Positions 1-64,000 of a stretch of DNA of 64,000 nucleotides are shown piece after piece. Source of the stretch: Capsicum annuum (Eukaryota > Streptophyta > Magnoliopsida > Solanales > Solanaceae); assembly GCF_002878395.1 (NCBI RefSeq), contig NC_061118.1:132608705-132672704 (forward strand), in the 5' to 3' direction. The notes under the pieces were generated by a model. The model searched no databases. It was not told the origin of the DNA and saw nothing but the letters and a program-made list of their open reading frames with translations. The number at the start of each line of letters is the position of its first letter. The stretch's first letter is position 1. A program made the translations under genes and the position numbers.

Positions 1-502
1 ATACACCCCCACATACTCAGTACATTTCAAAGTGTTGACGCACATATTTTTCATATAGGCTACATTTTCTTGTAATGTAGGTTCAGGTACTCAGCCGCAG
101 CCGTGTTAGCAATATTCGGGTGCCTCACTACATTTCCTCAGTGGTGACTCCTCATTGTTCGAGGACCGTGTCTATATTTTTGTGATATCATTTTGTTGTT
201 ATGGCTTTCAGTACTGTTGAGTCAGTTGGGGGTTTGTCCGAAATGCTCCTTGATTTTGATGTATAGAGGGTTTGTCAGACTAGAGGGATGGTATGTACAG
301 ACATTCAATATATATTTTGGTTGTACAGTTTAGTATTATCCAGTATCTCTCTTGAACCCGATGTGATATATCTCTTTATTATGCATGACTATTGTTTAAT
401 TGAGTTCCTTGAGGTAGTGTTTGGCTCCGAGGGTTAGCTTGGTGCTACGTGTAGCCCTAAGCACCGTGTGACATCTCGGGATGGAAATTTTGGGGCGTTA
501 CA
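1..502 (+). repeat. A0: LTR fragment of chromovirus family A, sense orientation
   Basis: This stretch is the reverse complement of the first part of both A1 LTRs (2571 onward and 9901 onward). It shares the GTAGGTTCAGGTACT segment and the terminal GGGGCGTTACA. It ends exactly at the LTR edge (502), and B1 protease sequence begins at the next base. No primer-binding site follows, so it is a 3' LTR or solo LTR whose other end lies outside the window. It keeps the roughly 43-bp segment (about 425-475) that is deleted in the A1 3' LTR, so it is not a copy of that LTR. Confidence 0.85.
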
Positions 503-2239
503 AATAAAGGAAACCTTTAGAAACCAATTTTCGAGATCTACGATACAAGATAAACATTCCCTTAGGCACTAGGGAACTACCTTGCTATTCGATTACCGGC
601 TCATTTAGGAAATGGATACTGACCCTTTGGGTCTGAAAATCATGAGAAATATAACATTAATGCAACCAATACATCCCCAAAACCATATCAAAGTCCAACA
701 TATTCAACTCTATTAGATCCTCTAAGGTCTCCCTACCGTGAACTGACATCGCATAACCCCTAAAGAATTTTTTATCCACAATGGAGTCACCCACCAGGGT
801 GGACACCAAAAAAGGGTTCAAAATATAGTCAGGATAAAATCAAAAATGGATAGCCACATAAGGGGTCACATAGGAGACAGTAGACCTAGGATCAAGTAGA
901 CTGTATAAATCACGAGAAAAAAGTTTAAACATACCAATAACAACATCAGCGAATGCCTCAGAATCCTGGCGAGTGGCGAGAACATACAAACGGTTCAACA
1001 AGTGTCGGAGCCAGAAGCAGAAGTAGCCGCCTTTTGTGTGATGAAGAAGTAATATGAATCTTATTCTCCCCAGAAGAAACCTTAGATGGACAATCCCTCT
1101 TCAGATAACCAGTCTAACCATATTTAAGGAACTTGTTCCTTCCTTCCTCGCAAAAACTATGATGCACCTGACCACAAAATATATAAGGAGAATTTGACGG
1201 AGCTGACTGAGCCCTACTAACCTGTGACTGAGCTCCTAGTGCTCTAAACCCACCATCAAACTAGGAACGACGGTCACCCAACGACTTTGGATAAGGAGCA
1301 CTAGCCATAGAGTAGGAACCAGAATTACCCCACTTTTTCTTAGACTACTTACCACTATCTCTACCACTTTGCTATTGACCTCCACCCTAATCTGAATAGC
1401 AAAACTACTTATTCTACCTCTCACTCATCTCTGCTTGCTTTGTCTTTTCTTTCTCCACTTATTGCATGTACACCACTAGTCTAGAGATGTCCATATCCTT
1501 GTTGAAGAAGGCAGCCTTGCTTTCCAAAATTAACTCATAGGACGACCTCGAAGCAAAATTCTTTATTCTAGCCCTTATGCTAGACACAAATTCAGGAGCA
1601 TAACACGACAACTGATAAAACTTCAAGGCATACTCCTTTACCGATACCCTGTCTTACTTGAGAATCACAAATTCCTCAGCCTTTGCCTTTCTCAACTCCG
1701 GAGGAAAAAAATGGTTAAGGAAAGCACTAGAAAAATTATCCGACAAAGGGGACTCAGGTTCATCACCCCTAAACTGGTCCTACTCCTCATACCATTGGTA
1801 TGCCACAGACTTCAATTGATAAGCAGTGAACTCTACACCCTTCATGTTAGTAGCATACATCACACGAAAGATCTTTTGCATATTATTAATAAAATTTTGA
1901 GGATCTTTCTCAACTTTAGAATCAGTGAAAACAGAAGGACTCAACCTTACGAATTTGCCAAACTTAGCAGCCTCAGATAATGGAGTAATAGAAGCAACAC
2001 GCTCAGTATGGGAGGCCACCAATTGGGTATGAAAATGAATTGACTAGCGAAACTCAGCATTAGACACACCAGCTCGAGGTGTCTGAGGAGGGATAGGAGC
2101 AACCTGTGGAGCTCCCTCAGGGCAATCAGAAGCATACCCTAGACCAAGTCTGAACCCTATGAGTAGGATGAGCTCCATCCACATTATCCTCAGATGGGAC
2201 ATAAGAGTTTTCACGAATATCAAATCTTTTGGGAGGCAT
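503..2239 (-). pseudogene. gag: B1 gag-protease, degraded
   Basis: Decayed capsid/nucleocapsid gene running into protease of a Ty3/gypsy chromovirus. The likely start is the minus-strand ATG at 2239 (MPPKRFDIREN...). B2 and B3 have a similar short start segment, with ATGs at 19426 and 27361. The best preserved part, 2022-1780, is the gag core with phrases such as LSEAAKFGKFVRLSP and AYQLKSVAYQWYEE. Near 830-930 the protease motif reads LLDPRSTVSYVTP, so the active-site Asp is kept but the usual glycine is changed. At 530-640 the sequence matches the B3 region near 25660-25720, then stops at A0. Reverse transcriptase and beyond would lie left of the window. Many stops and shifts make it nonfunctional. 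Confidence 0.8.
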
Positions 2240-2454
2240 GATCTGAAAAGCGAACATATGAAAATTAAAGGAGGTTTAAGACCTTAGACTCTATAGCTTG
2301 AAATAAAACAACAACACAGAGAAAACATTCCTAAATGCCTCATAGCCTCTCCCTTATAAGTTCAGTGCGCTACACACCTATAAATAAGACTCTACTTGAT
2401 CCGACTTTGTTGGACCCCCAATGAGAGCAAACCTAGGCTCTAACACCATCTCTT
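2240..2454 (-). other. B1 leader with initiator-Met type primer-binding site
   Basis: Noncoding leader between the 5' LTR and gag. The minus-strand sequence next to the LTR (2433-2453) contains TGGTGTTAGAGCC, two mismatches from the plant initiator tRNA-Met site TGGTATCAGAGCC. About 70 bp further on (near 2360-2385) lies GTGTAGCGCAC, part of a leader block shared with A1, B2 and B3. Confidence 0.7.
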
Positions 2455-2570
2455 TAACAACACAAACTAGGACCTGGCCATGACGGGTATCTTAACACAC
2501 TAATGTTGGATAAAATCTGAACATATAACAACATAGAGTGCAGTAGCTTAAGAAAAAAATAATGCATGTC
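2455..2570 (-). repeat. B1 5' LTR, terminal 116 bp (U5 end)
   Basis: Matches the reverse complement of the end of the B2 5' LTR (19093-19209), including CCTGGCCATGAC and the following GGTATCT. The LTR is interrupted at 2571 by A1 and resumes at 12144, where ATAACC continues the same alignment. The two parts total about 2.1 kb, the same size as the B2 LTR. Confidence 0.75.
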
Positions 2571-4899
2571 TGTAACGCCCCGAAATATCATCCCGAGAGA
2601 TAACCCTTTATGCCAAAACACTACCCTTGGGTTCCAACACAACAACATACACGCTATGCTAAGGATATATACATGAGTACATATCATATTACATCGTACA
2701 TGGTACGAAATATCATTAGACTATACATATATGGAATGTCTATACACAAACCAACCCAACAATATACTAGTCTGACATAGCCTCTATATAGCAAAATCAA
2801 CGAGCCATTGGGACAAACCCCTAACTGACTCAACAGACCAAAGGGATCATAAAACAACAGTACCAACACAAGCAACTTGGTCCTCGAACCATGAGGACTC
2901 ACCACAGAAGGAATGTAGATGCGGCACTCGGATATCACTGTCGCGGCTGCGGCTAAGTACCTGAACCTACATCATGGTAAGAATGTATCCCATAAAGAAA
3001 TATATGGGTTAGCACAAGATACATACTGAGTATGTGGGGGCGCATGCAAAATATAAATAATATCATAAATTTCGTAAAAACGTACATACGAACCATAATG
3101 ACACAACTGGCTTGAGTGATATTGAATCATGAAACTCATAACATCTTAGATAGGAAATATAGGAGAAAAACCTCATAAATCATTATAGATCATCATAGGC
3201 AACTTGACTTACCACATCAAAACTCGAAGTGACTCGGTATTCAATAAACATGACACTTATGGATAGGGGAGTTTTCTATAACCGAAAACCCCACGTGAGC
3301 TACGTGGAATACCAACGTTTGAAACCCCCGTTGGCAGGAGTGTCATACTCTTTACCAGAGAGTACGACCTTAAAACTGCAATAATCATAATCGGTCTCTC
3401 TGGCCAATAATATCATCATCAAACAATCCTACGGTGGCACATAGGTTTCGGGAGATACTAAATTTCCCTCTCGGTGCTACGTACTACTCCCCGACAAGCT
3501 CAGAATGCGGTAGGAAATCCACCAAAACATCACAAGGGTTATCATAAAGACCAAATCAAATCTCTTTCTCATTTATCAAATCATATCAATTTGTGGATTC
3601 CTAATTCAACACATTTTAGCTCAAAATATATTAATCTTCCTCAACATCAACAAGGTATCAATGCATTGAACCATAACTGACTCGACATTTGGACAAGGAT
3701 ATGAAGACTCAATACATAATATTTTCAACAATTTAACTCATCAAAACCATCTGGAAAATACCAAGACTCATTGCAACTTCAATATCAATATTTCTCAATT
3801 TGCCATCCAACTCTCATTTAAAGGCACTTGAGACATCAACCCATAGTAGGGATATAGAATTTCCAATATTAATTATAAATTCATAATAAGGAAAAAGTGG
3901 AATGATAGTATAAATCACGGCTTAACAAATTAAATCATCATACTCTCATAATCAAATACTTTTTGGACATAATTCCATCTCAACATCATACACATATCGG
4001 ATGACATAATTCCATAGCTCATGGATAATAATATAAGATATAAAATCATATTTCTAATTCACGGTAAAAGATGTAAAATCTCATGTCAATGTAATTCAAC
4101 AAAAATACCAGGCACAAGATCGAAAGGATAGTCTTGTTCAAAGCCCCACATACCTAAAAATGGAAGATGAATATGAAATTCCGACTCCAGAACTTTATTC
4201 ACAAAAATAAAGGGTGCTTCTCAAAGCCCTTAACATGATCAACTCGAATCCCGAATCAATTTGAAATTTCTACGGTTCAATCAAGAGACATAGAATGATG
4301 AAATTTGGAGTAGTAGGGTTGGAGTTTGAGCCTTAGGAAATTTTGGAGAAAAATGAGCTATTGAATGCTCTTAATGGACTTAAATCCATGGTTTACCCGG
4401 ATGGATTGGAGTGGAAATGACCAAAACACCCTTAAAAATCAAATAATGTCAAATCTGTCCTTTGGTGGACTGTTTTGATAGGCTAAAGTAGATCGACCAT
4501 AACTTTTTGCTTCAATGGCCAAATTGGATGAAATCAATTTTATTGGAAAGAGGACTTTTAGAGATTTCTGTTGATATATGGTAGCTCACCCATATCATTA
4601 TGTACAAGGAGTTATGATCGTTTTAAGTTGACCCTAAAATTCACCTGGCCTCAGTATTTTTTTTCCTGCACATTTACTGTTCACCACTATTCACGGTTAG
4701 ATTGGAATGATCATAACTCATCGCTCGAGTGTCTGTTTTGGATGATCCACATATAGCTGGAAAGATTATTTGATGCTCTACGTAATGACGGGTCGCATAT
4801 CCAGAAATTCCACATAGAAAAATTATTAATCATAATAAAGAACGGAATTCAATACATTTTCGTCCGAGATCTTAACAGAAAATTTTTTGGGGCATCACA
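2571..4899 (-). repeat. A1 3' LTR
   Basis: 2329-bp LTR. On the plus strand it begins TGTAACGCCCCG and ends GGGGCATCACA, giving short imperfect terminal inverted repeats. It aligns along its length with 9901-12143. Relative to that copy and to A0 it lacks about 43 bp just after 2600. The immediately flanking pyrimidine tract at 4900 fixes the inner end. Confidence 0.9.
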
Positions 4900-4912
4900 T
4901 CACTCCCCCTTG
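4900..4912 (-). other. A1 polypurine tract
   Basis: The minus strand reads AAGGGGGAGTGA directly before the 3' LTR start TGTGATGCC. This is the standard plus-strand priming tract position. It is the main reason for placing the LTR edge at 4899 rather than at 4796, where homology with the truncated 5' LTR ends. Confidence 0.75.
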
Positions 4913-5072
4913 GAAACATTCGTCCTCGAATGTGGATAGGTAGGTCAATAATATTATGAAAATGAGTATATAGAGAAAAATCATCTTGCCCAAGCATATA
5001 CTCCATTCTAGATTTTTTTTGGATATTGTAGAAAACACACAAGCCAAGATAGACATAGCAATAAGGATTAAA

Positions 5073-6717
5073 TCAAAAGAGAACGATACCTTTGACATGC
5101 TCAGGATTCGTAGGAAAGAGGTGGGGATATTTGCCACGCATATCCACTTCGACTTCCCAAGTAGCACTCTCCACGGATTGATTTCGCCAAAGCACTTTAA
5201 CCAAAGGAACTTCCTTGTTTCTTAGCCTACGAACTTGAAAGTCAAAAACCTTAACTGAAATCCCTTCATATGAAAGACTATCTTGAATACTCGAGCTTTC
5301 GGCAGGATCAATCACAACAGAATCACCAATAGACTTCTTAAGCATAGAAACATGGAAAACCGGATGGACGTTAGATAACTCCGCGGGCAATTCAACATTA
5401 TACGCTACCTTCCCAATGCGATCCACAATCTTATAGGGACCAATGTAATGGGGACTTAGTTTCCCTTTCTTCCCCAATCTCTTCACCCCTTTCATGGGTG
5501 AAACTTTGAAGTACACTAAATCACCAACATCAAATTCAAGGCCTTCCTCCTTACATCTACGTATGATTTTTGACGACTTTGGGCGGTTTTCAACCTTTTC
5601 CGAATTAATTTAACCTTTTCCATGGCCTCGAACACCGCATCCGGTCCAGTCACAGCAGGCTCACCTACTTCAAACCAACCAATGGGTGATCTACACCTTC
5701 TACCATACAAAGCTTCAAACGGGGCGATTTCAATAGTAGCATGAAAACTGTTATTGTAAGAAAACTCGATTAATTCCAAGTGCTCATCCCAACTACCTTT
5801 AAAATCAAGCACACAAGCCCTCAACATATCTTCTAAAGTCTGAATGGTCCGCTTGGGCTAATCATCTCTTTGTGGATGGAAAGCAGAACTTAAACGAATT
5901 TAGGTACCGAGACCCTTCTGGAAAGATTTCCAAAACTGAGTACCTCTGTCAAAAATAATAGCCAAAGGGATTCCATAGAGTCTGACAAGTTCCCGAATAT
6001 ATATATTCTAGCATAATCTTCAGCTGTATACGATGAATGAACAGACAAGAAATGAGCTGATTTCGTCAGCCGATCTACGACAACCCAAATCGAATCATGA
6101 TGGGGACGAGAAGGAGACAAACCAACTATGAAGTCTATATTCACTTCTTCCCACTTTCAAGTAGGAATGCTAAACTCTTGCATCACGCCACTGGGCCTTT
6201 GATGCTCTATTTTAACATGTTGACACGTGGAACACTTCACCACAAATTCTGCTATGTTTCTCTTCATACCGTTCCACCAATAGATTTCCCGCAAATCATG
6301 GTACATCTTGGTAGCACCAGGATGCATGGAGTATCACGTACCATGCGCTTCCACCATAATCCTCTGCTTCAAGTTATCAATATCAGGAACACATAATCTT
6401 TCTCGGAGTCTCAAAACGCTATCTCCCCCTTCGGAGAAAACCTTCACCTTTTGGTCTTTAACTGACTCTTTTAACCTGACCAAGGTAGGATCCCTGTCTT
6501 GCTTCTCCTTCACTTCCAAAACTAAAGAGGATTTGGAACCGCTTTGCACTCCTATACTACCCTCAGCATCACCAAATATCCTAACCCCCAATCTAGCCAA
6601 ACGATGTACCTCACGGGCCAAATTCTTCTTACCAATCTCCACATGTGCTATGCTACCAATGGACTTCCGACTAAGGGCATCTGCTACTACATTGGCCTTG
6701 CCTGGATGATATAGCAC
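5073..6717 (-). pseudogene. int: A1 integrase and chromodomain, degraded
   Basis: Integrase region following RNase H. 6717-6334 holds the RNase H tail (NVVADALSRKS) and the connection to the zinc-binding N-terminus. 6144-5890 carries the catalytic core start (MNIDFIVGLSPS, DRLTKSAHFL). 5827-5516 carries core and linker (EFSYNNSFHATI, EALYGRRCRSP). 5516-5073 carries the C-terminal GPY-type region (LSPHYIGPYKI, HPVFHVSMLKK) and ends in a chromodomain-like stretch, VKVLWRNQSVESATWEVE. Chromodomains of this class are thought to direct integration to marked chromatin, which fits the nested surroundings. The pieces lie in different frames with stops between them. Confidence 0.88.
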
Positions 6718-6789
6718 GCTATATCATAATCTTTTAACAGTTCTAACCATCATCGCTGCCTAAGATTCAACTCCTTTTAGGTGAATACA

Positions 6790-8478
6790 TACTGCAAGCT
6801 CTTATGGTCCGTGAAGACGTCGACATGGACACCATACAAATAATGTCTCCAGATTTTCAAAGCAAAAACCACGTCAGCTAATTCAAGGTCATGGGTAGGA
6901 TAATTCTTCTCGTGAGGCTTTAGCTACCTGGAAGCATAAGCTATAACCTTGCTCTTTTGCATCAATACAAAACCTAAACCGACTCTGGAAGCATCGCAAT
7001 ACACCACAAAACCATCAACACCATCAGGCAAAGTCAACACAGGGGCTGAAGTGAGTCGAGTCTTCAACTCTTGAAAACTCTTCTCGTCAGATTCGGACCA
7101 CAGGAACTTCACTTTCTTTTGGGTCAAACGGGTCATAGGATATGCAATAGATGAAAACCCTTCAACAAAACGATGATAATAACCAGCTATACCCAAGAAA
7201 CTTCGGATATCAGAAGGAGAAATAGGTCTAGGCCAACTCTTTATATCCTCTATCTTTTGAGGATTAACTCTAATACCTTCGGAAGAAATAACATGACCCA
7301 AAAAAGCTACAGAGTTCAGCCAGAACTCACACTTACTGAACTTAGCATACAACCTATGAGTTCGAAGAGTTTCCAACGTAATTCAGAGATGATCCTCATG
7401 ATCACCCTCACTTTGGTAGTAAATAAGAATATCATCAAGGAATACTATTACAAATAAATCCAGATATGATTGGAATACATGGTTCATAAGATCCATGAAA
7501 GCCACTGGAGCATTAGTTAACCCGAAAGACATCACTAGAAATTCAAAATGACCATAACGAGTTCGAAAGGCTATCTTGGTGATATAACATTCCCTAACCT
7601 TAAGTTGGTGATAACTGAATCTGAGGTCTATCTTCAAAAAGTAGCTCGTACCTTACAATTGATCAAATAAATCATCAATTCGAGGAAACAGATATTTATT
7701 CTTGATAGTAACCCTATTAAGCTGCCAGTAATTAATACATATTTGCAAAAAACCATCTTTCTTACGCACAAATAGGACAGGTTCACCCCACGGGGACACA
7801 CTAGGTCTGATAAAGCTTTTGTCTAAAAGATCTTTCAATTGCTCCTTCAACTCTTTAAGTTCCGTGGGAGCCATGTAATACGGAGGAATAGAAATAGGCT
7901 GAGTATCGGGAAAAAGGTCAATCCCAAACTCTATCTCTCTATCAAGAGGTACTCCAAGGAGATCTTCCGAAAAGATATCAAAAAACTCATTAACAACATT
8001 AATTGACTGAATGGTTGGGGTTTCAGACTTAGTGTCTTTAACTTGAACCAAATGGTGGATGCAACCCTTGGAAATCAACTTCCTAGCTTTGAGATAGGAT
8101 ATGAAACGACCCTTAGGAATCACAGAACTCCTGGACCATTCGAGGATAGGTTCATTAGGAAATTGAAACTTGACCACACAGGCATGATAATCAATAGACG
8201 GATAGCATAAGTGAAGCCAATCCATACCCAGAATGATATCAAAGTATATCTAGCTCAATCAAATCAGCATACATAACCCAATGAAAGATAGTAATAGGAC
8301 ATTTCTTATACACCCGCTTAGCAATGACAGACTCTTCTATCGGAGTAGAAACCAAAATAGGCTCAAAAATTAGTTCAGGATCCGTTTCAAAATTTACAGC
8401 AACCAGAGGTGTCACATAAGAAAAACTCAAACTGGGGTCCATCAACACGTAGACATCAAAATAAAAATCACAGAGCAT
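6790..8478 (-). pseudogene. pol: A1 protease, reverse transcriptase and RNase H, degraded
   Basis: 8478-8239 is protease; the active-site region reads LMDPSLSFSYVTP, with Asp kept but the following Gly-Ala altered. 8225-7653 continues with GMDWLH-type sequence and the RT N-terminal half ([24 protein letters not shown]). After a stop, 7637-7383 carries the RT palm with intact FLDD in [13 protein letters not shown]. 7376-6924 carries the thumb and the start of RNase H ([23 protein letters not shown]). About 6900-6790 holds the rest of RNase H in broken frames. Several stops (for example near 7650 and 6930) interrupt an otherwise colinear polyprotein. Confidence 0.9.
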
Positions 8479-8689
8479 ACCGGTGACAACATCAGGAGAG
8501 TCCTCCTGCTCCTGACGAGGTGGTATAGCATAGAAATAATTCTGGCATTGACTGCTAGCAGTACTAAATGAAGCACCCTGAGGAGGAACTGGATGGGCTG
8601 CGGGGGCGAGGAACTGGTAGCCTGACTCTGAAGATGGGTATCACGACTCCACTGTCTGGTATACGGGTAGTCTCTAAGTATGTGGCCTA

Positions 8690-9686
8690 ACTTGCCATAA
8701 AAAAATAGCCCCACTGCCCCATATAACACTCCCCAAAATGGTCTTTACCACACTTAGCACACGAAGGAAGATGAGGTTGGCTGCTTACACTATCTTTAGA
8801 CCTGGAAAATACCGACCTATTCTCGAGGTCCTGCCTACCCTGATATATAGGAGCACTAGCTGAGGAAGGCACAGGTATAAATGGACGTCTCTTGAACTGA
8901 GGGTGACTCCCTCCGGAGAATCTAGTCTGACCAGACCCCTGTTGCTCCGATCTGACTCTCTTAATTTGTCTTACTCTTTCTCTTTCCTTTATCTTGTCTG
9001 ACTCAATCTATTGGGCGTGAATCATTAACCTAGGTAGATCAATCTCCCTGTTGATCATAGCAGATCTACATTCTTTCATTACATAACTCGACACCCAAGT
9101 TAGAAACTTGCTCATACTAGTCCTCAAGTCAGCCATCATATTAGGAGCGTACTTCGATAGGTAATTAAACTTAAGACAATACTCCTTAACCGACATGGAG
9201 CCTTGTGTCAAATTCATAAACTCCTCTATCTTAGCTTCCCATAACTCAAGAGGAAAGAATCTATCCAAGAAAGCATCTTGGAACAATTACCAAGTGACAG
9301 GAGCGATATCTTCCTCTCTACCCTTATTCCACATCTGCACCCAGTCATAGGCAACATCCTTCAACCAATAAGAAGCCAGCTCCACACTTTCTTCCTCGGT
9401 CACATGCATAATCTGTGTAATTTTCTTTATTTTATCAACATACATCTGCGGGTCCTCACCTGCTCTCGACCTATGAGACTGGCGAATTCATCCACATAAA
9501 GTAACTAATTCGTGCTGCAGCTGAATTATTTTCCTACAGAGGTGGAGCATTGTCTTGAGTATTATCGGTAACTACCTGGGCTAGCGTATGAAAAGCTTCT
9601 CAAAATTTGGCATGGGATACCATCTCATGTAACGGATCAATGGGTTGAGGTTGGTTGTTGTTTCCGCGAGCTCGATGTGGAGGCAT
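8690..9686 (-). pseudogene. gag: A1 gag, degraded
   Basis: Gag starts at the minus-strand ATG at 9686 (MPPHRARGNNNQPQP), about 200 bp inside the 5' LTR. The frame stays recognisable past single stops. The capsid core at 9286-9008 reads FLDRFFPLELWEAKIEEF and SVKEYCLKFNYLSKYAP. Near 8760 the first zinc motif CAKCGKDHFGEC is complete (CX2CX3HX3C). The second knuckle near 8700 reads FFYGKLGHILRDYP, so its Cys ligands are lost. The product would have been the virus-like particle protein. Confidence 0.85.
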
Positions 9687-9900
9687 TTTCTGCCATAAGA
9701 ACGCATGAATTAGTAGCAGAAAGAAACAGTTGTAAGCATGATAAACTCTTGTAGAAAGAAAGAAATGACTTTTCCTAGAATGCCCCGCAGCCTCTTGATT
9801 ATAGGTGTAGCGCGCTACACATCGATGCTCAAGACTCTACATAACGCGGGTTGTCAGACTCCCTAGGACTCTTCACAACCTTAGGCTCTGATACCTAGTT
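9687..9900 (-). other. A1 leader: initiator-Met primer-binding site and palindrome
   Basis: Adjacent to the 5' LTR the minus strand reads TAGGTATCAGAGCC (9884-9897), one base from the initiator tRNA-Met primer site. At 9805-9820 is the perfect 16-bp palindrome GTGTAGCGCGCTACAC, in the leader position where retroviruses carry dimer-initiation hairpins. That comparison is inference. Confidence 0.75.
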
Positions 9901-12143
9901 TGTAACGCCCCGAAATATCATCTCGAGATGCCACATGGTGCCCAAGGCTACACGTAGCCTCAAGCTAACCCTTTAAGCGAAAACACTACCCTTGGGTTCC
10001 AACACAACAACATACACGCTACGCTAAGGATATATACATAAGTACATATCATATTAGATCGCACATGGCACGGAATATCATTAGACTATACATATATGGA
10101 ATGTCCATACACAAACCAACCCAACAATACGCTAGTCTGACATAGCCTCTATACAACAAAATCAACGAGCCATTGGGACAATCCCCCAACTGACTCAACA
10201 GACCAAAGGGATCACAAAACAACAGCACTAAAACTAGAAACTTGGTCCTCGAACCATGAGGACTCACCACTGAAGAAACATAGATGCGGCACTCGGATAT
10301 CATTATCGTGGCTGCGGCTGAGTACCTGTACCTACATCATGGTAAGAATGTAGCCCATAGAGAAATATATGGGTCAACATAAGATACGTACTGAGTATAT
10401 GGGGGCGCATGCAAAATATAAATAATATCATATATTTCGTAAAAACGTACATATGGACCATAATGACACACCTAGCTTGAGTGACATTGAATCAAGAAAC
10501 TCATAACATCTTAGATAGGAAATTTAGAAGAAAAACCTCATAAATCATTATAGATCATCATAGGCAACTTGACTTACCATATCAAAACTCGGAGTGACTC
10601 GATATTTCAATAAACATGACTCTTATGAACAGGGGAGTTTCCTATAACTGACAACCCCACGTGAGCTATGTGGAATGCCAACGTTTGAAACCCCTATTGG
10701 TGGGAGCGTCATACTCTTTGCCAGGGAGTACGACCTTAAAACTGCAATAATCACAATCAGTCTCTCTAGCCAATAATATCATCATCAAACAACCCTATAG
10801 TGGCACATAGGTTTGGGAAAATACCAAATTTCCCTCGGTGCTAAGTACTACTCCCCGACAAGCTTAAAACGCGTTAGGAAATCCACCACAATATCATAAG
10901 GGTCTATCATAAAGACCAAATCAAATCTCTTTCTCATTTATCAAATCATATCAATTTGTGGATTCCTAACTCAACAATTTTAGCTCAAAACATTTTAATC
11001 TTCCTCAACATCAACAATGTATCAATGCATTGAACCATAACCGACTCAACATTTGGACAAGGATATGAAGACTCAATACATAATATTTTCAACAATTTAA
11101 CTCATCAAAACCATCCAAAAATACCAAGACTCATTGCAACTTCAATATCAATATTTCTCAATTTGCCATCCAACTCTCATTTAAAGGTACTTGAGATATC
11201 AACCCATAGAAGGGATATAAAATTTTCAATATCAATTATAAATTCATAATAAGGAAATAGTGGAATGATAGTATAAATCAAGGCTTGACAAATTAATCAT
11301 CATACTCTAATAATCAAATACTTTTTGGACATAATTCCATCTCAACATCATACACATATCGGATGACATAATCCCATAGCTCATGGATAATAATATAAGA
11401 TATAAAATCATATTTCTAATTCATGGTAAAAGATGTAAAATCTCATGTCAATGTAATTCAACAAAAATACCGGGCACAAGATCGAAAGGATAATTTTGTT
11501 CAAAGCCCTACATACCTAAAAATGGAAGATGATTATGAACTTCCGACTCCGGAACTTTATTCACGAAAATAAAGGGTGCTTCTCGAAGCCCTTAACATGA
11601 TCAACTCGAATACCGAATCAATTTGAAATTTCTACGGTTTAATCAAGAGACACAGAAGGATGAGATTTAGAGTAGTAGGGTTGGGGTTTGTGCCTTAGGA
11701 AATTTTGGAGAAAAATGAGCTATTGAATGCTCTTAATGGACTTAAATCCATGGTTTACCCGGATGGATTGGAGTGGAAATGACCAAAATACCCTTAAAAA
11801 TCAAATAATATCAAATCTGTCCTTTGGTGGACTATTTTGATAGGCTAAAGTAGATCGACCATAACTTTTTGCTTCGATGGCCAAATTAGATGAAACCAAT
11901 TTCATTGAAAAGAGTGTTGATATATGGTAGCTCACCCAGATCATTATGTACAAGGAGTTATGATCGTTTTAAGTTGACCCTAAAATTTGCCTGGCCTCAG
12001 TATTTTTTTTCCTGCACATTTACTGTTCACCACTATTCACGGTTAGATCGGAATGATCATAACTCATTGTTCGAGAGTCTGTTTTGGATGATCCACATAT
12101 CGTTGGAAAGATTATTCGATGCTCTACGCGATGACAGGTCGCA
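9901..12143 (-). repeat. A1 5' LTR, outer end truncated
   Basis: Aligns base by base with 2571-4796 apart from point changes and small indels. Homology stops after GTCGCA at 12143. The next sequence is B1 LTR, so the outermost 103 bp (start of U3) are lost. Confidence 0.88.
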
Positions 12144-14129
12144 ATAACCAAAGTAATCCAAATATAACCTTATAACAATGAAACTAAACTAAATATTAAT
12201 AAAGTGTCGAGACATGCCTACGATGATAGACAAAAATAATTTTAAATAGTCTGAGATATAAAACACCAAAATATAAAATATAAAATTTTGATGTATGAAA
12301 GCTTACCACTTTAATTTCAACTCATGAGCTGATCCCGAATCCTAATCACAGAACAAGAGGAGTAAATGTATGATCAATTTTGCATTATGCGGGGATACAA
12401 CATTCGAAGATGATTAGCAGTTAGAGTGCTAGCATGAAACTCAGGGATAAGGATAACATAATGACATGGTCAACAGTTCAAAATCATTCAAAGACAATAA
12501 GCATAATCAAATGCATAAGCATATTTATATATATCACATGTTAGGATAGGGAACAAGGCTTAACATGTACTTTGAAAACTCTAGCCTGGATTGTATATCT
12601 CAACCATCTTAACATGTACCCAAGGGATATATGGACCCCAGCCCTCACCTCTTGGTCGGTCCCCAGTGCATGTAGCTATACGAACTAAAGAATAATCTCA
12701 TATATATGCACGGGGGACTTGAACCTCCTAATCATTTACTAAGGTGACTTAAGTACATGATCATGTAATAATTTATGAGGGACTCAAACCTCCCTAATCA
12801 TGAAATGATAATGAGAGGGAATCAACCCTCCTTGGTTACTTTAACCCCCGCATCGGCAAACACAATTTTTAATATCGGTCACTCGAACCTCCACTTTCAT
12901 GACTTACCTACACAACCTCCATTAAAGCCCAACTTAAAACATTCATCACACATTCCTATTTATTGAACCATATTTAACATTAAGGCATACATTATTTCTA
13001 TCATCATACCAAATACACTTGCGAAGTAACAACAATATGCCAAAACAATTACATTACTTGGAGAAATTCACAATCCACTTGGTTCAATTTTATAAATTCC
13101 CACATTTCTCATAATTAAAAACTAATTTCACAATATAGGGTTGGGATCATAACCACTTCAAAAGTCACAAGTTTTGAAATAATAATTCCCTAGTCCATTC
13201 ACCATACCCATGCACCCATACATTCAAAACCATAATTAAAGTATGAAAATTATATATAAACTATGAGAAATATTATTCAATTCATAAACATTGAAAACCC
13301 TCAACCTTTGTTTTAAAACCATCATAAATATCTCATGAACAATTTTAAAACATATTTTTTTTTTATCAAATTAACAATGAGGAAAGAGTAACATGCCTTA
13401 AACACCAAGAAATTTGGAGAGAAATTGACCTTTGGGCCCTTAGATAACCAACTTAATAAAACCCTAACTTGACTTGCTTGAGGGAATTTAGAGAGTCTTT
13501 TGGAATGTTTGAGAAGTTACTTAGATTGTTACTGAGTGCTAATGACACCCTAAAAGGGTTATAAGACGTTGATTTTAGTTTGGGTAAGAGGCAAAATATC
13601 CAGAATGCCCTTAACTTAAAAGCTATAAAAGTGTCTCCCTTGACTACCGGTCAATTAGTGACTTGTATCCACTCCTTACGACTCATAACCAAGACAATAT
13701 CTAGGACTCCCCATACTGTTGACCCTATGACTCATGGGTACCATTCGTAATAAGACCCTACGACTCGTATGGTCCAGTTATAGTCACCACAGAACCCAAT
13801 TAGGTAAACACTTGACATTCTACAATTTGCACCCAATGACTCATAACTAGTCTATATGGCTCATAGTGATCCACTCGTACTCAAAGCAGAACTTAGCCAC
13901 TTAATTTCTAATTTGGTTACTATTCCATCCCAACAACTCATCATGAGTCTTTACGACTCATGCCCTTAAGTCGTTCCCCAGAAAGAAACTCAAACACCCC
14001 TCACTGGACAACTTGTGACTGAGGTAATTTGACCCATCAAGACATGTTATGGCTTTTCAGATGAGTTGTTGCCAGCAGAAATCTCAGGGCTCAGAAGATT
14101 TTTGATGACCATAAACCTGGGGAATTACA
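12144..14129 (-). repeat. B1 5' LTR, main part
   Basis: Resembles the B3 LTR (compare ATGAAAGCTTACCACTTTAA near 12295 with the B3 equivalent near 20680) and the reverse complement of the B2 LTR. It ends CTGGGGAATTACA at 14129, aligned with the B3 LTR end at 22539. In sense orientation the LTR starts TGTAATTCCCC. U3 (about 13670-13990) contains repeated GACTCAT-like words. Confidence 0.78.
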
Positions 14130-14224
14130 TAAAAATAATAATGTAATATTAAAGAGATTTTCTTTTTGAAGTGAAAAATAAAATTATGGAGTATAGATGG
14201 TCTAAAAGGCCAATTAAGTCTTTC
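14130..14224. other. 95-bp spacer between the B1 and copia LTRs
   Basis: AT-rich, with no feature recognised. It is flanking sequence present before the copia insertion; its last five bases are the copia target duplication. Confidence 0.5.
14220..14224. repeat. RLC1 target site duplication, left copy
   Basis: CTTTC directly before the LTR start TGTTAAATAATG. The identical pentamer follows the other LTR at 61338, across 47 kb. Confidence 0.85.
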
Positions 14225-14523
14225 TGTTAAATAATGAAAACTTATACTAGGAGTAAAATGCAACTACTAGTAGAGAGAAAGAACTAGCTATGTTTTATTA
14301 CTTACTCTCTGTTTTCATTCATATATTTGTACAAATCCATGATAGGCACACATATGTTTATACAAAATTTAACTTAGGAATAAAGTTTTTGTGGGCCTCT
14401 TTGTTTGGGCTAACCGTAGTCCAATTTTTGGGTATTATGTTTACCCGATTACTTTGATACCAAGTTAGTCAATATTCTTGACTACTTGTCCACAAAGTAA
14501 CATGGATAAGTAATTATATAACA
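14225..14523 (-). repeat. RLC1 3' LTR and adjoining polypurine tract
   Basis: 299 bp, from TGTTAAATAATG to ATATAACA on the plus strand. It matches 59582-59830 plus 61287-61337. The bases that follow (14524-14534) read CTCCCCCTTGT, which is the minus-strand polypurine tract. Confidence 0.9.
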
Positions 14524-14534
14524 CTCCCCCTTGT

Positions 14535-17070
14535 ATGTATATGTAAATAGAAATTTAGTGAATATATATTTGAGTGCTGCCTTATTAAAAATCTTATCAG
14601 GAAAATCCAATTGGACAAAACCTTGGTTAAGGAATAAAGAGTACTACGTGTATTCTTACCATTCCTGATGAAAATCACAATTCAGACGGTTAAGTCTTTG
14701 CATTTCAATCCTATGTACCATCTTCTCAAGAGGTGAAGTTGGTAAAGACTTAGTGACAAAAATCTATTGGATTGTCACTTGAATGGATTTGTTGTACATC
14801 AATGTCACTATTCCTCTGGAGATCATGTGTGAAGCACAACTTTGGTGAGATATGATTCGTTCTATCTCTTTTTATAAATCCTCCTTTTAGTTAGGATATG
14901 CATGAAACATTGTATTCATACAGGATAGTGGGTATCTTTACATCACACTTCAGACCACATCTTTCTTTGATGAAATGTATCACCGATCTCAACCATATGC
15001 ATTCTCTACTTGCTTCGTAAATAGTTATTATCTCAGCATGATTTAAAGAAGTAGCAATAATAGACTGCTTTGTAGATTGCCATGATACAGCATTACCTTC
15101 ATAGATAAATACATATCCTATTTGAGATCGAGCTTTATGTGGGTTAGATAAATAACCTACATCTACATGACCAACAAGATCTGCATTTTTGTTATTAATA
15201 TAAAATAGACCCATACCAATAGTTTCTTTTAGATATCATAGTATATGCTTAACTTCGTTTTAGTATCTAAGTGTAGGAGATGAACTATATCTTTCCAGAA
15301 AATTAATAGAAATGCTATATCAGACCTTGTAGAGTTAGCAATATACAAAAGTTCACCAAGAGCACTGGGATATGGTACTTCAGAATCCAAACTTTCTTCA
15401 CCCTCTTTTGGAGGTCGGAATGGGTCTTTACTTACATTAAGTTACCAAACAACCATTAGAGTACTTAATGGATGTGCTTTGTCTATGTAAAATCATTTCA
15501 AAACCTTTTCGGTGTAGGCAAATTGTGGATGAAGATACCATTTGATAAATGTTCAATTTGCAGACCAAGACAAATGTTTTGTCTTTCCAAGATCTTTCAT
15601 ATCAAATTATTTCTTTAGATATTCAATTGGATTTTAGACTTCTTCTAGAGTTTTAATGAGATTTATGTCATCAACATAAACAACGAGTACAACAAACTCA
15701 GATGTTGTTTTCTTAATAAAAATACAGGGATAAATGACATCATTTATATAACCTTAATTTATCAAGTATTCACTAAGGTAATTATACCACATCGGAGGAA
15801 GTAGTATGGAGTGCGTACACTTACCTTCACCAGATCCCACTTGGTGGGAATATAGTGGGTATGTCATTATTGTTGTGACGCCTTGATTTTTTTATACCGT
15901 ATAGCAATCTTTCTAATATGATTGAATACAAATCCTGAGACTTTGAACAATATACTTCAGACATATTTAATACTTCTGGGATCCTCATATAAATTTCATG
16001 GTCAGTTGAATCATAAAGATAAGCTATAACCACATCCATTATATATATTTAAAGATTTTTATGTACATCTAGACCGATGAGATATAGAAACGTTATTGCA
16101 TCCACAATAGGTGAATATGTTTCTTCATAGTCAACACCAGGTCTTTAAGAGAATCATTGTGCAACAAGGCATGCCTTGACTTAATTTTGTTTATCTCATT
16201 TCTTTTGCGTACGGAGACCCATTTATTACCAACTAGTTTTATACCATATGGAGTTTAGACTTCAAATTCAAAAACCTCCAGTTTAACAAGTAAGCTCTAT
16301 TATGATTAAATTGCCTCTTGCCATTTTGCCAATCATTTCTTCATCGACATTCTTTGATTGATAGAGGTTTAAGGTCCTTATAGTCTTGCATAACATTTAG
16401 TGCGACATTATATGAAAAAATATTATCCACCATGATTTTTTATTGATCTAAATTTATCTCATCATCAGTAAAACTTATTGAAAGCTCTTCATTAACTTGA
16501 CTCTCAGGTTCACTGGTTTCTTTAGGAATATTATAATTAATCAGATCTTAAGTTTCTTTATGATACTCTTTTATAATATCATCTTTCTTATTTTATAGGA
16601 TTTTTATCCTTTGAACTCAGTAGCTTACAATGCTCCAGCCGTGTTTGGGATTCAGTATCTATAAGATTAGTAAATGGTTCTTTGGGACATCAATTTGGAC
16701 AGGCACATTCATTACATGGATATATGACTTGGTTATTCTTTTCAAATCAGTAAACTTGTTTGGCATTTGATTTGCTATTTTTTGAAAGTGAATAATCATT
16801 TGGACCTCATGTTTACATATGCGGGTATGAGGGTCAAAATGAGATAATGATAAAACGTTTCATACAATTAGTCTTTTAAGTTCATTTTTCTCTCCATCTA
16901 GTTGTGGAAAATTTATTTCATTAAATCGAAAACATGCAAATTGAGCAGTAAGAGATCTCTAATCAATGGTTCATCATAATGAATTATAGACGGTGACTCA
17001 AATCCAACATATATTCCTAACGTTCTCTTAGGGCCCATATTAGTGTGTTGTGGTGGTGCTACTAGCTCAT
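14535..17070 (-). pseudogene. pol: RLC1 integrase C-terminus, RT and RNase H, degraded
   Basis: In minus-strand order: 17060-16950 is the copia integrase/RT linker (GPKRTLGIYVGFESPSI). The copia RT runs from about 16250 to 15450, with NKWVSVRKRNE, 16039-15827 MDVVIAYLYDSTDHEIYM, and an intact YVDD at 15667-15678. RNase H at 15214-14891 reads HVDVGYLSNPHKARSQIGYV and HAEIITIYEASRECIWLR. The catalytic landmarks survive, but stops and shifts are frequent. The downstream 350 bp to the polypurine tract is untranslated. Confidence 0.88.
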
Positions 17071-17075
17071 ATACA

Positions 17076-19209
17076 CCTTACGAGTTGTAGGGTGTCTATA
17101 TGGGTCATAGGAACCTAAGCATAGCTTGTCCAGTGTGTTTTCCAAGTATGCTATTCTAAGTATGACTTTTACCTCACGAGTCATATAGACTCATTACAAG
17201 TCATAATGTACTGCTCATAAGGTAACCAGTGTAATCTAAATAGGTTCTGTATTGACTACAACTAGGACCCTATGAGTCGTAGGGTCACTTGATGAGTCGT
17301 ATAGGAGATTTGTACGATTAGCAGATTGGGGGTCCTAGGACACTGTATTGACTATTAGTCAAGGGCATGACTCGTATCCAGAAGTTATGAGTCGTAGGGT
17401 AATTAATAATGACTGGGTGGTGAATTTCTCAGCTTTTCTTTAAGGATATCTTTGTAATTTCTCTCTTTCCCCACTTAGACCCCACATGCATAAAACATCA
17501 ATAGAGGGTTATTTTCTATACTTTAGCATATCAAATACTCTCTTAACTCTCTCAAATTTCCCATTCAATTCAAGGCTAGGGTTTCAAAGGATGTGGTCAT
17601 CTAGGGTTCTAACAGTGGTTTCTTTCTCAATTTTCTTGGTGATTAAGACACGTATCTCTTTCCTTACATTTGGATTTTCTTAATGTATTGAAATTGGTTT
17701 ATTATTCACATGGTTTTGATATTGGGTTTTGAATTATGGGTTAGGGATTTTGGATACAAATTATTGAAATGTTTTGGCCTTTATTGTTATTGATTAATTA
17801 TGCATTGAATTGTTGGTTTGTAGACTCATGGGAATGTTGAATAAAATAGGGGTATAAGGATTCCCCAAATTTGTAAATTATGGTAATAGGGGGCATAAGG
17901 ATTCCCCAGATAAATGGATTTTGGTGTTGAAATTGATAAGAACCCCAACTCACTTTCATAATTGGTTTCGGAAAGTGATTTATCAATTGGTTTGACTTAT
18001 TTTTTGAAACTAATGCATTGCATAAATGGAAAATAATTAAGGATAACTTTGAAAACCTTGTAGGGTACAAAGATTCCCCCAAATGGATAATAACAATCTT
18101 GAAAACCTTGTGGGGAACAAGTAATCCCCCAAGTTGATTTTACTACTGGATTCTAGGGTACAAGATTTCCCTAAAGTGTTGGATTAATAACATTGCTTGA
18201 AGGCTAAAGTTGGTACAAAGATACCACTTGATGATGTCTTAATAATTGACTGTTTGAACTAATGGATGAGTTATGTGCTAAAATTTTTAATTGGGCTTAA
18301 TGGGGGTTATGTTAGCTAGACATGAAGGTGTGAGTCCCAAAGGACTGATACTGGAAACTCACATTTGTCGACATGAGGGTTGGTCTAGATGACTGTGTTC
18401 TTATGTCACACTATATATATTTGTATCATGGTTGGCATAGGGTAAAGGATTCCCCGGCCTTCTATGATATCTCGATTTGTGTGGCTAACACGCTCTGGGG
18501 ACCGGCCAGGGGTAGACACTGGACCCATATAGCACGTGGAATATTTTATGACGGTCAAGCTATACAACCCAGGATTAAGGTTTTAAAGTTCATGATAAGC
18601 CTTGTTCCCTACCCTGCCGTGTGATATATATGTGTGTGTATGTGTGTGTGTATGTATATGTATATATATGTATGTATTTGTATATGGTTATGTGCATTGA
18701 ATTTTGACTAATTTTTAATTATTGATCATGGAATTATCTTGTTCCCTTATCCTTGAGTTACATGCTAGCGCTCAACCCGCTAACTATCTCCAAACACTGT
18801 ATCCCTACGCGGTGTAGGAATGACCAGGCAATTGTGGGATAGCTTCTGAGTTAGATTAAAGTGGTAAGCTTTCATAATTTGGAAGACCTCATTTAATGTT
18901 TGGGGTTTCTTTATGTTATTGACTCTTTCCTTTGGAACAATTTTTTAGCTATTGTCGGGGGCATTGTCCCGACTTTTATTAGTATTCGATAATCCAGAGG
19001 CTTTGTGAATATTGTTGTGGACTTGGATATTGGTTATTGGTTATTTTGTCAAATTATATATGTCTTTGAGTTTACTTTTTTTTTTCTCATATGTTCGGAA
19101 TTCTATCTCTGTTAGTGTTTATGCTCTGTTTGACTAGGCGAAAGGGGTGGCCTCTGGTCCACGACAGACTTTAGATACCTGTCATGGCCAGGCCTTGGTT
19201 TGGGTTGTG
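17076..19209 (+). repeat. B2 5' LTR
   Basis: About 2.13 kb. Its second half (17640-19209) matches 55820-57231, the B2 3' LTR. U3 (17080-17400) repeats the words GAGTCGTA and GACTCATA. A TG/TA microsatellite lies at 18615-18680. It ends GGGTTGTGA just before the primer-binding site. The start is uncertain by about 10 bp. Confidence 0.82.
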
Positions 19210-19425
19210 AAAAAGTTGGTATCAGATCCTAGGTTCATGGTCAATTGGGTGTCCACAAAGCCGTGTCAAGTAGAGTCTCTTTTATGGGTGTGTAATACGC
19301 CACACTTATAAGGGAGAGGATATTAGGAAATTAGCAATGTTTCCCCTTTTTGTTGTTCTATTGTCTAGCTATAGAGTCTAAGGTCTTGAATCTCCTCTAT
19401 TATTCGTTTGTTCGTTTTTAAGATC
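19210..19425 (+). other. B2 leader with initiator-Met primer-binding site
   Basis: TGGTATCAGATC at 19217-19228 matches the initiator tRNA-Met primer site at 11 of 12 positions and starts eight bases after the LTR. The leader also has a TGTGTAATACGCCACAC segment near 19290, a decayed version of the A1 palindrome block. Confidence 0.8.
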
Positions 19426-20176
19426 ATGTCTTCCAGATGATCTAAAGCTCGTGGAAACTCTTCTGTCTCACTTGAGGACAATGTGGATGGAATATGTCCA
19501 ACCTCTGGTGTACAGGCCCAATCTAAGGTTGATGTTTCTTATTGCCCCTGTAGAGTTCCACCAATCTCCACTTATGCTTCTCCCAAGGGTGATACCCATT
19601 CTCAGTCACCCCAATGAGATATTACCAAGGAGGAATTCCATCAATCTATTAATTTTTTAACCCAGTTGGTGACCTCTCAGTCACATTAATTGGGTCCTGT
19701 CGGTGCTAATGTGATTTCATTTGAGGCTAATAGAGCTGTCCATTTTATGAGGTTAAATCCTCTGATTTTCACTGGCACTAAGGTTGAGGAGGATCCTTAA
19801 GGGTTCATAGATAAGATGGAGATCTTTCAAGTAATGCATGCTACTGATGTAGAATGTGTGGAATCCATTGCTTATCAGTTGAAGGATGTAGCATATCAAT
19901 GATATGAAGAGTGGGAGCAGTTTAGGGGTGATAATACAAAGTCTGCTTTATGGGATGACTTTTCGAGAGATTTTTTAGATCTCTTATTTCTTTAAGAGTT
20001 GAGGGAGGAAAAAACTGAGAAGTTTGTGAATGTAGGGCAAAATGATTGAAGTAATATGCCCTGAAGTTCCATCCGTTGTCACGTTATGCTCCTGAGTAAG
20101 TATCTAGTATGAGGGATAGACTGAGGAAATTTGATTTTGGGTTTTCACATGTTTTGATTTTGGAGAGAAAGTGACA
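19426..20176 (+). pseudogene. gag: B2 gag, first part
   Basis: Starts at the ATG at 19426. One frame can be followed for most of the segment, broken by in-frame stops that look like single transitions. Examples are the Trp of a YQWYEEW-type motif read as TGA near 19900, and glutamine codons read as TAA near 19687 and 19797. Recognisable core text includes HFMRLNPLIFTGTK and AYQLKDVAYQ. Gag is cut at 20176 by B3 and resumes at 38235 (DMDISRLVVY). Confidence 0.85.
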
Positions 20177-22539
20177 TGACCCGAATCGGGGCTTTGTCGT
20201 AATAGGCATTCCAAGTCTAACCAGGACCGGTGACCACTCCCGTTACCCAACCTAACCTCCAAACACGTACCCTAAGTTAGATGAATTCTGAATATAACAA
20301 GATAAAATTTTGTACAATTCCAGACTCTGGATAGGTCCATAACCATGACCAACCCAAGCAATTCCAACCATCCAATACCCAACTAATAACCATACCAAAA
20401 CAAAAATAATAACCAAGTACGAGTCCATAACATAATACGATGGAACAATCATAAATACAGTCAAATGGAATCATCCATAATACCAATACCAATGTCAAGG
20501 TTGACACCATTACCGATACCACGCATAATAACCCATAGTAGTCCTACAAAGTCTCTAACCAAAAGTAAAACAATATTCAATTGGGACATGCCCCAAAGCA
20601 TAGCCAAAACCAATATCTTTGAAATAACCAGAGTATGTAAATAAATTCATGATTTGAAATGGAGCCTTCCAGAATATGGAAGCTCACCACTTCAGTCCAA
20701 CAGCTGATCCCAATACAATCACTAAATAGGAGGAGTATAATGGCCGATTCCTGCATCGCGCCCGAAGATGGGTTAGCGGGTAAAAGCTAGCATATACTTA
20801 GGATATGGATAAAATATTGTCAACATTTAAAACCAAGTAAACCAACCATATGCATTCACAACCATACATACATATATATAACCATGCTGGGAAAGGGAAC
20901 CGGGTTTAGCTTGCCCTTAAAATTATTAAACTGGGTATATGTAGCTAAACCATCCTAGAACTACTGACAGGCTATATGGGTCCAGTGTAATCCCCTGAAC
21001 GGGCCTTAGTACATGTAGCCGCACAAATCGGGGATACCATTGGAGTAGGGGATTCCTGAGTACCCTTCACTCTTCATGATACATATGTACAAGTGTACTT
21101 AGGGGATTCCCGTGTACCCCGTAAGTATCATATATGGTTGCCATGACCAATCCTAATGTACGCAAACATGATTTTCCAGTGTTTGTATTTTGGACTCACA
21201 CCTTCATGGTTAGCTATTATACCCTGCCATTATTTCCCAATTAAAGCCATTACTACACAACCAAACCACCATTCCATTTATTATTAACCAAGGCTATAAG
21301 TAGTGGTATTGTCATACCTACTATAGCTTGCAAGCAATGTCCTTAGCTATATTTTTTAAGAAGAAGGGATTCCTATGTACCCATAGATTACATTATTAAG
21401 TTGACTTGGGGGAATCCTATGTACCCCACATAATGTTTGTTGTTAAGTTTGCTTGGGGGATTCAATTGTGCCCCACAAGGCTTTCAAATAGACCAACCAT
21501 AACTACCAAGAACATATAATTTAACCATTCCAAACCATATAAACCATTTAGGGATCCATTACAAAGTTATACATTGCATAGTTAAAAAAAAGTCCAACAA
21601 TTTAACCAAAAACATTCTTATAGGCATTTTATCAAACATGTTGGGGGCATAGTGTTTCCAAAGGCAAAACCAAGTATCAATTAACCATTACCATGCAATC
21701 AAATGTTCAAACCACCATAATAATATGAAAACTATAACTAAAAGACATAGGAAAACCATACCCAACCATTGTAACCAAAACCCCCAATATGTATTTGAAA
21801 GCCCAAAACCATACAACATTTATGCTATGAAAGCAATTCATAAAACATGCCATTAGTTGGAACTAACATTGAGGGAGGAGTAACATGCCTTAAATTATGA
21901 AAATGATGGAGAGAAATCACCCTTTTAAGTCCCAAATTGACCAGCTTGAAGGAAACTATAGCCTTCCTTAACCCAAGAGCCTTGAGGGAATTTGAAAATG
22001 TTTAAGAGAGAATGATTGATTGAAAATAAGTTAATAAAGCCCCAAAAAGATTCTTTATGTCGTGGGTTCATGATAGGTTAAGAGGAAAAATGTCTAGATT
22101 ACCCCCAACTTAAACTTCTTAAACTTCCCACAAGATGGTACGACCACCCCATCCTAATTGTACCCTAGGGTATGAGTGGTTCCCTTATCTCATACCCTAT
22201 GCCTCCCTGTGGTCCCCAACACTGTCCAATATACAACCACCTAATCCAAACCGTACCCAACTATATGATTAGTACCATGAAATCGTACCCTAGGCAGAAT
22301 AGAATCACCTAGACTAAACTTACGGCAACATATGATTGACACCTTACCATTAGTACCCTAACATATAACTTGTATGTTCTAACCATACCTTAGACAGAAA
22401 CCATCCAACCCACACTGGTCACCATATGACCAAGATCAATCAAACCGTACCACATCATATGAGAAGTATCCCAAGTCATATGATGTACAGAAGCAAAAAG
22501 CTGAAAAATTTTCTAAGAGTCAAAACCCAGGGTGTTTCA
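20177..22539 (-). repeat. B3 3' LTR and polypurine tract
   Basis: 2363 bp, from TGACCCGAATCGGGG to GGGTGTTTCA on the plus strand. It aligns with 27576-29731 plus 38064-38234. GTCTCCCCCAC (22540-22550) follows; on the minus strand this is the polypurine tract GTGGGGGAGAC. Confidence 0.9.
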
Positions 22540-22697
22540 GTCTCCCCCACTAGGATCATTCACCCCTGAATGATAAACAAGGCAGTACAAGTATGAATTA
22601 CACCCCAATATAGCCATTCCAACCTTTAACTAAGTTAGAAAACAAAGATGCAAGGAAATCAACCGTCCTTTAACCAAGTTAGAAAACAAAGACGTGA

Positions 22698-24100
22698 TCA
22701 AGAACACATACCTTCCGCATGAATATCCAGAGCAGAAAACAAATATGGATACTTGGACTTCATGTCCTCTTTCGCTTCCCAAGAAGATTTATCAACCTTG
22801 TGGTTCTGCCATAAAACCTTAATCGAAGCTACATCCTTGGTCCACAATCAATGAACCTACCGATCCAAGATCTCAATCGAGATCTCTTCATAAGACAAAG
22901 AATCTAAGATACCCAATCCTTCCAAAGGAACAACAGATGAAGGATCACCGATACACTTTCTTAACATAGAGACATGGAATAACGGATGAATGGAGATCAA
23001 ACTAGAAGGCAACTCCAATTCATATGCAATATTACCAACCCTCCTCATAACAACATAAGGACCAACATACTGGGGACTGAGCTTCCATTTTTTTGCAAAA
23101 TACATTACTCCCTTCATGAGAGACATCTTTAGGAACACCCTATCCCCAACCTTAAACTCCAAGTCCCTATTCCTTACATTTACATAGGACTTTTGGCGAC
23201 TTTGGGCAGCCTTAAGCCTATCCAGAATCACCCTTACCTTCTCTATCCACCTTTTTTTANNNNNNNNNNNNNNNNNNNNNNNNNNNNNNNCCACCATACA
23301 ATGCCTCAAAAGAGGCCATCCCAATGCTAGAATGATAGCTATTATTGTAAGAAAACTCTACAAAAGGCAGATGCTCAACCCGATTACCACCATAATCAAT
23401 AACACATGCAAGAAGCATATCTTCCAATGTCAGAATAGTCCTTTCTGCTTGCCCATCCATCTGCGGGTGAAAAGCAATACTCAGACTAACCTTAGTACAC
23501 AATTCTTTTCGAAATGACCATCAAAAGTGAGATAAAAAACTGTGTACAATTATCAGAGATAATCAAAATAGGTACCCTATACAACTTTACAATCTCATGA
23601 AGATACAACCTCATATAATCCTCTGTCAAAAAGTTAGTCCTCACTGTCAAGAAGTGAGCCAACTTTGTCATCCTATCCATAATGACCCAAACTGAATCAA
23701 AATAGTTCTGACACCGAGAAACACTGGTAACAAAATCCATATTTATAACTTTCCATTTGCATTCAGGCTATTCAATTTTCTGATACAAGCCTCCAGGCCT
23801 CATGTGCTAAACTTTAACTTATTAACATACCAAATAGTTGGCCACAAAATAAGCCACATCCTTCTTCATACTATTCGTCCAATATATCTCTTTGATGTCA
23901 TGATATATTTTTATAGAACCAGGATGAACAAAATAGCGCAATTCATATGCCTCGGCCAATACCATTTCTCGCAAACCATCAATGTCAGGAGCACATAACC
24001 TCCCTTGGTACCGCAAGGTACTATCACCACTGATTTCAAATACCATTACCTTTTTCCCACCTACATCACCCTTAATTTTTATCAAGATGGGGTCTAACAT
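22698..24100 (-). pseudogene. int: B3 integrase and chromodomain, degraded, with assembly gap
   Basis: 24100-23822 is the zinc-binding N-terminal part and its lead-in (LRYQGRLCAPDIDGLRE). 23740-23492 is the catalytic core (DRMTKLAHFLTVRTNF). 23502-23291 is core and linker (FSYNNSYHSSIGMASFEALYG), entering the run of N. 23259-22857 is the C-terminal region (LSPQYVGPYVVMRRVGN, HPLFHVSMLRK). 22856-22698 carries a chromodomain (VLWQNHKVDKSSWEAKEDM) in a frame with stops. Colinear with A1 integrase. Confidence 0.85.
23260..23290. other. Assembly gap (31 N)
   Basis: Run of 31 undetermined bases within B3 integrase. Comparison with A1 suggests that more than 31 bases are missing (see findings). Confidence 0.99.
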
Positions 24101-25815
24101 TTTTTCTTCTTGATCTTTACACCAAGAGATGACCGAACCATTTCCTGTACCAACACACCACCATTCTCGACATCCAAAAAGAAAAATTTAAGATTAGCTA
24201 ACCGATGACTATCCTTTACCAACTCCCGCCTTTCCTTATCTACATGAGCTAAACTTTTTATAGAAAATCTTATAAGAGCATCAGCAACAATATTAGAGTT
24301 ACTTGGATGGTTGTGAAAACTCATGTTATAGTCCTTGGGAAGGTCAAGCCATCTCCTCTGCCTGAGGTTAAGCTCTTTCTGAGTGAACACATACTGCAGA
24401 CTCATATGATCTGAGAAGAAGTCCACATGCACTCTATACTAATAGTGATGCCAAATTTCAACACAAACACCACAACTAACAATTCCATATCATGAGTAGG
24501 ATAATTCCTATCATGCACCATCAACTGCCAAGAAGCATAGGCAATCACCTTACCACACAGCATCAAAACACAACTAAGTCCTACCAGGGATACATCATAG
24601 TAAATGATATACCCCTCATTGCCTTCAGGAAAGTTCAAAACTGGAGTTGAAGTTAGCTTATTCTTCCACTTCTCGAAACTACCCTCATAAGCATCTGAGT
24701 AAGAGAACTCTACCTTCTTTTGAGTTAACTTAGTCAATATTTATAGTACCCAACCAAACCCAAGAAGTTAATGTCGATTGGAGTCATGGGTCTAGGCCAC
24801 TTCTAAACCACCACTACCTTTTGTGGATCTATCATGATCCCCTCACTAAAAATAATATGACCCAAAAAAGTGACAGTGTTTAACCAGAATTCAAATTTTG
24901 AGAATTTGACATACAACTGCTGCCCTTTTATGGTTTGCAACACCACACGGAGGTGATTGGCATGATCCACCTTACTCTTAGAGTACACCAAAATGTCATT
25001 AATGAACACAATAACAAACAAATCCAGAAACTGACAGAATACCTTTTTCATCAAATCCATGAATGTTCCTGGGGCTTTGGTCAAACTAAATGACATAACC
25101 AAAAACTCAAAGTGCCCATATCGAGTACAAAATGTCATCTTAGGGATAACCACCTCGCTAATCTTAAGATGATGATACGCAGACCGAAAATCTATCTTTG
25201 AAAATAATTTGGCACCTTGCAACTGATCAAACAAGTCATCTATTATATGAAAAGGATACTTGTTCTTAACTGTCACCTTATTCAACTACCGATAGTCAAT
25301 ACATATTTGAAGGAAACCATCCTTTTTATGCATAAATAACACTGGTGCACCCTATGGGGACATACTAGGATAGATAAAACCCTTATAAAAAAGATCCTTA
25401 AGTTGCTCCTTGAGTTTCTTCAACTCAGCCAGAGCCATTTTATAAGGAGGAATAGATATTGGACGAGTGACTAAACCCAAATTAATCCCAAACTCAATCT
25501 CTCTATCCAGAGGAACACTAGGAAGATAATCCGATAAGACCTCAGGAAACTCATTCACTACTAAAACCGAATGCAAAGGACCTTCCAACTTAAGAGCCTT
25601 TAACCTGGACCAAATGATAAAGACACCCTTTAGAGATTAACCTCCCAATTCTAAGATATGATATAAACTTCCCATTAGGAGCTAGGGAACCACCCTCCCA
25701 TTCAATAATCGATTCACCAGGGAACTTAAATACAACCTTATGGGTTCGACAATCTAAGGACACATAGCACAAGTATAACCAATCCATCCCCAAAATGACC
25801 TCAAAATCCACCATA
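24101..25815 (-). pseudogene. pol: B3 protease end, reverse transcriptase and RNase H, degraded
   Basis: 25814-25590 is the protease tail (VILGMDWLYLCYVSLDC). 25588-25352 is the RT N-terminus ([14 protein letters not shown]). 25285-24803 is the RT core ([31 protein letters not shown]). Here the catalytic FxDD has become FIND, so RT is dead even apart from the frame breaks. 24737-24402 is RNase H ([30 protein letters not shown]). 24432-24101 is the RNase H tail and connection. Confidence 0.88.
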
Positions 25816-27361
25816 ATTCGAATAAATCCACCAAAGTCTCCTTACTACAACAGATACCATACACCCCTTATAGACTCTTTTAGAAACCACAGAGTTACCT
25901 ACTAGGTAGAAATAGAAAAAGAATCCGAAATAACCTTGGGATCAAAACCAAAATACATAGCCAAAATAGGGTCACATAAGAGAAAGTGGACCTAGATTAA
26001 GTAAATAATACACATTATGAGAATAGAGTTGTAACATACCAGTCATGACATCAAGTGATACCTCAGACTCCTGCCGAAACACAAGAGCATATAACCTATT
26101 TTGGCCTATGTCGGTACCAAAAGTAGAAACAGATGCAGAAGTAGTACCCCTCGGTGCAGGAACAGATGAAGAGGCAACCAAAACCTCGTTCACTTCTGAA
26201 GCAACCTTACCTATAAGATAATTTCTAAGGATATGGCCTTGCTGGCCATATTTAAAGCACCTTTCCCTATTCTCATCATAGAAGCCCTAATGCAACCGAC
26301 CAAAGAACCTATAAGGAGGACATAATGAAGCCGACTGAGCCTCACTATCCTGATATTGGGCACCTTATGCCTTAAAGTTATCGCCACCCTACTGATACTT
26401 TTCACCTGATTACTTTGGGTAAGGAGAATTTGCTATGGAGAAAGAACTAAAAGTCTCCCACTTTTTCTTTGACCACTTACCACCATCCCGACCACTTTAT
26501 TGTTGACCACCACCCTACTCAGAGAATCTAAAATTCTTACCTTCTTTTTCACCTACCTCATCCTGCCTTTTCTTTTCCTACTCTACCTATTGCATATAAA
26601 CAATCAACTTAGAGATACCCATGTCCTTGATCAACATTGCCGTCTTGCTTTTAAGGATCAACTAATGAGATAATCTTAAAACGAACTTTCTTATCCTATC
26701 TCTCATATCTGACACTATTTTTGAAGCATATCTAGACAACTGGTGAAATTTTAAGGCATAATCCTTGACTAACATACTCCTTTATTTTAGATTAACAAAT
26801 TCCTTCGTAATTGATTTTCTCAACTCCTGAGGAAAGAAGTGATCTAAAAAAGTATTAGAGAAAGTTTTCGACGGAGATAACTCATCAACCTTACCCCTTT
26901 TCGAATCTCATTCCTCGTACCATTAGTATGTCACATTCTTTAGCTGATAGACAGGAAAATTCACCCCTTCCACATTTATAGTCTGCATAACCCTAAAGAT
27001 TTTTTCCATCTCATCCAAAAAATCATGAGGATCCTCCTCCACCTTAACACCAATAAAAGTTTAAGGACTCAACCTTATAAATAGGCTAACCTTTGTGGCC
27101 TCAGAAGATGCAATACCAGATACTCCATGCTCAGCTTCAGAATCTACCAACTAAGAAATCACATGGATCGACTGGCAAACTCAACATTTATCATGTCTAC
27201 TTGAGGATCCTGGGGAGGACTAGAAGGAACTGATGAAACTCTAAAAAATCAGGGATGGGACCCTTAGACTGAGTATAGATCCCATGAGTAGAGAGTGTCC
27301 CATTAACATTATCCCCAATTAGGACAAATGAGTTTTTATGTGCATTAGATCGTTGAGACAT
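25816..27361 (-). pseudogene. gag: B3 gag and protease start, degraded
   Basis: The minus-strand ATG at 27361 gives MSQRSNAHKNSFVLIGDN. Core text near 27090-26650 includes DPHDFLDEMEKIFRVMQ and YALKFHQLSRYAS. The protease start is at 26193-25972 (NRLYALVFRQESEVSLDVM), and its active-site region reads YYLLNLGPLS, with Asn where the catalytic Asp is expected. Multiple stops. Confidence 0.82.
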
Positions 27362-27575
27362 GATCTGAAAGGTGAACAAATAGGAATTATAGAAGATTCC
27401 AGGACTTAGATTCCAAGCTTAAAAATAGAACACAAAGAAGTGAAATATTTCTAAATGCCTTGCAACCTCTCTCTTATGAGTCTGGTGTGCTACACCCTCA
27501 AAAAAGGTTCTACTCGACACAACTTTGTAGACTCCCAATTGACCATGAACCTAAAGCTCTGATTCTAACTTTTCA
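27362..27575 (-). other. B3 leader and primer-binding site
   Basis: The minus strand near 27554-27570 reads GTTAGAATCAGAGCTT, a decayed initiator-Met primer site next to the LTR edge at 27576. Near 27480-27500 GGTGTAGCACACC is the B3 form of the shared leader palindrome. Confidence 0.65.
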
Positions 27576-29731
27576 TGACCCAAATCGGGGCCTTGTCGTA
27601 ACGGGTATCCCAAGTCAAATCAGGACCAGGGACCACCCCTATTACCCAACCCAAACTCCAAACTCATACCCTGAGTTGGATGAATTTCAAATATATAAAA
27701 AGATAGAATTTTGTACATATCCAAACTCTGGAATAAGTCCATAACCGTGACCAACCCAAGCAAGTTCTACCATCCAATACTCAACCAATAACCATACCAA
27801 AACCAAAATAATAACCAAGTATGAGTCCATAGTATAATAGGATGGAACAATCATAAACACGTCAAATGGTATTATCCATAATACTAATAGCAGTGCCAAG
27901 GCTGACACCACTACCAACAACTCCCATACCAACCCGTAGTAGTCCCACAAAGCCTTTAAACAAAGGTAAAACAATATCTGATAAGCCAATGTTTATGAAA
28001 TAATTAGAGTATGTAAAGACATTCATGATATGAAATGAAGCCTTTTAAAATATGAAAGCTCACCACTTTAATTCAACAATTGATCCCAAATCCGATCACT
28101 AAGTAGGAGGAGTAGAATAGTCGATTCCTGCATCACATGAGGATAAAGTGACCAAAGATGGGTTAGCGAGTGAATGCTAGCATACACTCAAGATAAGGAT
28201 AAAATAATCCCAACCTTTAGAACCAAGTAAACCAACTATATGCATACACAACCATACATACATATATGTAACCATGCTGGAAAAGGGAATCGGGTTTAAG
28301 ATGCCTCTAAAATCATTAACTTTAGTATGTATAGCTTAATCATCCTAGAACCATCCATGGAATGGGTCCAGTGTAACCCCTTGAATGGGCCTTGATGTGT
28401 GTAGCATACGAACCGGAGATACCATAGGAGTAGGGGATTCCTGAGTTCCTTTTTCTCTTTATGAGATATATGTACAAGTGTACTTAGGGGATTATTGTGT
28501 ACCCCATAAGTATAATATATGGTCGCAATGACCAATCCTCATGTCGGCAAATATGAGTTTCTAGTGTCCATCCATTGGACTCACACCTTTATAGTTAGCT
28601 ATCATACCCCGCCATTATTGCCCAATTAAAACCATTACCATACAACCAAACCAACATTCTGTTTATTATTAACCAAGGCTTTAAGTAGTGGTATCATCGT
28701 ACCGAAAATAGCTTGCAAGCAATGTCCATAGCCTTTCTCTTTAAGAAGAAGAGATTCCCATGTACCCATAGATTACATTATTAAGTTGACTTGGAGGAAT
28801 CCCATGCACCCCGCAAGATGTATTTTTATTAAGTTTTCTTGGGGAAGTCTTTCAACTAGACCAACTATAACTACCAAGACCTTATCATTTAACCATTCCA
28901 AATAATTTAAAACATTTAAGGTTCCATTACCAAGCTATACCATGCATAGTTCAATGAAAGTCCAACAATTTAACCAAAAAAATTCTCATAGGCATTTTAT
29001 CAAACAAGTTGGGGCATAGTGTTTTCAAAGCTAAAACCAAGTACCAATTAACCATTCCCATATAACCAAATATTCAAACCACCATAATAATATAAAAACC
29101 ATAAGTAAAAGACATGGGAAAACCATACCCAACCATTGTAACCAAAACCCCTAATATGTATTTGAAAACCCAAAACCATACGACATTTATGCCATGAAAA
29201 CAATTCATAAAACGTGCCTTTAGTTACAACTATCAATGAGGTAGGAGTAACATGCCTTAGATTATGAAGATGACAAAGACAAATTAAACCTGTAAGTCCC
29301 AAATTAACTGCCTTAAAAGGAAACCCTAGCCTTTCTTAACCCAAGAGGCTTGAGAGAATTTGAGAATGTTTGATTGATTTCAAATAGGTAAATGAAGACT
29401 CAAAAGGGTTTTTTATGTCGTGGGGTCATAATAGGTTAAGAGGGGAAATGTCCAGATTACCCCCAACTTAAACTGCTTAAAATTCTCAAAGGATTGTATG
29501 ACCACCCCACCTCAATCATACCCTAGAGTACGAGTGGTACCCTTATCTCGTACCCCAGGACTCTCCTTAGACCCCAACACTATCCAATATACAACCACCA
29601 AAGTAAAATTTTACCCAACCATATGATTAGTACCATGAATTCATACCCTAGGAAAAATAGAATCACCTAGACTAAACTTAGGGCAACCTATGATTGACAT
29701 CTTACCATTAGTACCCTAACATATGACCTGT
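27576..29731 (-). repeat. B3 5' LTR, part 1
   Basis: Aligns with the B3 3' LTR from TGACCCAAATCGGGG. It is interrupted at 29731 by array C. The last five bases, CCTGT, are the target duplication partner of CTTGT at 38064; the uninterrupted LTR has CTTGT at the same place. Confidence 0.9.
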
Positions 29732-31147
29732 TGATAACACTCAACTTACACATCAATTTAGTGCAAGACGGTCGTCGTCAATAAATTTACCCAACTTTTG
29801 AGTCGGGGTTGAATCCACAGGGAATAATGTGAGTGACGATTAAACTAGTTTGAAACTAAAGCTACAAGTTAAATTCAAACAAATGATACGAAAATATAAA
29901 ATGGGGTTTTTTGATGATCAGTAAATAATTGTTGGTCACTTTAGTTTCAGTGTTTGTAATCAAGAGTTTATGGAAAATTAGAATTATATTCACTATGGGT
30001 TTTGGTACTTGATAGATGCTAATTGTGATTCAAGATACTCATAATAGGTAGGAACAACAGATTGTCTTTATCAAATTTATGCCTAAATGTCTCTCGACTT
30101 ACTTAAGCATTTAATTACCTAATCCTCTCAGAGTTAGGGAATTTATATTCATTGACCAGGCTTCACCTCAGGTTAATTAACCTTGTTGCAACGTCAATTA
30201 TTAAACGGAAGGTTGGTAGCTTCCAAGTCCCTATCAATAATTAACTTCCTACTATAGTTGATTTCTTATCTCAATCAAATCAAAGCAGGTGCTATCTATC
30301 GTTTGCAACCAATAGACAATAATTAAAACCTCAAGGATTTCTATTACCTTTAGAATCTTGAACAATTAGCAACACACCACGATCTAACCCATAGATCCCA
30401 TAATCTGGGTTAAAGGGATTTACCCACTCATAATGTTATAATCTAAATAACTAGATGTATTCATAATTTGAAAGATGAACTTATCATAAGATGAATAGTA
30501 ACTAGTGATTCTCAGATTAGATCACAATAGAAATCCTAAAATATTGATGAAAATCTCTTCAAAGTTAATTGTTTTTCAAGCCAAGAAACTAAAGAGAAAA
30601 GTAACATATACGTGTGTCGCAAAATAGGTTCCCCCTTTAGAAAACCCCAAACTATGCTTTAAATAGTTTAACCTAATTATGGAAATAAAATCACCCAGTT
30701 CAGCAATTTCTTGGATTAGATGATGACATTCGTGACACCTTATAAGGAGTTTGACGACTTATCAAAAATTTTGTAATCTCCTTCTTTAGTTTTAGGACTT
30801 TTTGCTTAAGGTTGATGATGAAACCTGACGACTTATCAACTCTTTGATGACTTATCAGGAAATATCATCACAAATTTCAGATGAGGTCTATTCTCTGTCT
30901 GAGGCTGACGGTATCTCTGATAACTTATTACATGGCGGACGAGTTATCAAGAATTTCGTCAGACACACTTTCCTTCTATTTTCTTCAGATTTCAACTCTT
31001 TTGTTTCCATCTTTTTTGGTTCTCTTACATCTTAGCTTCTACTGCAAAATCAAAGATAAAATAATCAAAAATGATAAAATTTGCTTAAAACATTGCAATT
31101 ATTCTCAGTTAAAAGCCTCAAATGTGTTAGCATCTGTTCACACATCA
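29732..31147 (-). repeat. Array C LTR a (subtype X)
   Basis: 1416 bp. Most like LTR c, sharing for example CAGTGTTTGTAATCAAGAGT near the plus-strand start. TGATGACTTATC- and GACGACTTATC-type words cluster at 30720-30965. Confidence 0.88.
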
Positions 31148-31176
31148 ACTTCTTCTTCCGGAAACGGTGCCATTTC
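31148..31176 (-). other. 29-nt internal region between LTRs a and b
   Basis: Minus strand: GAAATGGCACCGTTTCC followed by GGAAGAAGAAGT. TGGCACCGTTTCCGG is a near match to the tRNA-Asp primer site TGGCGCCGTTGCCGG, and the purine run touches the next LTR. Nothing else is present. Confidence 0.75.
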
Positions 31177-32616
31177 TGATAACGCTCAACTTACACGTCA
31201 ATTTAGTGCAAGGAGGTCATCGTCAATAAATTTACCCAAATTTAGAGTCGAGGTCGAATCCACAGGGAATAATATGAGTGGCGATTAAACTAGTTTAAAA
31301 CTAAAGCTACAAGTTAAATTCAAGCAAATGATACGAAAAGCTAAAATGGGGGTTTTCAACGATCAAACAAATGTTAAAGTTTAATTTGCTTCAGAGCTCA
31401 AATCTTAAACTACAATATTTCAAATCGATGATATAGAGAAACTAGAGTTGTGATCACTATGATTAGTAATCCTCCATTGAATAATAGTTGTAGTATTGGA
31501 TTCTCGTGACTTATGGAAAATACCAAATTATCAGTTTCGACAGTCCATCTAAGTGTTTCTCGACCTACCTAGATGTTGAACTCCTTAATTCTTTCGAACT
31601 TAGAAAAGAATTCTATTCATACTGATTTTATCTCGAGTTGATCAACCTTGTTACAGCATTAATCATTAGATGAGAACTTAACCTTCCCAAATCCTCGTTG
31701 ATAATTCACTTCTTACTAGGGTTGATTTCTTATCTCAAGCAAATCAACAGTAAGCAAGGCCTATTATTTGCAACCAATAGAAAATAATTAATACAAAAAA
31801 AATTATCAAGATGTTCCCACAATCACTCAAACCCTAATCAAATATTAAATCCATGGAGGAATAATCATAGATCCCACAACCCTAGTTATGGGTTTTAGTT
31901 CCACATGAGAAAGAAAGAGACAACAACAATTATATTCATCATTCAAAGTAATTAAACTTACAAAAGATGAAGTCTGAAGTTGATTCTCTTCCAAGTTCAA
32001 GACCAAAATCTCAAAACCCAATCAAAGAGTTGAATATTCAATTCTAAGTTAAGAGCCCCAAAAAGAAAAGTAAACTCCCTTGGAATAAGTTCCAAATGTC
32101 GAGTACCCTGAATAAACCCTAAAAGCTATTATTTATACCCATGACTTAAGAAAAATTTGAAATAAAATTTTTAGAATTTTCCTTTTAGGTGACGACATGT
32201 GTGATAACTTATCACAAATCTGATAAGTTATTAGGCATGTCGTCAGAACTTCTGCTCCAATATGACGACTTCTGTGATAACTTATCAGATTTGTGATAAG
32301 TTATCACACATGTCGTCAGACATGCTTCCAACTTCTTTTATTCTGCCTCAGTGTTATGACATGTGTGATGGCTTATCACAAATTTGATAAGTTATCACAC
32401 AAGTCGTCAGAATTGATACCCAGTGTGAATTCTTCAAAACTCAATTATTTTCACCAAAAATCATCCTCCTTGACACAACTTTCATATATTTCCATGCATC
32501 TTGAATTTGCTACAAAATCACATGAAATATCATCAAAAACAATGACAGTTACTTAAGAACTTACAATTATTTCGAGTTAAAAGCCTTTAATATGCTAACA
32601 GAAAGCTAGCACATGA
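31177..32616 (-). repeat. Array C LTR b (subtype Y)
   Basis: 1440 bp, most like LTR d. U3 holds three consecutive imperfect palindromes (32191-32244, 32262-32316, 32357-32409) built from GTGATAACTTATCAC and GACGACATG. A TATA-like TATAAATAA lies near 32131-32141 on the minus strand. Confidence 0.88.
32131..32141 (-). promoter_or_regulatory. TATA-like box in LTR b
   Basis: The minus strand reads GGTATAAATAA about 475 bp from the LTR 5' edge and just downstream of the palindrome cluster, the expected place for the U3 core promoter. LTR d has GGAATAAATAA at the equivalent site, a weaker version. Confidence 0.45.
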
Positions 32617-32693
32617 ATACCCTCAACTTAAAATAATTGCTTGTCCACAAGAAACTACATAACACTATACTACGATGCTTAAGACACCATTTT
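32617..32693 (-). other. 77-nt internal region between LTRs b and c
   Basis: The left end (ATACCCTCAACTTAAAATAA) is identical to the start of the long internal region at 34122. The right end, on the minus strand, starts AAAATGGTGTC, the edge of a primer-binding site. It is therefore an internal region deleted down to its two ends. Confidence 0.75.
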
Positions 32694-34121
32694 TCATAAC
32701 GCTCAACTTACACATCAATTTAGTGCAAGGCGGTCATCATCAATATATTTATCCAACTTTGGTGTCGGGGTCAAATCCATAGGGAACAATGTGAGTGGCG
32801 ATTAAACTAGTTTGGAACTAAAGCTATAAGTTAAATTCAAACAAATGATACGAAAAGATAAAATGGGGTTTTTTTAATGATCCACAAATAATAGATAGTC
32901 AATTTAGTTACAGTGTTTGTAATCAAGAGTTTATGAAAAACCAGAATTATGTTTGCTATGGGTTTTGGTACTTGACAGATGCTAATTGTGATTCAAGATT
33001 CTCAAGATAGGTAGGAATAACAAATTGTCTTTATCGAAGTTATGCCTAAATGTATCTCGACCTACTTAAGTATTTAATTACCTAATCCTTTCGGACTTAG
33101 GAAATTTATATTCACTGACCAGACTTAACCTCAGGTTAATTAACCTTGTTACAGCGTCAATTATTAAATGGAAGGTTGGTAGCTTCCAAGTCCCTGTCAA
33201 TAATTAACTTCCTACTATAGTTGATTTCTTATCTCAAGCAAATCAAAGAAGGTGTTATTTATCATTTGCAACCAATAGATAATAATTAAAACCTCAGAAT
33301 TATCAAGGTTTCTATTATCTTTAGAATCTTGACCACTTAGTAACTTACCACGATCTAACCCATAGATCCCATAGTTCGGGTTAAAGAGATTTAGTCACTC
33401 ATAATGTAATAATCGAAACAACTAGATGTATTCATAATTTGAAAGATGAAATTACCACAAGATGAATAGTAACTAGTGATTCTCAGATTAGATTACAATA
33501 GAAATTCCCAAATATTGATGAAAATCTCTTCAAAGTTAATTGATTTTCAAGCCAAGAAACTAGAGAGAAAAGTAACAATATACGTGTGTCCCAAAATAAT
33601 TTCCCCCCCATAGAAAACCCTAAACTATGCTTTAAATAGTTCACCCTAATTATGGAAACAAAATCACTGAGTTCAACAATTTCTCAGATTAGATGACGAC
33701 ATTCGTGACACCTTATCAGGAGTCTGTCGACTTATCAAAAATGTCGTCAGCTCTTTCTTCAGTTTTAGCACTTCCTGCTTAAGGTTGATCATGAAATCTG
33801 ATGACTTATCAACTCTTTGATGACTTATTAAGAAATGTCTTCACAAATTTCAGTTGAGGTCCATTCTCTGTCTAAGGCTGATGGTATCTCTGATAACTTA
33901 TCACATGGCTGACGACTTATCAGGAATGTAATCAGAGATACTTCTCTTCTATTTGGGCCAGATTTCAACTCTTTTGTTTCCATCCTTTTTGGTTCTCTTG
34001 CATCTTGGCTTCTACTACAAAATTAAAGAGAAAAAAAATCAAAAATGACAAAAGTTGCTTAAGACCTTGCAATTATTCTTTGTTAAAAGCCTCAAATGTG
34101 TTAGCATTTGCTTACACTTCA
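32694..34121 (-). repeat. Array C LTR c (subtype X)
   Basis: 1428 bp. The plus-strand start is TCATAACGCTC rather than TGATAACGCTC (one substitution), and the end is CACTTCA. Closely similar to LTR a throughout. Confidence 0.88.
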
Positions 34122-35770
34122 ATACCCTCAACTTAAAATAATTGTTTGTCCTCAAGAAACTCAAACACAACCAAGAGGATACAAAGTACATTTGCCAGTC
34201 AATCATCCATATTATCTCAAAACATCTTCACCATCTCCAAGGTCAGTCACTTCAAGAGAAACTGTGTATATTATTGAAGAATAATAATGCAACATAAAAG
34301 AATCAAGATACGACATTAATTTATCTATAAAAACCATTCATAGACCAGCATTACACTATCCGAACAAGTTTACAACTAGCAACATATCTGGTGTGTCCTA
34401 ACAATAAAGAAATCCCCTTTTTCTCATATCAGCAATCATATATGTAACCATAGGGACAATCAAAGGACACTCACTCTCAGAATGAAGTTCCAATCAATGT
34501 ATGCCAAGTACCATAGGCTTGCCATTATTTTCATTGCCAAGATTTTCAGATAGGTCAGCTAGGATCACTATCGGTTTTCTCTTTGGCTTTTAATTTTGGC
34601 TAGGGGCTGGTTTGATACTCAATGATATTTAAAGTGACTAAGCCTTCTTGACACTACACTAGCTTCTGGGGTCTCACTTATTAAATTTTTTTATTCTTCT
34701 CTTTTCTTGATCACATATATTCAGGATGGGTGCGGTCTTTTCTATAATCTTTTTTTTTTCTTTCACAACATTTCTTTTATTGTTCTTTTCCACCACACCC
34801 AGCTTTTTATTCTTTTCTTTTATTCTACCTTTTTTCATACTAATTTTACATCAAGCACCCCTATGATAGCCACCCTTAACTTAGACCATTTGCGTAAGTT
34901 AAGATGCATAGTGTCCAAGGAGGACCAGGGTCAAAAGAGGTTCATTATGTTATAAATTGGACGGTGATAGGTTTCATAAAAATAAATAGGCTATGTAGGC
35001 TCAAAATAAGGATCAAGGGATATTGTGCATATAGGGAAGGTTATTTAGGCTAAAAATGGGCTAATATCAACAATGACCTATTATTCTTTCCTAACCGCTA
35101 TCTTACAACCAAGGCAAGATCAACTGGGAAAGTTCTGGATTTAACACACAATGAGAACAAGGTAGTATCTCATACACAGATGGCACAAAGGTATATCACA
35201 AGCTACTACCCATTCGCTTCATGCAATTGTTTAGCAGTGGTTATCATGTCACTAGTGCTAATGCCATAACAAGATGCACAGTGGTCACACATAAATGCAT
35301 ATCACATAGTTATAAAATAGACCATTGGAAAGGTATTCAAAAATCAACAAAAATATGTTAATTGCCTAAGGTACTTGTTTTTCCCCAGTTAATCACAACA
35401 CATCACAAAACAAACACAATACACCTAAACAAACCAGCTCTACTATGAACAAGACTCCGGGGAAAAGAGGCACGACAACAAAAACCCCAAGAGGACATCA
35501 ACACCCACAAGTAGCTCCACCCTTAACTTAAAATCATGCAATGTCCCTAAGGCATCAAACCAAAACAAGAGAGTTAGAAACATACCTGTGGCACCATGGG
35601 TGTAAAGATCTGATGTCAATCACATAATATGAATACAAACAACAAAATACCTTGGGTTGCCTTCTAAGCAGCGCCTGATTTAATGTCGCAGCATGACCCA
35701 ACTCAATTTTTTCCTCCTCTTTAAGGATATAAATTTCACCCCTAACTTAGAGTCTATCTTCTTTCCTCAA
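34122..35770 (-). other. Array C long internal region, 3' part
   Basis: No reading frame I can recognise. The region holds a T-rich tract near 34740-34850 and the polypurine-type end at 34122-34140. RT, RNase H and integrase motifs are absent in all frames inspected. Confidence 0.6.
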
Positions 35771-36199
35771 TCATAGAGGGGGCGATACTAAAATTAAGAA
35801 GTCCAGTAATGGATTAAGCGTGGTAAACCACTCGGCCGGATAGTGAGGTATGTTTTTATGTTGCTTATGAAGTGTAAAATAAAGAATATAGGGTTCTTGT
35901 TCCTCATCTTCACACTCTTCCACTATTTTAGATAATTCCACAAACAAGATACCATCTAAACATAATGTAGAAAAATGCTTCGAGTGAGGCCCAACTAATT
36001 CTACTTCAAAATTTACACTATCTACTACACGCTCACTTTTATTCACCTTCTCAATGTCAGTCTCAAGATCAAGATGGCAATCGAGTGGTTGCGATTCTTG
36101 AGTTTTCTCCTCAAATTGGCTAATGTCCTTCTCATTTTCTTCTTTGTTTAGTCGCTATAAATATGGTGGAAGCGGTAACTCCTTTAGCTCTGCCCACAT
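35771..36199 (-). pseudogene. Unrecognised acidic ORF in array C
   Basis: Read from the minus-strand ATG at 36199 to the stop at 35771, about 143 codons with one in-frame TAG near 36156. The second part is open (SVNFEVELVGPHSKHFSTLC, FVELSKIVEECEDEEQEPYI). It is rich in Glu and Asp in the first half and more hydrophobic at the end. It lies where gag should start, but I see no capsid or zinc-knuckle motif. It could be a remnant of a Tat/Athila-type 5' ORF or a captured host fragment. I do not assign a function. Confidence 0.4.
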
Positions 36200-36228
36200 C
36201 TATTCTTGATTCTCTAAAATTCATTTTA

Positions 36229-36465
36229 TTAATTTTTGGCTTGAATTGTGATAGCATACATATGTTCAGTATGATCACTTTGACCACAAGCCAAACACCA
36301 AGTTACAGTAAGTAGGACAGTATTCGCATCATATTGTGAAGGTCCAGTCCATGCACTTCCAGGTAAATTTGGACAGCAAGCCTCAAAATATGATCCCTCA
36401 CAATAATAACAAGAACCATCACAAGAATCATCATCACTCAAAAAACCATCTCTCCAGGCTGACAT
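36229..36465 (-). CDS. Cys-rich small ORF, 78 aa, array C
   Basis: The first ORF after the primer-binding site (about 140 bp downstream). An acidic N-terminus (FLSDDDSCDGSCYYCEGSYF) is followed by paired cysteines (CYYC, ACCPNLPG, CLACGQSDH). The CX2C pairs suggest a possible metal-binding fold; no known retroviral zinc knuckle spacing is present. It is uninterrupted here. The downstream acidic ORF starts 30 bp later. Function unknown. Confidence 0.4.
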   Translation of the reverse strand: MSAWRDGFLSDDDSCDGSCYYCEGSYFEACCPNLPGSAWTGPSQYDANTVLLTVTWCLACGQSDHTEHMYAITIQAKN

Positions 36466-36582
36466 CTCAAGAAAGGTGTGATAAAAATAAAAGAAAATAA
36501 AAAATAAACTAAAACAATATTTACAAGTTTGAATTCAACCAAGTAGGTTAAAATTTCAAACCAACTCAATACGCCAAATTGC

Positions 36583-36604
36583 TCCCCGACAACAGCACCA
36601 TTTT
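36583..36604 (-). other. Array C primer-binding site (tRNA-Asp type)
   Basis: Minus strand after the LTR d end: AAAATGGTGCTGTTGTCGGG, continuing GAGC. This resembles the TGGCGCCGTTGCCGGGGA site used by many Athila/Tat-related plant elements, with two or three substitutions. Confidence 0.65.
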
Positions 36605-38063
36605 TGATAACGCTCAACCTATACATCAATTTAGTGTAAGGCAATTGTCGTTAATATATTTATCAAACTTTGGAGTCGGGGTCGAATCCACAGGGAACAC
36701 CCCGACTCTACAGGGAACAATGTGAGTGGCGATTAAACTAGTTTCAAACTAAATCTACATGTTAAATTCAAACAAATAATACGAAAAGCTAAAATGGTGG
36801 TTTTCAATGATCAAACTAATGTTAAAGTTTAATTTGCTTCATAGCTCAAATCTTAAACTAAAATATTTCAAATCGATGATATAGAGAAAGTAGAGTTATG
36901 ATCAATATGATTAGTAATCCTCCATTGAATAACAATTGTAGTATTGGATTCTCGGGACTTTTGGAAAACACCAAATTATCAGTTTTGACAGTCCATCTAC
37001 GTGTTTCTCAACCTACCTAGATGTTGAACTCCCTAATTCTCTCGAACTTAGGAAAGCATTCTATTCATACTGATTTTATCTTGAGTTGATCAATCTTGTT
37101 ACAACATTAATCATTAGATGAGAACTTAACCTTTCCAAATCCTCATTGATAATTCACTTCTTACTAGGGTTGATTGCTTATCTCAAGCAAATCAACGGTA
37201 AACAAGACCTATTGTTTGCAACCAACAAAAAATAATTAATACAAAAGAATTATCAAGATGTTCCCACAATCACTCGAATCCTAACCAAATATTAAATCCA
37301 TGGAGGAATAATCATAGATCCCACAACCCTAGTTGTGGGTTTTAGTTCCACATGAGAAAGAAAGAGATAGCAACAATTATTTCGTCATTTAAAGTAATTA
37401 AACTTACAAAAGATGGAGTTTGAAGTTGATTCTTTTCCAAGTTCAAGAGCAAAATCTCAAAACTCAATCAAAGAGTTGAATATTCAATTCTAAGTTAAGA
37501 GCCCCAAAAATAAAAACAAACTCCACTGGAATAAGTTCCAAAATGTCTAGTACCCTGAATGAACCCTAAAACCTGTTATTTATTCCCATAACTTAAGAAA
37601 ATTTTAAAATAAAAATTTCAGAATTTTTCTTTTAGGTGACGACATGTGTGATAACTTATCACAAATCTGATAAGTTATAAGGTATGTTGTCAGAACTTCT
37701 GCTACAATATGATGACTTCTGTGATAACTTATCAGATTGGTGACAAATTATCACACATGTCGTCAGACATGCTTCTAATTTCTTGTGTTCTGCCTCAGTG
37801 TGATGACATGTGTGATGGCTTATCATAAATCTGACAAGTTATCACACAAGTCGTCAGAATTGCTTCCAAGTGTGAATTCTTCAAAACTTAATTATTTTCA
37901 CCAAAAATCATCCTCCTTGACACAACTTTCATATATTTCCATCCATCTTGACTTTCCTACAAAATCACATGAAATATTATAAAAAACAATGATAGTTACT
38001 TAAGAACTTATAATTATTCTGAGTTAAAAGCCTTAAATATGCTAAAGAAAAGCTAGCACATCA
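36605..38063 (-). repeat. Array C LTR d (subtype Y)
   Basis: 1459 bp. Similar to LTR b, including the three U3 palindromes (37637-37857). It has a roughly 20-bp local duplication near 36690-36710 (ACCCCGACTC / CAGGGAACA repeated). It ends CTAGCACATCA, then the CTTGT target copy. Confidence 0.88.
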
Positions 38064-38234
38064 CTTGTATGTTCCTACCATACCTTATTCATAAACTATG
38101 TAACCCATACTTCTAACCATACAACTATGACCAACCAAATCGTACCACATCATATGAGAAGTACCCCAAGTCGTCTGATGTCTAGAAGCCAAAAACTAAA
38201 AAATTTTCTAAGGGCCAAAACTCAGGGTGTTTTA
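38064..38234 (-). repeat. B3 5' LTR, part 2
   Basis: Starts with CTTGTATGTTC, exactly continuing the LTR broken at 29731, and runs to GGGTGTTTTA, the equivalent of the B3 LTR end at 22539 with a final C-to-T change. Confidence 0.88.
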
Positions 38235-39033
38235 TCAAGGCTTCCTTATTGAACAAGGATATGGATATCTCTAGACTTGTGGTGTATATAAAATAATTTG
38301 AAGATGAAAAGAAGAAGCAAATAGAGATAAGAGAGAGGCAAAATAAGGAGATTCAGTATTTAGATTAGTGTAGAGGTTAGCAACAGAGTGGTAGAGGTGG
38401 TGGAAAATGGTCCAAGAAGATGTGGGCAATTCTGGTTCCTATTCGATGATTGTCGTTTTTAGAGTAGTGATGGTCCTAGTGCACAAATTTACCAATCCCA
38501 GGCTAATGGGGCCCAGTAAGCTGCATTCTATTCTCCATGTTAATTTTGTGGTCAATTGTATGTTGCTAGTTTATCAGCTCTAATACCAAAGAATGCTACT
38601 TCTAATCTGATATTGGTCGGAATCGTCTGTATGCTATGGCCACTCTCCAAGAGTTTGAGGTGTCTCTTGATATCATCGATGGTATGTTGCAACTCTTTTC
38701 CCATGATGTGTATTGTTTGCTTAATCTGAGGTCTACTCTTTCTGATGGACCCCGTATGAGGCTATTCATTTTGGTTTTTGACTTGAGTATATTTTGGATC
38801 ACTTCTCTGTGTCTACTCTGGTGGGTTACTCTGTTGTGGCTAGGAGAGTCTATAGGGGTTGTGCGGTATCTATCCATGGTAGGGAGACTTTGGCAGACTT
38901 GATAGAGTTGGATATGGTTAATTTTAAAATTATCTTAGGAATGGATTGGCTCCATTCATGTTATGCCTCTTTAGATTGTTGGACCCGTAAGGTCATTTTT
39001 AAATTTCCTAATGAGTTGATTATTGAGTGTTAA
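38235..39033 (+). pseudogene. gag: B2 gag end and protease, degraded
   Basis: Continues the B2 gag frame after B3 (KDMDISRLVVY, then a Lys/Glu/Gln-rich basic-acidic stretch and SGRGGGKWSKK near 38390). The protease starts near 38640 (EFEVSLDIIDGMLQLFSHDV). The active-site region reads CLLNLRSTLS, with Asn for Asp. 38794-39033 gives SVVARRVYRGCAVS and [17 protein letters not shown]. Stops and frame changes are frequent. Confidence 0.82.
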
Positions 39034-40521
39034 ATGAGTTCCGTAGAGCCTAAGGGAAGGTTTATTTCTTATCTTAGAGCCCGAAAGTTAATTTTCAAGA
39101 GGTGTATTTATTATGTGGTTTGGGTTAAAGATTCTAACTCGGAGGGTCCTTCATTATAATAATTTCCCACGGTGAACAAACTTCCTGAGGTCTTCCCTAA
39201 TGATCTATTTGGTGTCCCTCCCAATAGAGAAATTGATTTTGAGATTGATTTTCTCCCAAACACTTATCCTATGTCTATCCCTCTCTATAGAATAGATCCA
39301 GTTGAGTTAAAAGAGCTTTAAGAAGCAGTTGAAAGGTCTCCTTAAAAAGGGTTTTATTCGCCCCAGTGTGTCTCTATGAGGTGTGCCTTTTCTCTTCATG
39401 CGTAAGAAGGATGGTTCCCTTCGGATGTGTATAGATTACCGCCAGTTGAATAAGGTGACAGTGAAGAATAAGTACCCTCTTTCTATAATTGATGACCTTT
39501 TTGACTAGCTTTAGGGTTCAAAGTATATTTCTACTATTGATCTCTATTCTAGGTACCATCAACTAAAGATTAGGGAGATGGATATCCCTAAAACTGCTTT
39601 CTAAACCTGATATGGTCATTTTGAGTTATTGATGATATTTTTTGGTTTGACTAATGCCCAGTGACATTTATGGATCTTATGAGTCGGGTATTCTGTCAGT
39701 TCCTGAATTTGTTTGTGATAGTGTTTATTGATGATATTCTAGGGTATTCAAAGAGTGAGGCAGACCATATCGATCAACTCCGCAAAGTGTTACAGATCCT
39801 TAAGGATCAATGATACATTTTTGGGTTGTGTTTTCTCTAGTGAGGGGATCATGGTGGATCCACAGAAAGTTTCGGTGGTTAAGAAGTAGCCTAGACCCAT
39901 GACTCTAATCGATATTCGAAGCTTCTTGAGTTTGGCCAAATATTATAGGAGGTTTGTTGAGATTTATCATCTATTTATTCTTCGATGACTAGACTGACTC
40001 AAAAAAAGGTGAAGTTTCTGTGGTTCGATGCTTGTGAGGGTAGCTTTGAGAAGTTAAAGGATAAGCTAACTTTTGATCTTGTCTTAACCCTTCTCGAGGG
40101 TACTGATGGTTTTGTTGTCTATTGTGATGTGTCTCGTGTAGGGCTTGTTTTTATGTTGATACAGCATGGTAAGGTTGTGACCTATGCTTCTCAGCAGTTT
40201 AAAGTTCATAAGAAGAATTACCCGATGCATGGATTGGAATTATTGGCTGCAGTTTTTGCCTTAAAGATTTAGAGTCACTATTTGTATAGGGGGTATGTTG
40301 ATATCTTTTTAGATCATAAGAGCCTAAAGTATGTGTTCACGCAGAAGGAGCTGAATATCAGGAAAATAAGATGGCTTATGTTGCTTAAGGACTATGACAT
40401 GAGTCTTCACTATCATCTAGGTAAATCTAACATAGTTGCTGATGCTCTTAGCAGGTTTTCCATGGGTAACTTGTCTCATGTGGACGAAGAGATGCGAGAA
40501 TTGATGAAAGATATTCATTGA
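39034..40521 (+). pseudogene. pol: B2 reverse transcriptase and RNase H, degraded
   Basis: The RT N-terminus (NREIDFEIDFLPNTYPMSIP) starts near 39225. The palm, with FIDD intact in [19 protein letters not shown], is at about 39710-39760. The thumb is interrupted near 39815-39830, where part of the domain is missing. RNase H at 39985-40272 reads [15 protein letters not shown] and [11 protein letters not shown], and 40282-40521 reads DHKSLKYVFTQKELN and NIVADALSRFS. Stops separate these blocks. Confidence 0.86.
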
Positions 40522-40559
40522 CTGGCTAATCTTAGAGTTTGTCTCTTGAATTCTGAGGA

Positions 40560-41340
40560 TGGTGGTGTGATTGTTCAAGAGGTGGCAAAGTCATCTTGGT
40601 GTGAGGTAAAAGAGAAATAGGTTTGGACCCTATTTTAATGCAGATCAAGGATAATGTGGGTCACCAGAAGGTGACGAATTTTGATATTGGTGGTGATAGT
40701 ATCTTGAGGTACCAAGGTACAATGTGTGTTTCCGATATTGATGGACTACGAGGAAGGATTTTGGCTGAGGCCCATAAGTCGCGGTATATGGTTTATCGTT
40801 GCTCAACGAAGATGTACCATGATTTTTTATTGGTGGAATAACATTAAGAGGGATGTGGCCAATTTTGTTGCTAAGTGTGTGGTGTGTCAACAAGTAAAGG
40901 TCGAGCATCTAAAGCTTGGTAGGTTATACCAAGAGATCGAGTTGCTCATGTGAAAGTGGGAAGTGATTAATATGAATTTCGCTACCAATCTTCCACGATC
41001 TCAGATTCAGTTTGATTCGATTTGGGTCATCATAGATAGGATGACTAAGTCCACTCACTTTCTGCCAATAAGGACTAATTATTCTACTGGGGACTATGCA
41101 CAGTTTTTTTTCCAAGAGACCGTGAAGTTGCATGGTGCGCCTGTTTCTGTTATTTTTTATTATGATACTTAGTTCTCATTGCATTTTTGGCATTCATTTC
41201 AAAGAGGTTTGGGGACTAAGGTGAACCTTAGTACCATTTTCCACCCATCGATGGATGAACAAGCAGAGAGGATGATTCAAACATTAGAAGATATGCTCTG
41301 GGCTTGTGTAATTGACTTTGGTGGTAGTTGGGTTGATCAT
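40560..41340 (+). pseudogene. int: B2 integrase, N-terminal part, truncated by element D
   Basis: 40623-40800 is the lead-in and zinc-binding region (LRYQGTMCVSDIDGLRGR). 40840-40920 contains KCVVCQQVKVEH, the Cys pair of the HHCC fold. 40963-41172 is the core (DRMTKSTHFLPIRTNYSTGD). 41179-41340 continues (HPSMDEQAERMIQTLEDM) and stops where D inserts. The rest of integrase and the chromodomain do not reappear before 55804 and are deleted. Confidence 0.86.
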
Positions 41341-44300
41341 TGTTTTGCGGAAATTTTGAATTTTGAGAGTCGCTACTTAATTTATTTGAAAAGTAATTAA
41401 GAAAACCTTTATATGATACTTTAAACGATCCAAAATAGAAAAATCATTTAAATTTGAAGATTCTGAGTAAGCGGTTCCTATTAACGTTTTAGGAAGGTTT
41501 AAGGCACCTAAAACATCCGCTAACTTGCGGTTATCCAGGCTGTTTGAAAATATCTTTTGACTAACTTCAAGAAGATTGATTGTTGAAAAGTGATTGATTT
41601 TAGGAAAAAGACTTGTGTAAAATAGATTTGGACAACTTAGTAGGACTTTTAACTAAGTCTAAACAAACTAATAACAAAACATGTAAAAGGGGAAGGGTAG
41701 AAAATAAAAGATTTAGCCCATTGGCCCCAAATAAATAGACCCTGTCCTAATCTAATTGGGTTTTTGGCCTACTTGCACCTGCCCTAATCTAAATGTTTGG
41801 CCTTGACCCGTAACCTGTCCTAAAGCTATTTTTCATGCCCGTTGGACCAAAATATGTTCCACCTGTATTAAATTTATAATTTTGGCTTTGAGGCCCAAAT
41901 GAATAAGCAATGAAATAAATAAATAAATAAATAAATAAGGGCAACAATACAAATGAATAAATGAAGAAACGAGACTTTCAAGTCTCTTAGCTGTTTCAAG
42001 GGAACTTTAACCCATTCTTCTTCTTTCGAATATTTGTAGCCATGCACTATGTAATCGGTTTTGGATTCTCTTTCGGTCTTGACTCGAGAAAGTGGACCAT
42101 CTTCGCCCATTATGAAATGCATGGAGAAAAAGTCCATTTGGACTCCAAGGTGGGTTCATGCAAGGAAAAAAATGATGGAATTAATTTATGTTCTAAAGAG
42201 AGCGAATAAAACATTAAAGTAACCTAAGAAAAACATGCATCAAGCTCATGCGTAAGAATCAAACAAAAATAGCATAATGTAGCCATATGACTGAAAAGGA
42301 TAATCAATGGGATTTCCAATAATATTTTCTCTATGATTAATTGAGCACTATATTCTAAGACGTATAAACAGCTTTTAACAAAGGGAATTATGTCATCATG
42401 ATATTTCAATAAGGTTAACACGTTAATTATGCTAAACTTTAACACAGAAACCAAACAACTGAATTCATTGGTGCAAGATAACTTTTTGAATAACTTACTA
42501 CCAAGAAGCCGTATGAATGCAGAATTATAGATATTTTTACAACAAGCTTGGACAGGTTAAACTCAAAACCCAAGCTTTCAAGAAAACAAGATTTTCTTGC
42601 CAACTATGATGCCAATTAATCGGAAATTAACAATTTTTTAACTAATGAAAAGTTAAAAGATGAAACCTACGAACATGTTCCGAACAAATACAATCCAAGA
42701 CATCAAGCTCATACCAAATTCCAAAAAAGGAAAAAAAGAACTAAAGAAAAACCCAAAAGCAATACATCCAGTACTTCATAATAAACAAAGACCAATAGGT
42801 TCACCTCAGAAAAAAAAAAGACAAACTTATATATGTTTAACATTCAAAAAAAAACCAATAGCACACAGAAAAGAAACTAAATAGCTTAATATATTAAAAT
42901 CGGTTAGACGGAACAATATTAAAAAAACATATTTCTTGGGCAATCAGGTGGTATTTTTGAGCAATTTCTATTTAAATAAATTAGTATTAACCTTTGGTAA
43001 TGAGAAGAATAAAAACTCCAGCCTATTAAAGTAACCTACTGTAATCCCAGATATGCGAGACTAAGCATCACAAGAAAGCAAATGATCGCATATATTCAGA
43101 CACAAGCGACATACACAATTAATTTCTAGCCAATAGGGAAAACACGAATTAGAGGATTCCAATTTATATGAAAGAAACTTTTGGTCATTTATTAAAGGCA
43201 ACCATTTTATTGGATTAAAAAAACTTAGGAAAATCTTATTCAAAAAAAATAAAGCTTGAGCTCAAGTAAATACCGGTTATGAAATAAACAAAGAAATCTA
43301 GTCAAATAATTAAAGGCGCTCAAAACATCTGCAGTAACTTCTAGGGACAAAAATAAGCGATGAAGACACTTTCTTTATTCTTCAGTCTTTATTTAAAGGA
43401 AGAACAAATCAAATACTTCATCCCTTCTTTGACAAGTTATAATTAGTATCATACGTCAAGAGAATCCTTGGGGAATCATTAGTTAGAAAAGAAATGTTTA
43501 AATCACAACATTATGCAATGATCATATTCAAAACATCAAACAGAATTCAACCTACAGACCACTCAAAATAATTATAATGACTAGCCATATTCTCACGATA
43601 TCGTACGCCAAACGGTGAACTCAAACCACAGAAAATAATACTCCAACTTGGAATGACATATCGATTCCCAAAATAAGAGGAAAATAAATTGGAAACATGA
43701 ACCACAACCTGTAAAAATATTACTAGTTGATTCTTTGGATATTTTGAACAAGCATTTGAGCTAAAAAAATACTAATAGAAGAGAAAAGACAAGAACTTGC
43801 CAGAGGTGCTAACCAAAGAAACCATCTTTAGTGTTCAATTAAAAAACTGGAAGCTAAGACAGTGAACTAGACAAGAAAACTACAGGATCTAGATGACATA
43901 TATGTACCCATTAATTCATACGGTAAAGTTACTACTACTCAATATCGATAATCGCTAAACCAATTTATTACAACCAATTGACACCATTAATATGCGATAA
44001 TGAACTCGTTAAAATATTGAACTGAAGATTATTGCGCAACCATTATTTCCAATAAAACAACACATAACAAACTACTTCTACGAGTTTCATAGCTATCTAC
44101 AGCTATTCCCAGCAAGCAGGCAACAACATAATCATTATAAAGAAGGAGATGAAGCAGATACAAAGAAAACGATAACAGAAGTTAAAAATGAAATGGGTGT
44201 TACCTCCTTTGAGCCAGCAAAATGGGATCACGAACTTCATTGGAATCAGTAACTATTAAAAAATGTTGCCGTCAACTCGAAATCTTTAATTTTGCCAACG

Positions 44301-45439
44301 AATTTCACGAGACAGAAAATTTTTCTAAAAAATACACTGTATTTTTGGTCAAAGGGTTTTTTCAGCTTTCAAGACTTGGTTCCCTACTGTGTCCCTTTTA
44401 TAAGGAAATTTAGGCTCCTCATTTAATGTTCAATCGATATGGGAAAAGAAGTGAATGGGGGTAATTTTGGTTTTTTGGGGAATTTCTTTTTGGTGACGCG
44501 GTTTGACAGTTATATGTTGTATGAAAATCGTACAAACATTCCAAATTTGAAAAGGTTTTTAGATTTTGAATTTGTGGTTGTCACTATACAGACAGGGTCG
44601 GTCAGAGTGGTTGTTGGCGGGTTACAGATGGAGCTGGGTCTGGGTCGGGTTGGCGCTGGCTGACCCATTTCATTGATGTTGTTGTTGTTTTGTTGTTTAC
44701 GACTATTTTTGTATGTCTGTTTTCGTTGGTTGCTGATATTATTGAATGAGAAGGGGTAACACGGGTCGGATCAGGAGATTTTTGAGGCTTGGGTGGTGAT
44801 ATGTTATTGGGCCGTTGAGCCGGATTTAATTAAAAAGGACTGCTGATGTAGAAAGTTGTCAATTTAATTTTGGATCAAATTGGATAGGATTTGTTAAAAT
44901 TTTGGGGGTTATTTAAAACATAACCCCCAATTAAATTTAGAATTTACCCAAATTTAATTAATATTTGATCAAATTAAAAATTAAATTGGTCAATTGCATT
45001 ACAATTATGACCAATTTGATTTCGATTATGGTCAAATTGAATAAATTGGCTAAATCAAATCAAAATTTGATATGAATTAATCCTTCATTTAATTTCGGGC
45101 TTCTTGATTTAATAAAATCAAACAAGTATTTCTCCAAATAAATTATTTTTAAGAAAAAACTATATTAAAATCAAGATTTTAATTTTTTGAATTTATTTTC
45201 AAGATAAGCCTTGATTAAAATTCGATATTTTATAGAATAAATGTTTAAGTAATCAAATTATATCATCTCGTATAATTGAACACGATAATATATAATCACT
45301 ATTTAAAATAACAAAATTTATCTAAATAAATATTTTGAAAATCTTTTTATTCAGATGAAATAGATATTTTGATTTTATTAAAAATTGAAGAAACTCAGGA
45401 TTGACTTTAGTCGTGGTGGGCAAAAATTAGGTGTCAACA
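41341..45439 (-). repeat. D 3' LTR, 4.1 kb
   Basis: Plus-strand start TGTTTTGCGGAAATTTTGA, end TTAGGTGTCAACA. The first 2.87 kb align with 52989-55803. The last 1.24 kb (44205-45439) exist only in this copy. An AAAT microsatellite lies near 41912-41938. Confidence 0.85.
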
Positions 45440-45460
45440 ACTTCCCCCTCCCTTTGGGTA
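45440..45460 (-). other. D polypurine tract
   Basis: Plus strand ACTTCCCCCTCCCTTTGGG. On the minus strand this is a purine run abutting the LTR start TGTTGACACC. Confidence 0.8.
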
Positions 45461-46693
45461 GGGTGGATGCAAGTAACCCTGGGCAAAGGGAGGTTGACGT
45501 TCCTTATTTTTGTCCGACCACAAATTTGAATTTGAAAGACGTTGGCTTTTCGCACAAGTTTCATAGAGTTATAGCCGGATCTCAATATCAGATTTCCTAC
45601 ATATTTCATGTTACATGAGAATTCAGGCCACTTATAGTTCATAAATCTTGATCTAAAGTAAGATTTTTAAAAGATTCACCAGCTATCTCAGTTTTTAGAG
45701 TTTTTGATAAAACCAAAAAGCTAGGGAATACAGGGATTTGGGGGGAGGTTCGAATGCAGTCGAGTTTTCAAAATAGAGTCCAGCCTACATATCCTCGAGA
45801 TTTGGGGAATCAGACTACTTGTAGTTTGACTCAATCGATAGAAAATATGGTCTTTTATTTCAAACGATCTTTGGCTCAGGATGAGTGAGAAATTGTTCGA
45901 GTTATGAAAAAGAGGCTTGTAACCTCTTAACCATGAACGTGGATCTCTTCAGATCCATAGGTAAGAATTTACCTGGACATAATTTCCAAAACTTTGGGTA
46001 TGTTGTCACCTCGATTTAAAAGAAAGATAAGGTTAACCTTAATATGAGTTTAGAAATGTTTCAAAGGTGAATCTAAAACCAGAATATCCCAAAATTCCCA
46101 CACGCCTTCTAATAGAGGGTGTGGTTGGATGGTGGTGGCGATAATCCTTTAGCTCGCACCCAAAGAGTTTGTGTCCCTCTTTAAACTATATCCTGTTTTA
46201 CTGCTAAGAAAGAGTTCCACGTTATGCTGCGTCCTATCTGGAGTCATCCGTACCTATGGTTTTGATTTGAGATTTTCATCCTCTCAGATATTGTCGACAA
46301 TGTTTCAAACAAAAGGGTTAATCCTTACCATAATTCAAGAAAGAGGTATAAGGTTTTTTACCTTATCTCTACGAGAGTTATTGCCTAAAAAATGAAGTCA
46401 TCCTTTCATATACCTGTTTAGAAGGAAATAAATTACAACAACAGACATAATAACCATCTTTCTTGTTGTATATATATCTTATTTGTCGGTTGAATATGTC
46501 TTCAAGTGGGGTGACCCTTTTGGACACTGATGACGCTTTATGTAGAACGGTCCCTGCAACCGTGTAATCTTATGCTGAAGCGGCAACCATTTGGCCACCT
46601 ATAATGATAGTTGTATGATAACCACTCCAGTCATTGCCAATAATTCTTTACATATGATCTCGGGTAAGTCTTGCGCATCTTTTGTATCGATAC
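45461..46693. other. D internal region near the 3' LTR, no gene seen
   Basis: About 1.2 kb with short frames only and no domain recognised. It probably forms the 3' untranslated part of D. Confidence 0.5.
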
Positions 46694-47222
46694 GACTTAT
46701 AGATTTCCCTTGAATTGTTAATATTTGGATAATCTCGCGCATTATTTGATGTTGGATATGAGGAAACTTACAAATATCCTTTGAATTGCTAGCTTCTAGG
46801 TGATCCTCCATATTATCCGACCTTGGATAAGAGATGACTTACAGATATTCCTCTAATCGCTAGCTTTCAGGTATTCCTGCACATCATCCGACTTTGGAGA
46901 CAATATGACTTATAGATATTTCTAAAATTTCTAGTCCTTGGGTAATCCTACACATAATCGATCCTGGATATGATGCGGCTTATTGAGAACCCTTGGAGTT
47001 ATCAATTTTATGATCTTGTATATTCCCCGGTAAGGATTTAGTTGCGACTTATGGATAACCTTAGGACTATTGATTTTTGGGTAACCTTGTGCCCTATCTG
47101 GTTAGGATGTTGTTGCGTCTTAGGAATGACCTATGGGCTATCAAATCATAGGTAATCTTGCAGACTATCCTATTTCAAATAATATTGCTTATAGATGACC
47201 CTCAAATTGTCAATTTTTAGGA
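46694..47222. repeat. D degenerate tandem repeat, about 71 bp, 7 copies
   Basis: Units open with GACTTATAGATAT-like words (46694, about 46765, 46837 and 46908, then more diverged copies near 46979, 47048 and 47118, and a partial one near 47190). A middle word resembling TTTGGGTAATCCT recurs. Copies are much more diverged than the adjoining 57-bp array. Confidence 0.65.
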
Positions 47223-47309
47223 AATCTCAAAGGTTGTTAGCTTTTAGATAGCGACTTAAAGCCGTCCCTTTAATCATGTGCTTTTGATATATTTAAACAC
47301 TAATAAAAT

Positions 47310-48278
47310 AATGATATATCCTCGATGCCAGCGTATGCTATCCTACGTGTCAACAGATATTAGATGTTGATGATATCCTCAATGCCAGTGTATGATATCT
47401 CATGTGTCAACAGATATTAGATATTGACGATATCCTCGATGCCAGTGTATGCTATCTCGCGTGTCATCAGATATTAGATACTGATGATATCCTCGATGTC
47501 AGCATATGCTATCTCGTGTGTCAATAGATATTAGATGCTGATGATGTCCTCGACACCAGCGTATTCTATCTCAAATGTCAACAGATCTTAAATGTTGATG
47601 ATATCCTCGATGCCAGCGTATAATATCTCATACGTCATAATATATTTAATGAAGATGATACCCTCGATGCCAGTGTATGATATCTCGCGTGTCATCAGAT
47701 ATTTAATATGGATGATACCCTTAATACCAGCATATGATATCTCATGTGTCATCAAATATTTAATGCGGATAATACCCTCAACGCCAGTATATGATATCTA
47801 GCACATCATTAGATATTTAATACGGATGATACCCTCGATGCCAGCGTATGATATCTTGCGCATCATTAGATATTTAATGCAGATAATATCCTCGATGCCA
47901 GCATATGATATCTCACGCGTCATTAGATATTTAATATAGATGATATCCTCGATGCCAGTGTATGATATCTCGTGCGTCATCAGATATTTAATATGGATAA
48001 TATCCTTAACGCCAGCTTATGATATCTCATATGTCATCAGATATTTAATATAGATGATACCTTTTATGACAGTGTATGATATCTCACGCGTCATCAAATA
48101 TTTAATATAGATGATATCCTTGATGCCAGCATATGATATCTCGTGCGTCATCAGTTATTTAATACAGATGATACCCTCGATGCAGCGTATGATATCTCGC
48201 ACGTCATCAAATATTTAATGCAGATGATATCCTCGACGCCAGCATATGATGTCTCGCACTTCATCAGATATTTAATGT
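47310..48278. repeat. D tandem repeat, 57 bp x 17
   Basis: 969 bp equals 17 x 57. Unit landmarks on the plus strand are GATGATATCCTCGATGCCAG, TATGATATCTCGCG and TCATCAGATATTTAAT. The leftmost five or six units carry AGATATTAGAT in place of AGATATTTAAT, a second subtype. One unit near 48180 has a one-base deletion, offset elsewhere. Confidence 0.92.
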
Positions 48279-48396
48279 GATGGCTCCCTTGGTGATGAAA
48301 ATGATATGTGATGGCCCTCATGGCAATGGAAATATATATGATGGACCTCTTGGCAATGGAATGAGATAAAATGGCCCTCTTGGCAATGAAGATGAT
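48279..48396. repeat. D short tandem repeat, about 30 bp, 4 copies
   Basis: Units beginning GATGGCCCTCTTGGCAATGG or close variants, directly abutting the 57-bp array. Confidence 0.75.
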
Positions 48397-50500
48397 TTTG
48401 TCTGAATTCGTTTGTCTACATTTTTTCTTCATATGTGTACCTATACTCAAGGTAGATAGTCAGTAGACACAAAGTCACTTTTGCTAGCGACTATTTTAGA
48501 ACAATTCTAAATACAATATTTATAAAGAAGATAAGGCGCCTTTGTTTGTCCTTCATAGTCTCAAGAAATGAGATAGATAATTCAAAGGGTCTTCAATAAA
48601 TGGGTATTAAACCATCTTTGGGGCTACCAAAAAATATCATTCTTGAGCATCATATTATCTGGTGTAACTCCTAACTTGCTTGGGGAATTTTGAAAAAAAC
48701 TCTAATTTTTGTGTATTGATCCCTGCATCCACATAAAAATGACTAGTTTTGAGTGAAACTACTTTGTGTTGACCACTTTTGATCCTTGATTTTCTCCTCA
48801 CCATCTTTTGGTACTCCATCATGTTGGGCTTCCACCTTACTCCCCATTCCAATAGATGCGTAGGAAATTACTAAGTAATAGATTTGTATAGGTTTTTGAA
48901 AGTAGTCTTAATTTTAGACAATAGTTTCAAAAGTTTCTATAAAAGCTTTAGAAAATCTCTTCCAGTCATGTCATGTACTAGCTCAACGAACGTCATCCTT
49001 TTGGTTTTGACTATATCCGAAGGAGGATTTCCAAAACTTATCATCATTGTTGGAGGTTTCTTCAAACAGTTCTGTCATAGAAAAAGATTGAGTCTACCTA
49101 GACTTTGTCGTAGCTGGTGACTTCAAAAGTTTGACTTTGATCTCTGATGTTGAGGAATTTGAAATATATTCCAATGTTTGGTGGAAATTTTGAGGCCTCC
49201 CTCAAAATTTTCTGCCCTAGTTTAAAGTTGTTTGATGCGATATCAACTCGAGAGGCTCGGAAGTCTTTATTGGCCTTCGTTCTCTTTGTTTGATGATGAT
49301 CTTCCTCTAGTGAATTTTTGAGATTTCTTCTTGAAAATTCTGCCCCAGTTTCCATTTCTTAGGGTTATATGACCGATCCGTTGGGGCGCCTACGTATCCC
49401 GTTGAAGCAGGAATCAGGTCAAATGTAGTTCAAGACTACGCTAAGGATATATAGAAAAATCTAAAAGGTTCACCAAAGCCGACATAGGCCGCCTATGTAT
49501 CTCATTCTTGAGAATTCAGGTCATCGCGTAGTTCATTCATAAAAAGAAAGGATAAATTTTTCTAAGGGATTGACCGTAGAAACAAAACTAAAACATCACT
49601 CAAACATAGTATCTCATTACCACAACAGAATTGTGTGTGCTTTTGCTAAGTGATCACTGATACTTGTCTCTTTGATTTCATCATGATCACCCAATTTGAC
49701 AACTCCAGATTGATCCAAGTTAGGTTTATCTCAGTTTTTTTTTTCAAATTCCTCTATATCTTCCACTAACTGCTCCTCACCACCTTCTTTCTATTCATTA
49801 TCATTCCTCTTGCTTTGTACGTCTAACCCTTAACATGATATGACATTGGCAGGCTTTAAATTATTTCTGCTAAAATAAACAAAGTTAGATGATAACACAA
49901 TAATAAAAGATAATAACATAATCATATTTCAAAATAACTTCTTAAATAAAGGGAGACCTTTTGAGGAAATAAATACGAACTATGGCTCATGACTCATGCA
50001 AATGTGGGCCCATGCCTTTTTTGAAAGCAGTAAATCTTGAAAAGAAAATTTGAGACATAAAAGGGTGGATCACGGTGCCTCCTCCATATCATCACCAATT
50101 TTTAAAACTACTAGTAATTTCCCTTTCATCTATCATGACGGGCGACGAGTTACGAATGGATTAGAGGTCCAGTTTTGCCACGCCTCTCCTGGTGCAACCT
50201 TTCTCATCCCATCAGACTTTGGGAAATCCTCTGGTATATAATTGCATCCCTTAAACCGATTTCTTATTCTATCCCCAAGACCATCATCCTTTGATATCTC
50301 ACACACAGGAAAAGAATGGTACACGAGTGACAATGGTTTAAAAAGACTCATCTTTGACTTATCTCCCAATCTTATCTTGTTTTCTTAGAAGGTATCCTAA
50401 ACCATACTTAGATGCTTTTTCTGGGACCCTAATGGGATCAATGATTCATTCCAAACTCCCACTTAAGATACTTAAGGTAGCCATGACTTTCTCTATCTTT
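48397..50500 (-). other. D central region with unrecognised ORF fragments
   Basis: Contains short minus-strand open stretches at 48852-48655, 49355-49098 (starts METGAEFSRRNLKNS) and 50369-50133 (MGDKSKMSLFKPLSLVYHSF ... GEAWQNWTSNPF). They lie downstream of gag where protease and RT should be, but show none of their motifs. They could be decayed element-specific ORFs. I do not assign a function. Confidence 0.4.
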
Positions 50501-51790
50501 TCTACTTTTTCTGTCTTTTGGAATCTTGCGAATCCCCCTTAGTAATAATCTTGCTAGATACCCATTTGCTTGCAATTTTGATCATGCTAACTGTGGCTCC
50601 CCCATGATTAGGTAATGGATTACTGGTGACATTCGGTGTCGGCACCTGAAGAGTGATGATCTTCTGATCAATCAAGTCTTGGATCTTATGTTTCAGATTG
50701 ATGCAATCTTTAGTATTATGCCCGAGCGCTCCTGAATGATATGCACAGACTTGATCGACCTGCAAAAATCAGGAATTGATATTAGTAGGTTTTGGTGGAA
50801 TAGGCTGTAAATAATCAGCTTTCATCAATCTTTCAAAGAGCTGGGTATGACTTTCAGCCAATGAACTGAATTTTCTTGGAGGTTTCTTTTCGGGGTTTAG
50901 ATGTAGGGGGTTACATTAGTTTTGATTAGTGGAATGAGGTATGTGGTTATTGTTTAGAGGCACTTAAATGTTTATTTGGTTATTTGGAAGAGTAGCTTGA
51001 ACGTGAGACTGATAATTTGGCTATAGAACTTGGTACTCGGGTTAAATATTTGAAAGTGGAGCTTGGTATTGGGATTGGATAATTGGAAATAGAGCTTAGC
51101 ACTGGGATTGAATATTTGGGAGTGGAGCTTGGTATTGGGATTAGATATTTGGAACTTTGTACAGGGATTGGATAATTGGAAGTGGAGCTTAGTTTTGAGG
51201 ACGAGAGGAAGTTGGGTGGTGGGTGGGGAGGAAATTGAGAAAATTTTGTGGAATTTGAGAGTAGTTTGGTTGAATATGGGAGGAATTTTGCAAACTTGAA
51301 AATGAATTCTATGAATTCAGAGGTGGATTTTTTTGATTTGAGTATGGATTTTGAGGATTTGGGAACGGGTTTTGTGGGTTTGAAAATGAATTTTGGGGAT
51401 TCGGATTTTGTGGGGTTAGGGATGGATTTTGTGGATGGTAAGCATCTGAGTTATTTTCTCAATTGGTGTTTTGAACAAGTTGAGGAGCAGAAGCAGATGA
51501 TATATTATTTGGATGGCCCCCGAGAGCATACATAGTGAGGGAAGGGATCTGAAGCGGAGTTTCGTGCCCTTTTAGAGCGGGAGCATTGATAGTGATGGCC
51601 AAGTTAGCCAAGTCTCGAGTACGATTCATCTTCTCCTAAAGCATTTCCAATTCTCTCATGAGTTCAGCAATCATCTCGTTTTGTTCCGCTATTACATTGT
51701 CCCTGATGTTAAATGCATTTTCTTCGTCTCATTCAATCATATGTGGATGATGGTTAGGGAATGGGATCTTATGCATTTTGGACTAGGTGA
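50501..51790 (-). pseudogene. gag: D gag (Tat/Ogre type), degraded
   Basis: One minus-strand frame can be followed from about 51760 to 50502 with scattered stops. The order is: a helical stretch (NVIAEQNEMIAELMREL); an Asn/Pro/Gln/Ser-rich repeat region at 51480-50990 (PQNP- and PSSTPNYPIP-type repeats); PPRKFSSLAESHTQLFERLM near 50880-50810; then 50765-50502 with the zinc-like CAYHSGALGHNTKDC and DLIDQKIITLQVP, NPLPNHGG. This combination is typical of Solanaceae Tat-lineage gag proteins. The N-terminal capsid part is not clear. Confidence 0.78.
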
Positions 51791-52966
51791 AGTAAGGACG
51801 TTCTGCCATCTTGTTTCAACACGGAGTAATTTTCTGTTATCTGTAAAGTAAAATAACTTAAAGGAAGATACGTAGTTTTCATATGTGATTAGTAATGAAA
51901 GATATTTGACAAGAAGTAACCACATAGAGTTGTTGGTGCCATGGACAAACTGATCCACGGGAGCATAGTGGATAAATCTGTCTTTAACTCAAACAAACAC
52001 ACATAAACACATAAAGCAGTTATATCACGTAAACATTATAATTGCGTGAATCCTCACAAGGGTGACCCTTTTTGACCCAATAGTTTGGGATTAATGGATT
52101 TTGAAGAAAATATATGCCTTTTTAAAGCCAATCCATTATCCCCCCAACTTTCATAGATATATAAAAGGGTATAAATTCTTACAAAAGATAACAAAAGAGG
52201 GATACAAACTTTTAGGGGAAAGGGAAAATAATATGAGAAAAAGAATAATGTCCCGCGCAGGGATAGGAAATACTACTTCCTGGAGCTCTTCTATCGTTCT
52301 TCGCTCTATTAGCTTTGTCCACTTCTTGTCATTGGCGAGATCCGTTGATGACCAAGTGATTTCTGTATAGTTGTACCCTAGATGCAACCGTCTAAATTGA
52401 TCAATTTCTTGTTTAGCTTACTTCCTCAATTGGTGTATGATTTAGTCATCCTTACATGAAAGTAAGTAAAGCAAAGCAAGCTTTCGCCCGATCCCCAAAG
52501 GATAATGGATTAGATTAAATAAATATATATTTTTTCAACACATAAATATGATTCGTCTGTAATTGACTCGGGGTCAATAGACACAAGGCAGGTTTTCTAA
52601 TGGGCCCAATACCCCTTGGGTATTGGGTCGTCCTAGGCTCGTGCATAAAATATGGTTTTAGTTTCGCTCTATCCTAGGTGTCTAGAGTGGGTTTGAACTA
52701 GGTTTCTAAACGGACGACAAAGGTTTAAAAATATGAATGGCCATCAAACGACTCATGTGCTAATAAACCGTCGTATTTCTAACCCTTTATTTGGAATTGA
52801 ACAACAGGGGTTGGGACATCCACGAAATCCCAAAATAATTTAATAAATCAATGCAGGATTATGCTATCAGATGCAATAATTAAATACCGTAAAATCAAAA
52901 CATATAAACACGTAAACAGTTAATGAAAAGACAAAATCAAACATTTTGTTAGAACCTAGTTAAATA
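51791..52966 (-). other. D leader region
   Basis: Between the primer site and recognisable gag. It includes an open stretch at 52387-52151 (MHLGYNYTEITWSSTDLAND) that might be a leader ORF or decayed gag N-terminus. No motif is recognised. Confidence 0.4.
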
Positions 52967-52984
52967 TCCCCAGTAGAGTCGCCA
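52967..52984 (-). other. D primer-binding site
   Basis: Minus strand TGGCGACTCTACTGGGGA, four bases after the LTR end ACAAAACA. The form matches primer sites of Ogre/Tat elements, which usually pair with a tRNA other than initiator Met; I believe tRNA-Arg but cannot verify it here. Confidence 0.7.
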
Positions 52985-52988
52985 TTTC

Positions 52989-55803
52989 TGTTTTGTGGAA
53001 ATTTTGACTTTTGAGAGTCGCCACTTAATTTATTTGAAAAAGAATTAAGAAAACCTTTATACGATACTTTAAACGATCCAAAATAGAAAAATTATTTAAA
53101 TTTGAAGACCCTGAGTAAGCGGTTCCTATTAACATTTTAGGAAGGTTTAAGGCACCTAAAACATCCGTTAACTTACGGTTATTCGTACTGTTTGAAAATA
53201 TCTTTTGACTATTTTCAAAAAGATTGATTGTTGAAAAGTGATTGATTTTAAGAAAAAGATTTGTGTAAAATAGATTTGGACAACTTAGTATGGATTTTAA
53301 CTAAAGTCTAAACTAACTAATAACAAAGCATGTAAAAGGGGAGGGGGAGAAAATAAAAGACTTAGGTCATTGGGCCCAAATCAATAGACCCTATCCTAAT
53401 CTAATTGGGCTTTTGGATCACTTGCACCTGTCCTAATCTAAATGTTGGGCCTTGGCCTGTAACCTATCCTAAAGCTATTTTTTCAGGCCCGTTGATCCAA
53501 AACCTGCTCCACCTGTATTAAATTTATAACTTTGGCTTCGAAGCCCAAATGAATAAGCGATGAAATAAATTAATTAATAAATAAATAAGGAGAACAATAC
53601 AAATGAATAAATGAAGAAACGAAACTTTCAAGTCTCTTAGCTGCTTCAAGGAAAATTTAACCCATTCTTTTTCTTTCGACTTTTTGTGGCCATGCACTAT
53701 GTAATCAGTTTTGAATTCTCTTTCGGGCTTGACTTGAGAAAGTGGGCCATGTTCGCCTATTATGAAATACATGAAGAAAAAGTCAATTTGGACTCCAAGG
53801 TGGGTTCATGCAAAGAAAAAGATGAAGGGATCAATATATGTTCTAAAGAGAGAGAATAAAACATTAAAGTAGCCTAAGAAAAACATGCAACAAGCTCATG
53901 TGTAAGAATCAAACAAAAATAACATAATGTAGCCATATGATTGAAAAGAATAATCAACGCGATTTCCAACAACATTTTCTCTATGATTAATTGAGCACTA
54001 TATTCTAAGGCATATAAACAACTTTTAACAAAGGGAATTATGTCATCATGATATTTCGATAAGGTTAACAAGTTAATTATGCTAAACTTTAACACAGAAA
54101 CCAAACAAATGAATTCATTGATTCACAAATTTTTTTTATCAACATACCATTAAGAAGCTATATGAGTGTAGAATTAGAGATACTTTTACTACAAACTTGG
54201 ACAGGTTAAACTCAAAACCTAAGCTTTCAAGAAAATAAGATTGTCTTGCCAACTATGATGCCTATTAATCGAAAATTAATAATTTTTAACTAATGAAAAG
54301 TTAAGACATAAAACCTATGAACATATTCCTAACAAATACAATCCAAGACGTCAAGATCATACCAAATTCCAAAAGAGGAAAAAAAGAACTAAAGAAAAAC
54401 CCAACAGAGATCCATGCAGTACTTCATAATAAACAAAGACCAATAGGTTCACCTCAGAAAATAAAACAACAGACTTATATATGTCAAACATTCAAGAAAA
54501 ACAATAGCACATAGAAAAAAATTAGCTAGTTTAATATATCGAAATCGGTCAGACGCAACAATATTAAAACAAATATATTTCTTGGACAATCAAGTGATCT
54601 TTTAGAGCAACTTCTATTCAAATAAATTAGTATTAACCTTTGGTAATGAGAAGAATAAAAACTCCAGCCTGTTAAAGTAACCTACTGGAATCCAAGATAT
54701 GCGAGACTAAGCATCACAAGAAATCAAATGATCGCATATATTTAGACAAAAGCGATATACATAATTAATTTCCAGCCAATAGGGAAAACATGAATTAGAT
54801 GATTCTAATTTATAAGAAAGAAACTTTTGGTTATTTATTAAAGACAACCATTTTATTGGATTAAATGAACTTAGGGAAAGCTTATTCCAAAAAAAAAAAC
54901 AAAGCTTGAACTCAAGTAAATACCGGTTATGAAACAAACAAAGAAATCTAGTCAAATAACTAAAGGCGCTCAAAACATCTGCAGTAACTTCTAGGGACAA
55001 AAATAGGCGATTGAGACACTTCCTTTTATTCTTCAGTCTTTATTTAAAGGAAGAACAAAGCAAATACATCATCCCCTCTTTGACAAGTTATAATTAGTAT
55101 CATACGTCAAGAGAATCCTCAAGGAATGTTCAAATCACAACATTATGCAATGATCATATTCAAAACACCAAACAAAATTCAACTTATAGACCACTCAAAA
55201 TAAGTATAATGACCAGCCATATTCTCACTATATCATACGCCAAACGGTGAACTCAAACCACAGAAAATAATACTCCAGCTTGGAATGACATATCAATAAC
55301 CAAAATAAGAGGGAAATAAATTGGAAACATTAACCACAACCTGTGAAGAAAAGCATTTGAGCTAAAAACCTACTAACAGAAGAGAAAAGACAAGAACTTG
55401 CCAGCGGTGCTAAACCAAAGAAACCATCTTTAGTGTTCAATCGACAAAACTGGAGCTAAGACAGTGAACTAGACAAGAAAACTGTAGGATCTCGATGACA
55501 TATATGTACCCATTAATTCATACAGTAAAGTTACTACTACTCAATACCAATAATTGCTGAACCAGTTTATTACAATAAATCGACACCATTAACACGCGAT
55601 AATGAACTTGTTCAAAAATTGAACTGGAGATTATAATGCAACCATCGTTTGCAAGAAAATAATATATAACAAACTACTCCTATGGCTTTCATAGCCATCT
55701 GCAGCTACTCCCAGCAAGCAGGCAACAACATAAACATTATAAAGAAGGAGATGAATCAGAAACAAAGAAAAGGATAGCAGAAGTTAAAAATGAAAAAGGG
55801 TGT
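52989..55803 (-). repeat. D 5' LTR, outer part deleted
   Basis: 2815 bp aligned with 41341-44205, ending at GGGTGT near 55803, where the left copy continues for another 1.24 kb. U3 of this LTR is therefore missing. Confidence 0.88.
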
Positions 55804-57231
55804 AAATGACAAAATTTTAATGTATATCTCTCCTTACACTTGGATTTTCTTAATGGCATGAAATTGGTTAATTATTCACATAGTTTTGATATTGGGTTTT
55901 GAATTATGGGTTGAGGTATTTGGATACAAATTGTTTTCATGTTTTTTCCATTATTGTTACTGATTAATTATGAATTAAATTATTGGTTTGGACACTCATT
56001 GGGGTGCATGGAAATGGTGAGCGAAATAGGAGTACAAGGATTTCTCAAATTTATAAATTATGGTAATAGGGGGTACAAAGATTCCCTAAATAGATGGATT
56101 TTGGTATTGAATTTGATAAGAACCCAAACCCATTTTCATAATTTGTTTTGGAAAGTAATTTATCAATTGTCTTGACTTATTTCTTTGAAACTAATGTATT
56201 GCATAAATGGAAAAATGGTTAAGGATGGCTTTGAAAACCTTGTGGGGTACATGGATTCCCCAAGTGGATAATAATTATCTTGAAAATCTTGTGGGGTATA
56301 TTGAAGCCCCCAAGTTGATTTTAATAATAGATTTTGGGGTACAATGATTCTCCAAAGTGTTGGATTAATGAAATTACTTTCAAGCTAAAGTCGGTGTGAT
56401 TATATCACTTGATGATGACTAAATAATTGAGTCCTCGATATAATGGATGGGTAATATGCTAAATCTTTTAATTAGGTTTAATGGGGTTTGTGTTAGCTAG
56501 TTGTAAGGTCTGAGCCCCAAAGGACTGATAATGAAAACTCACGTTTATCGACATGAGGGTTGGTCTAGATGACCATGTGCTTATGTCACTCTCTATATAT
56601 ATTTGTATCATTATTAGCATAGGGTACAAGGATTCCTCGCCCTTCTATGATATCTCTAGTTCGTGCGGCTAACACGCATTGGGGCATGACTAGGGGGAGA
56701 CACTGGACTCATATAGCCCGTAGGATGTTTTATGACAGTCAAGCTACACAACCCAGGCTACGGTTTTAAAGTTAATGCTAAGACTTATTCTCTACCCCAA
56801 TATCTGATATATATATATATATTTGTGTGTGTGTATTTGCATATGGCTATGTGCATTGGATTTTGACTGATTTTGAATTATTGATCTTAGCATTATTTTG
56901 TTCCCTTATCCCTGAGTTACATGTTATCTCTCAACCCACTAACCGTCTTCGAATACTATATTGGACTTATTTTTTGGCCATTATCGGGGGCATGTCCTGA
57001 CTTTCATTGGTATTCGATTGTCTAGAGGCTGTATGGATATAATTATGGACTTAGGTATTGGTTATTGATTCTTTTAACATATCATAGATGTATTTGAGTT
57101 TACCTTTATATCTTGGTATATGTTCGGAATTCAATCTCTGTTAGTGTGCATGCTTTATTTGTCTAGGTAAGAGGATGATATCCGATCCACGACGAACTTG
57201 AGATACTCGTCTGCTGATTTAGATTGTGACA
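55804..57231 (+). repeat. B2 3' LTR remnant
   Basis: From about 55820 it aligns with 17640-19209 of the B2 5' LTR (shared TTGGATTTTCTTAATG, and CGACATGAGGGTTGGTCTAG near 56550). About 16 bp of sequence with no clear partner lies between the D homology and this alignment. Ends TTAGATTGTGACA at 57231. Confidence 0.85.
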
Positions 57232-58190
57232 ATACAAATAACTAAAAATTCATAGATGGGCAATATTTCGCTCATGAACAAGGACTAATTGTGACAGAGA
57301 GTGTCGATTATAATGAGTTAGTCTGAGATGAATAAATGATACTGCATGTAAGATAGCATAACCTCAAATAGTAGTGGGCAATTTCATTTCATAAGTAGTG
57401 GTCTTTCTATCAACTGTAGGCACTTAATAAATGATTCAGCAAGGACATTTTTAGTATGAACATGAGCAACAAGATGTTTATTTCTTATCTCTATCGATAC
57501 ATCAAAAACTTGGGATGTAAATTCTCCTGCATTATCGAGGCAAATAGCCTTAATTGGATAATCTAAAAATTGTGCACTTAATCGTATTATTTGTGCCAAA
57601 AGTTTTTCAAATGCCAGGTTATGATATGCATGAGACCATCTTGAAGATGCGTCTATTACGACCATAAAAAATCAAAATGACCTACTGAATGGGTGAATAG
57701 GTCCACACCATATATATATATTCTAGAAAAAGAGGGAATTCGATGCCAAATTTCAGTGGTGATGACTTAGTTATCAAGTTATCTTGATAACAAGCAACAC
57801 TTGAAAATTCATCACTTGCAAGGATCTTTAGGTTTTTTTAATGGATGTCCAATTGAATTTTCAATAATTCGTCTCATCATTTTTGACCCAGGATGACCTA
57901 TTCAGTCATGCTAAAGAACAAACATATTTAGATCATGTAAACTTCTAATTCATGATAGAGTGTGCTTCAACTATACTAATTTCTGCATAATATAAGCTAG
58001 AAGACAAAGTTCGCAATTTCTCCAGCATATATTTCTGGCCTGAGACATTCTTGGTAATGGAAAGATATTCAATATTCATTTCATTTATTGTATCAATATG
58101 ATATTCATTTCCAAGGATATCGTTAAAACTTAACAAGTTTTTCGGTAATTTAGAAGAGAACAATGCATCTTCTATAACAAGTTTCATCCC
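57232..58190 (-). pseudogene. int: RLC1 GAG-pre-integrase and integrase core, degraded
   Basis: 58187-57945 (MKLVIEDALFSSKLPKNLL, YMLEKLRTLSSSLYYAEI) is the copia pre-integrase region. 57665-57384 (VVIDASSRWSHAY, KAICLDNAGEFTSQVFD, NVLAESFIKCLQLI) is the integrase core, where the LDNAGEFTSQ block carries the second catalytic Asp. 57300-57237 (LVHERNIAHL) leads to the B2 insertion. Continues at 17070. Confidence 0.87.
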
Positions 58191-59501
58191 CTTGGGAAGA
58201 TATCTAGTAGCTCTTCTAGAGCCTTCAATAAATTTTGACTTACCAGAGATTGTTACAACAGTTTTTTTCTTCTAAGCAAATAAGAAAAGTATTTATTATT
58301 TTTAAATATGGCCTGCATTGTTCCACTATCAATTACACAAATATCCTCGCAATTAATCATTGATCCAAATAAAATTGAGGAGTATCCATGTATTCTTCAA
58401 GATGAAAATATAAACAAAGTAAACATTATAGTATTACAAGCATACACCATATTACACAAAAAAAATTTATTTACAATACTAGAGAAGTACTACTAATATG
58501 AGCATAAGCTAATACAACCACCAGAAAAGAAAAATACTTGAATTATTATAGATCCATCACCAACAAGGTGATTTATATTTCCTTCAGGGATTTCAAAGAA
58601 ATCTTCAACATCTAAATGCATAGGCTTAATACTATCCTCGGAGATAAAGTTTGATTCTACATTATTATCTATCTACTTGAGGGATGCTTGATAGAGATTA
58701 ATCAAATGCCTTAGTATACGACAAATACGTGATCAGTGCCCTTTTATTTCTACACCAATATCATTTATTTTCTGTATTTTTTCTTTACACCACTTTAGGC
58801 TTTTCATCCTTTTCTTAAACTGCTAGTGAAGAAGGTTATTGTTCAGTGTTAAACAATCATCATGATTAAAATTTCTTCCTTGACAACGACCACTACCTTG
58901 ACTAGGACAAGGACCTTTTTCACGCCTAGATTGGCGAAATTTACGGCATTCACGTTAGGGAATGGAGCAGTACTAGGAGGTCGATTTTCATAATTTTTCA
59001 TCAAAAGATCATTATGTTGTTCAACAACAAGAAGATGTGAAATCAATTTAGAATATTTTTTAAATCCCATTTCTCGGTATTGCTGTTGCAGGAGCATACT
59101 CGAGTTAGGAAAAGTGGAGATTTTTTTCTCTAGCATATCATGATCTGTAATATTTTCTCCACATAAATTTAACCATTATTTAATTCAAAACATGGCAGAA
59201 TTATTCGTGATTATATCTTTAAAATATTGTAATCTCAAATGGGTCCATTTATAATGTGCCTGTTAAAGTACGATCATCTTCAGATGGTCATATCTATCTC
59301 TTAAATTATTTCACAGTCCTCATCGAGGTGATGACGGAGAAATATCATAGATTTGGCACGATCATGATTAGATACTTGATTTTTATCCTTCATAGTGTCT
59401 CCCAAACCCATCACATTAAATAAATTTCGGCATTAAGTGCCCAAGATAGGTAGGTTTTACCTATCTAGGGCAATACATTCACATTTAGATAGATTTGACA
59501 T
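58191..59501 (-). pseudogene. gag: RLC1 gag, degraded
   Basis: The minus-strand ATG at 59501 gives MSNLSKCECIALDR, then DTMKDKNQVSNHDRAKSMIF and LRHHLDEDCEII. 59136-58849 reads TFPNSSMLLQQQYREMGFKK and VVEQHNDLLMKNYENRPPS, a copia gag core. A Gly/Arg-rich stretch near 58880-58920 is shifted out of frame. No clear zinc knuckle survives. The region 58600-58191 is frame-scrambled protease and lead-in. Confidence 0.82.
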
Positions 59502-59559
59502 TATTTTAAGAAAAATACGTTCTTTCCTTTATTACTTGTAAAAGTATTTGCTCGATATA

Positions 59560-59581
59560 GTGGAGTCTCATACTAATAACG
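59560..59581 (-). other. RLC1 primer-binding site, degraded
   Basis: Minus strand next to the LTR reads GTTATTAGTATGAGACTCC. TTAGTATGAGAC keeps 8 of 12 bases of the initiator-Met site TGGTATCAGAGC in register. Confidence 0.5.
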
Positions 59582-59830
59582 TGTTAAATAATTAAAACTC
59601 AAACTAAGAGTAAAATACAACTAGTAGTAGAGAGAAAGAACTAGCTATTTTTATTACTTACTTTCCGTTTTCGTTAATATATCTATACAAAGCCAAGATA
59701 GGCACACATATATTTATACAAGATTTAACTTGAGCACAAAGTCTTTGTGGACCTCTTTTCTTAGACTATCCATAGTCCAATTCTTGGGTATTAAGTTTAC
59801 CTAATTATTTCAATACCAAGTTAGTGAATA
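59582..59830 (-). repeat. RLC1 5' LTR, part 1
   Basis: Aligns with 14225-14475 from TGTTAAATAATTAAAAC to CAAGTTAGTGAATA, with visible divergence consistent with old age. Broken by the insertion at 59831. Confidence 0.87.
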
Positions 59831-61286
59831 AAACTTCACATATAGACACCTTAGATTCCTCCTAACTAACTTCATGGTCTAAGTTTCACTAATTACATTT
59901 TATAGACATTACTTAGTGACCAAATGTATTTAGAATTCATTTATACAATATAATTGATATTAATTTTAAAGGAAAGGAAGAGTAATTAATGCTCATTATT
60001 ATCTTCAACTTTCCCCAACTTTCCCCTTCTATATAACAAAAGATGCTAGTGATTCTCCTTCCATAATTAGCCCATTTTTTGTACAAACGTATACAAATCA
60101 ATTATATTTCTTTCAATTGAATTTTAACTCTCTCTCTCTCTACACACACTCACACTCTTCTATTTACACACATTCAAATTTTATAATTATTTATAATGTA
60201 TATTATATACATATGCATATCAACAACACATTATATAAACATATAATATATACATATGCAATTAAATGAATAAACATATACTATGAAACAAACACATTTG
60301 TATAATATATACATATGCGTATTAACTATGTATTGAATTAAATATATACATATGTATATCAACGATATATTGTATAAACGTATAATATTATACATTTACA
60401 ATTAAATGATTGAACATTTTTATATTAGGATCCTAATACATTGATACTCATTCTAATATGTGATACACAATATATAAAAATCAACGTATGTATATAGAAA
60501 TAATTATACTTATATGCACATGTATGTACATATATACAGATATGCATATGTATATATATACAAATATAGAACATATGTATACACATATGTATAATGCAAA
60601 TATGAAACAACACATACATATGCATATACATATGTATGTGTAACAACACAGAACAAACTTGTATACATATATAGTTATACAAAAATCTACATATATACAT
60701 TAAAAACATACATCCAATACATTCATATGTATATAAAAATATACAAATGAAAAAAATATAGTGGCTAATTAACAAGAAATTGGTCACTTGAAGACCTAAC
60801 TAACACTGCAAATAGAAGAAATTTGAATAAAATTAGTGGCTAATGTAGAGAGTACCTTAAAAAAAAGGAAAATAAATCTATATATTCCGTAAAAAATAAA
60901 AATTACCGTAAAAATCTTCAAACAAAAATCTTTAAATCATATATCCGCGGAAGTTTAGGGATGAAAAATTGCTCCAAGTAATCTTCAATAAGAAAACACA
61001 GCGCATGTGTAGGTGAAACACAAAAAATCTGGAGGTTTAGGATAAAAATATTCTTTGATATATGTTTAATGTGCGTGAATTACATATTACTGCTAAATCC
61101 TCCAATCAGCTAAGAGAGAGAAAAAAATTAATTATGAGAGAGATAGTTAAAAATTATAATTGTATATAGGAGCCTGAAAACGAAGTTTTATAACTAACAA
61201 GTAACCATGAATGATGATAATTTTTTAAAACCTTAATTATATCACATAATTATAAAATTATTTTATCTATAGTGTATAAATTTTCC
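59831..61286. mobile_element. Unclassified 1.46-kb insertion in the copia LTR
   Basis: Interrupts the LTR between GTGAATA and TATTCTTAAC, with TA possibly duplicated (59829-59830, 61287-61288). The ends AAACTTCACATATAGA and TCTATAGTGTATAAATTT are loosely inverted (about 13 of 17 with a gap), so a small TIR DNA transposon is possible. Inside are a promoter-like stretch (TCTATATAAC near 60028-60037, then a CT/CA-rich run 60125-60175) and an AT-rich, CATATG-rich repeat zone 60185-60760. No coding sequence is recognised. Confidence 0.5.
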
Positions 61287-61337
61287 TATTCTTAACTACT
61301 TGCCACAAAGTAACATGGACAAACAATTGCACAACAC
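61287..61337 (-). repeat. RLC1 5' LTR, part 2
   Basis: TATTCTTAACTACTTGCCAC through AATTGCACAACA, aligned with 14473-14523. Confidence 0.85.
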
Positions 61338-61342
61338 TTTCT
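61338..61342. repeat. RLC1 target site duplication, right copy
   Basis: CTTTC, identical to 14220-14224. Confidence 0.85.
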
Positions 61343-62390
61343 TGTATGCAGTGACTTCTTATGAAAAACAAGGAGACAAATAGCACTTCAGCGATAAAAA
61401 AATGACAGCCTATAGCCCATGAATTATAATTCCCTGTATAAGCTATTTGTTTTGTCACTAGTTGCTAATGCCTTCGTTTTTTTTTTTTTTTTTTTTTTTG
61501 TATTTTTTGTTTTTGTATTTTTTATTTTCCTCTATGTTGTTGGTTACTGCCTTCTTCTTACTTTTATTTTGTTTCAACAATGTTCTGTTTATAAAATTTT
61601 GGCTGCTCTATTTTTTTAATTAAATCAATCTGCTCTCATATTTTTTATTTTTTTTTTAAAATCAAATATGATTTTGTTGTTTTTTACTTTTCCAATAAAG
61701 TGGAGATAGTTAAAATAGAAAAAAGGTCAATGCAGTGTAACCATTCAAAAGAGTTTATTTTTTATATAATTCATGTGTTATAAATGTATAATAAAATACA
61801 AAAGTGTGTATTTTTATTTTCTGTGTACAAATAACATATTTTATACAACAATAATATATCTATATTTTATATAATAATAATACAATTTCTATACACATTA
61901 TACACATATGCATAATCGATATAACAATGATACAACTTATATACACATCATAACAAGAATTATACAATTTCAACAAACATGCTATAAAATCTTTAGCTAC
62001 AATAATTATTCAGATACATATTCTCTACAATAATGATAAAATTTCTATACAGATCATATAAGGATATATATCCTATATAATAATTATACAGTTCTTACAC
62101 ACACACATACATATATATATGAGAATCTTTCAGAAATAGCAACACTTTGTTATAAAATTCACCTTTTATAGTCATATTTTATATAATTTCTATTTATAGC
62201 CATTGTATTTAGTTTACGCCCGCTATATTCAATTTTTATCAATAGTCTGTATTCATAAAAGTTATAAATAAAGTACCTATTTAGCCGCTATATTCGATTC
62301 ACAACCGTTGTATTCACTTTTACTCAGTGGCTTGTATTTTTAAAAAAATATATATACACTACATATTTGGTCTCTCCAAAAACGCTACCA
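61343..62390. other. AT-rich flank, no gene seen
   Basis: Includes a 23-T homopolymer at 61477-61499 and AT-rich ATACA/TATAC-rich sequence to about 62110. From about 62120 the wording (CAGAAATAGCAAC, repeated TATATTC near TTTAGC) hints at a dispersed AT-rich element, but I cannot define its ends. Confidence 0.5.
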
Positions 62391-62610
62391 TATTTTTCTT
62401 TATCATTTTTTTATATTTTTCTTTTTCGTGTTTTCCTCGTTTTTTCTTCTTCTTTTTTCTATTTTTATTTTTTTCATTTTTTATTTTATTTTTTTCTCTC
62501 TTCTATCTTTAACTTCTATTTCTCTTTCTTCTTTGATTTTTTTGTTTTCTTTTTTATACTTATTTTCTTTTTCATTTTTTTGTTCTATTTTCGAGAAATA
62601 TGACTACTCG
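62391..62610. repeat. Polypyrimidine low-complexity block
   Basis: Almost entirely T and C with short TTTTCTT words on the plus strand. Open frames here are Phe/Ser/Leu simple-sequence translations and not genes. Confidence 0.85.
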
Positions 62611-63392
62611 AGTACAAGTCATGGATGATAACATAAATATAATAATTGTTTATCGTATTTGTAGTCACACCATCTTTTATATTTTTATATTCATTGATAC
62701 AATTATTTTTGTATTTGTATTTTTCAGTTCGTGCTTGTATTTGTATTTTGCATTTGTATTTATATTTATAGTTATCAGTTATATTTGTATTTGTTAGTTC
62801 GCACCATCATTTATATTTTATATAATTCACACTTGTATTTTAAAGAACTGTTTTGTACGTTTATTTTATAATTGACTCTATATTATATTGAATTATATTT
62901 GTATTGTGATTTTATTGTGTTTGTATATTTATATTATATTTGTATTTTGTTTTTGTCGATGTCTTTTAATTTTTAATGAATTATTTTATATTTGTAAATT
63001 GATTGCATATTGTATTTAGCTGTGATTATGTACAATTTATCATTTGTATTTGTATACAAACAAGTAAATGCATTAATTGTTATTTCTTGATTCTAAAGTA
63101 TATAAATATGTAATCTATCATTTGATACAAATGTACCATTTTGTATTTGTATGTCAAAATTATCATTCGTATTTGTAAATAAACAAACATCAATTGATAC
63201 AAATACAATTACAACTAAATGAAAAAAAATAATTTTATAAATAAAATATGTATTTGTATATATTGTATATGTATAAAAAATTGAATTTTATTTATTTGTA
63301 TCAATAAATACAACTCGTATCAATAAATACAAACAAGTATTCATAGAAATAAAATCAATCGTTCCTTTTCAATAATTAAAAAAATACAAATG
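62611..63392. repeat. TTTGTA-rich region
   Basis: Irregular TATTTGTATTTG words on both strands, including a partial version of the downstream 26-bp unit near 62720-62840. No coding sequence. Confidence 0.6.
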
Positions 63393-63690
63393 ATAGTTAG
63401 CATTTGTATTTATATTTTATAGTTCGCACTTGTATTTGTATGTTATAGTTCGTATTTGTATTTATATTTTATAGTTTGCACTTGTATTTGTATGTTATAG
63501 TTCGTATTTGTATTTGTATGTTATAGTTCGCATTCGTATTTGTATTTTATAATTCACAATTGTATCTGTATGTTATAGTTCACATTTGTATTTGTATTTT
63601 ATAGTTTGCATTAGTATTTGTATGTTATAGTTCACATTTGTATTTGTATTTTATAGTTCCCACTTGTATTTGTGTTTGATAATTTGCACA
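63393..63690. repeat. 26-bp tandem array, about 11 copies
   Basis: Unit close to ATAGTTCGCATTTGTATTTG plus TATGTT or TATTTT. The two endings mostly alternate, giving a 52-bp higher-order period. Confidence 0.85.
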
Positions 63691-64000
63691 AATGAAAAGA
63701 AGGAGAAAAAAAAGAAGGAGAAAAAATTAGAGAAAAAGAAGGAGAAAAGATACCCAAAAAAGGAGAGAAATAGAAAATAGAGAAAAAAAATAAAATAAAA
63801 AATAGAAGGAGAAAAAATGAAAAGGAAAAAAAGAAAAAGAAAAAAAATGAAAAACTAAAAAAATGAAACAAAAACGAAAAAGAAAAAAGTGAAAAGAAAA
63901 AAGATAGAGAAAACAACAAAAAAAAGGAAAAGAAAAAATGAAGAAAAAAACTAAAACAAAGAGAGTAATAGAAAATTGAGAAAAAAAATACATGAGAGAG
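63691..64000. repeat. Polypurine low-complexity block to the window end
   Basis: Almost only A and G on the plus strand (AAAAAGAAGGAG words). The minus-strand open frames are Phe/Ser simple-sequence shadows. Confidence 0.85.

What the first reader, a model, noticed from the sequence alone, without database searches (positions are those of the whole stretch)
29732..38063. Four LTRs in tandem with internal regions of 29, 77 and 2483 bp
Array C has the layout LTR-29-LTR-77-LTR-2483-LTR, with primer-site edges at all three internals and polypurine-type edges at the 77- and 2483-bp ones. The outer boundary shows a near-perfect 5-bp target duplication (CCTGT/CTTGT) in the B3 LTR. Shared-LTR tandems are known products of unequal recombination, but two of three internal regions collapsed almost to their priming sites is unusual. 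It could have grown in place, or a tandem could have integrated as one unit.
Basis: partly seen in the sequence, partly recalled or inferred. Interest (0 to 1): 0.75.

Follow-up and report, generated by a model that had tools for sequence, protein, structure and literature searches.

The report
Interlocked two-type tandem LTR retrotransposon array
Four retrotransposon end-repeats in a row in a plant genome turn out to be two different kinds in alternation (A-B-A-B) at one insertion site, so the array records recombination between two retrotransposon subfamilies, a new twist on a known kind of tandem.

Summary
The layout LTR-29-LTR-77-LTR-2483-LTR is real and exact. The array is one insertion: a sister copy of the host LTR reads straight through the site with one copy of the 5-bp target, and no internal flanks form a duplication. 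L1 and L3 are subfamily A, L2 and L4 subfamily B. They share freely only a ~180-bp U5-side module, which shows no fixed A/B difference in 76 other genomic LTRs. L1/L3 are sisters in a tree (99/94). L2/L4 share one mosaic and a clear best-hit margin, but the tree does not join them. Two LTR pairs are thus probably interlocked, with unlike outer ends. The 2483-bp internal is a complete, common non-coding internal; the 29- and 77-bp ones are remnants of which exact searches found no other case. One mixed compound A-I-B-J-A lies elsewhere and resembles published template-switching complexes. Best reading: a two-subfamily cDNA compound inserted once, extended by exchange in the shared module, and shrunk by deletion. 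A reverse-transcription-only origin, hinted at by L1 lacking a polypurine tract, is not excluded. New variant of a known kind.

The parts
29727..29731 (+). left copy of target duplication, CCTGT
   Evidence: read directly; empty-site alignment
29732..31147 (-). L1, subfamily A LTR, outer 3' end of the array; no polypurine tract next to its U3 end
   Evidence: BLAST 88% to L3 over full length; sister of L3 in tree, 99/94; flanks
31148..31176 (-). 29-bp internal: primer-site region (about 31155-31172, decayed) plus at most a few bases from the other side; no polypurine tract
   Evidence: no other match covers the L1 part of the junction, 40 scored of 773 candidates
31177..32616 (-). L2, subfamily B LTR
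   Evidence: best genomic match is L4, 1999 bits; next 1639 (part of the LTR) and 1634 (full length), 40 scored of 8908 candidates; shared mosaic with L4
32617..32693 (-). 77-bp internal: 66 bp of J-type polypurine side (32617-32682) joined to ~11 bp of primer-site edge (32683-32693); GACAC at the join could belong to either side
   Evidence: L2 end plus J66 matched over 96 bases or more by 39 of 40 other rows, none going past base 107 of 157, 40 candidates scored of 2183
32694..34121 (-). L3, subfamily A LTR (starts TCATAAC where others start TGATAAC)
34122..36604 (-). 2483-bp internal I, complete from polypurine side to primer site (about 36583-36600); no protein domain found in the ORFs tried
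   Evidence: 28 of 39 other scored loci match over at least 2,380 of 2,483 bp at 82-88%, 40 scored of 15159 candidates; ORFs
35517..35537 (-). second polypurine-like motif in the middle of I
   Evidence: found 1.34-1.45 kb from the terminal one in 27 other held loci; 59 of 2463 windows are at least as conserved
36605..38063 (-). L4, subfamily B LTR, outer 5' end of the array
   Evidence: 90% to L2 full length
38064..38068 (+). right copy of target duplication, CTTGT
27574..29731 (.). left part of the host LTR into which the array inserted; it continues from 38064
   Evidence: 81.5% to 20175-22373; empty site

Best explanation
Shown: the array is a single insertion with LTRs of two types in the order A-B-A-B, and the types share freely only a ~180-bp U5-side module. 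Well or moderately supported: L1/L3 and L2/L4 are pairs. Inferred: RNAs of an A-I and a B-J element were co-packaged and reverse transcriptase jumped between them in R, giving a compound cDNA B-J-A-I-B that integrated once with a 5-bp duplication. Later, one further exchange in the shared module (unequal crossing-over or gene conversion between chromatids or homologues) placed a second A-I unit in the outermost B LTR. That gives A-I-B-J-A-I-B with unlike ends and an unchanged target duplication. Illegitimate deletions then reduced two of the three internals to 29 and 77 bp. I put the single insertion with two types at about 0.9; the figure below is for the whole staged history.
For: Empty site and single TSD. 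Two LTR types. L1/L3 sisters, 99/94, with 4 private shared variants that none of 649 non-pair comparisons reaches. L2/L4: best-hit margin and common mosaic. No near-fixed A/B difference in the first ~180 bp and near-fixed ones from ~181 on, in 43 A and 33 B genomic LTRs (both LTRs of an element often counted). A compound of the kind assumed exists: C4:137640400-137650265 reads A-I-B-J-A, outer A LTRs 90.5% identical over 1112 bases with 4 private shared variants, middle LTR B. The three held LTRs with L2's end type whose polypurine side was read (L004, L026, L040) all have J. By my reading, 5 of 39 loci fetched through internal I show extra LTR units (L022, L026, L035, L044, L047), and in 4 of those 5 a unit is partly deleted, so deletion in tandems is common.
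Against: No locus read here shows the intermediate B-J-A-I-B. J is not a strict mark of B: it also follows A-type LTRs at L034, L036 and L039. Short internals between intact LTRs were not found elsewhere: 0 exact matches for gaps of 1-61 and 61-121 bp, against 6381 matches of the polypurine-type half, some of them the central motif, and 3148 of the LTR-start half; two independent deletions are therefore not cheap. L2/L4 pairing is weaker: they are together in only 2% of 200 bootstrap trees of their middle part, in an open fork that also fails to join the true pairs L027 and L041; they share 2 private variants, as do many unrelated pairs among the 47 of 406 with two or more.
Confidence: 0.42

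Rival explanations
1. Reverse transcription alone. The minus strand ran U5R-U3(A), jumped near the polypurine tract to a primer site, went on U5R-U3(B)-66 bp of J, jumped to a primer site again, then U5R-U3(A)-I. L1 was left without a polypurine tract, so plus-strand synthesis started at the next one, beside L2. The second strand transfer then copied L2, not L1, into the far end, giving L4. One event explains A-B-A-B, unlike ends, L4 as twin of L2, and both short internals.
For: Of the three LTRs that act as a 3' LTR here, L2 and L3 have a polypurine tract and L1 does not; L4's likely twin is L2, the first LTR from that end that has one. The + strand order is the order of minus-strand synthesis. 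Both short internals keep the primer-site edge, where reverse transcription starts. Recombination at R in the first strand transfer is documented for a plant family (PMC5668417, passages).
Against: Needs several forced jumps, use of an A RNA 3' end twice or two A RNAs, and a second strand transfer from an internal primer site. No second copy found. Deletion can also explain the missing tract, since the natural sequence at the end of A LTRs holds a direct repeat TCAAC.
Confidence: 0.3
2. Extrachromosomal A-I DNA (a one-LTR circle or linear cDNA) recombined by homology with a resident B-J-B element, once in each B LTR at the shared U5-side module, giving A-I-B-J-A-I-B; two internals were deleted later.
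For: Explains interlocking, unlike ends, unchanged TSD, J beside L2 and I beside L3. Integrase-independent integration into resident elements is cited for yeast in PMC11899658 (passage).
Against: Needs two insertions into one element plus two deletions; nothing here shows circles in this family.
Confidence: 0.15
3. Assembly chimera or collapse.
For: The assembly has 80840 contigs and the window has a 31-base N run at 23260-23290, outside the array. No reads were available.
Against: No N in the array; like LTRs differ by 8-11% and unlike ones by more, so mis-joining of identical repeats is unlikely; the flanks rebuild one empty site with one target copy.
Confidence: 0.07
4. Nested or adjacent independent insertions of A and B elements.
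For: Two subfamilies are present.
Against: Nesting gives A-B-B-A, not A-B-A-B; none of the internal flanks (ACTTC, ATTTC, ATACC, ATTTT, ATACC, ATTTT) forms a duplication with the other end of a possible element, apart from the like primer and polypurine edges.
Confidence: 0.04

Closest known systems
Template-switching complex LTR retrotransposons of cereals (Sabot and Schulman 2007, PMC1950507; abstract and sections 4 and 5 read)
   Same: Shared internal LTR, flanking 5-bp duplication, proposed jump in R between two co-packaged RNAs. The C4 compound A-I-B-J-A here fits its layout, though its far target flank was not read.
   Different: There the outer LTRs are alike and two cores complete; here there are four LTRs, outer ends are of two subfamilies, and two internals are remnants.
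Tandem LTR retrotransposons of rice and other plants (Morales-Diaz et al. 2025, PMC11899658; abstract, passages and section 10 read)
   Same: Alternating LTRs and internals, one target duplication, single insertion inferred; the authors leave open complex insertion against later recombination.
   Different: The two rice loci described in the passages I read have similar units (LTRs 85-89% or 99%); here two U3 types alternate, so the pairing of LTRs can be read.
Cassandra, Wukong and other tandemly arrayed TRIMs (PMC7215508, PMC4528315, PMC4717578; passages read)
   Same: Three or more LTRs in tandem, often with target duplications; Wukong's internal is 72 bp with primer and polypurine sites.
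   Different: TRIM LTRs are short (Wukong 230 bp) and the small internal is the family's normal state; here LTRs are 1.4 kb and the normal internal is 2.5 kb.
Recombinant Onsen insertions in Arabidopsis (Sanchez et al. 2017, PMC5668417; passages read)
   Same: Recombination between family members, mostly consistent with the first template switch at R.
   Different: No tandem compound is described in the passages I read; the products there carry hybrid LTRs.

Membership tests
Template-switching complex (PMC1950507) | flanking target duplication of one insertion | tested here: met
   4 of 5 bases, and empty site in sister host LTR
Template-switching complex (PMC1950507) | outermost LTRs alike | tested here: not met
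   L1 against L4 77.2% with 381 gap columns; types A and B
Template-switching complex (PMC1950507) | internal LTR shared between two complete cores | tested here: not met
   one complete core (I), two remnants of 29 and 77 bp
Template-switching complex (PMC1950507) | U3 and U5 of an LTR from different templates | tested here: inconclusive
   U5-side module has no near-fixed A/B difference
Recombinant complex of two adjacent insertions (criteria in PMC1950507) | no flanking target duplication | tested here: not met
   duplication present
Tandem LTR retrotransposon (PMC11899658) | alternating LTRs and internals, starting and ending with an LTR | tested here: met
Tandem LTR retrotransposon (PMC11899658) | retrotransposon protein domains, as in their 28 selected cases | tested here: not met
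   no Pfam hit above cut-off in 4 ORFs tried of 8 listed
LARD-like non-autonomous LTR retrotransposon | LTRs, primer and polypurine sites, long non-coding conserved internal, many copies | tested here: met
   internal about 2.5 kb; non-coding judged on 4 of 8 listed ORFs
Tat/Athila type by primer site (recalled) | primer site matching tRNA-Asp 3' end and a Tat/Athila polymerase | tested here: inconclusive
   primer flanks resemble TCCCCGGCAACGGCGCCA (the tRNA match is recalled); no polymerase seen in this internal to place
TRIM | short LTRs and short internal as the normal state | tested here: not met
   LTR 1.4 kb, usual internal about 2.5 kb

The most novel reading that the evidence does not exclude
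The array is one aberrant reverse transcript of two co-packaged RNAs, in which loss of the terminal polypurine tract moved plus-strand initiation to the next internal one, so that the far LTR was copied from the second LTR, not the last. It would be a genomic fossil of second-strand transfer from an internal polypurine tract and would explain unlike outer LTRs in a single insertion.
Probability: 0.25. Interest if true: 0.65.

Novelty: new variant of a known kind. Interest (0 to 1): 0.42.

Why it matters
Whether tandem LTR retrotransposons form before integration or by later recombination is stated as open in PMC11899658 (passage). Here the two U3 types act as natural labels on the LTRs, so the pairing of ends can be read. 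The family is large (15159 first-look candidates for its internal), and at least one other mixed compound exists (C4). Counting such cases could settle the question: like outer and unlike middle LTRs point to reverse transcription; unlike outer LTRs point to later exchange or abnormal priming.

Tried and rejected
Four equal LTRs in a simple unequal-crossing-over tandem: rejected, two types. Nested insertion: rejected by order and flanks. A replicating family with 29- or 77-bp internals: neither junction was matched again among the scored candidates, and exact patterns for short internals gave 0. These patterns demand exact ends and would not find the array itself, so they show rarity, not absence.

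A false lead: three pairs of polypurine-type matches 1406-1419 bp apart among the first 100 of 6381 looked like collapsed internals. One search showed the same spacing inside ordinary internals, where a second, central motif lies, so I dropped that reading. Three other pairs in the same 100, 4228-4304 bp apart, remain candidates for full shared-LTR tandems.

A second false lead: I first took the three-LTR tandem at C1:137507492-137517349 as mixed, because its middle LTR matched B less well than the outer two. On re-check one outer LTR (L010) and the middle one (L057) are 89.3% identical, closer than either is to the six other LTRs compared, and share 4 private variants. It is better read as a tandem of one type; the third LTR was not fetched.

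Change of parent along internal I between A-type and B-type elements: the scan gave no clear switch. Whether the bases beyond the primer site in the 29-bp internal come from tRNA or from an internal region: too few bases to tell.

Searches of papers. None of the listings or passages I read describes two LTR subfamilies alternating in one insertion, but only open-licence papers are held and I read parts of them.
Full report
What is there. The window lies in contig C8 of a 3.21-Gb assembly with 80840 contigs. The array runs from 29732 to 38063 and reads, on the + strand, L1 (1416 bp), 29 bp, L2 (1440), 77 bp, L3 (1428), 2483 bp, L4 (1459); the sense of the element is the - strand.

One insertion. 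The array splits the downstream LTR of an older element, whose upstream LTR (20175 to about 22537) is uninterrupted. The joined flanks of the array align to it without a gap at the site and with one copy of the target, AACTTGTATG. The two LTRs of that host are 81.5% identical, so the host is older than the array. The outer duplication CCTGT/CTTGT is 4 of 5. Of 22 other elements with one internal and both flanks read, 12 have 5 of 5, 8 have 4 of 5 and 2 (L014, L032) none (counted). The six internal flanks form no such duplication.

Two kinds of LTR. L1/L3 match over their full length at 88% and L2/L4 at 90% by BLAST, or 89.1% and 91.7% by global alignment; the four unlike pairs are 76.5-78.3% with 296-381 gap columns. 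The 20 elements with at least 4 of 5 target bases have LTR pairs at 88.9-92.0%, so both array pairs are within the range of LTRs that were identical at insertion. Identity alone does not prove pairing, because copies of this family are nearly as close to each other: L1 is 89% to L050. Hence further tests. In a tree of 46 A-type LTR stretches, L1 and L3 are sisters, 99/94, in 100% of 200 bootstrap trees. They share 4 variants private to the two, which none of 649 non-pair A comparisons reaches; the 16 other A pairs gave 0 to 21, so the test often misses true pairs. For B, the tree of 33 rows leaves L2 and L4 in one open fork and joins them in only 2% of 200 bootstrap trees; the true pairs L027 and L041 are not joined either. 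L2 and L4 share 2 private variants, a number that many unrelated pairs reach (47 of 406 pairs have two or more). In favour, L4 is L2's best match in the genome by a wide margin (1999 bits; next 1639, and 1634 for the next full-length match; 40 scored of 8908 candidates). Both also have L008, L009 and kin among their nearest up to about base 900 and L004 and L026 beyond about 1200, and between about 900 and 1250 each is the other's nearest. So the L1/L3 pair is well supported and the L2/L4 pair moderately.

The shared module. In 43 A-type and 33 B-type genomic LTRs (often both LTRs of one element) the first ~180 bases from the U5 end carry no near-fixed A/B difference; four columns there differ in frequency because A is mixed. 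From base 181 on, near-fixed differences follow one another. This is what exchange in R-U5 would leave; that the module is R-U5 is inference.

The internals. The 2483-bp internal is a complete copy of a common internal, I (40 scored of 15159 candidates), flanked elsewhere by A, B and mosaic LTRs. Of 8 ORFs listed across the array I gave 4 to Pfam; none had a hit above cut-off, and one, which starts in L1, had a weak hit below it. The 77-bp internal is 66 bp of a different polypurine-side type, J, joined to ~11 bp of primer-site edge. J follows all three held LTRs with L2's end type whose polypurine side was read (L004, L026, L040), but also A-type LTRs at L034, L036 and L039, so J is not a strict mark of B. 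The 29-bp internal is a primer-site edge with no polypurine tract. The natural sequence to the right of A LTRs starts TCAACACCCTCAACTT; a slip between its two TCAAC copies plus a deletion could give the observed join, so an exact join at the LTR end is not forced.

Elsewhere in the genome. Neither short junction recurs among the candidates scored. Exact patterns for polypurine edge and LTR start 1-61 and 61-121 bp apart give 0, against 6381 and 3148 matches of the two halves (backwards controls 13 and 4); some of the 6381 are the central motif described below. Shared-LTR tandems do recur: by my reading, 5 of 39 loci fetched through the internal (L022, L026, L035, L044, L047) have extra LTR units, and 4 of those 5 are partly deleted. 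The sample is the best matches to one internal, seen through about 2 kb on each side, so it is neither random nor complete. One compound is clearly mixed in type: C4:137640400-137650265 reads A-I-B-J-A. Its outer A LTRs are 90.5% identical over the 1112 bases compared, and share 4 private variants, but the first is 90.8% to another element's LTR (L016), so identity alone is not decisive. Its far target flank was not read. A three-LTR tandem at C1:137507492-137517349 has flanks TTTAG and GTTAG, 4 of 5. I first took it as mixed, but an outer and the middle LTR are 89.3% identical and share 4 private variants, so it is better read as one type.

How it arose. Shown: one insertion, two types, shared module. 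Supported: the pairing. Inferred: a compound B-J-A-I-B made by template switching in R, as proposed for cereal complexes (PMC1950507, sections 4 and 5 read), then one exchange in the shared module that put A-I into the outermost B LTR, then two deletions. The exchange explains the unlike ends, which standard reverse transcription does not give. The main rival puts everything into one aberrant reverse transcription: L1 has no polypurine tract, the next LTR that has one is L2, and L4 at the far end looks like L2's twin, as expected if plus-strand synthesis began there. I hold the staged history slightly more likely because each step is of a known kind, and because partly deleted tandem units are common in my sample.

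Known or new. Tandem LTR retrotransposons with one target duplication are known in rice and other plants (PMC11899658; abstract, passages and section 10), as are tandem TRIMs (PMC7215508, PMC4528315, PMC4717578; passages) and R-region recombination in bursts (PMC5668417; passages). New here, as far as my seven paper searches show, is the interlocked two-subfamily order with unlike outer ends, with two near-empty internals in an element whose LTRs are 1.4 kb.

A motif in the middle. A second polypurine-like motif lies in the middle of I at 35517-35537 and at 1.34-1.45 kb from the terminal one in 27 other held loci. Of 2463 windows of 21 bases, 59 are at least as conserved in 29 copies; against a special role, the terminal tract itself scores only average in the same alignment (0.906, mean 0.905).

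Limits. 

Noticed in passing
35517-35537, and 27 other loci: A second copy of the polypurine-type motif sits in the middle of the internal, 1.34-1.45 kb from the terminal one; 59 of 2463 windows are at least as conserved, while the terminal tract is only averagely conserved there. It may be a central plus-strand start like the central polypurine tracts of lentiviruses and Ty1 (recalled).
   Followed up: partly
LTR bases 1-180 from the U5 end, 76 genomic LTRs: The U5-side module looks interchangeable between LTR subfamilies with a sharp boundary at about base 181, and many LTRs are mosaics of A and B with a further switch near base 930.
   Followed up: partly
32190-32409 and 37637-37869: The two B-type LTRs hold inverted repeats around a GATAACTTATCACA-type unit (inverted matches at 74-83%).
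   Followed up: no
47316-48276: Tandem repeat of a 57-bp unit, 16.9 copies, 82% matches.
   Followed up: no
41341-44200 and 52989-55803: A direct repeat pair 11.6 kb apart, 88.7% identical, probably another LTR pair.
   Followed up: no
2598-4797 and 9963-12143: A direct repeat pair 7.36 kb apart, 92.6% identical, probably an LTR pair.
   Followed up: no
23260-23290: 31-base run of N in the host element, outside the array: an assembly gap or a withheld stretch.
   Followed up: no
L026 with L055 and L056 (C4:137640400-137650265): Mixed three-LTR compound A-I-B-J-A, a candidate for template switching between two subfamilies; far target flank not read.
   Followed up: partly
L034 (C5:90352030-90358521): The two LTRs beside one internal fall into different A subgroups in the tree and are 83.3% identical over the alignable part; may be another mixed or converted pair.
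   Followed up: no
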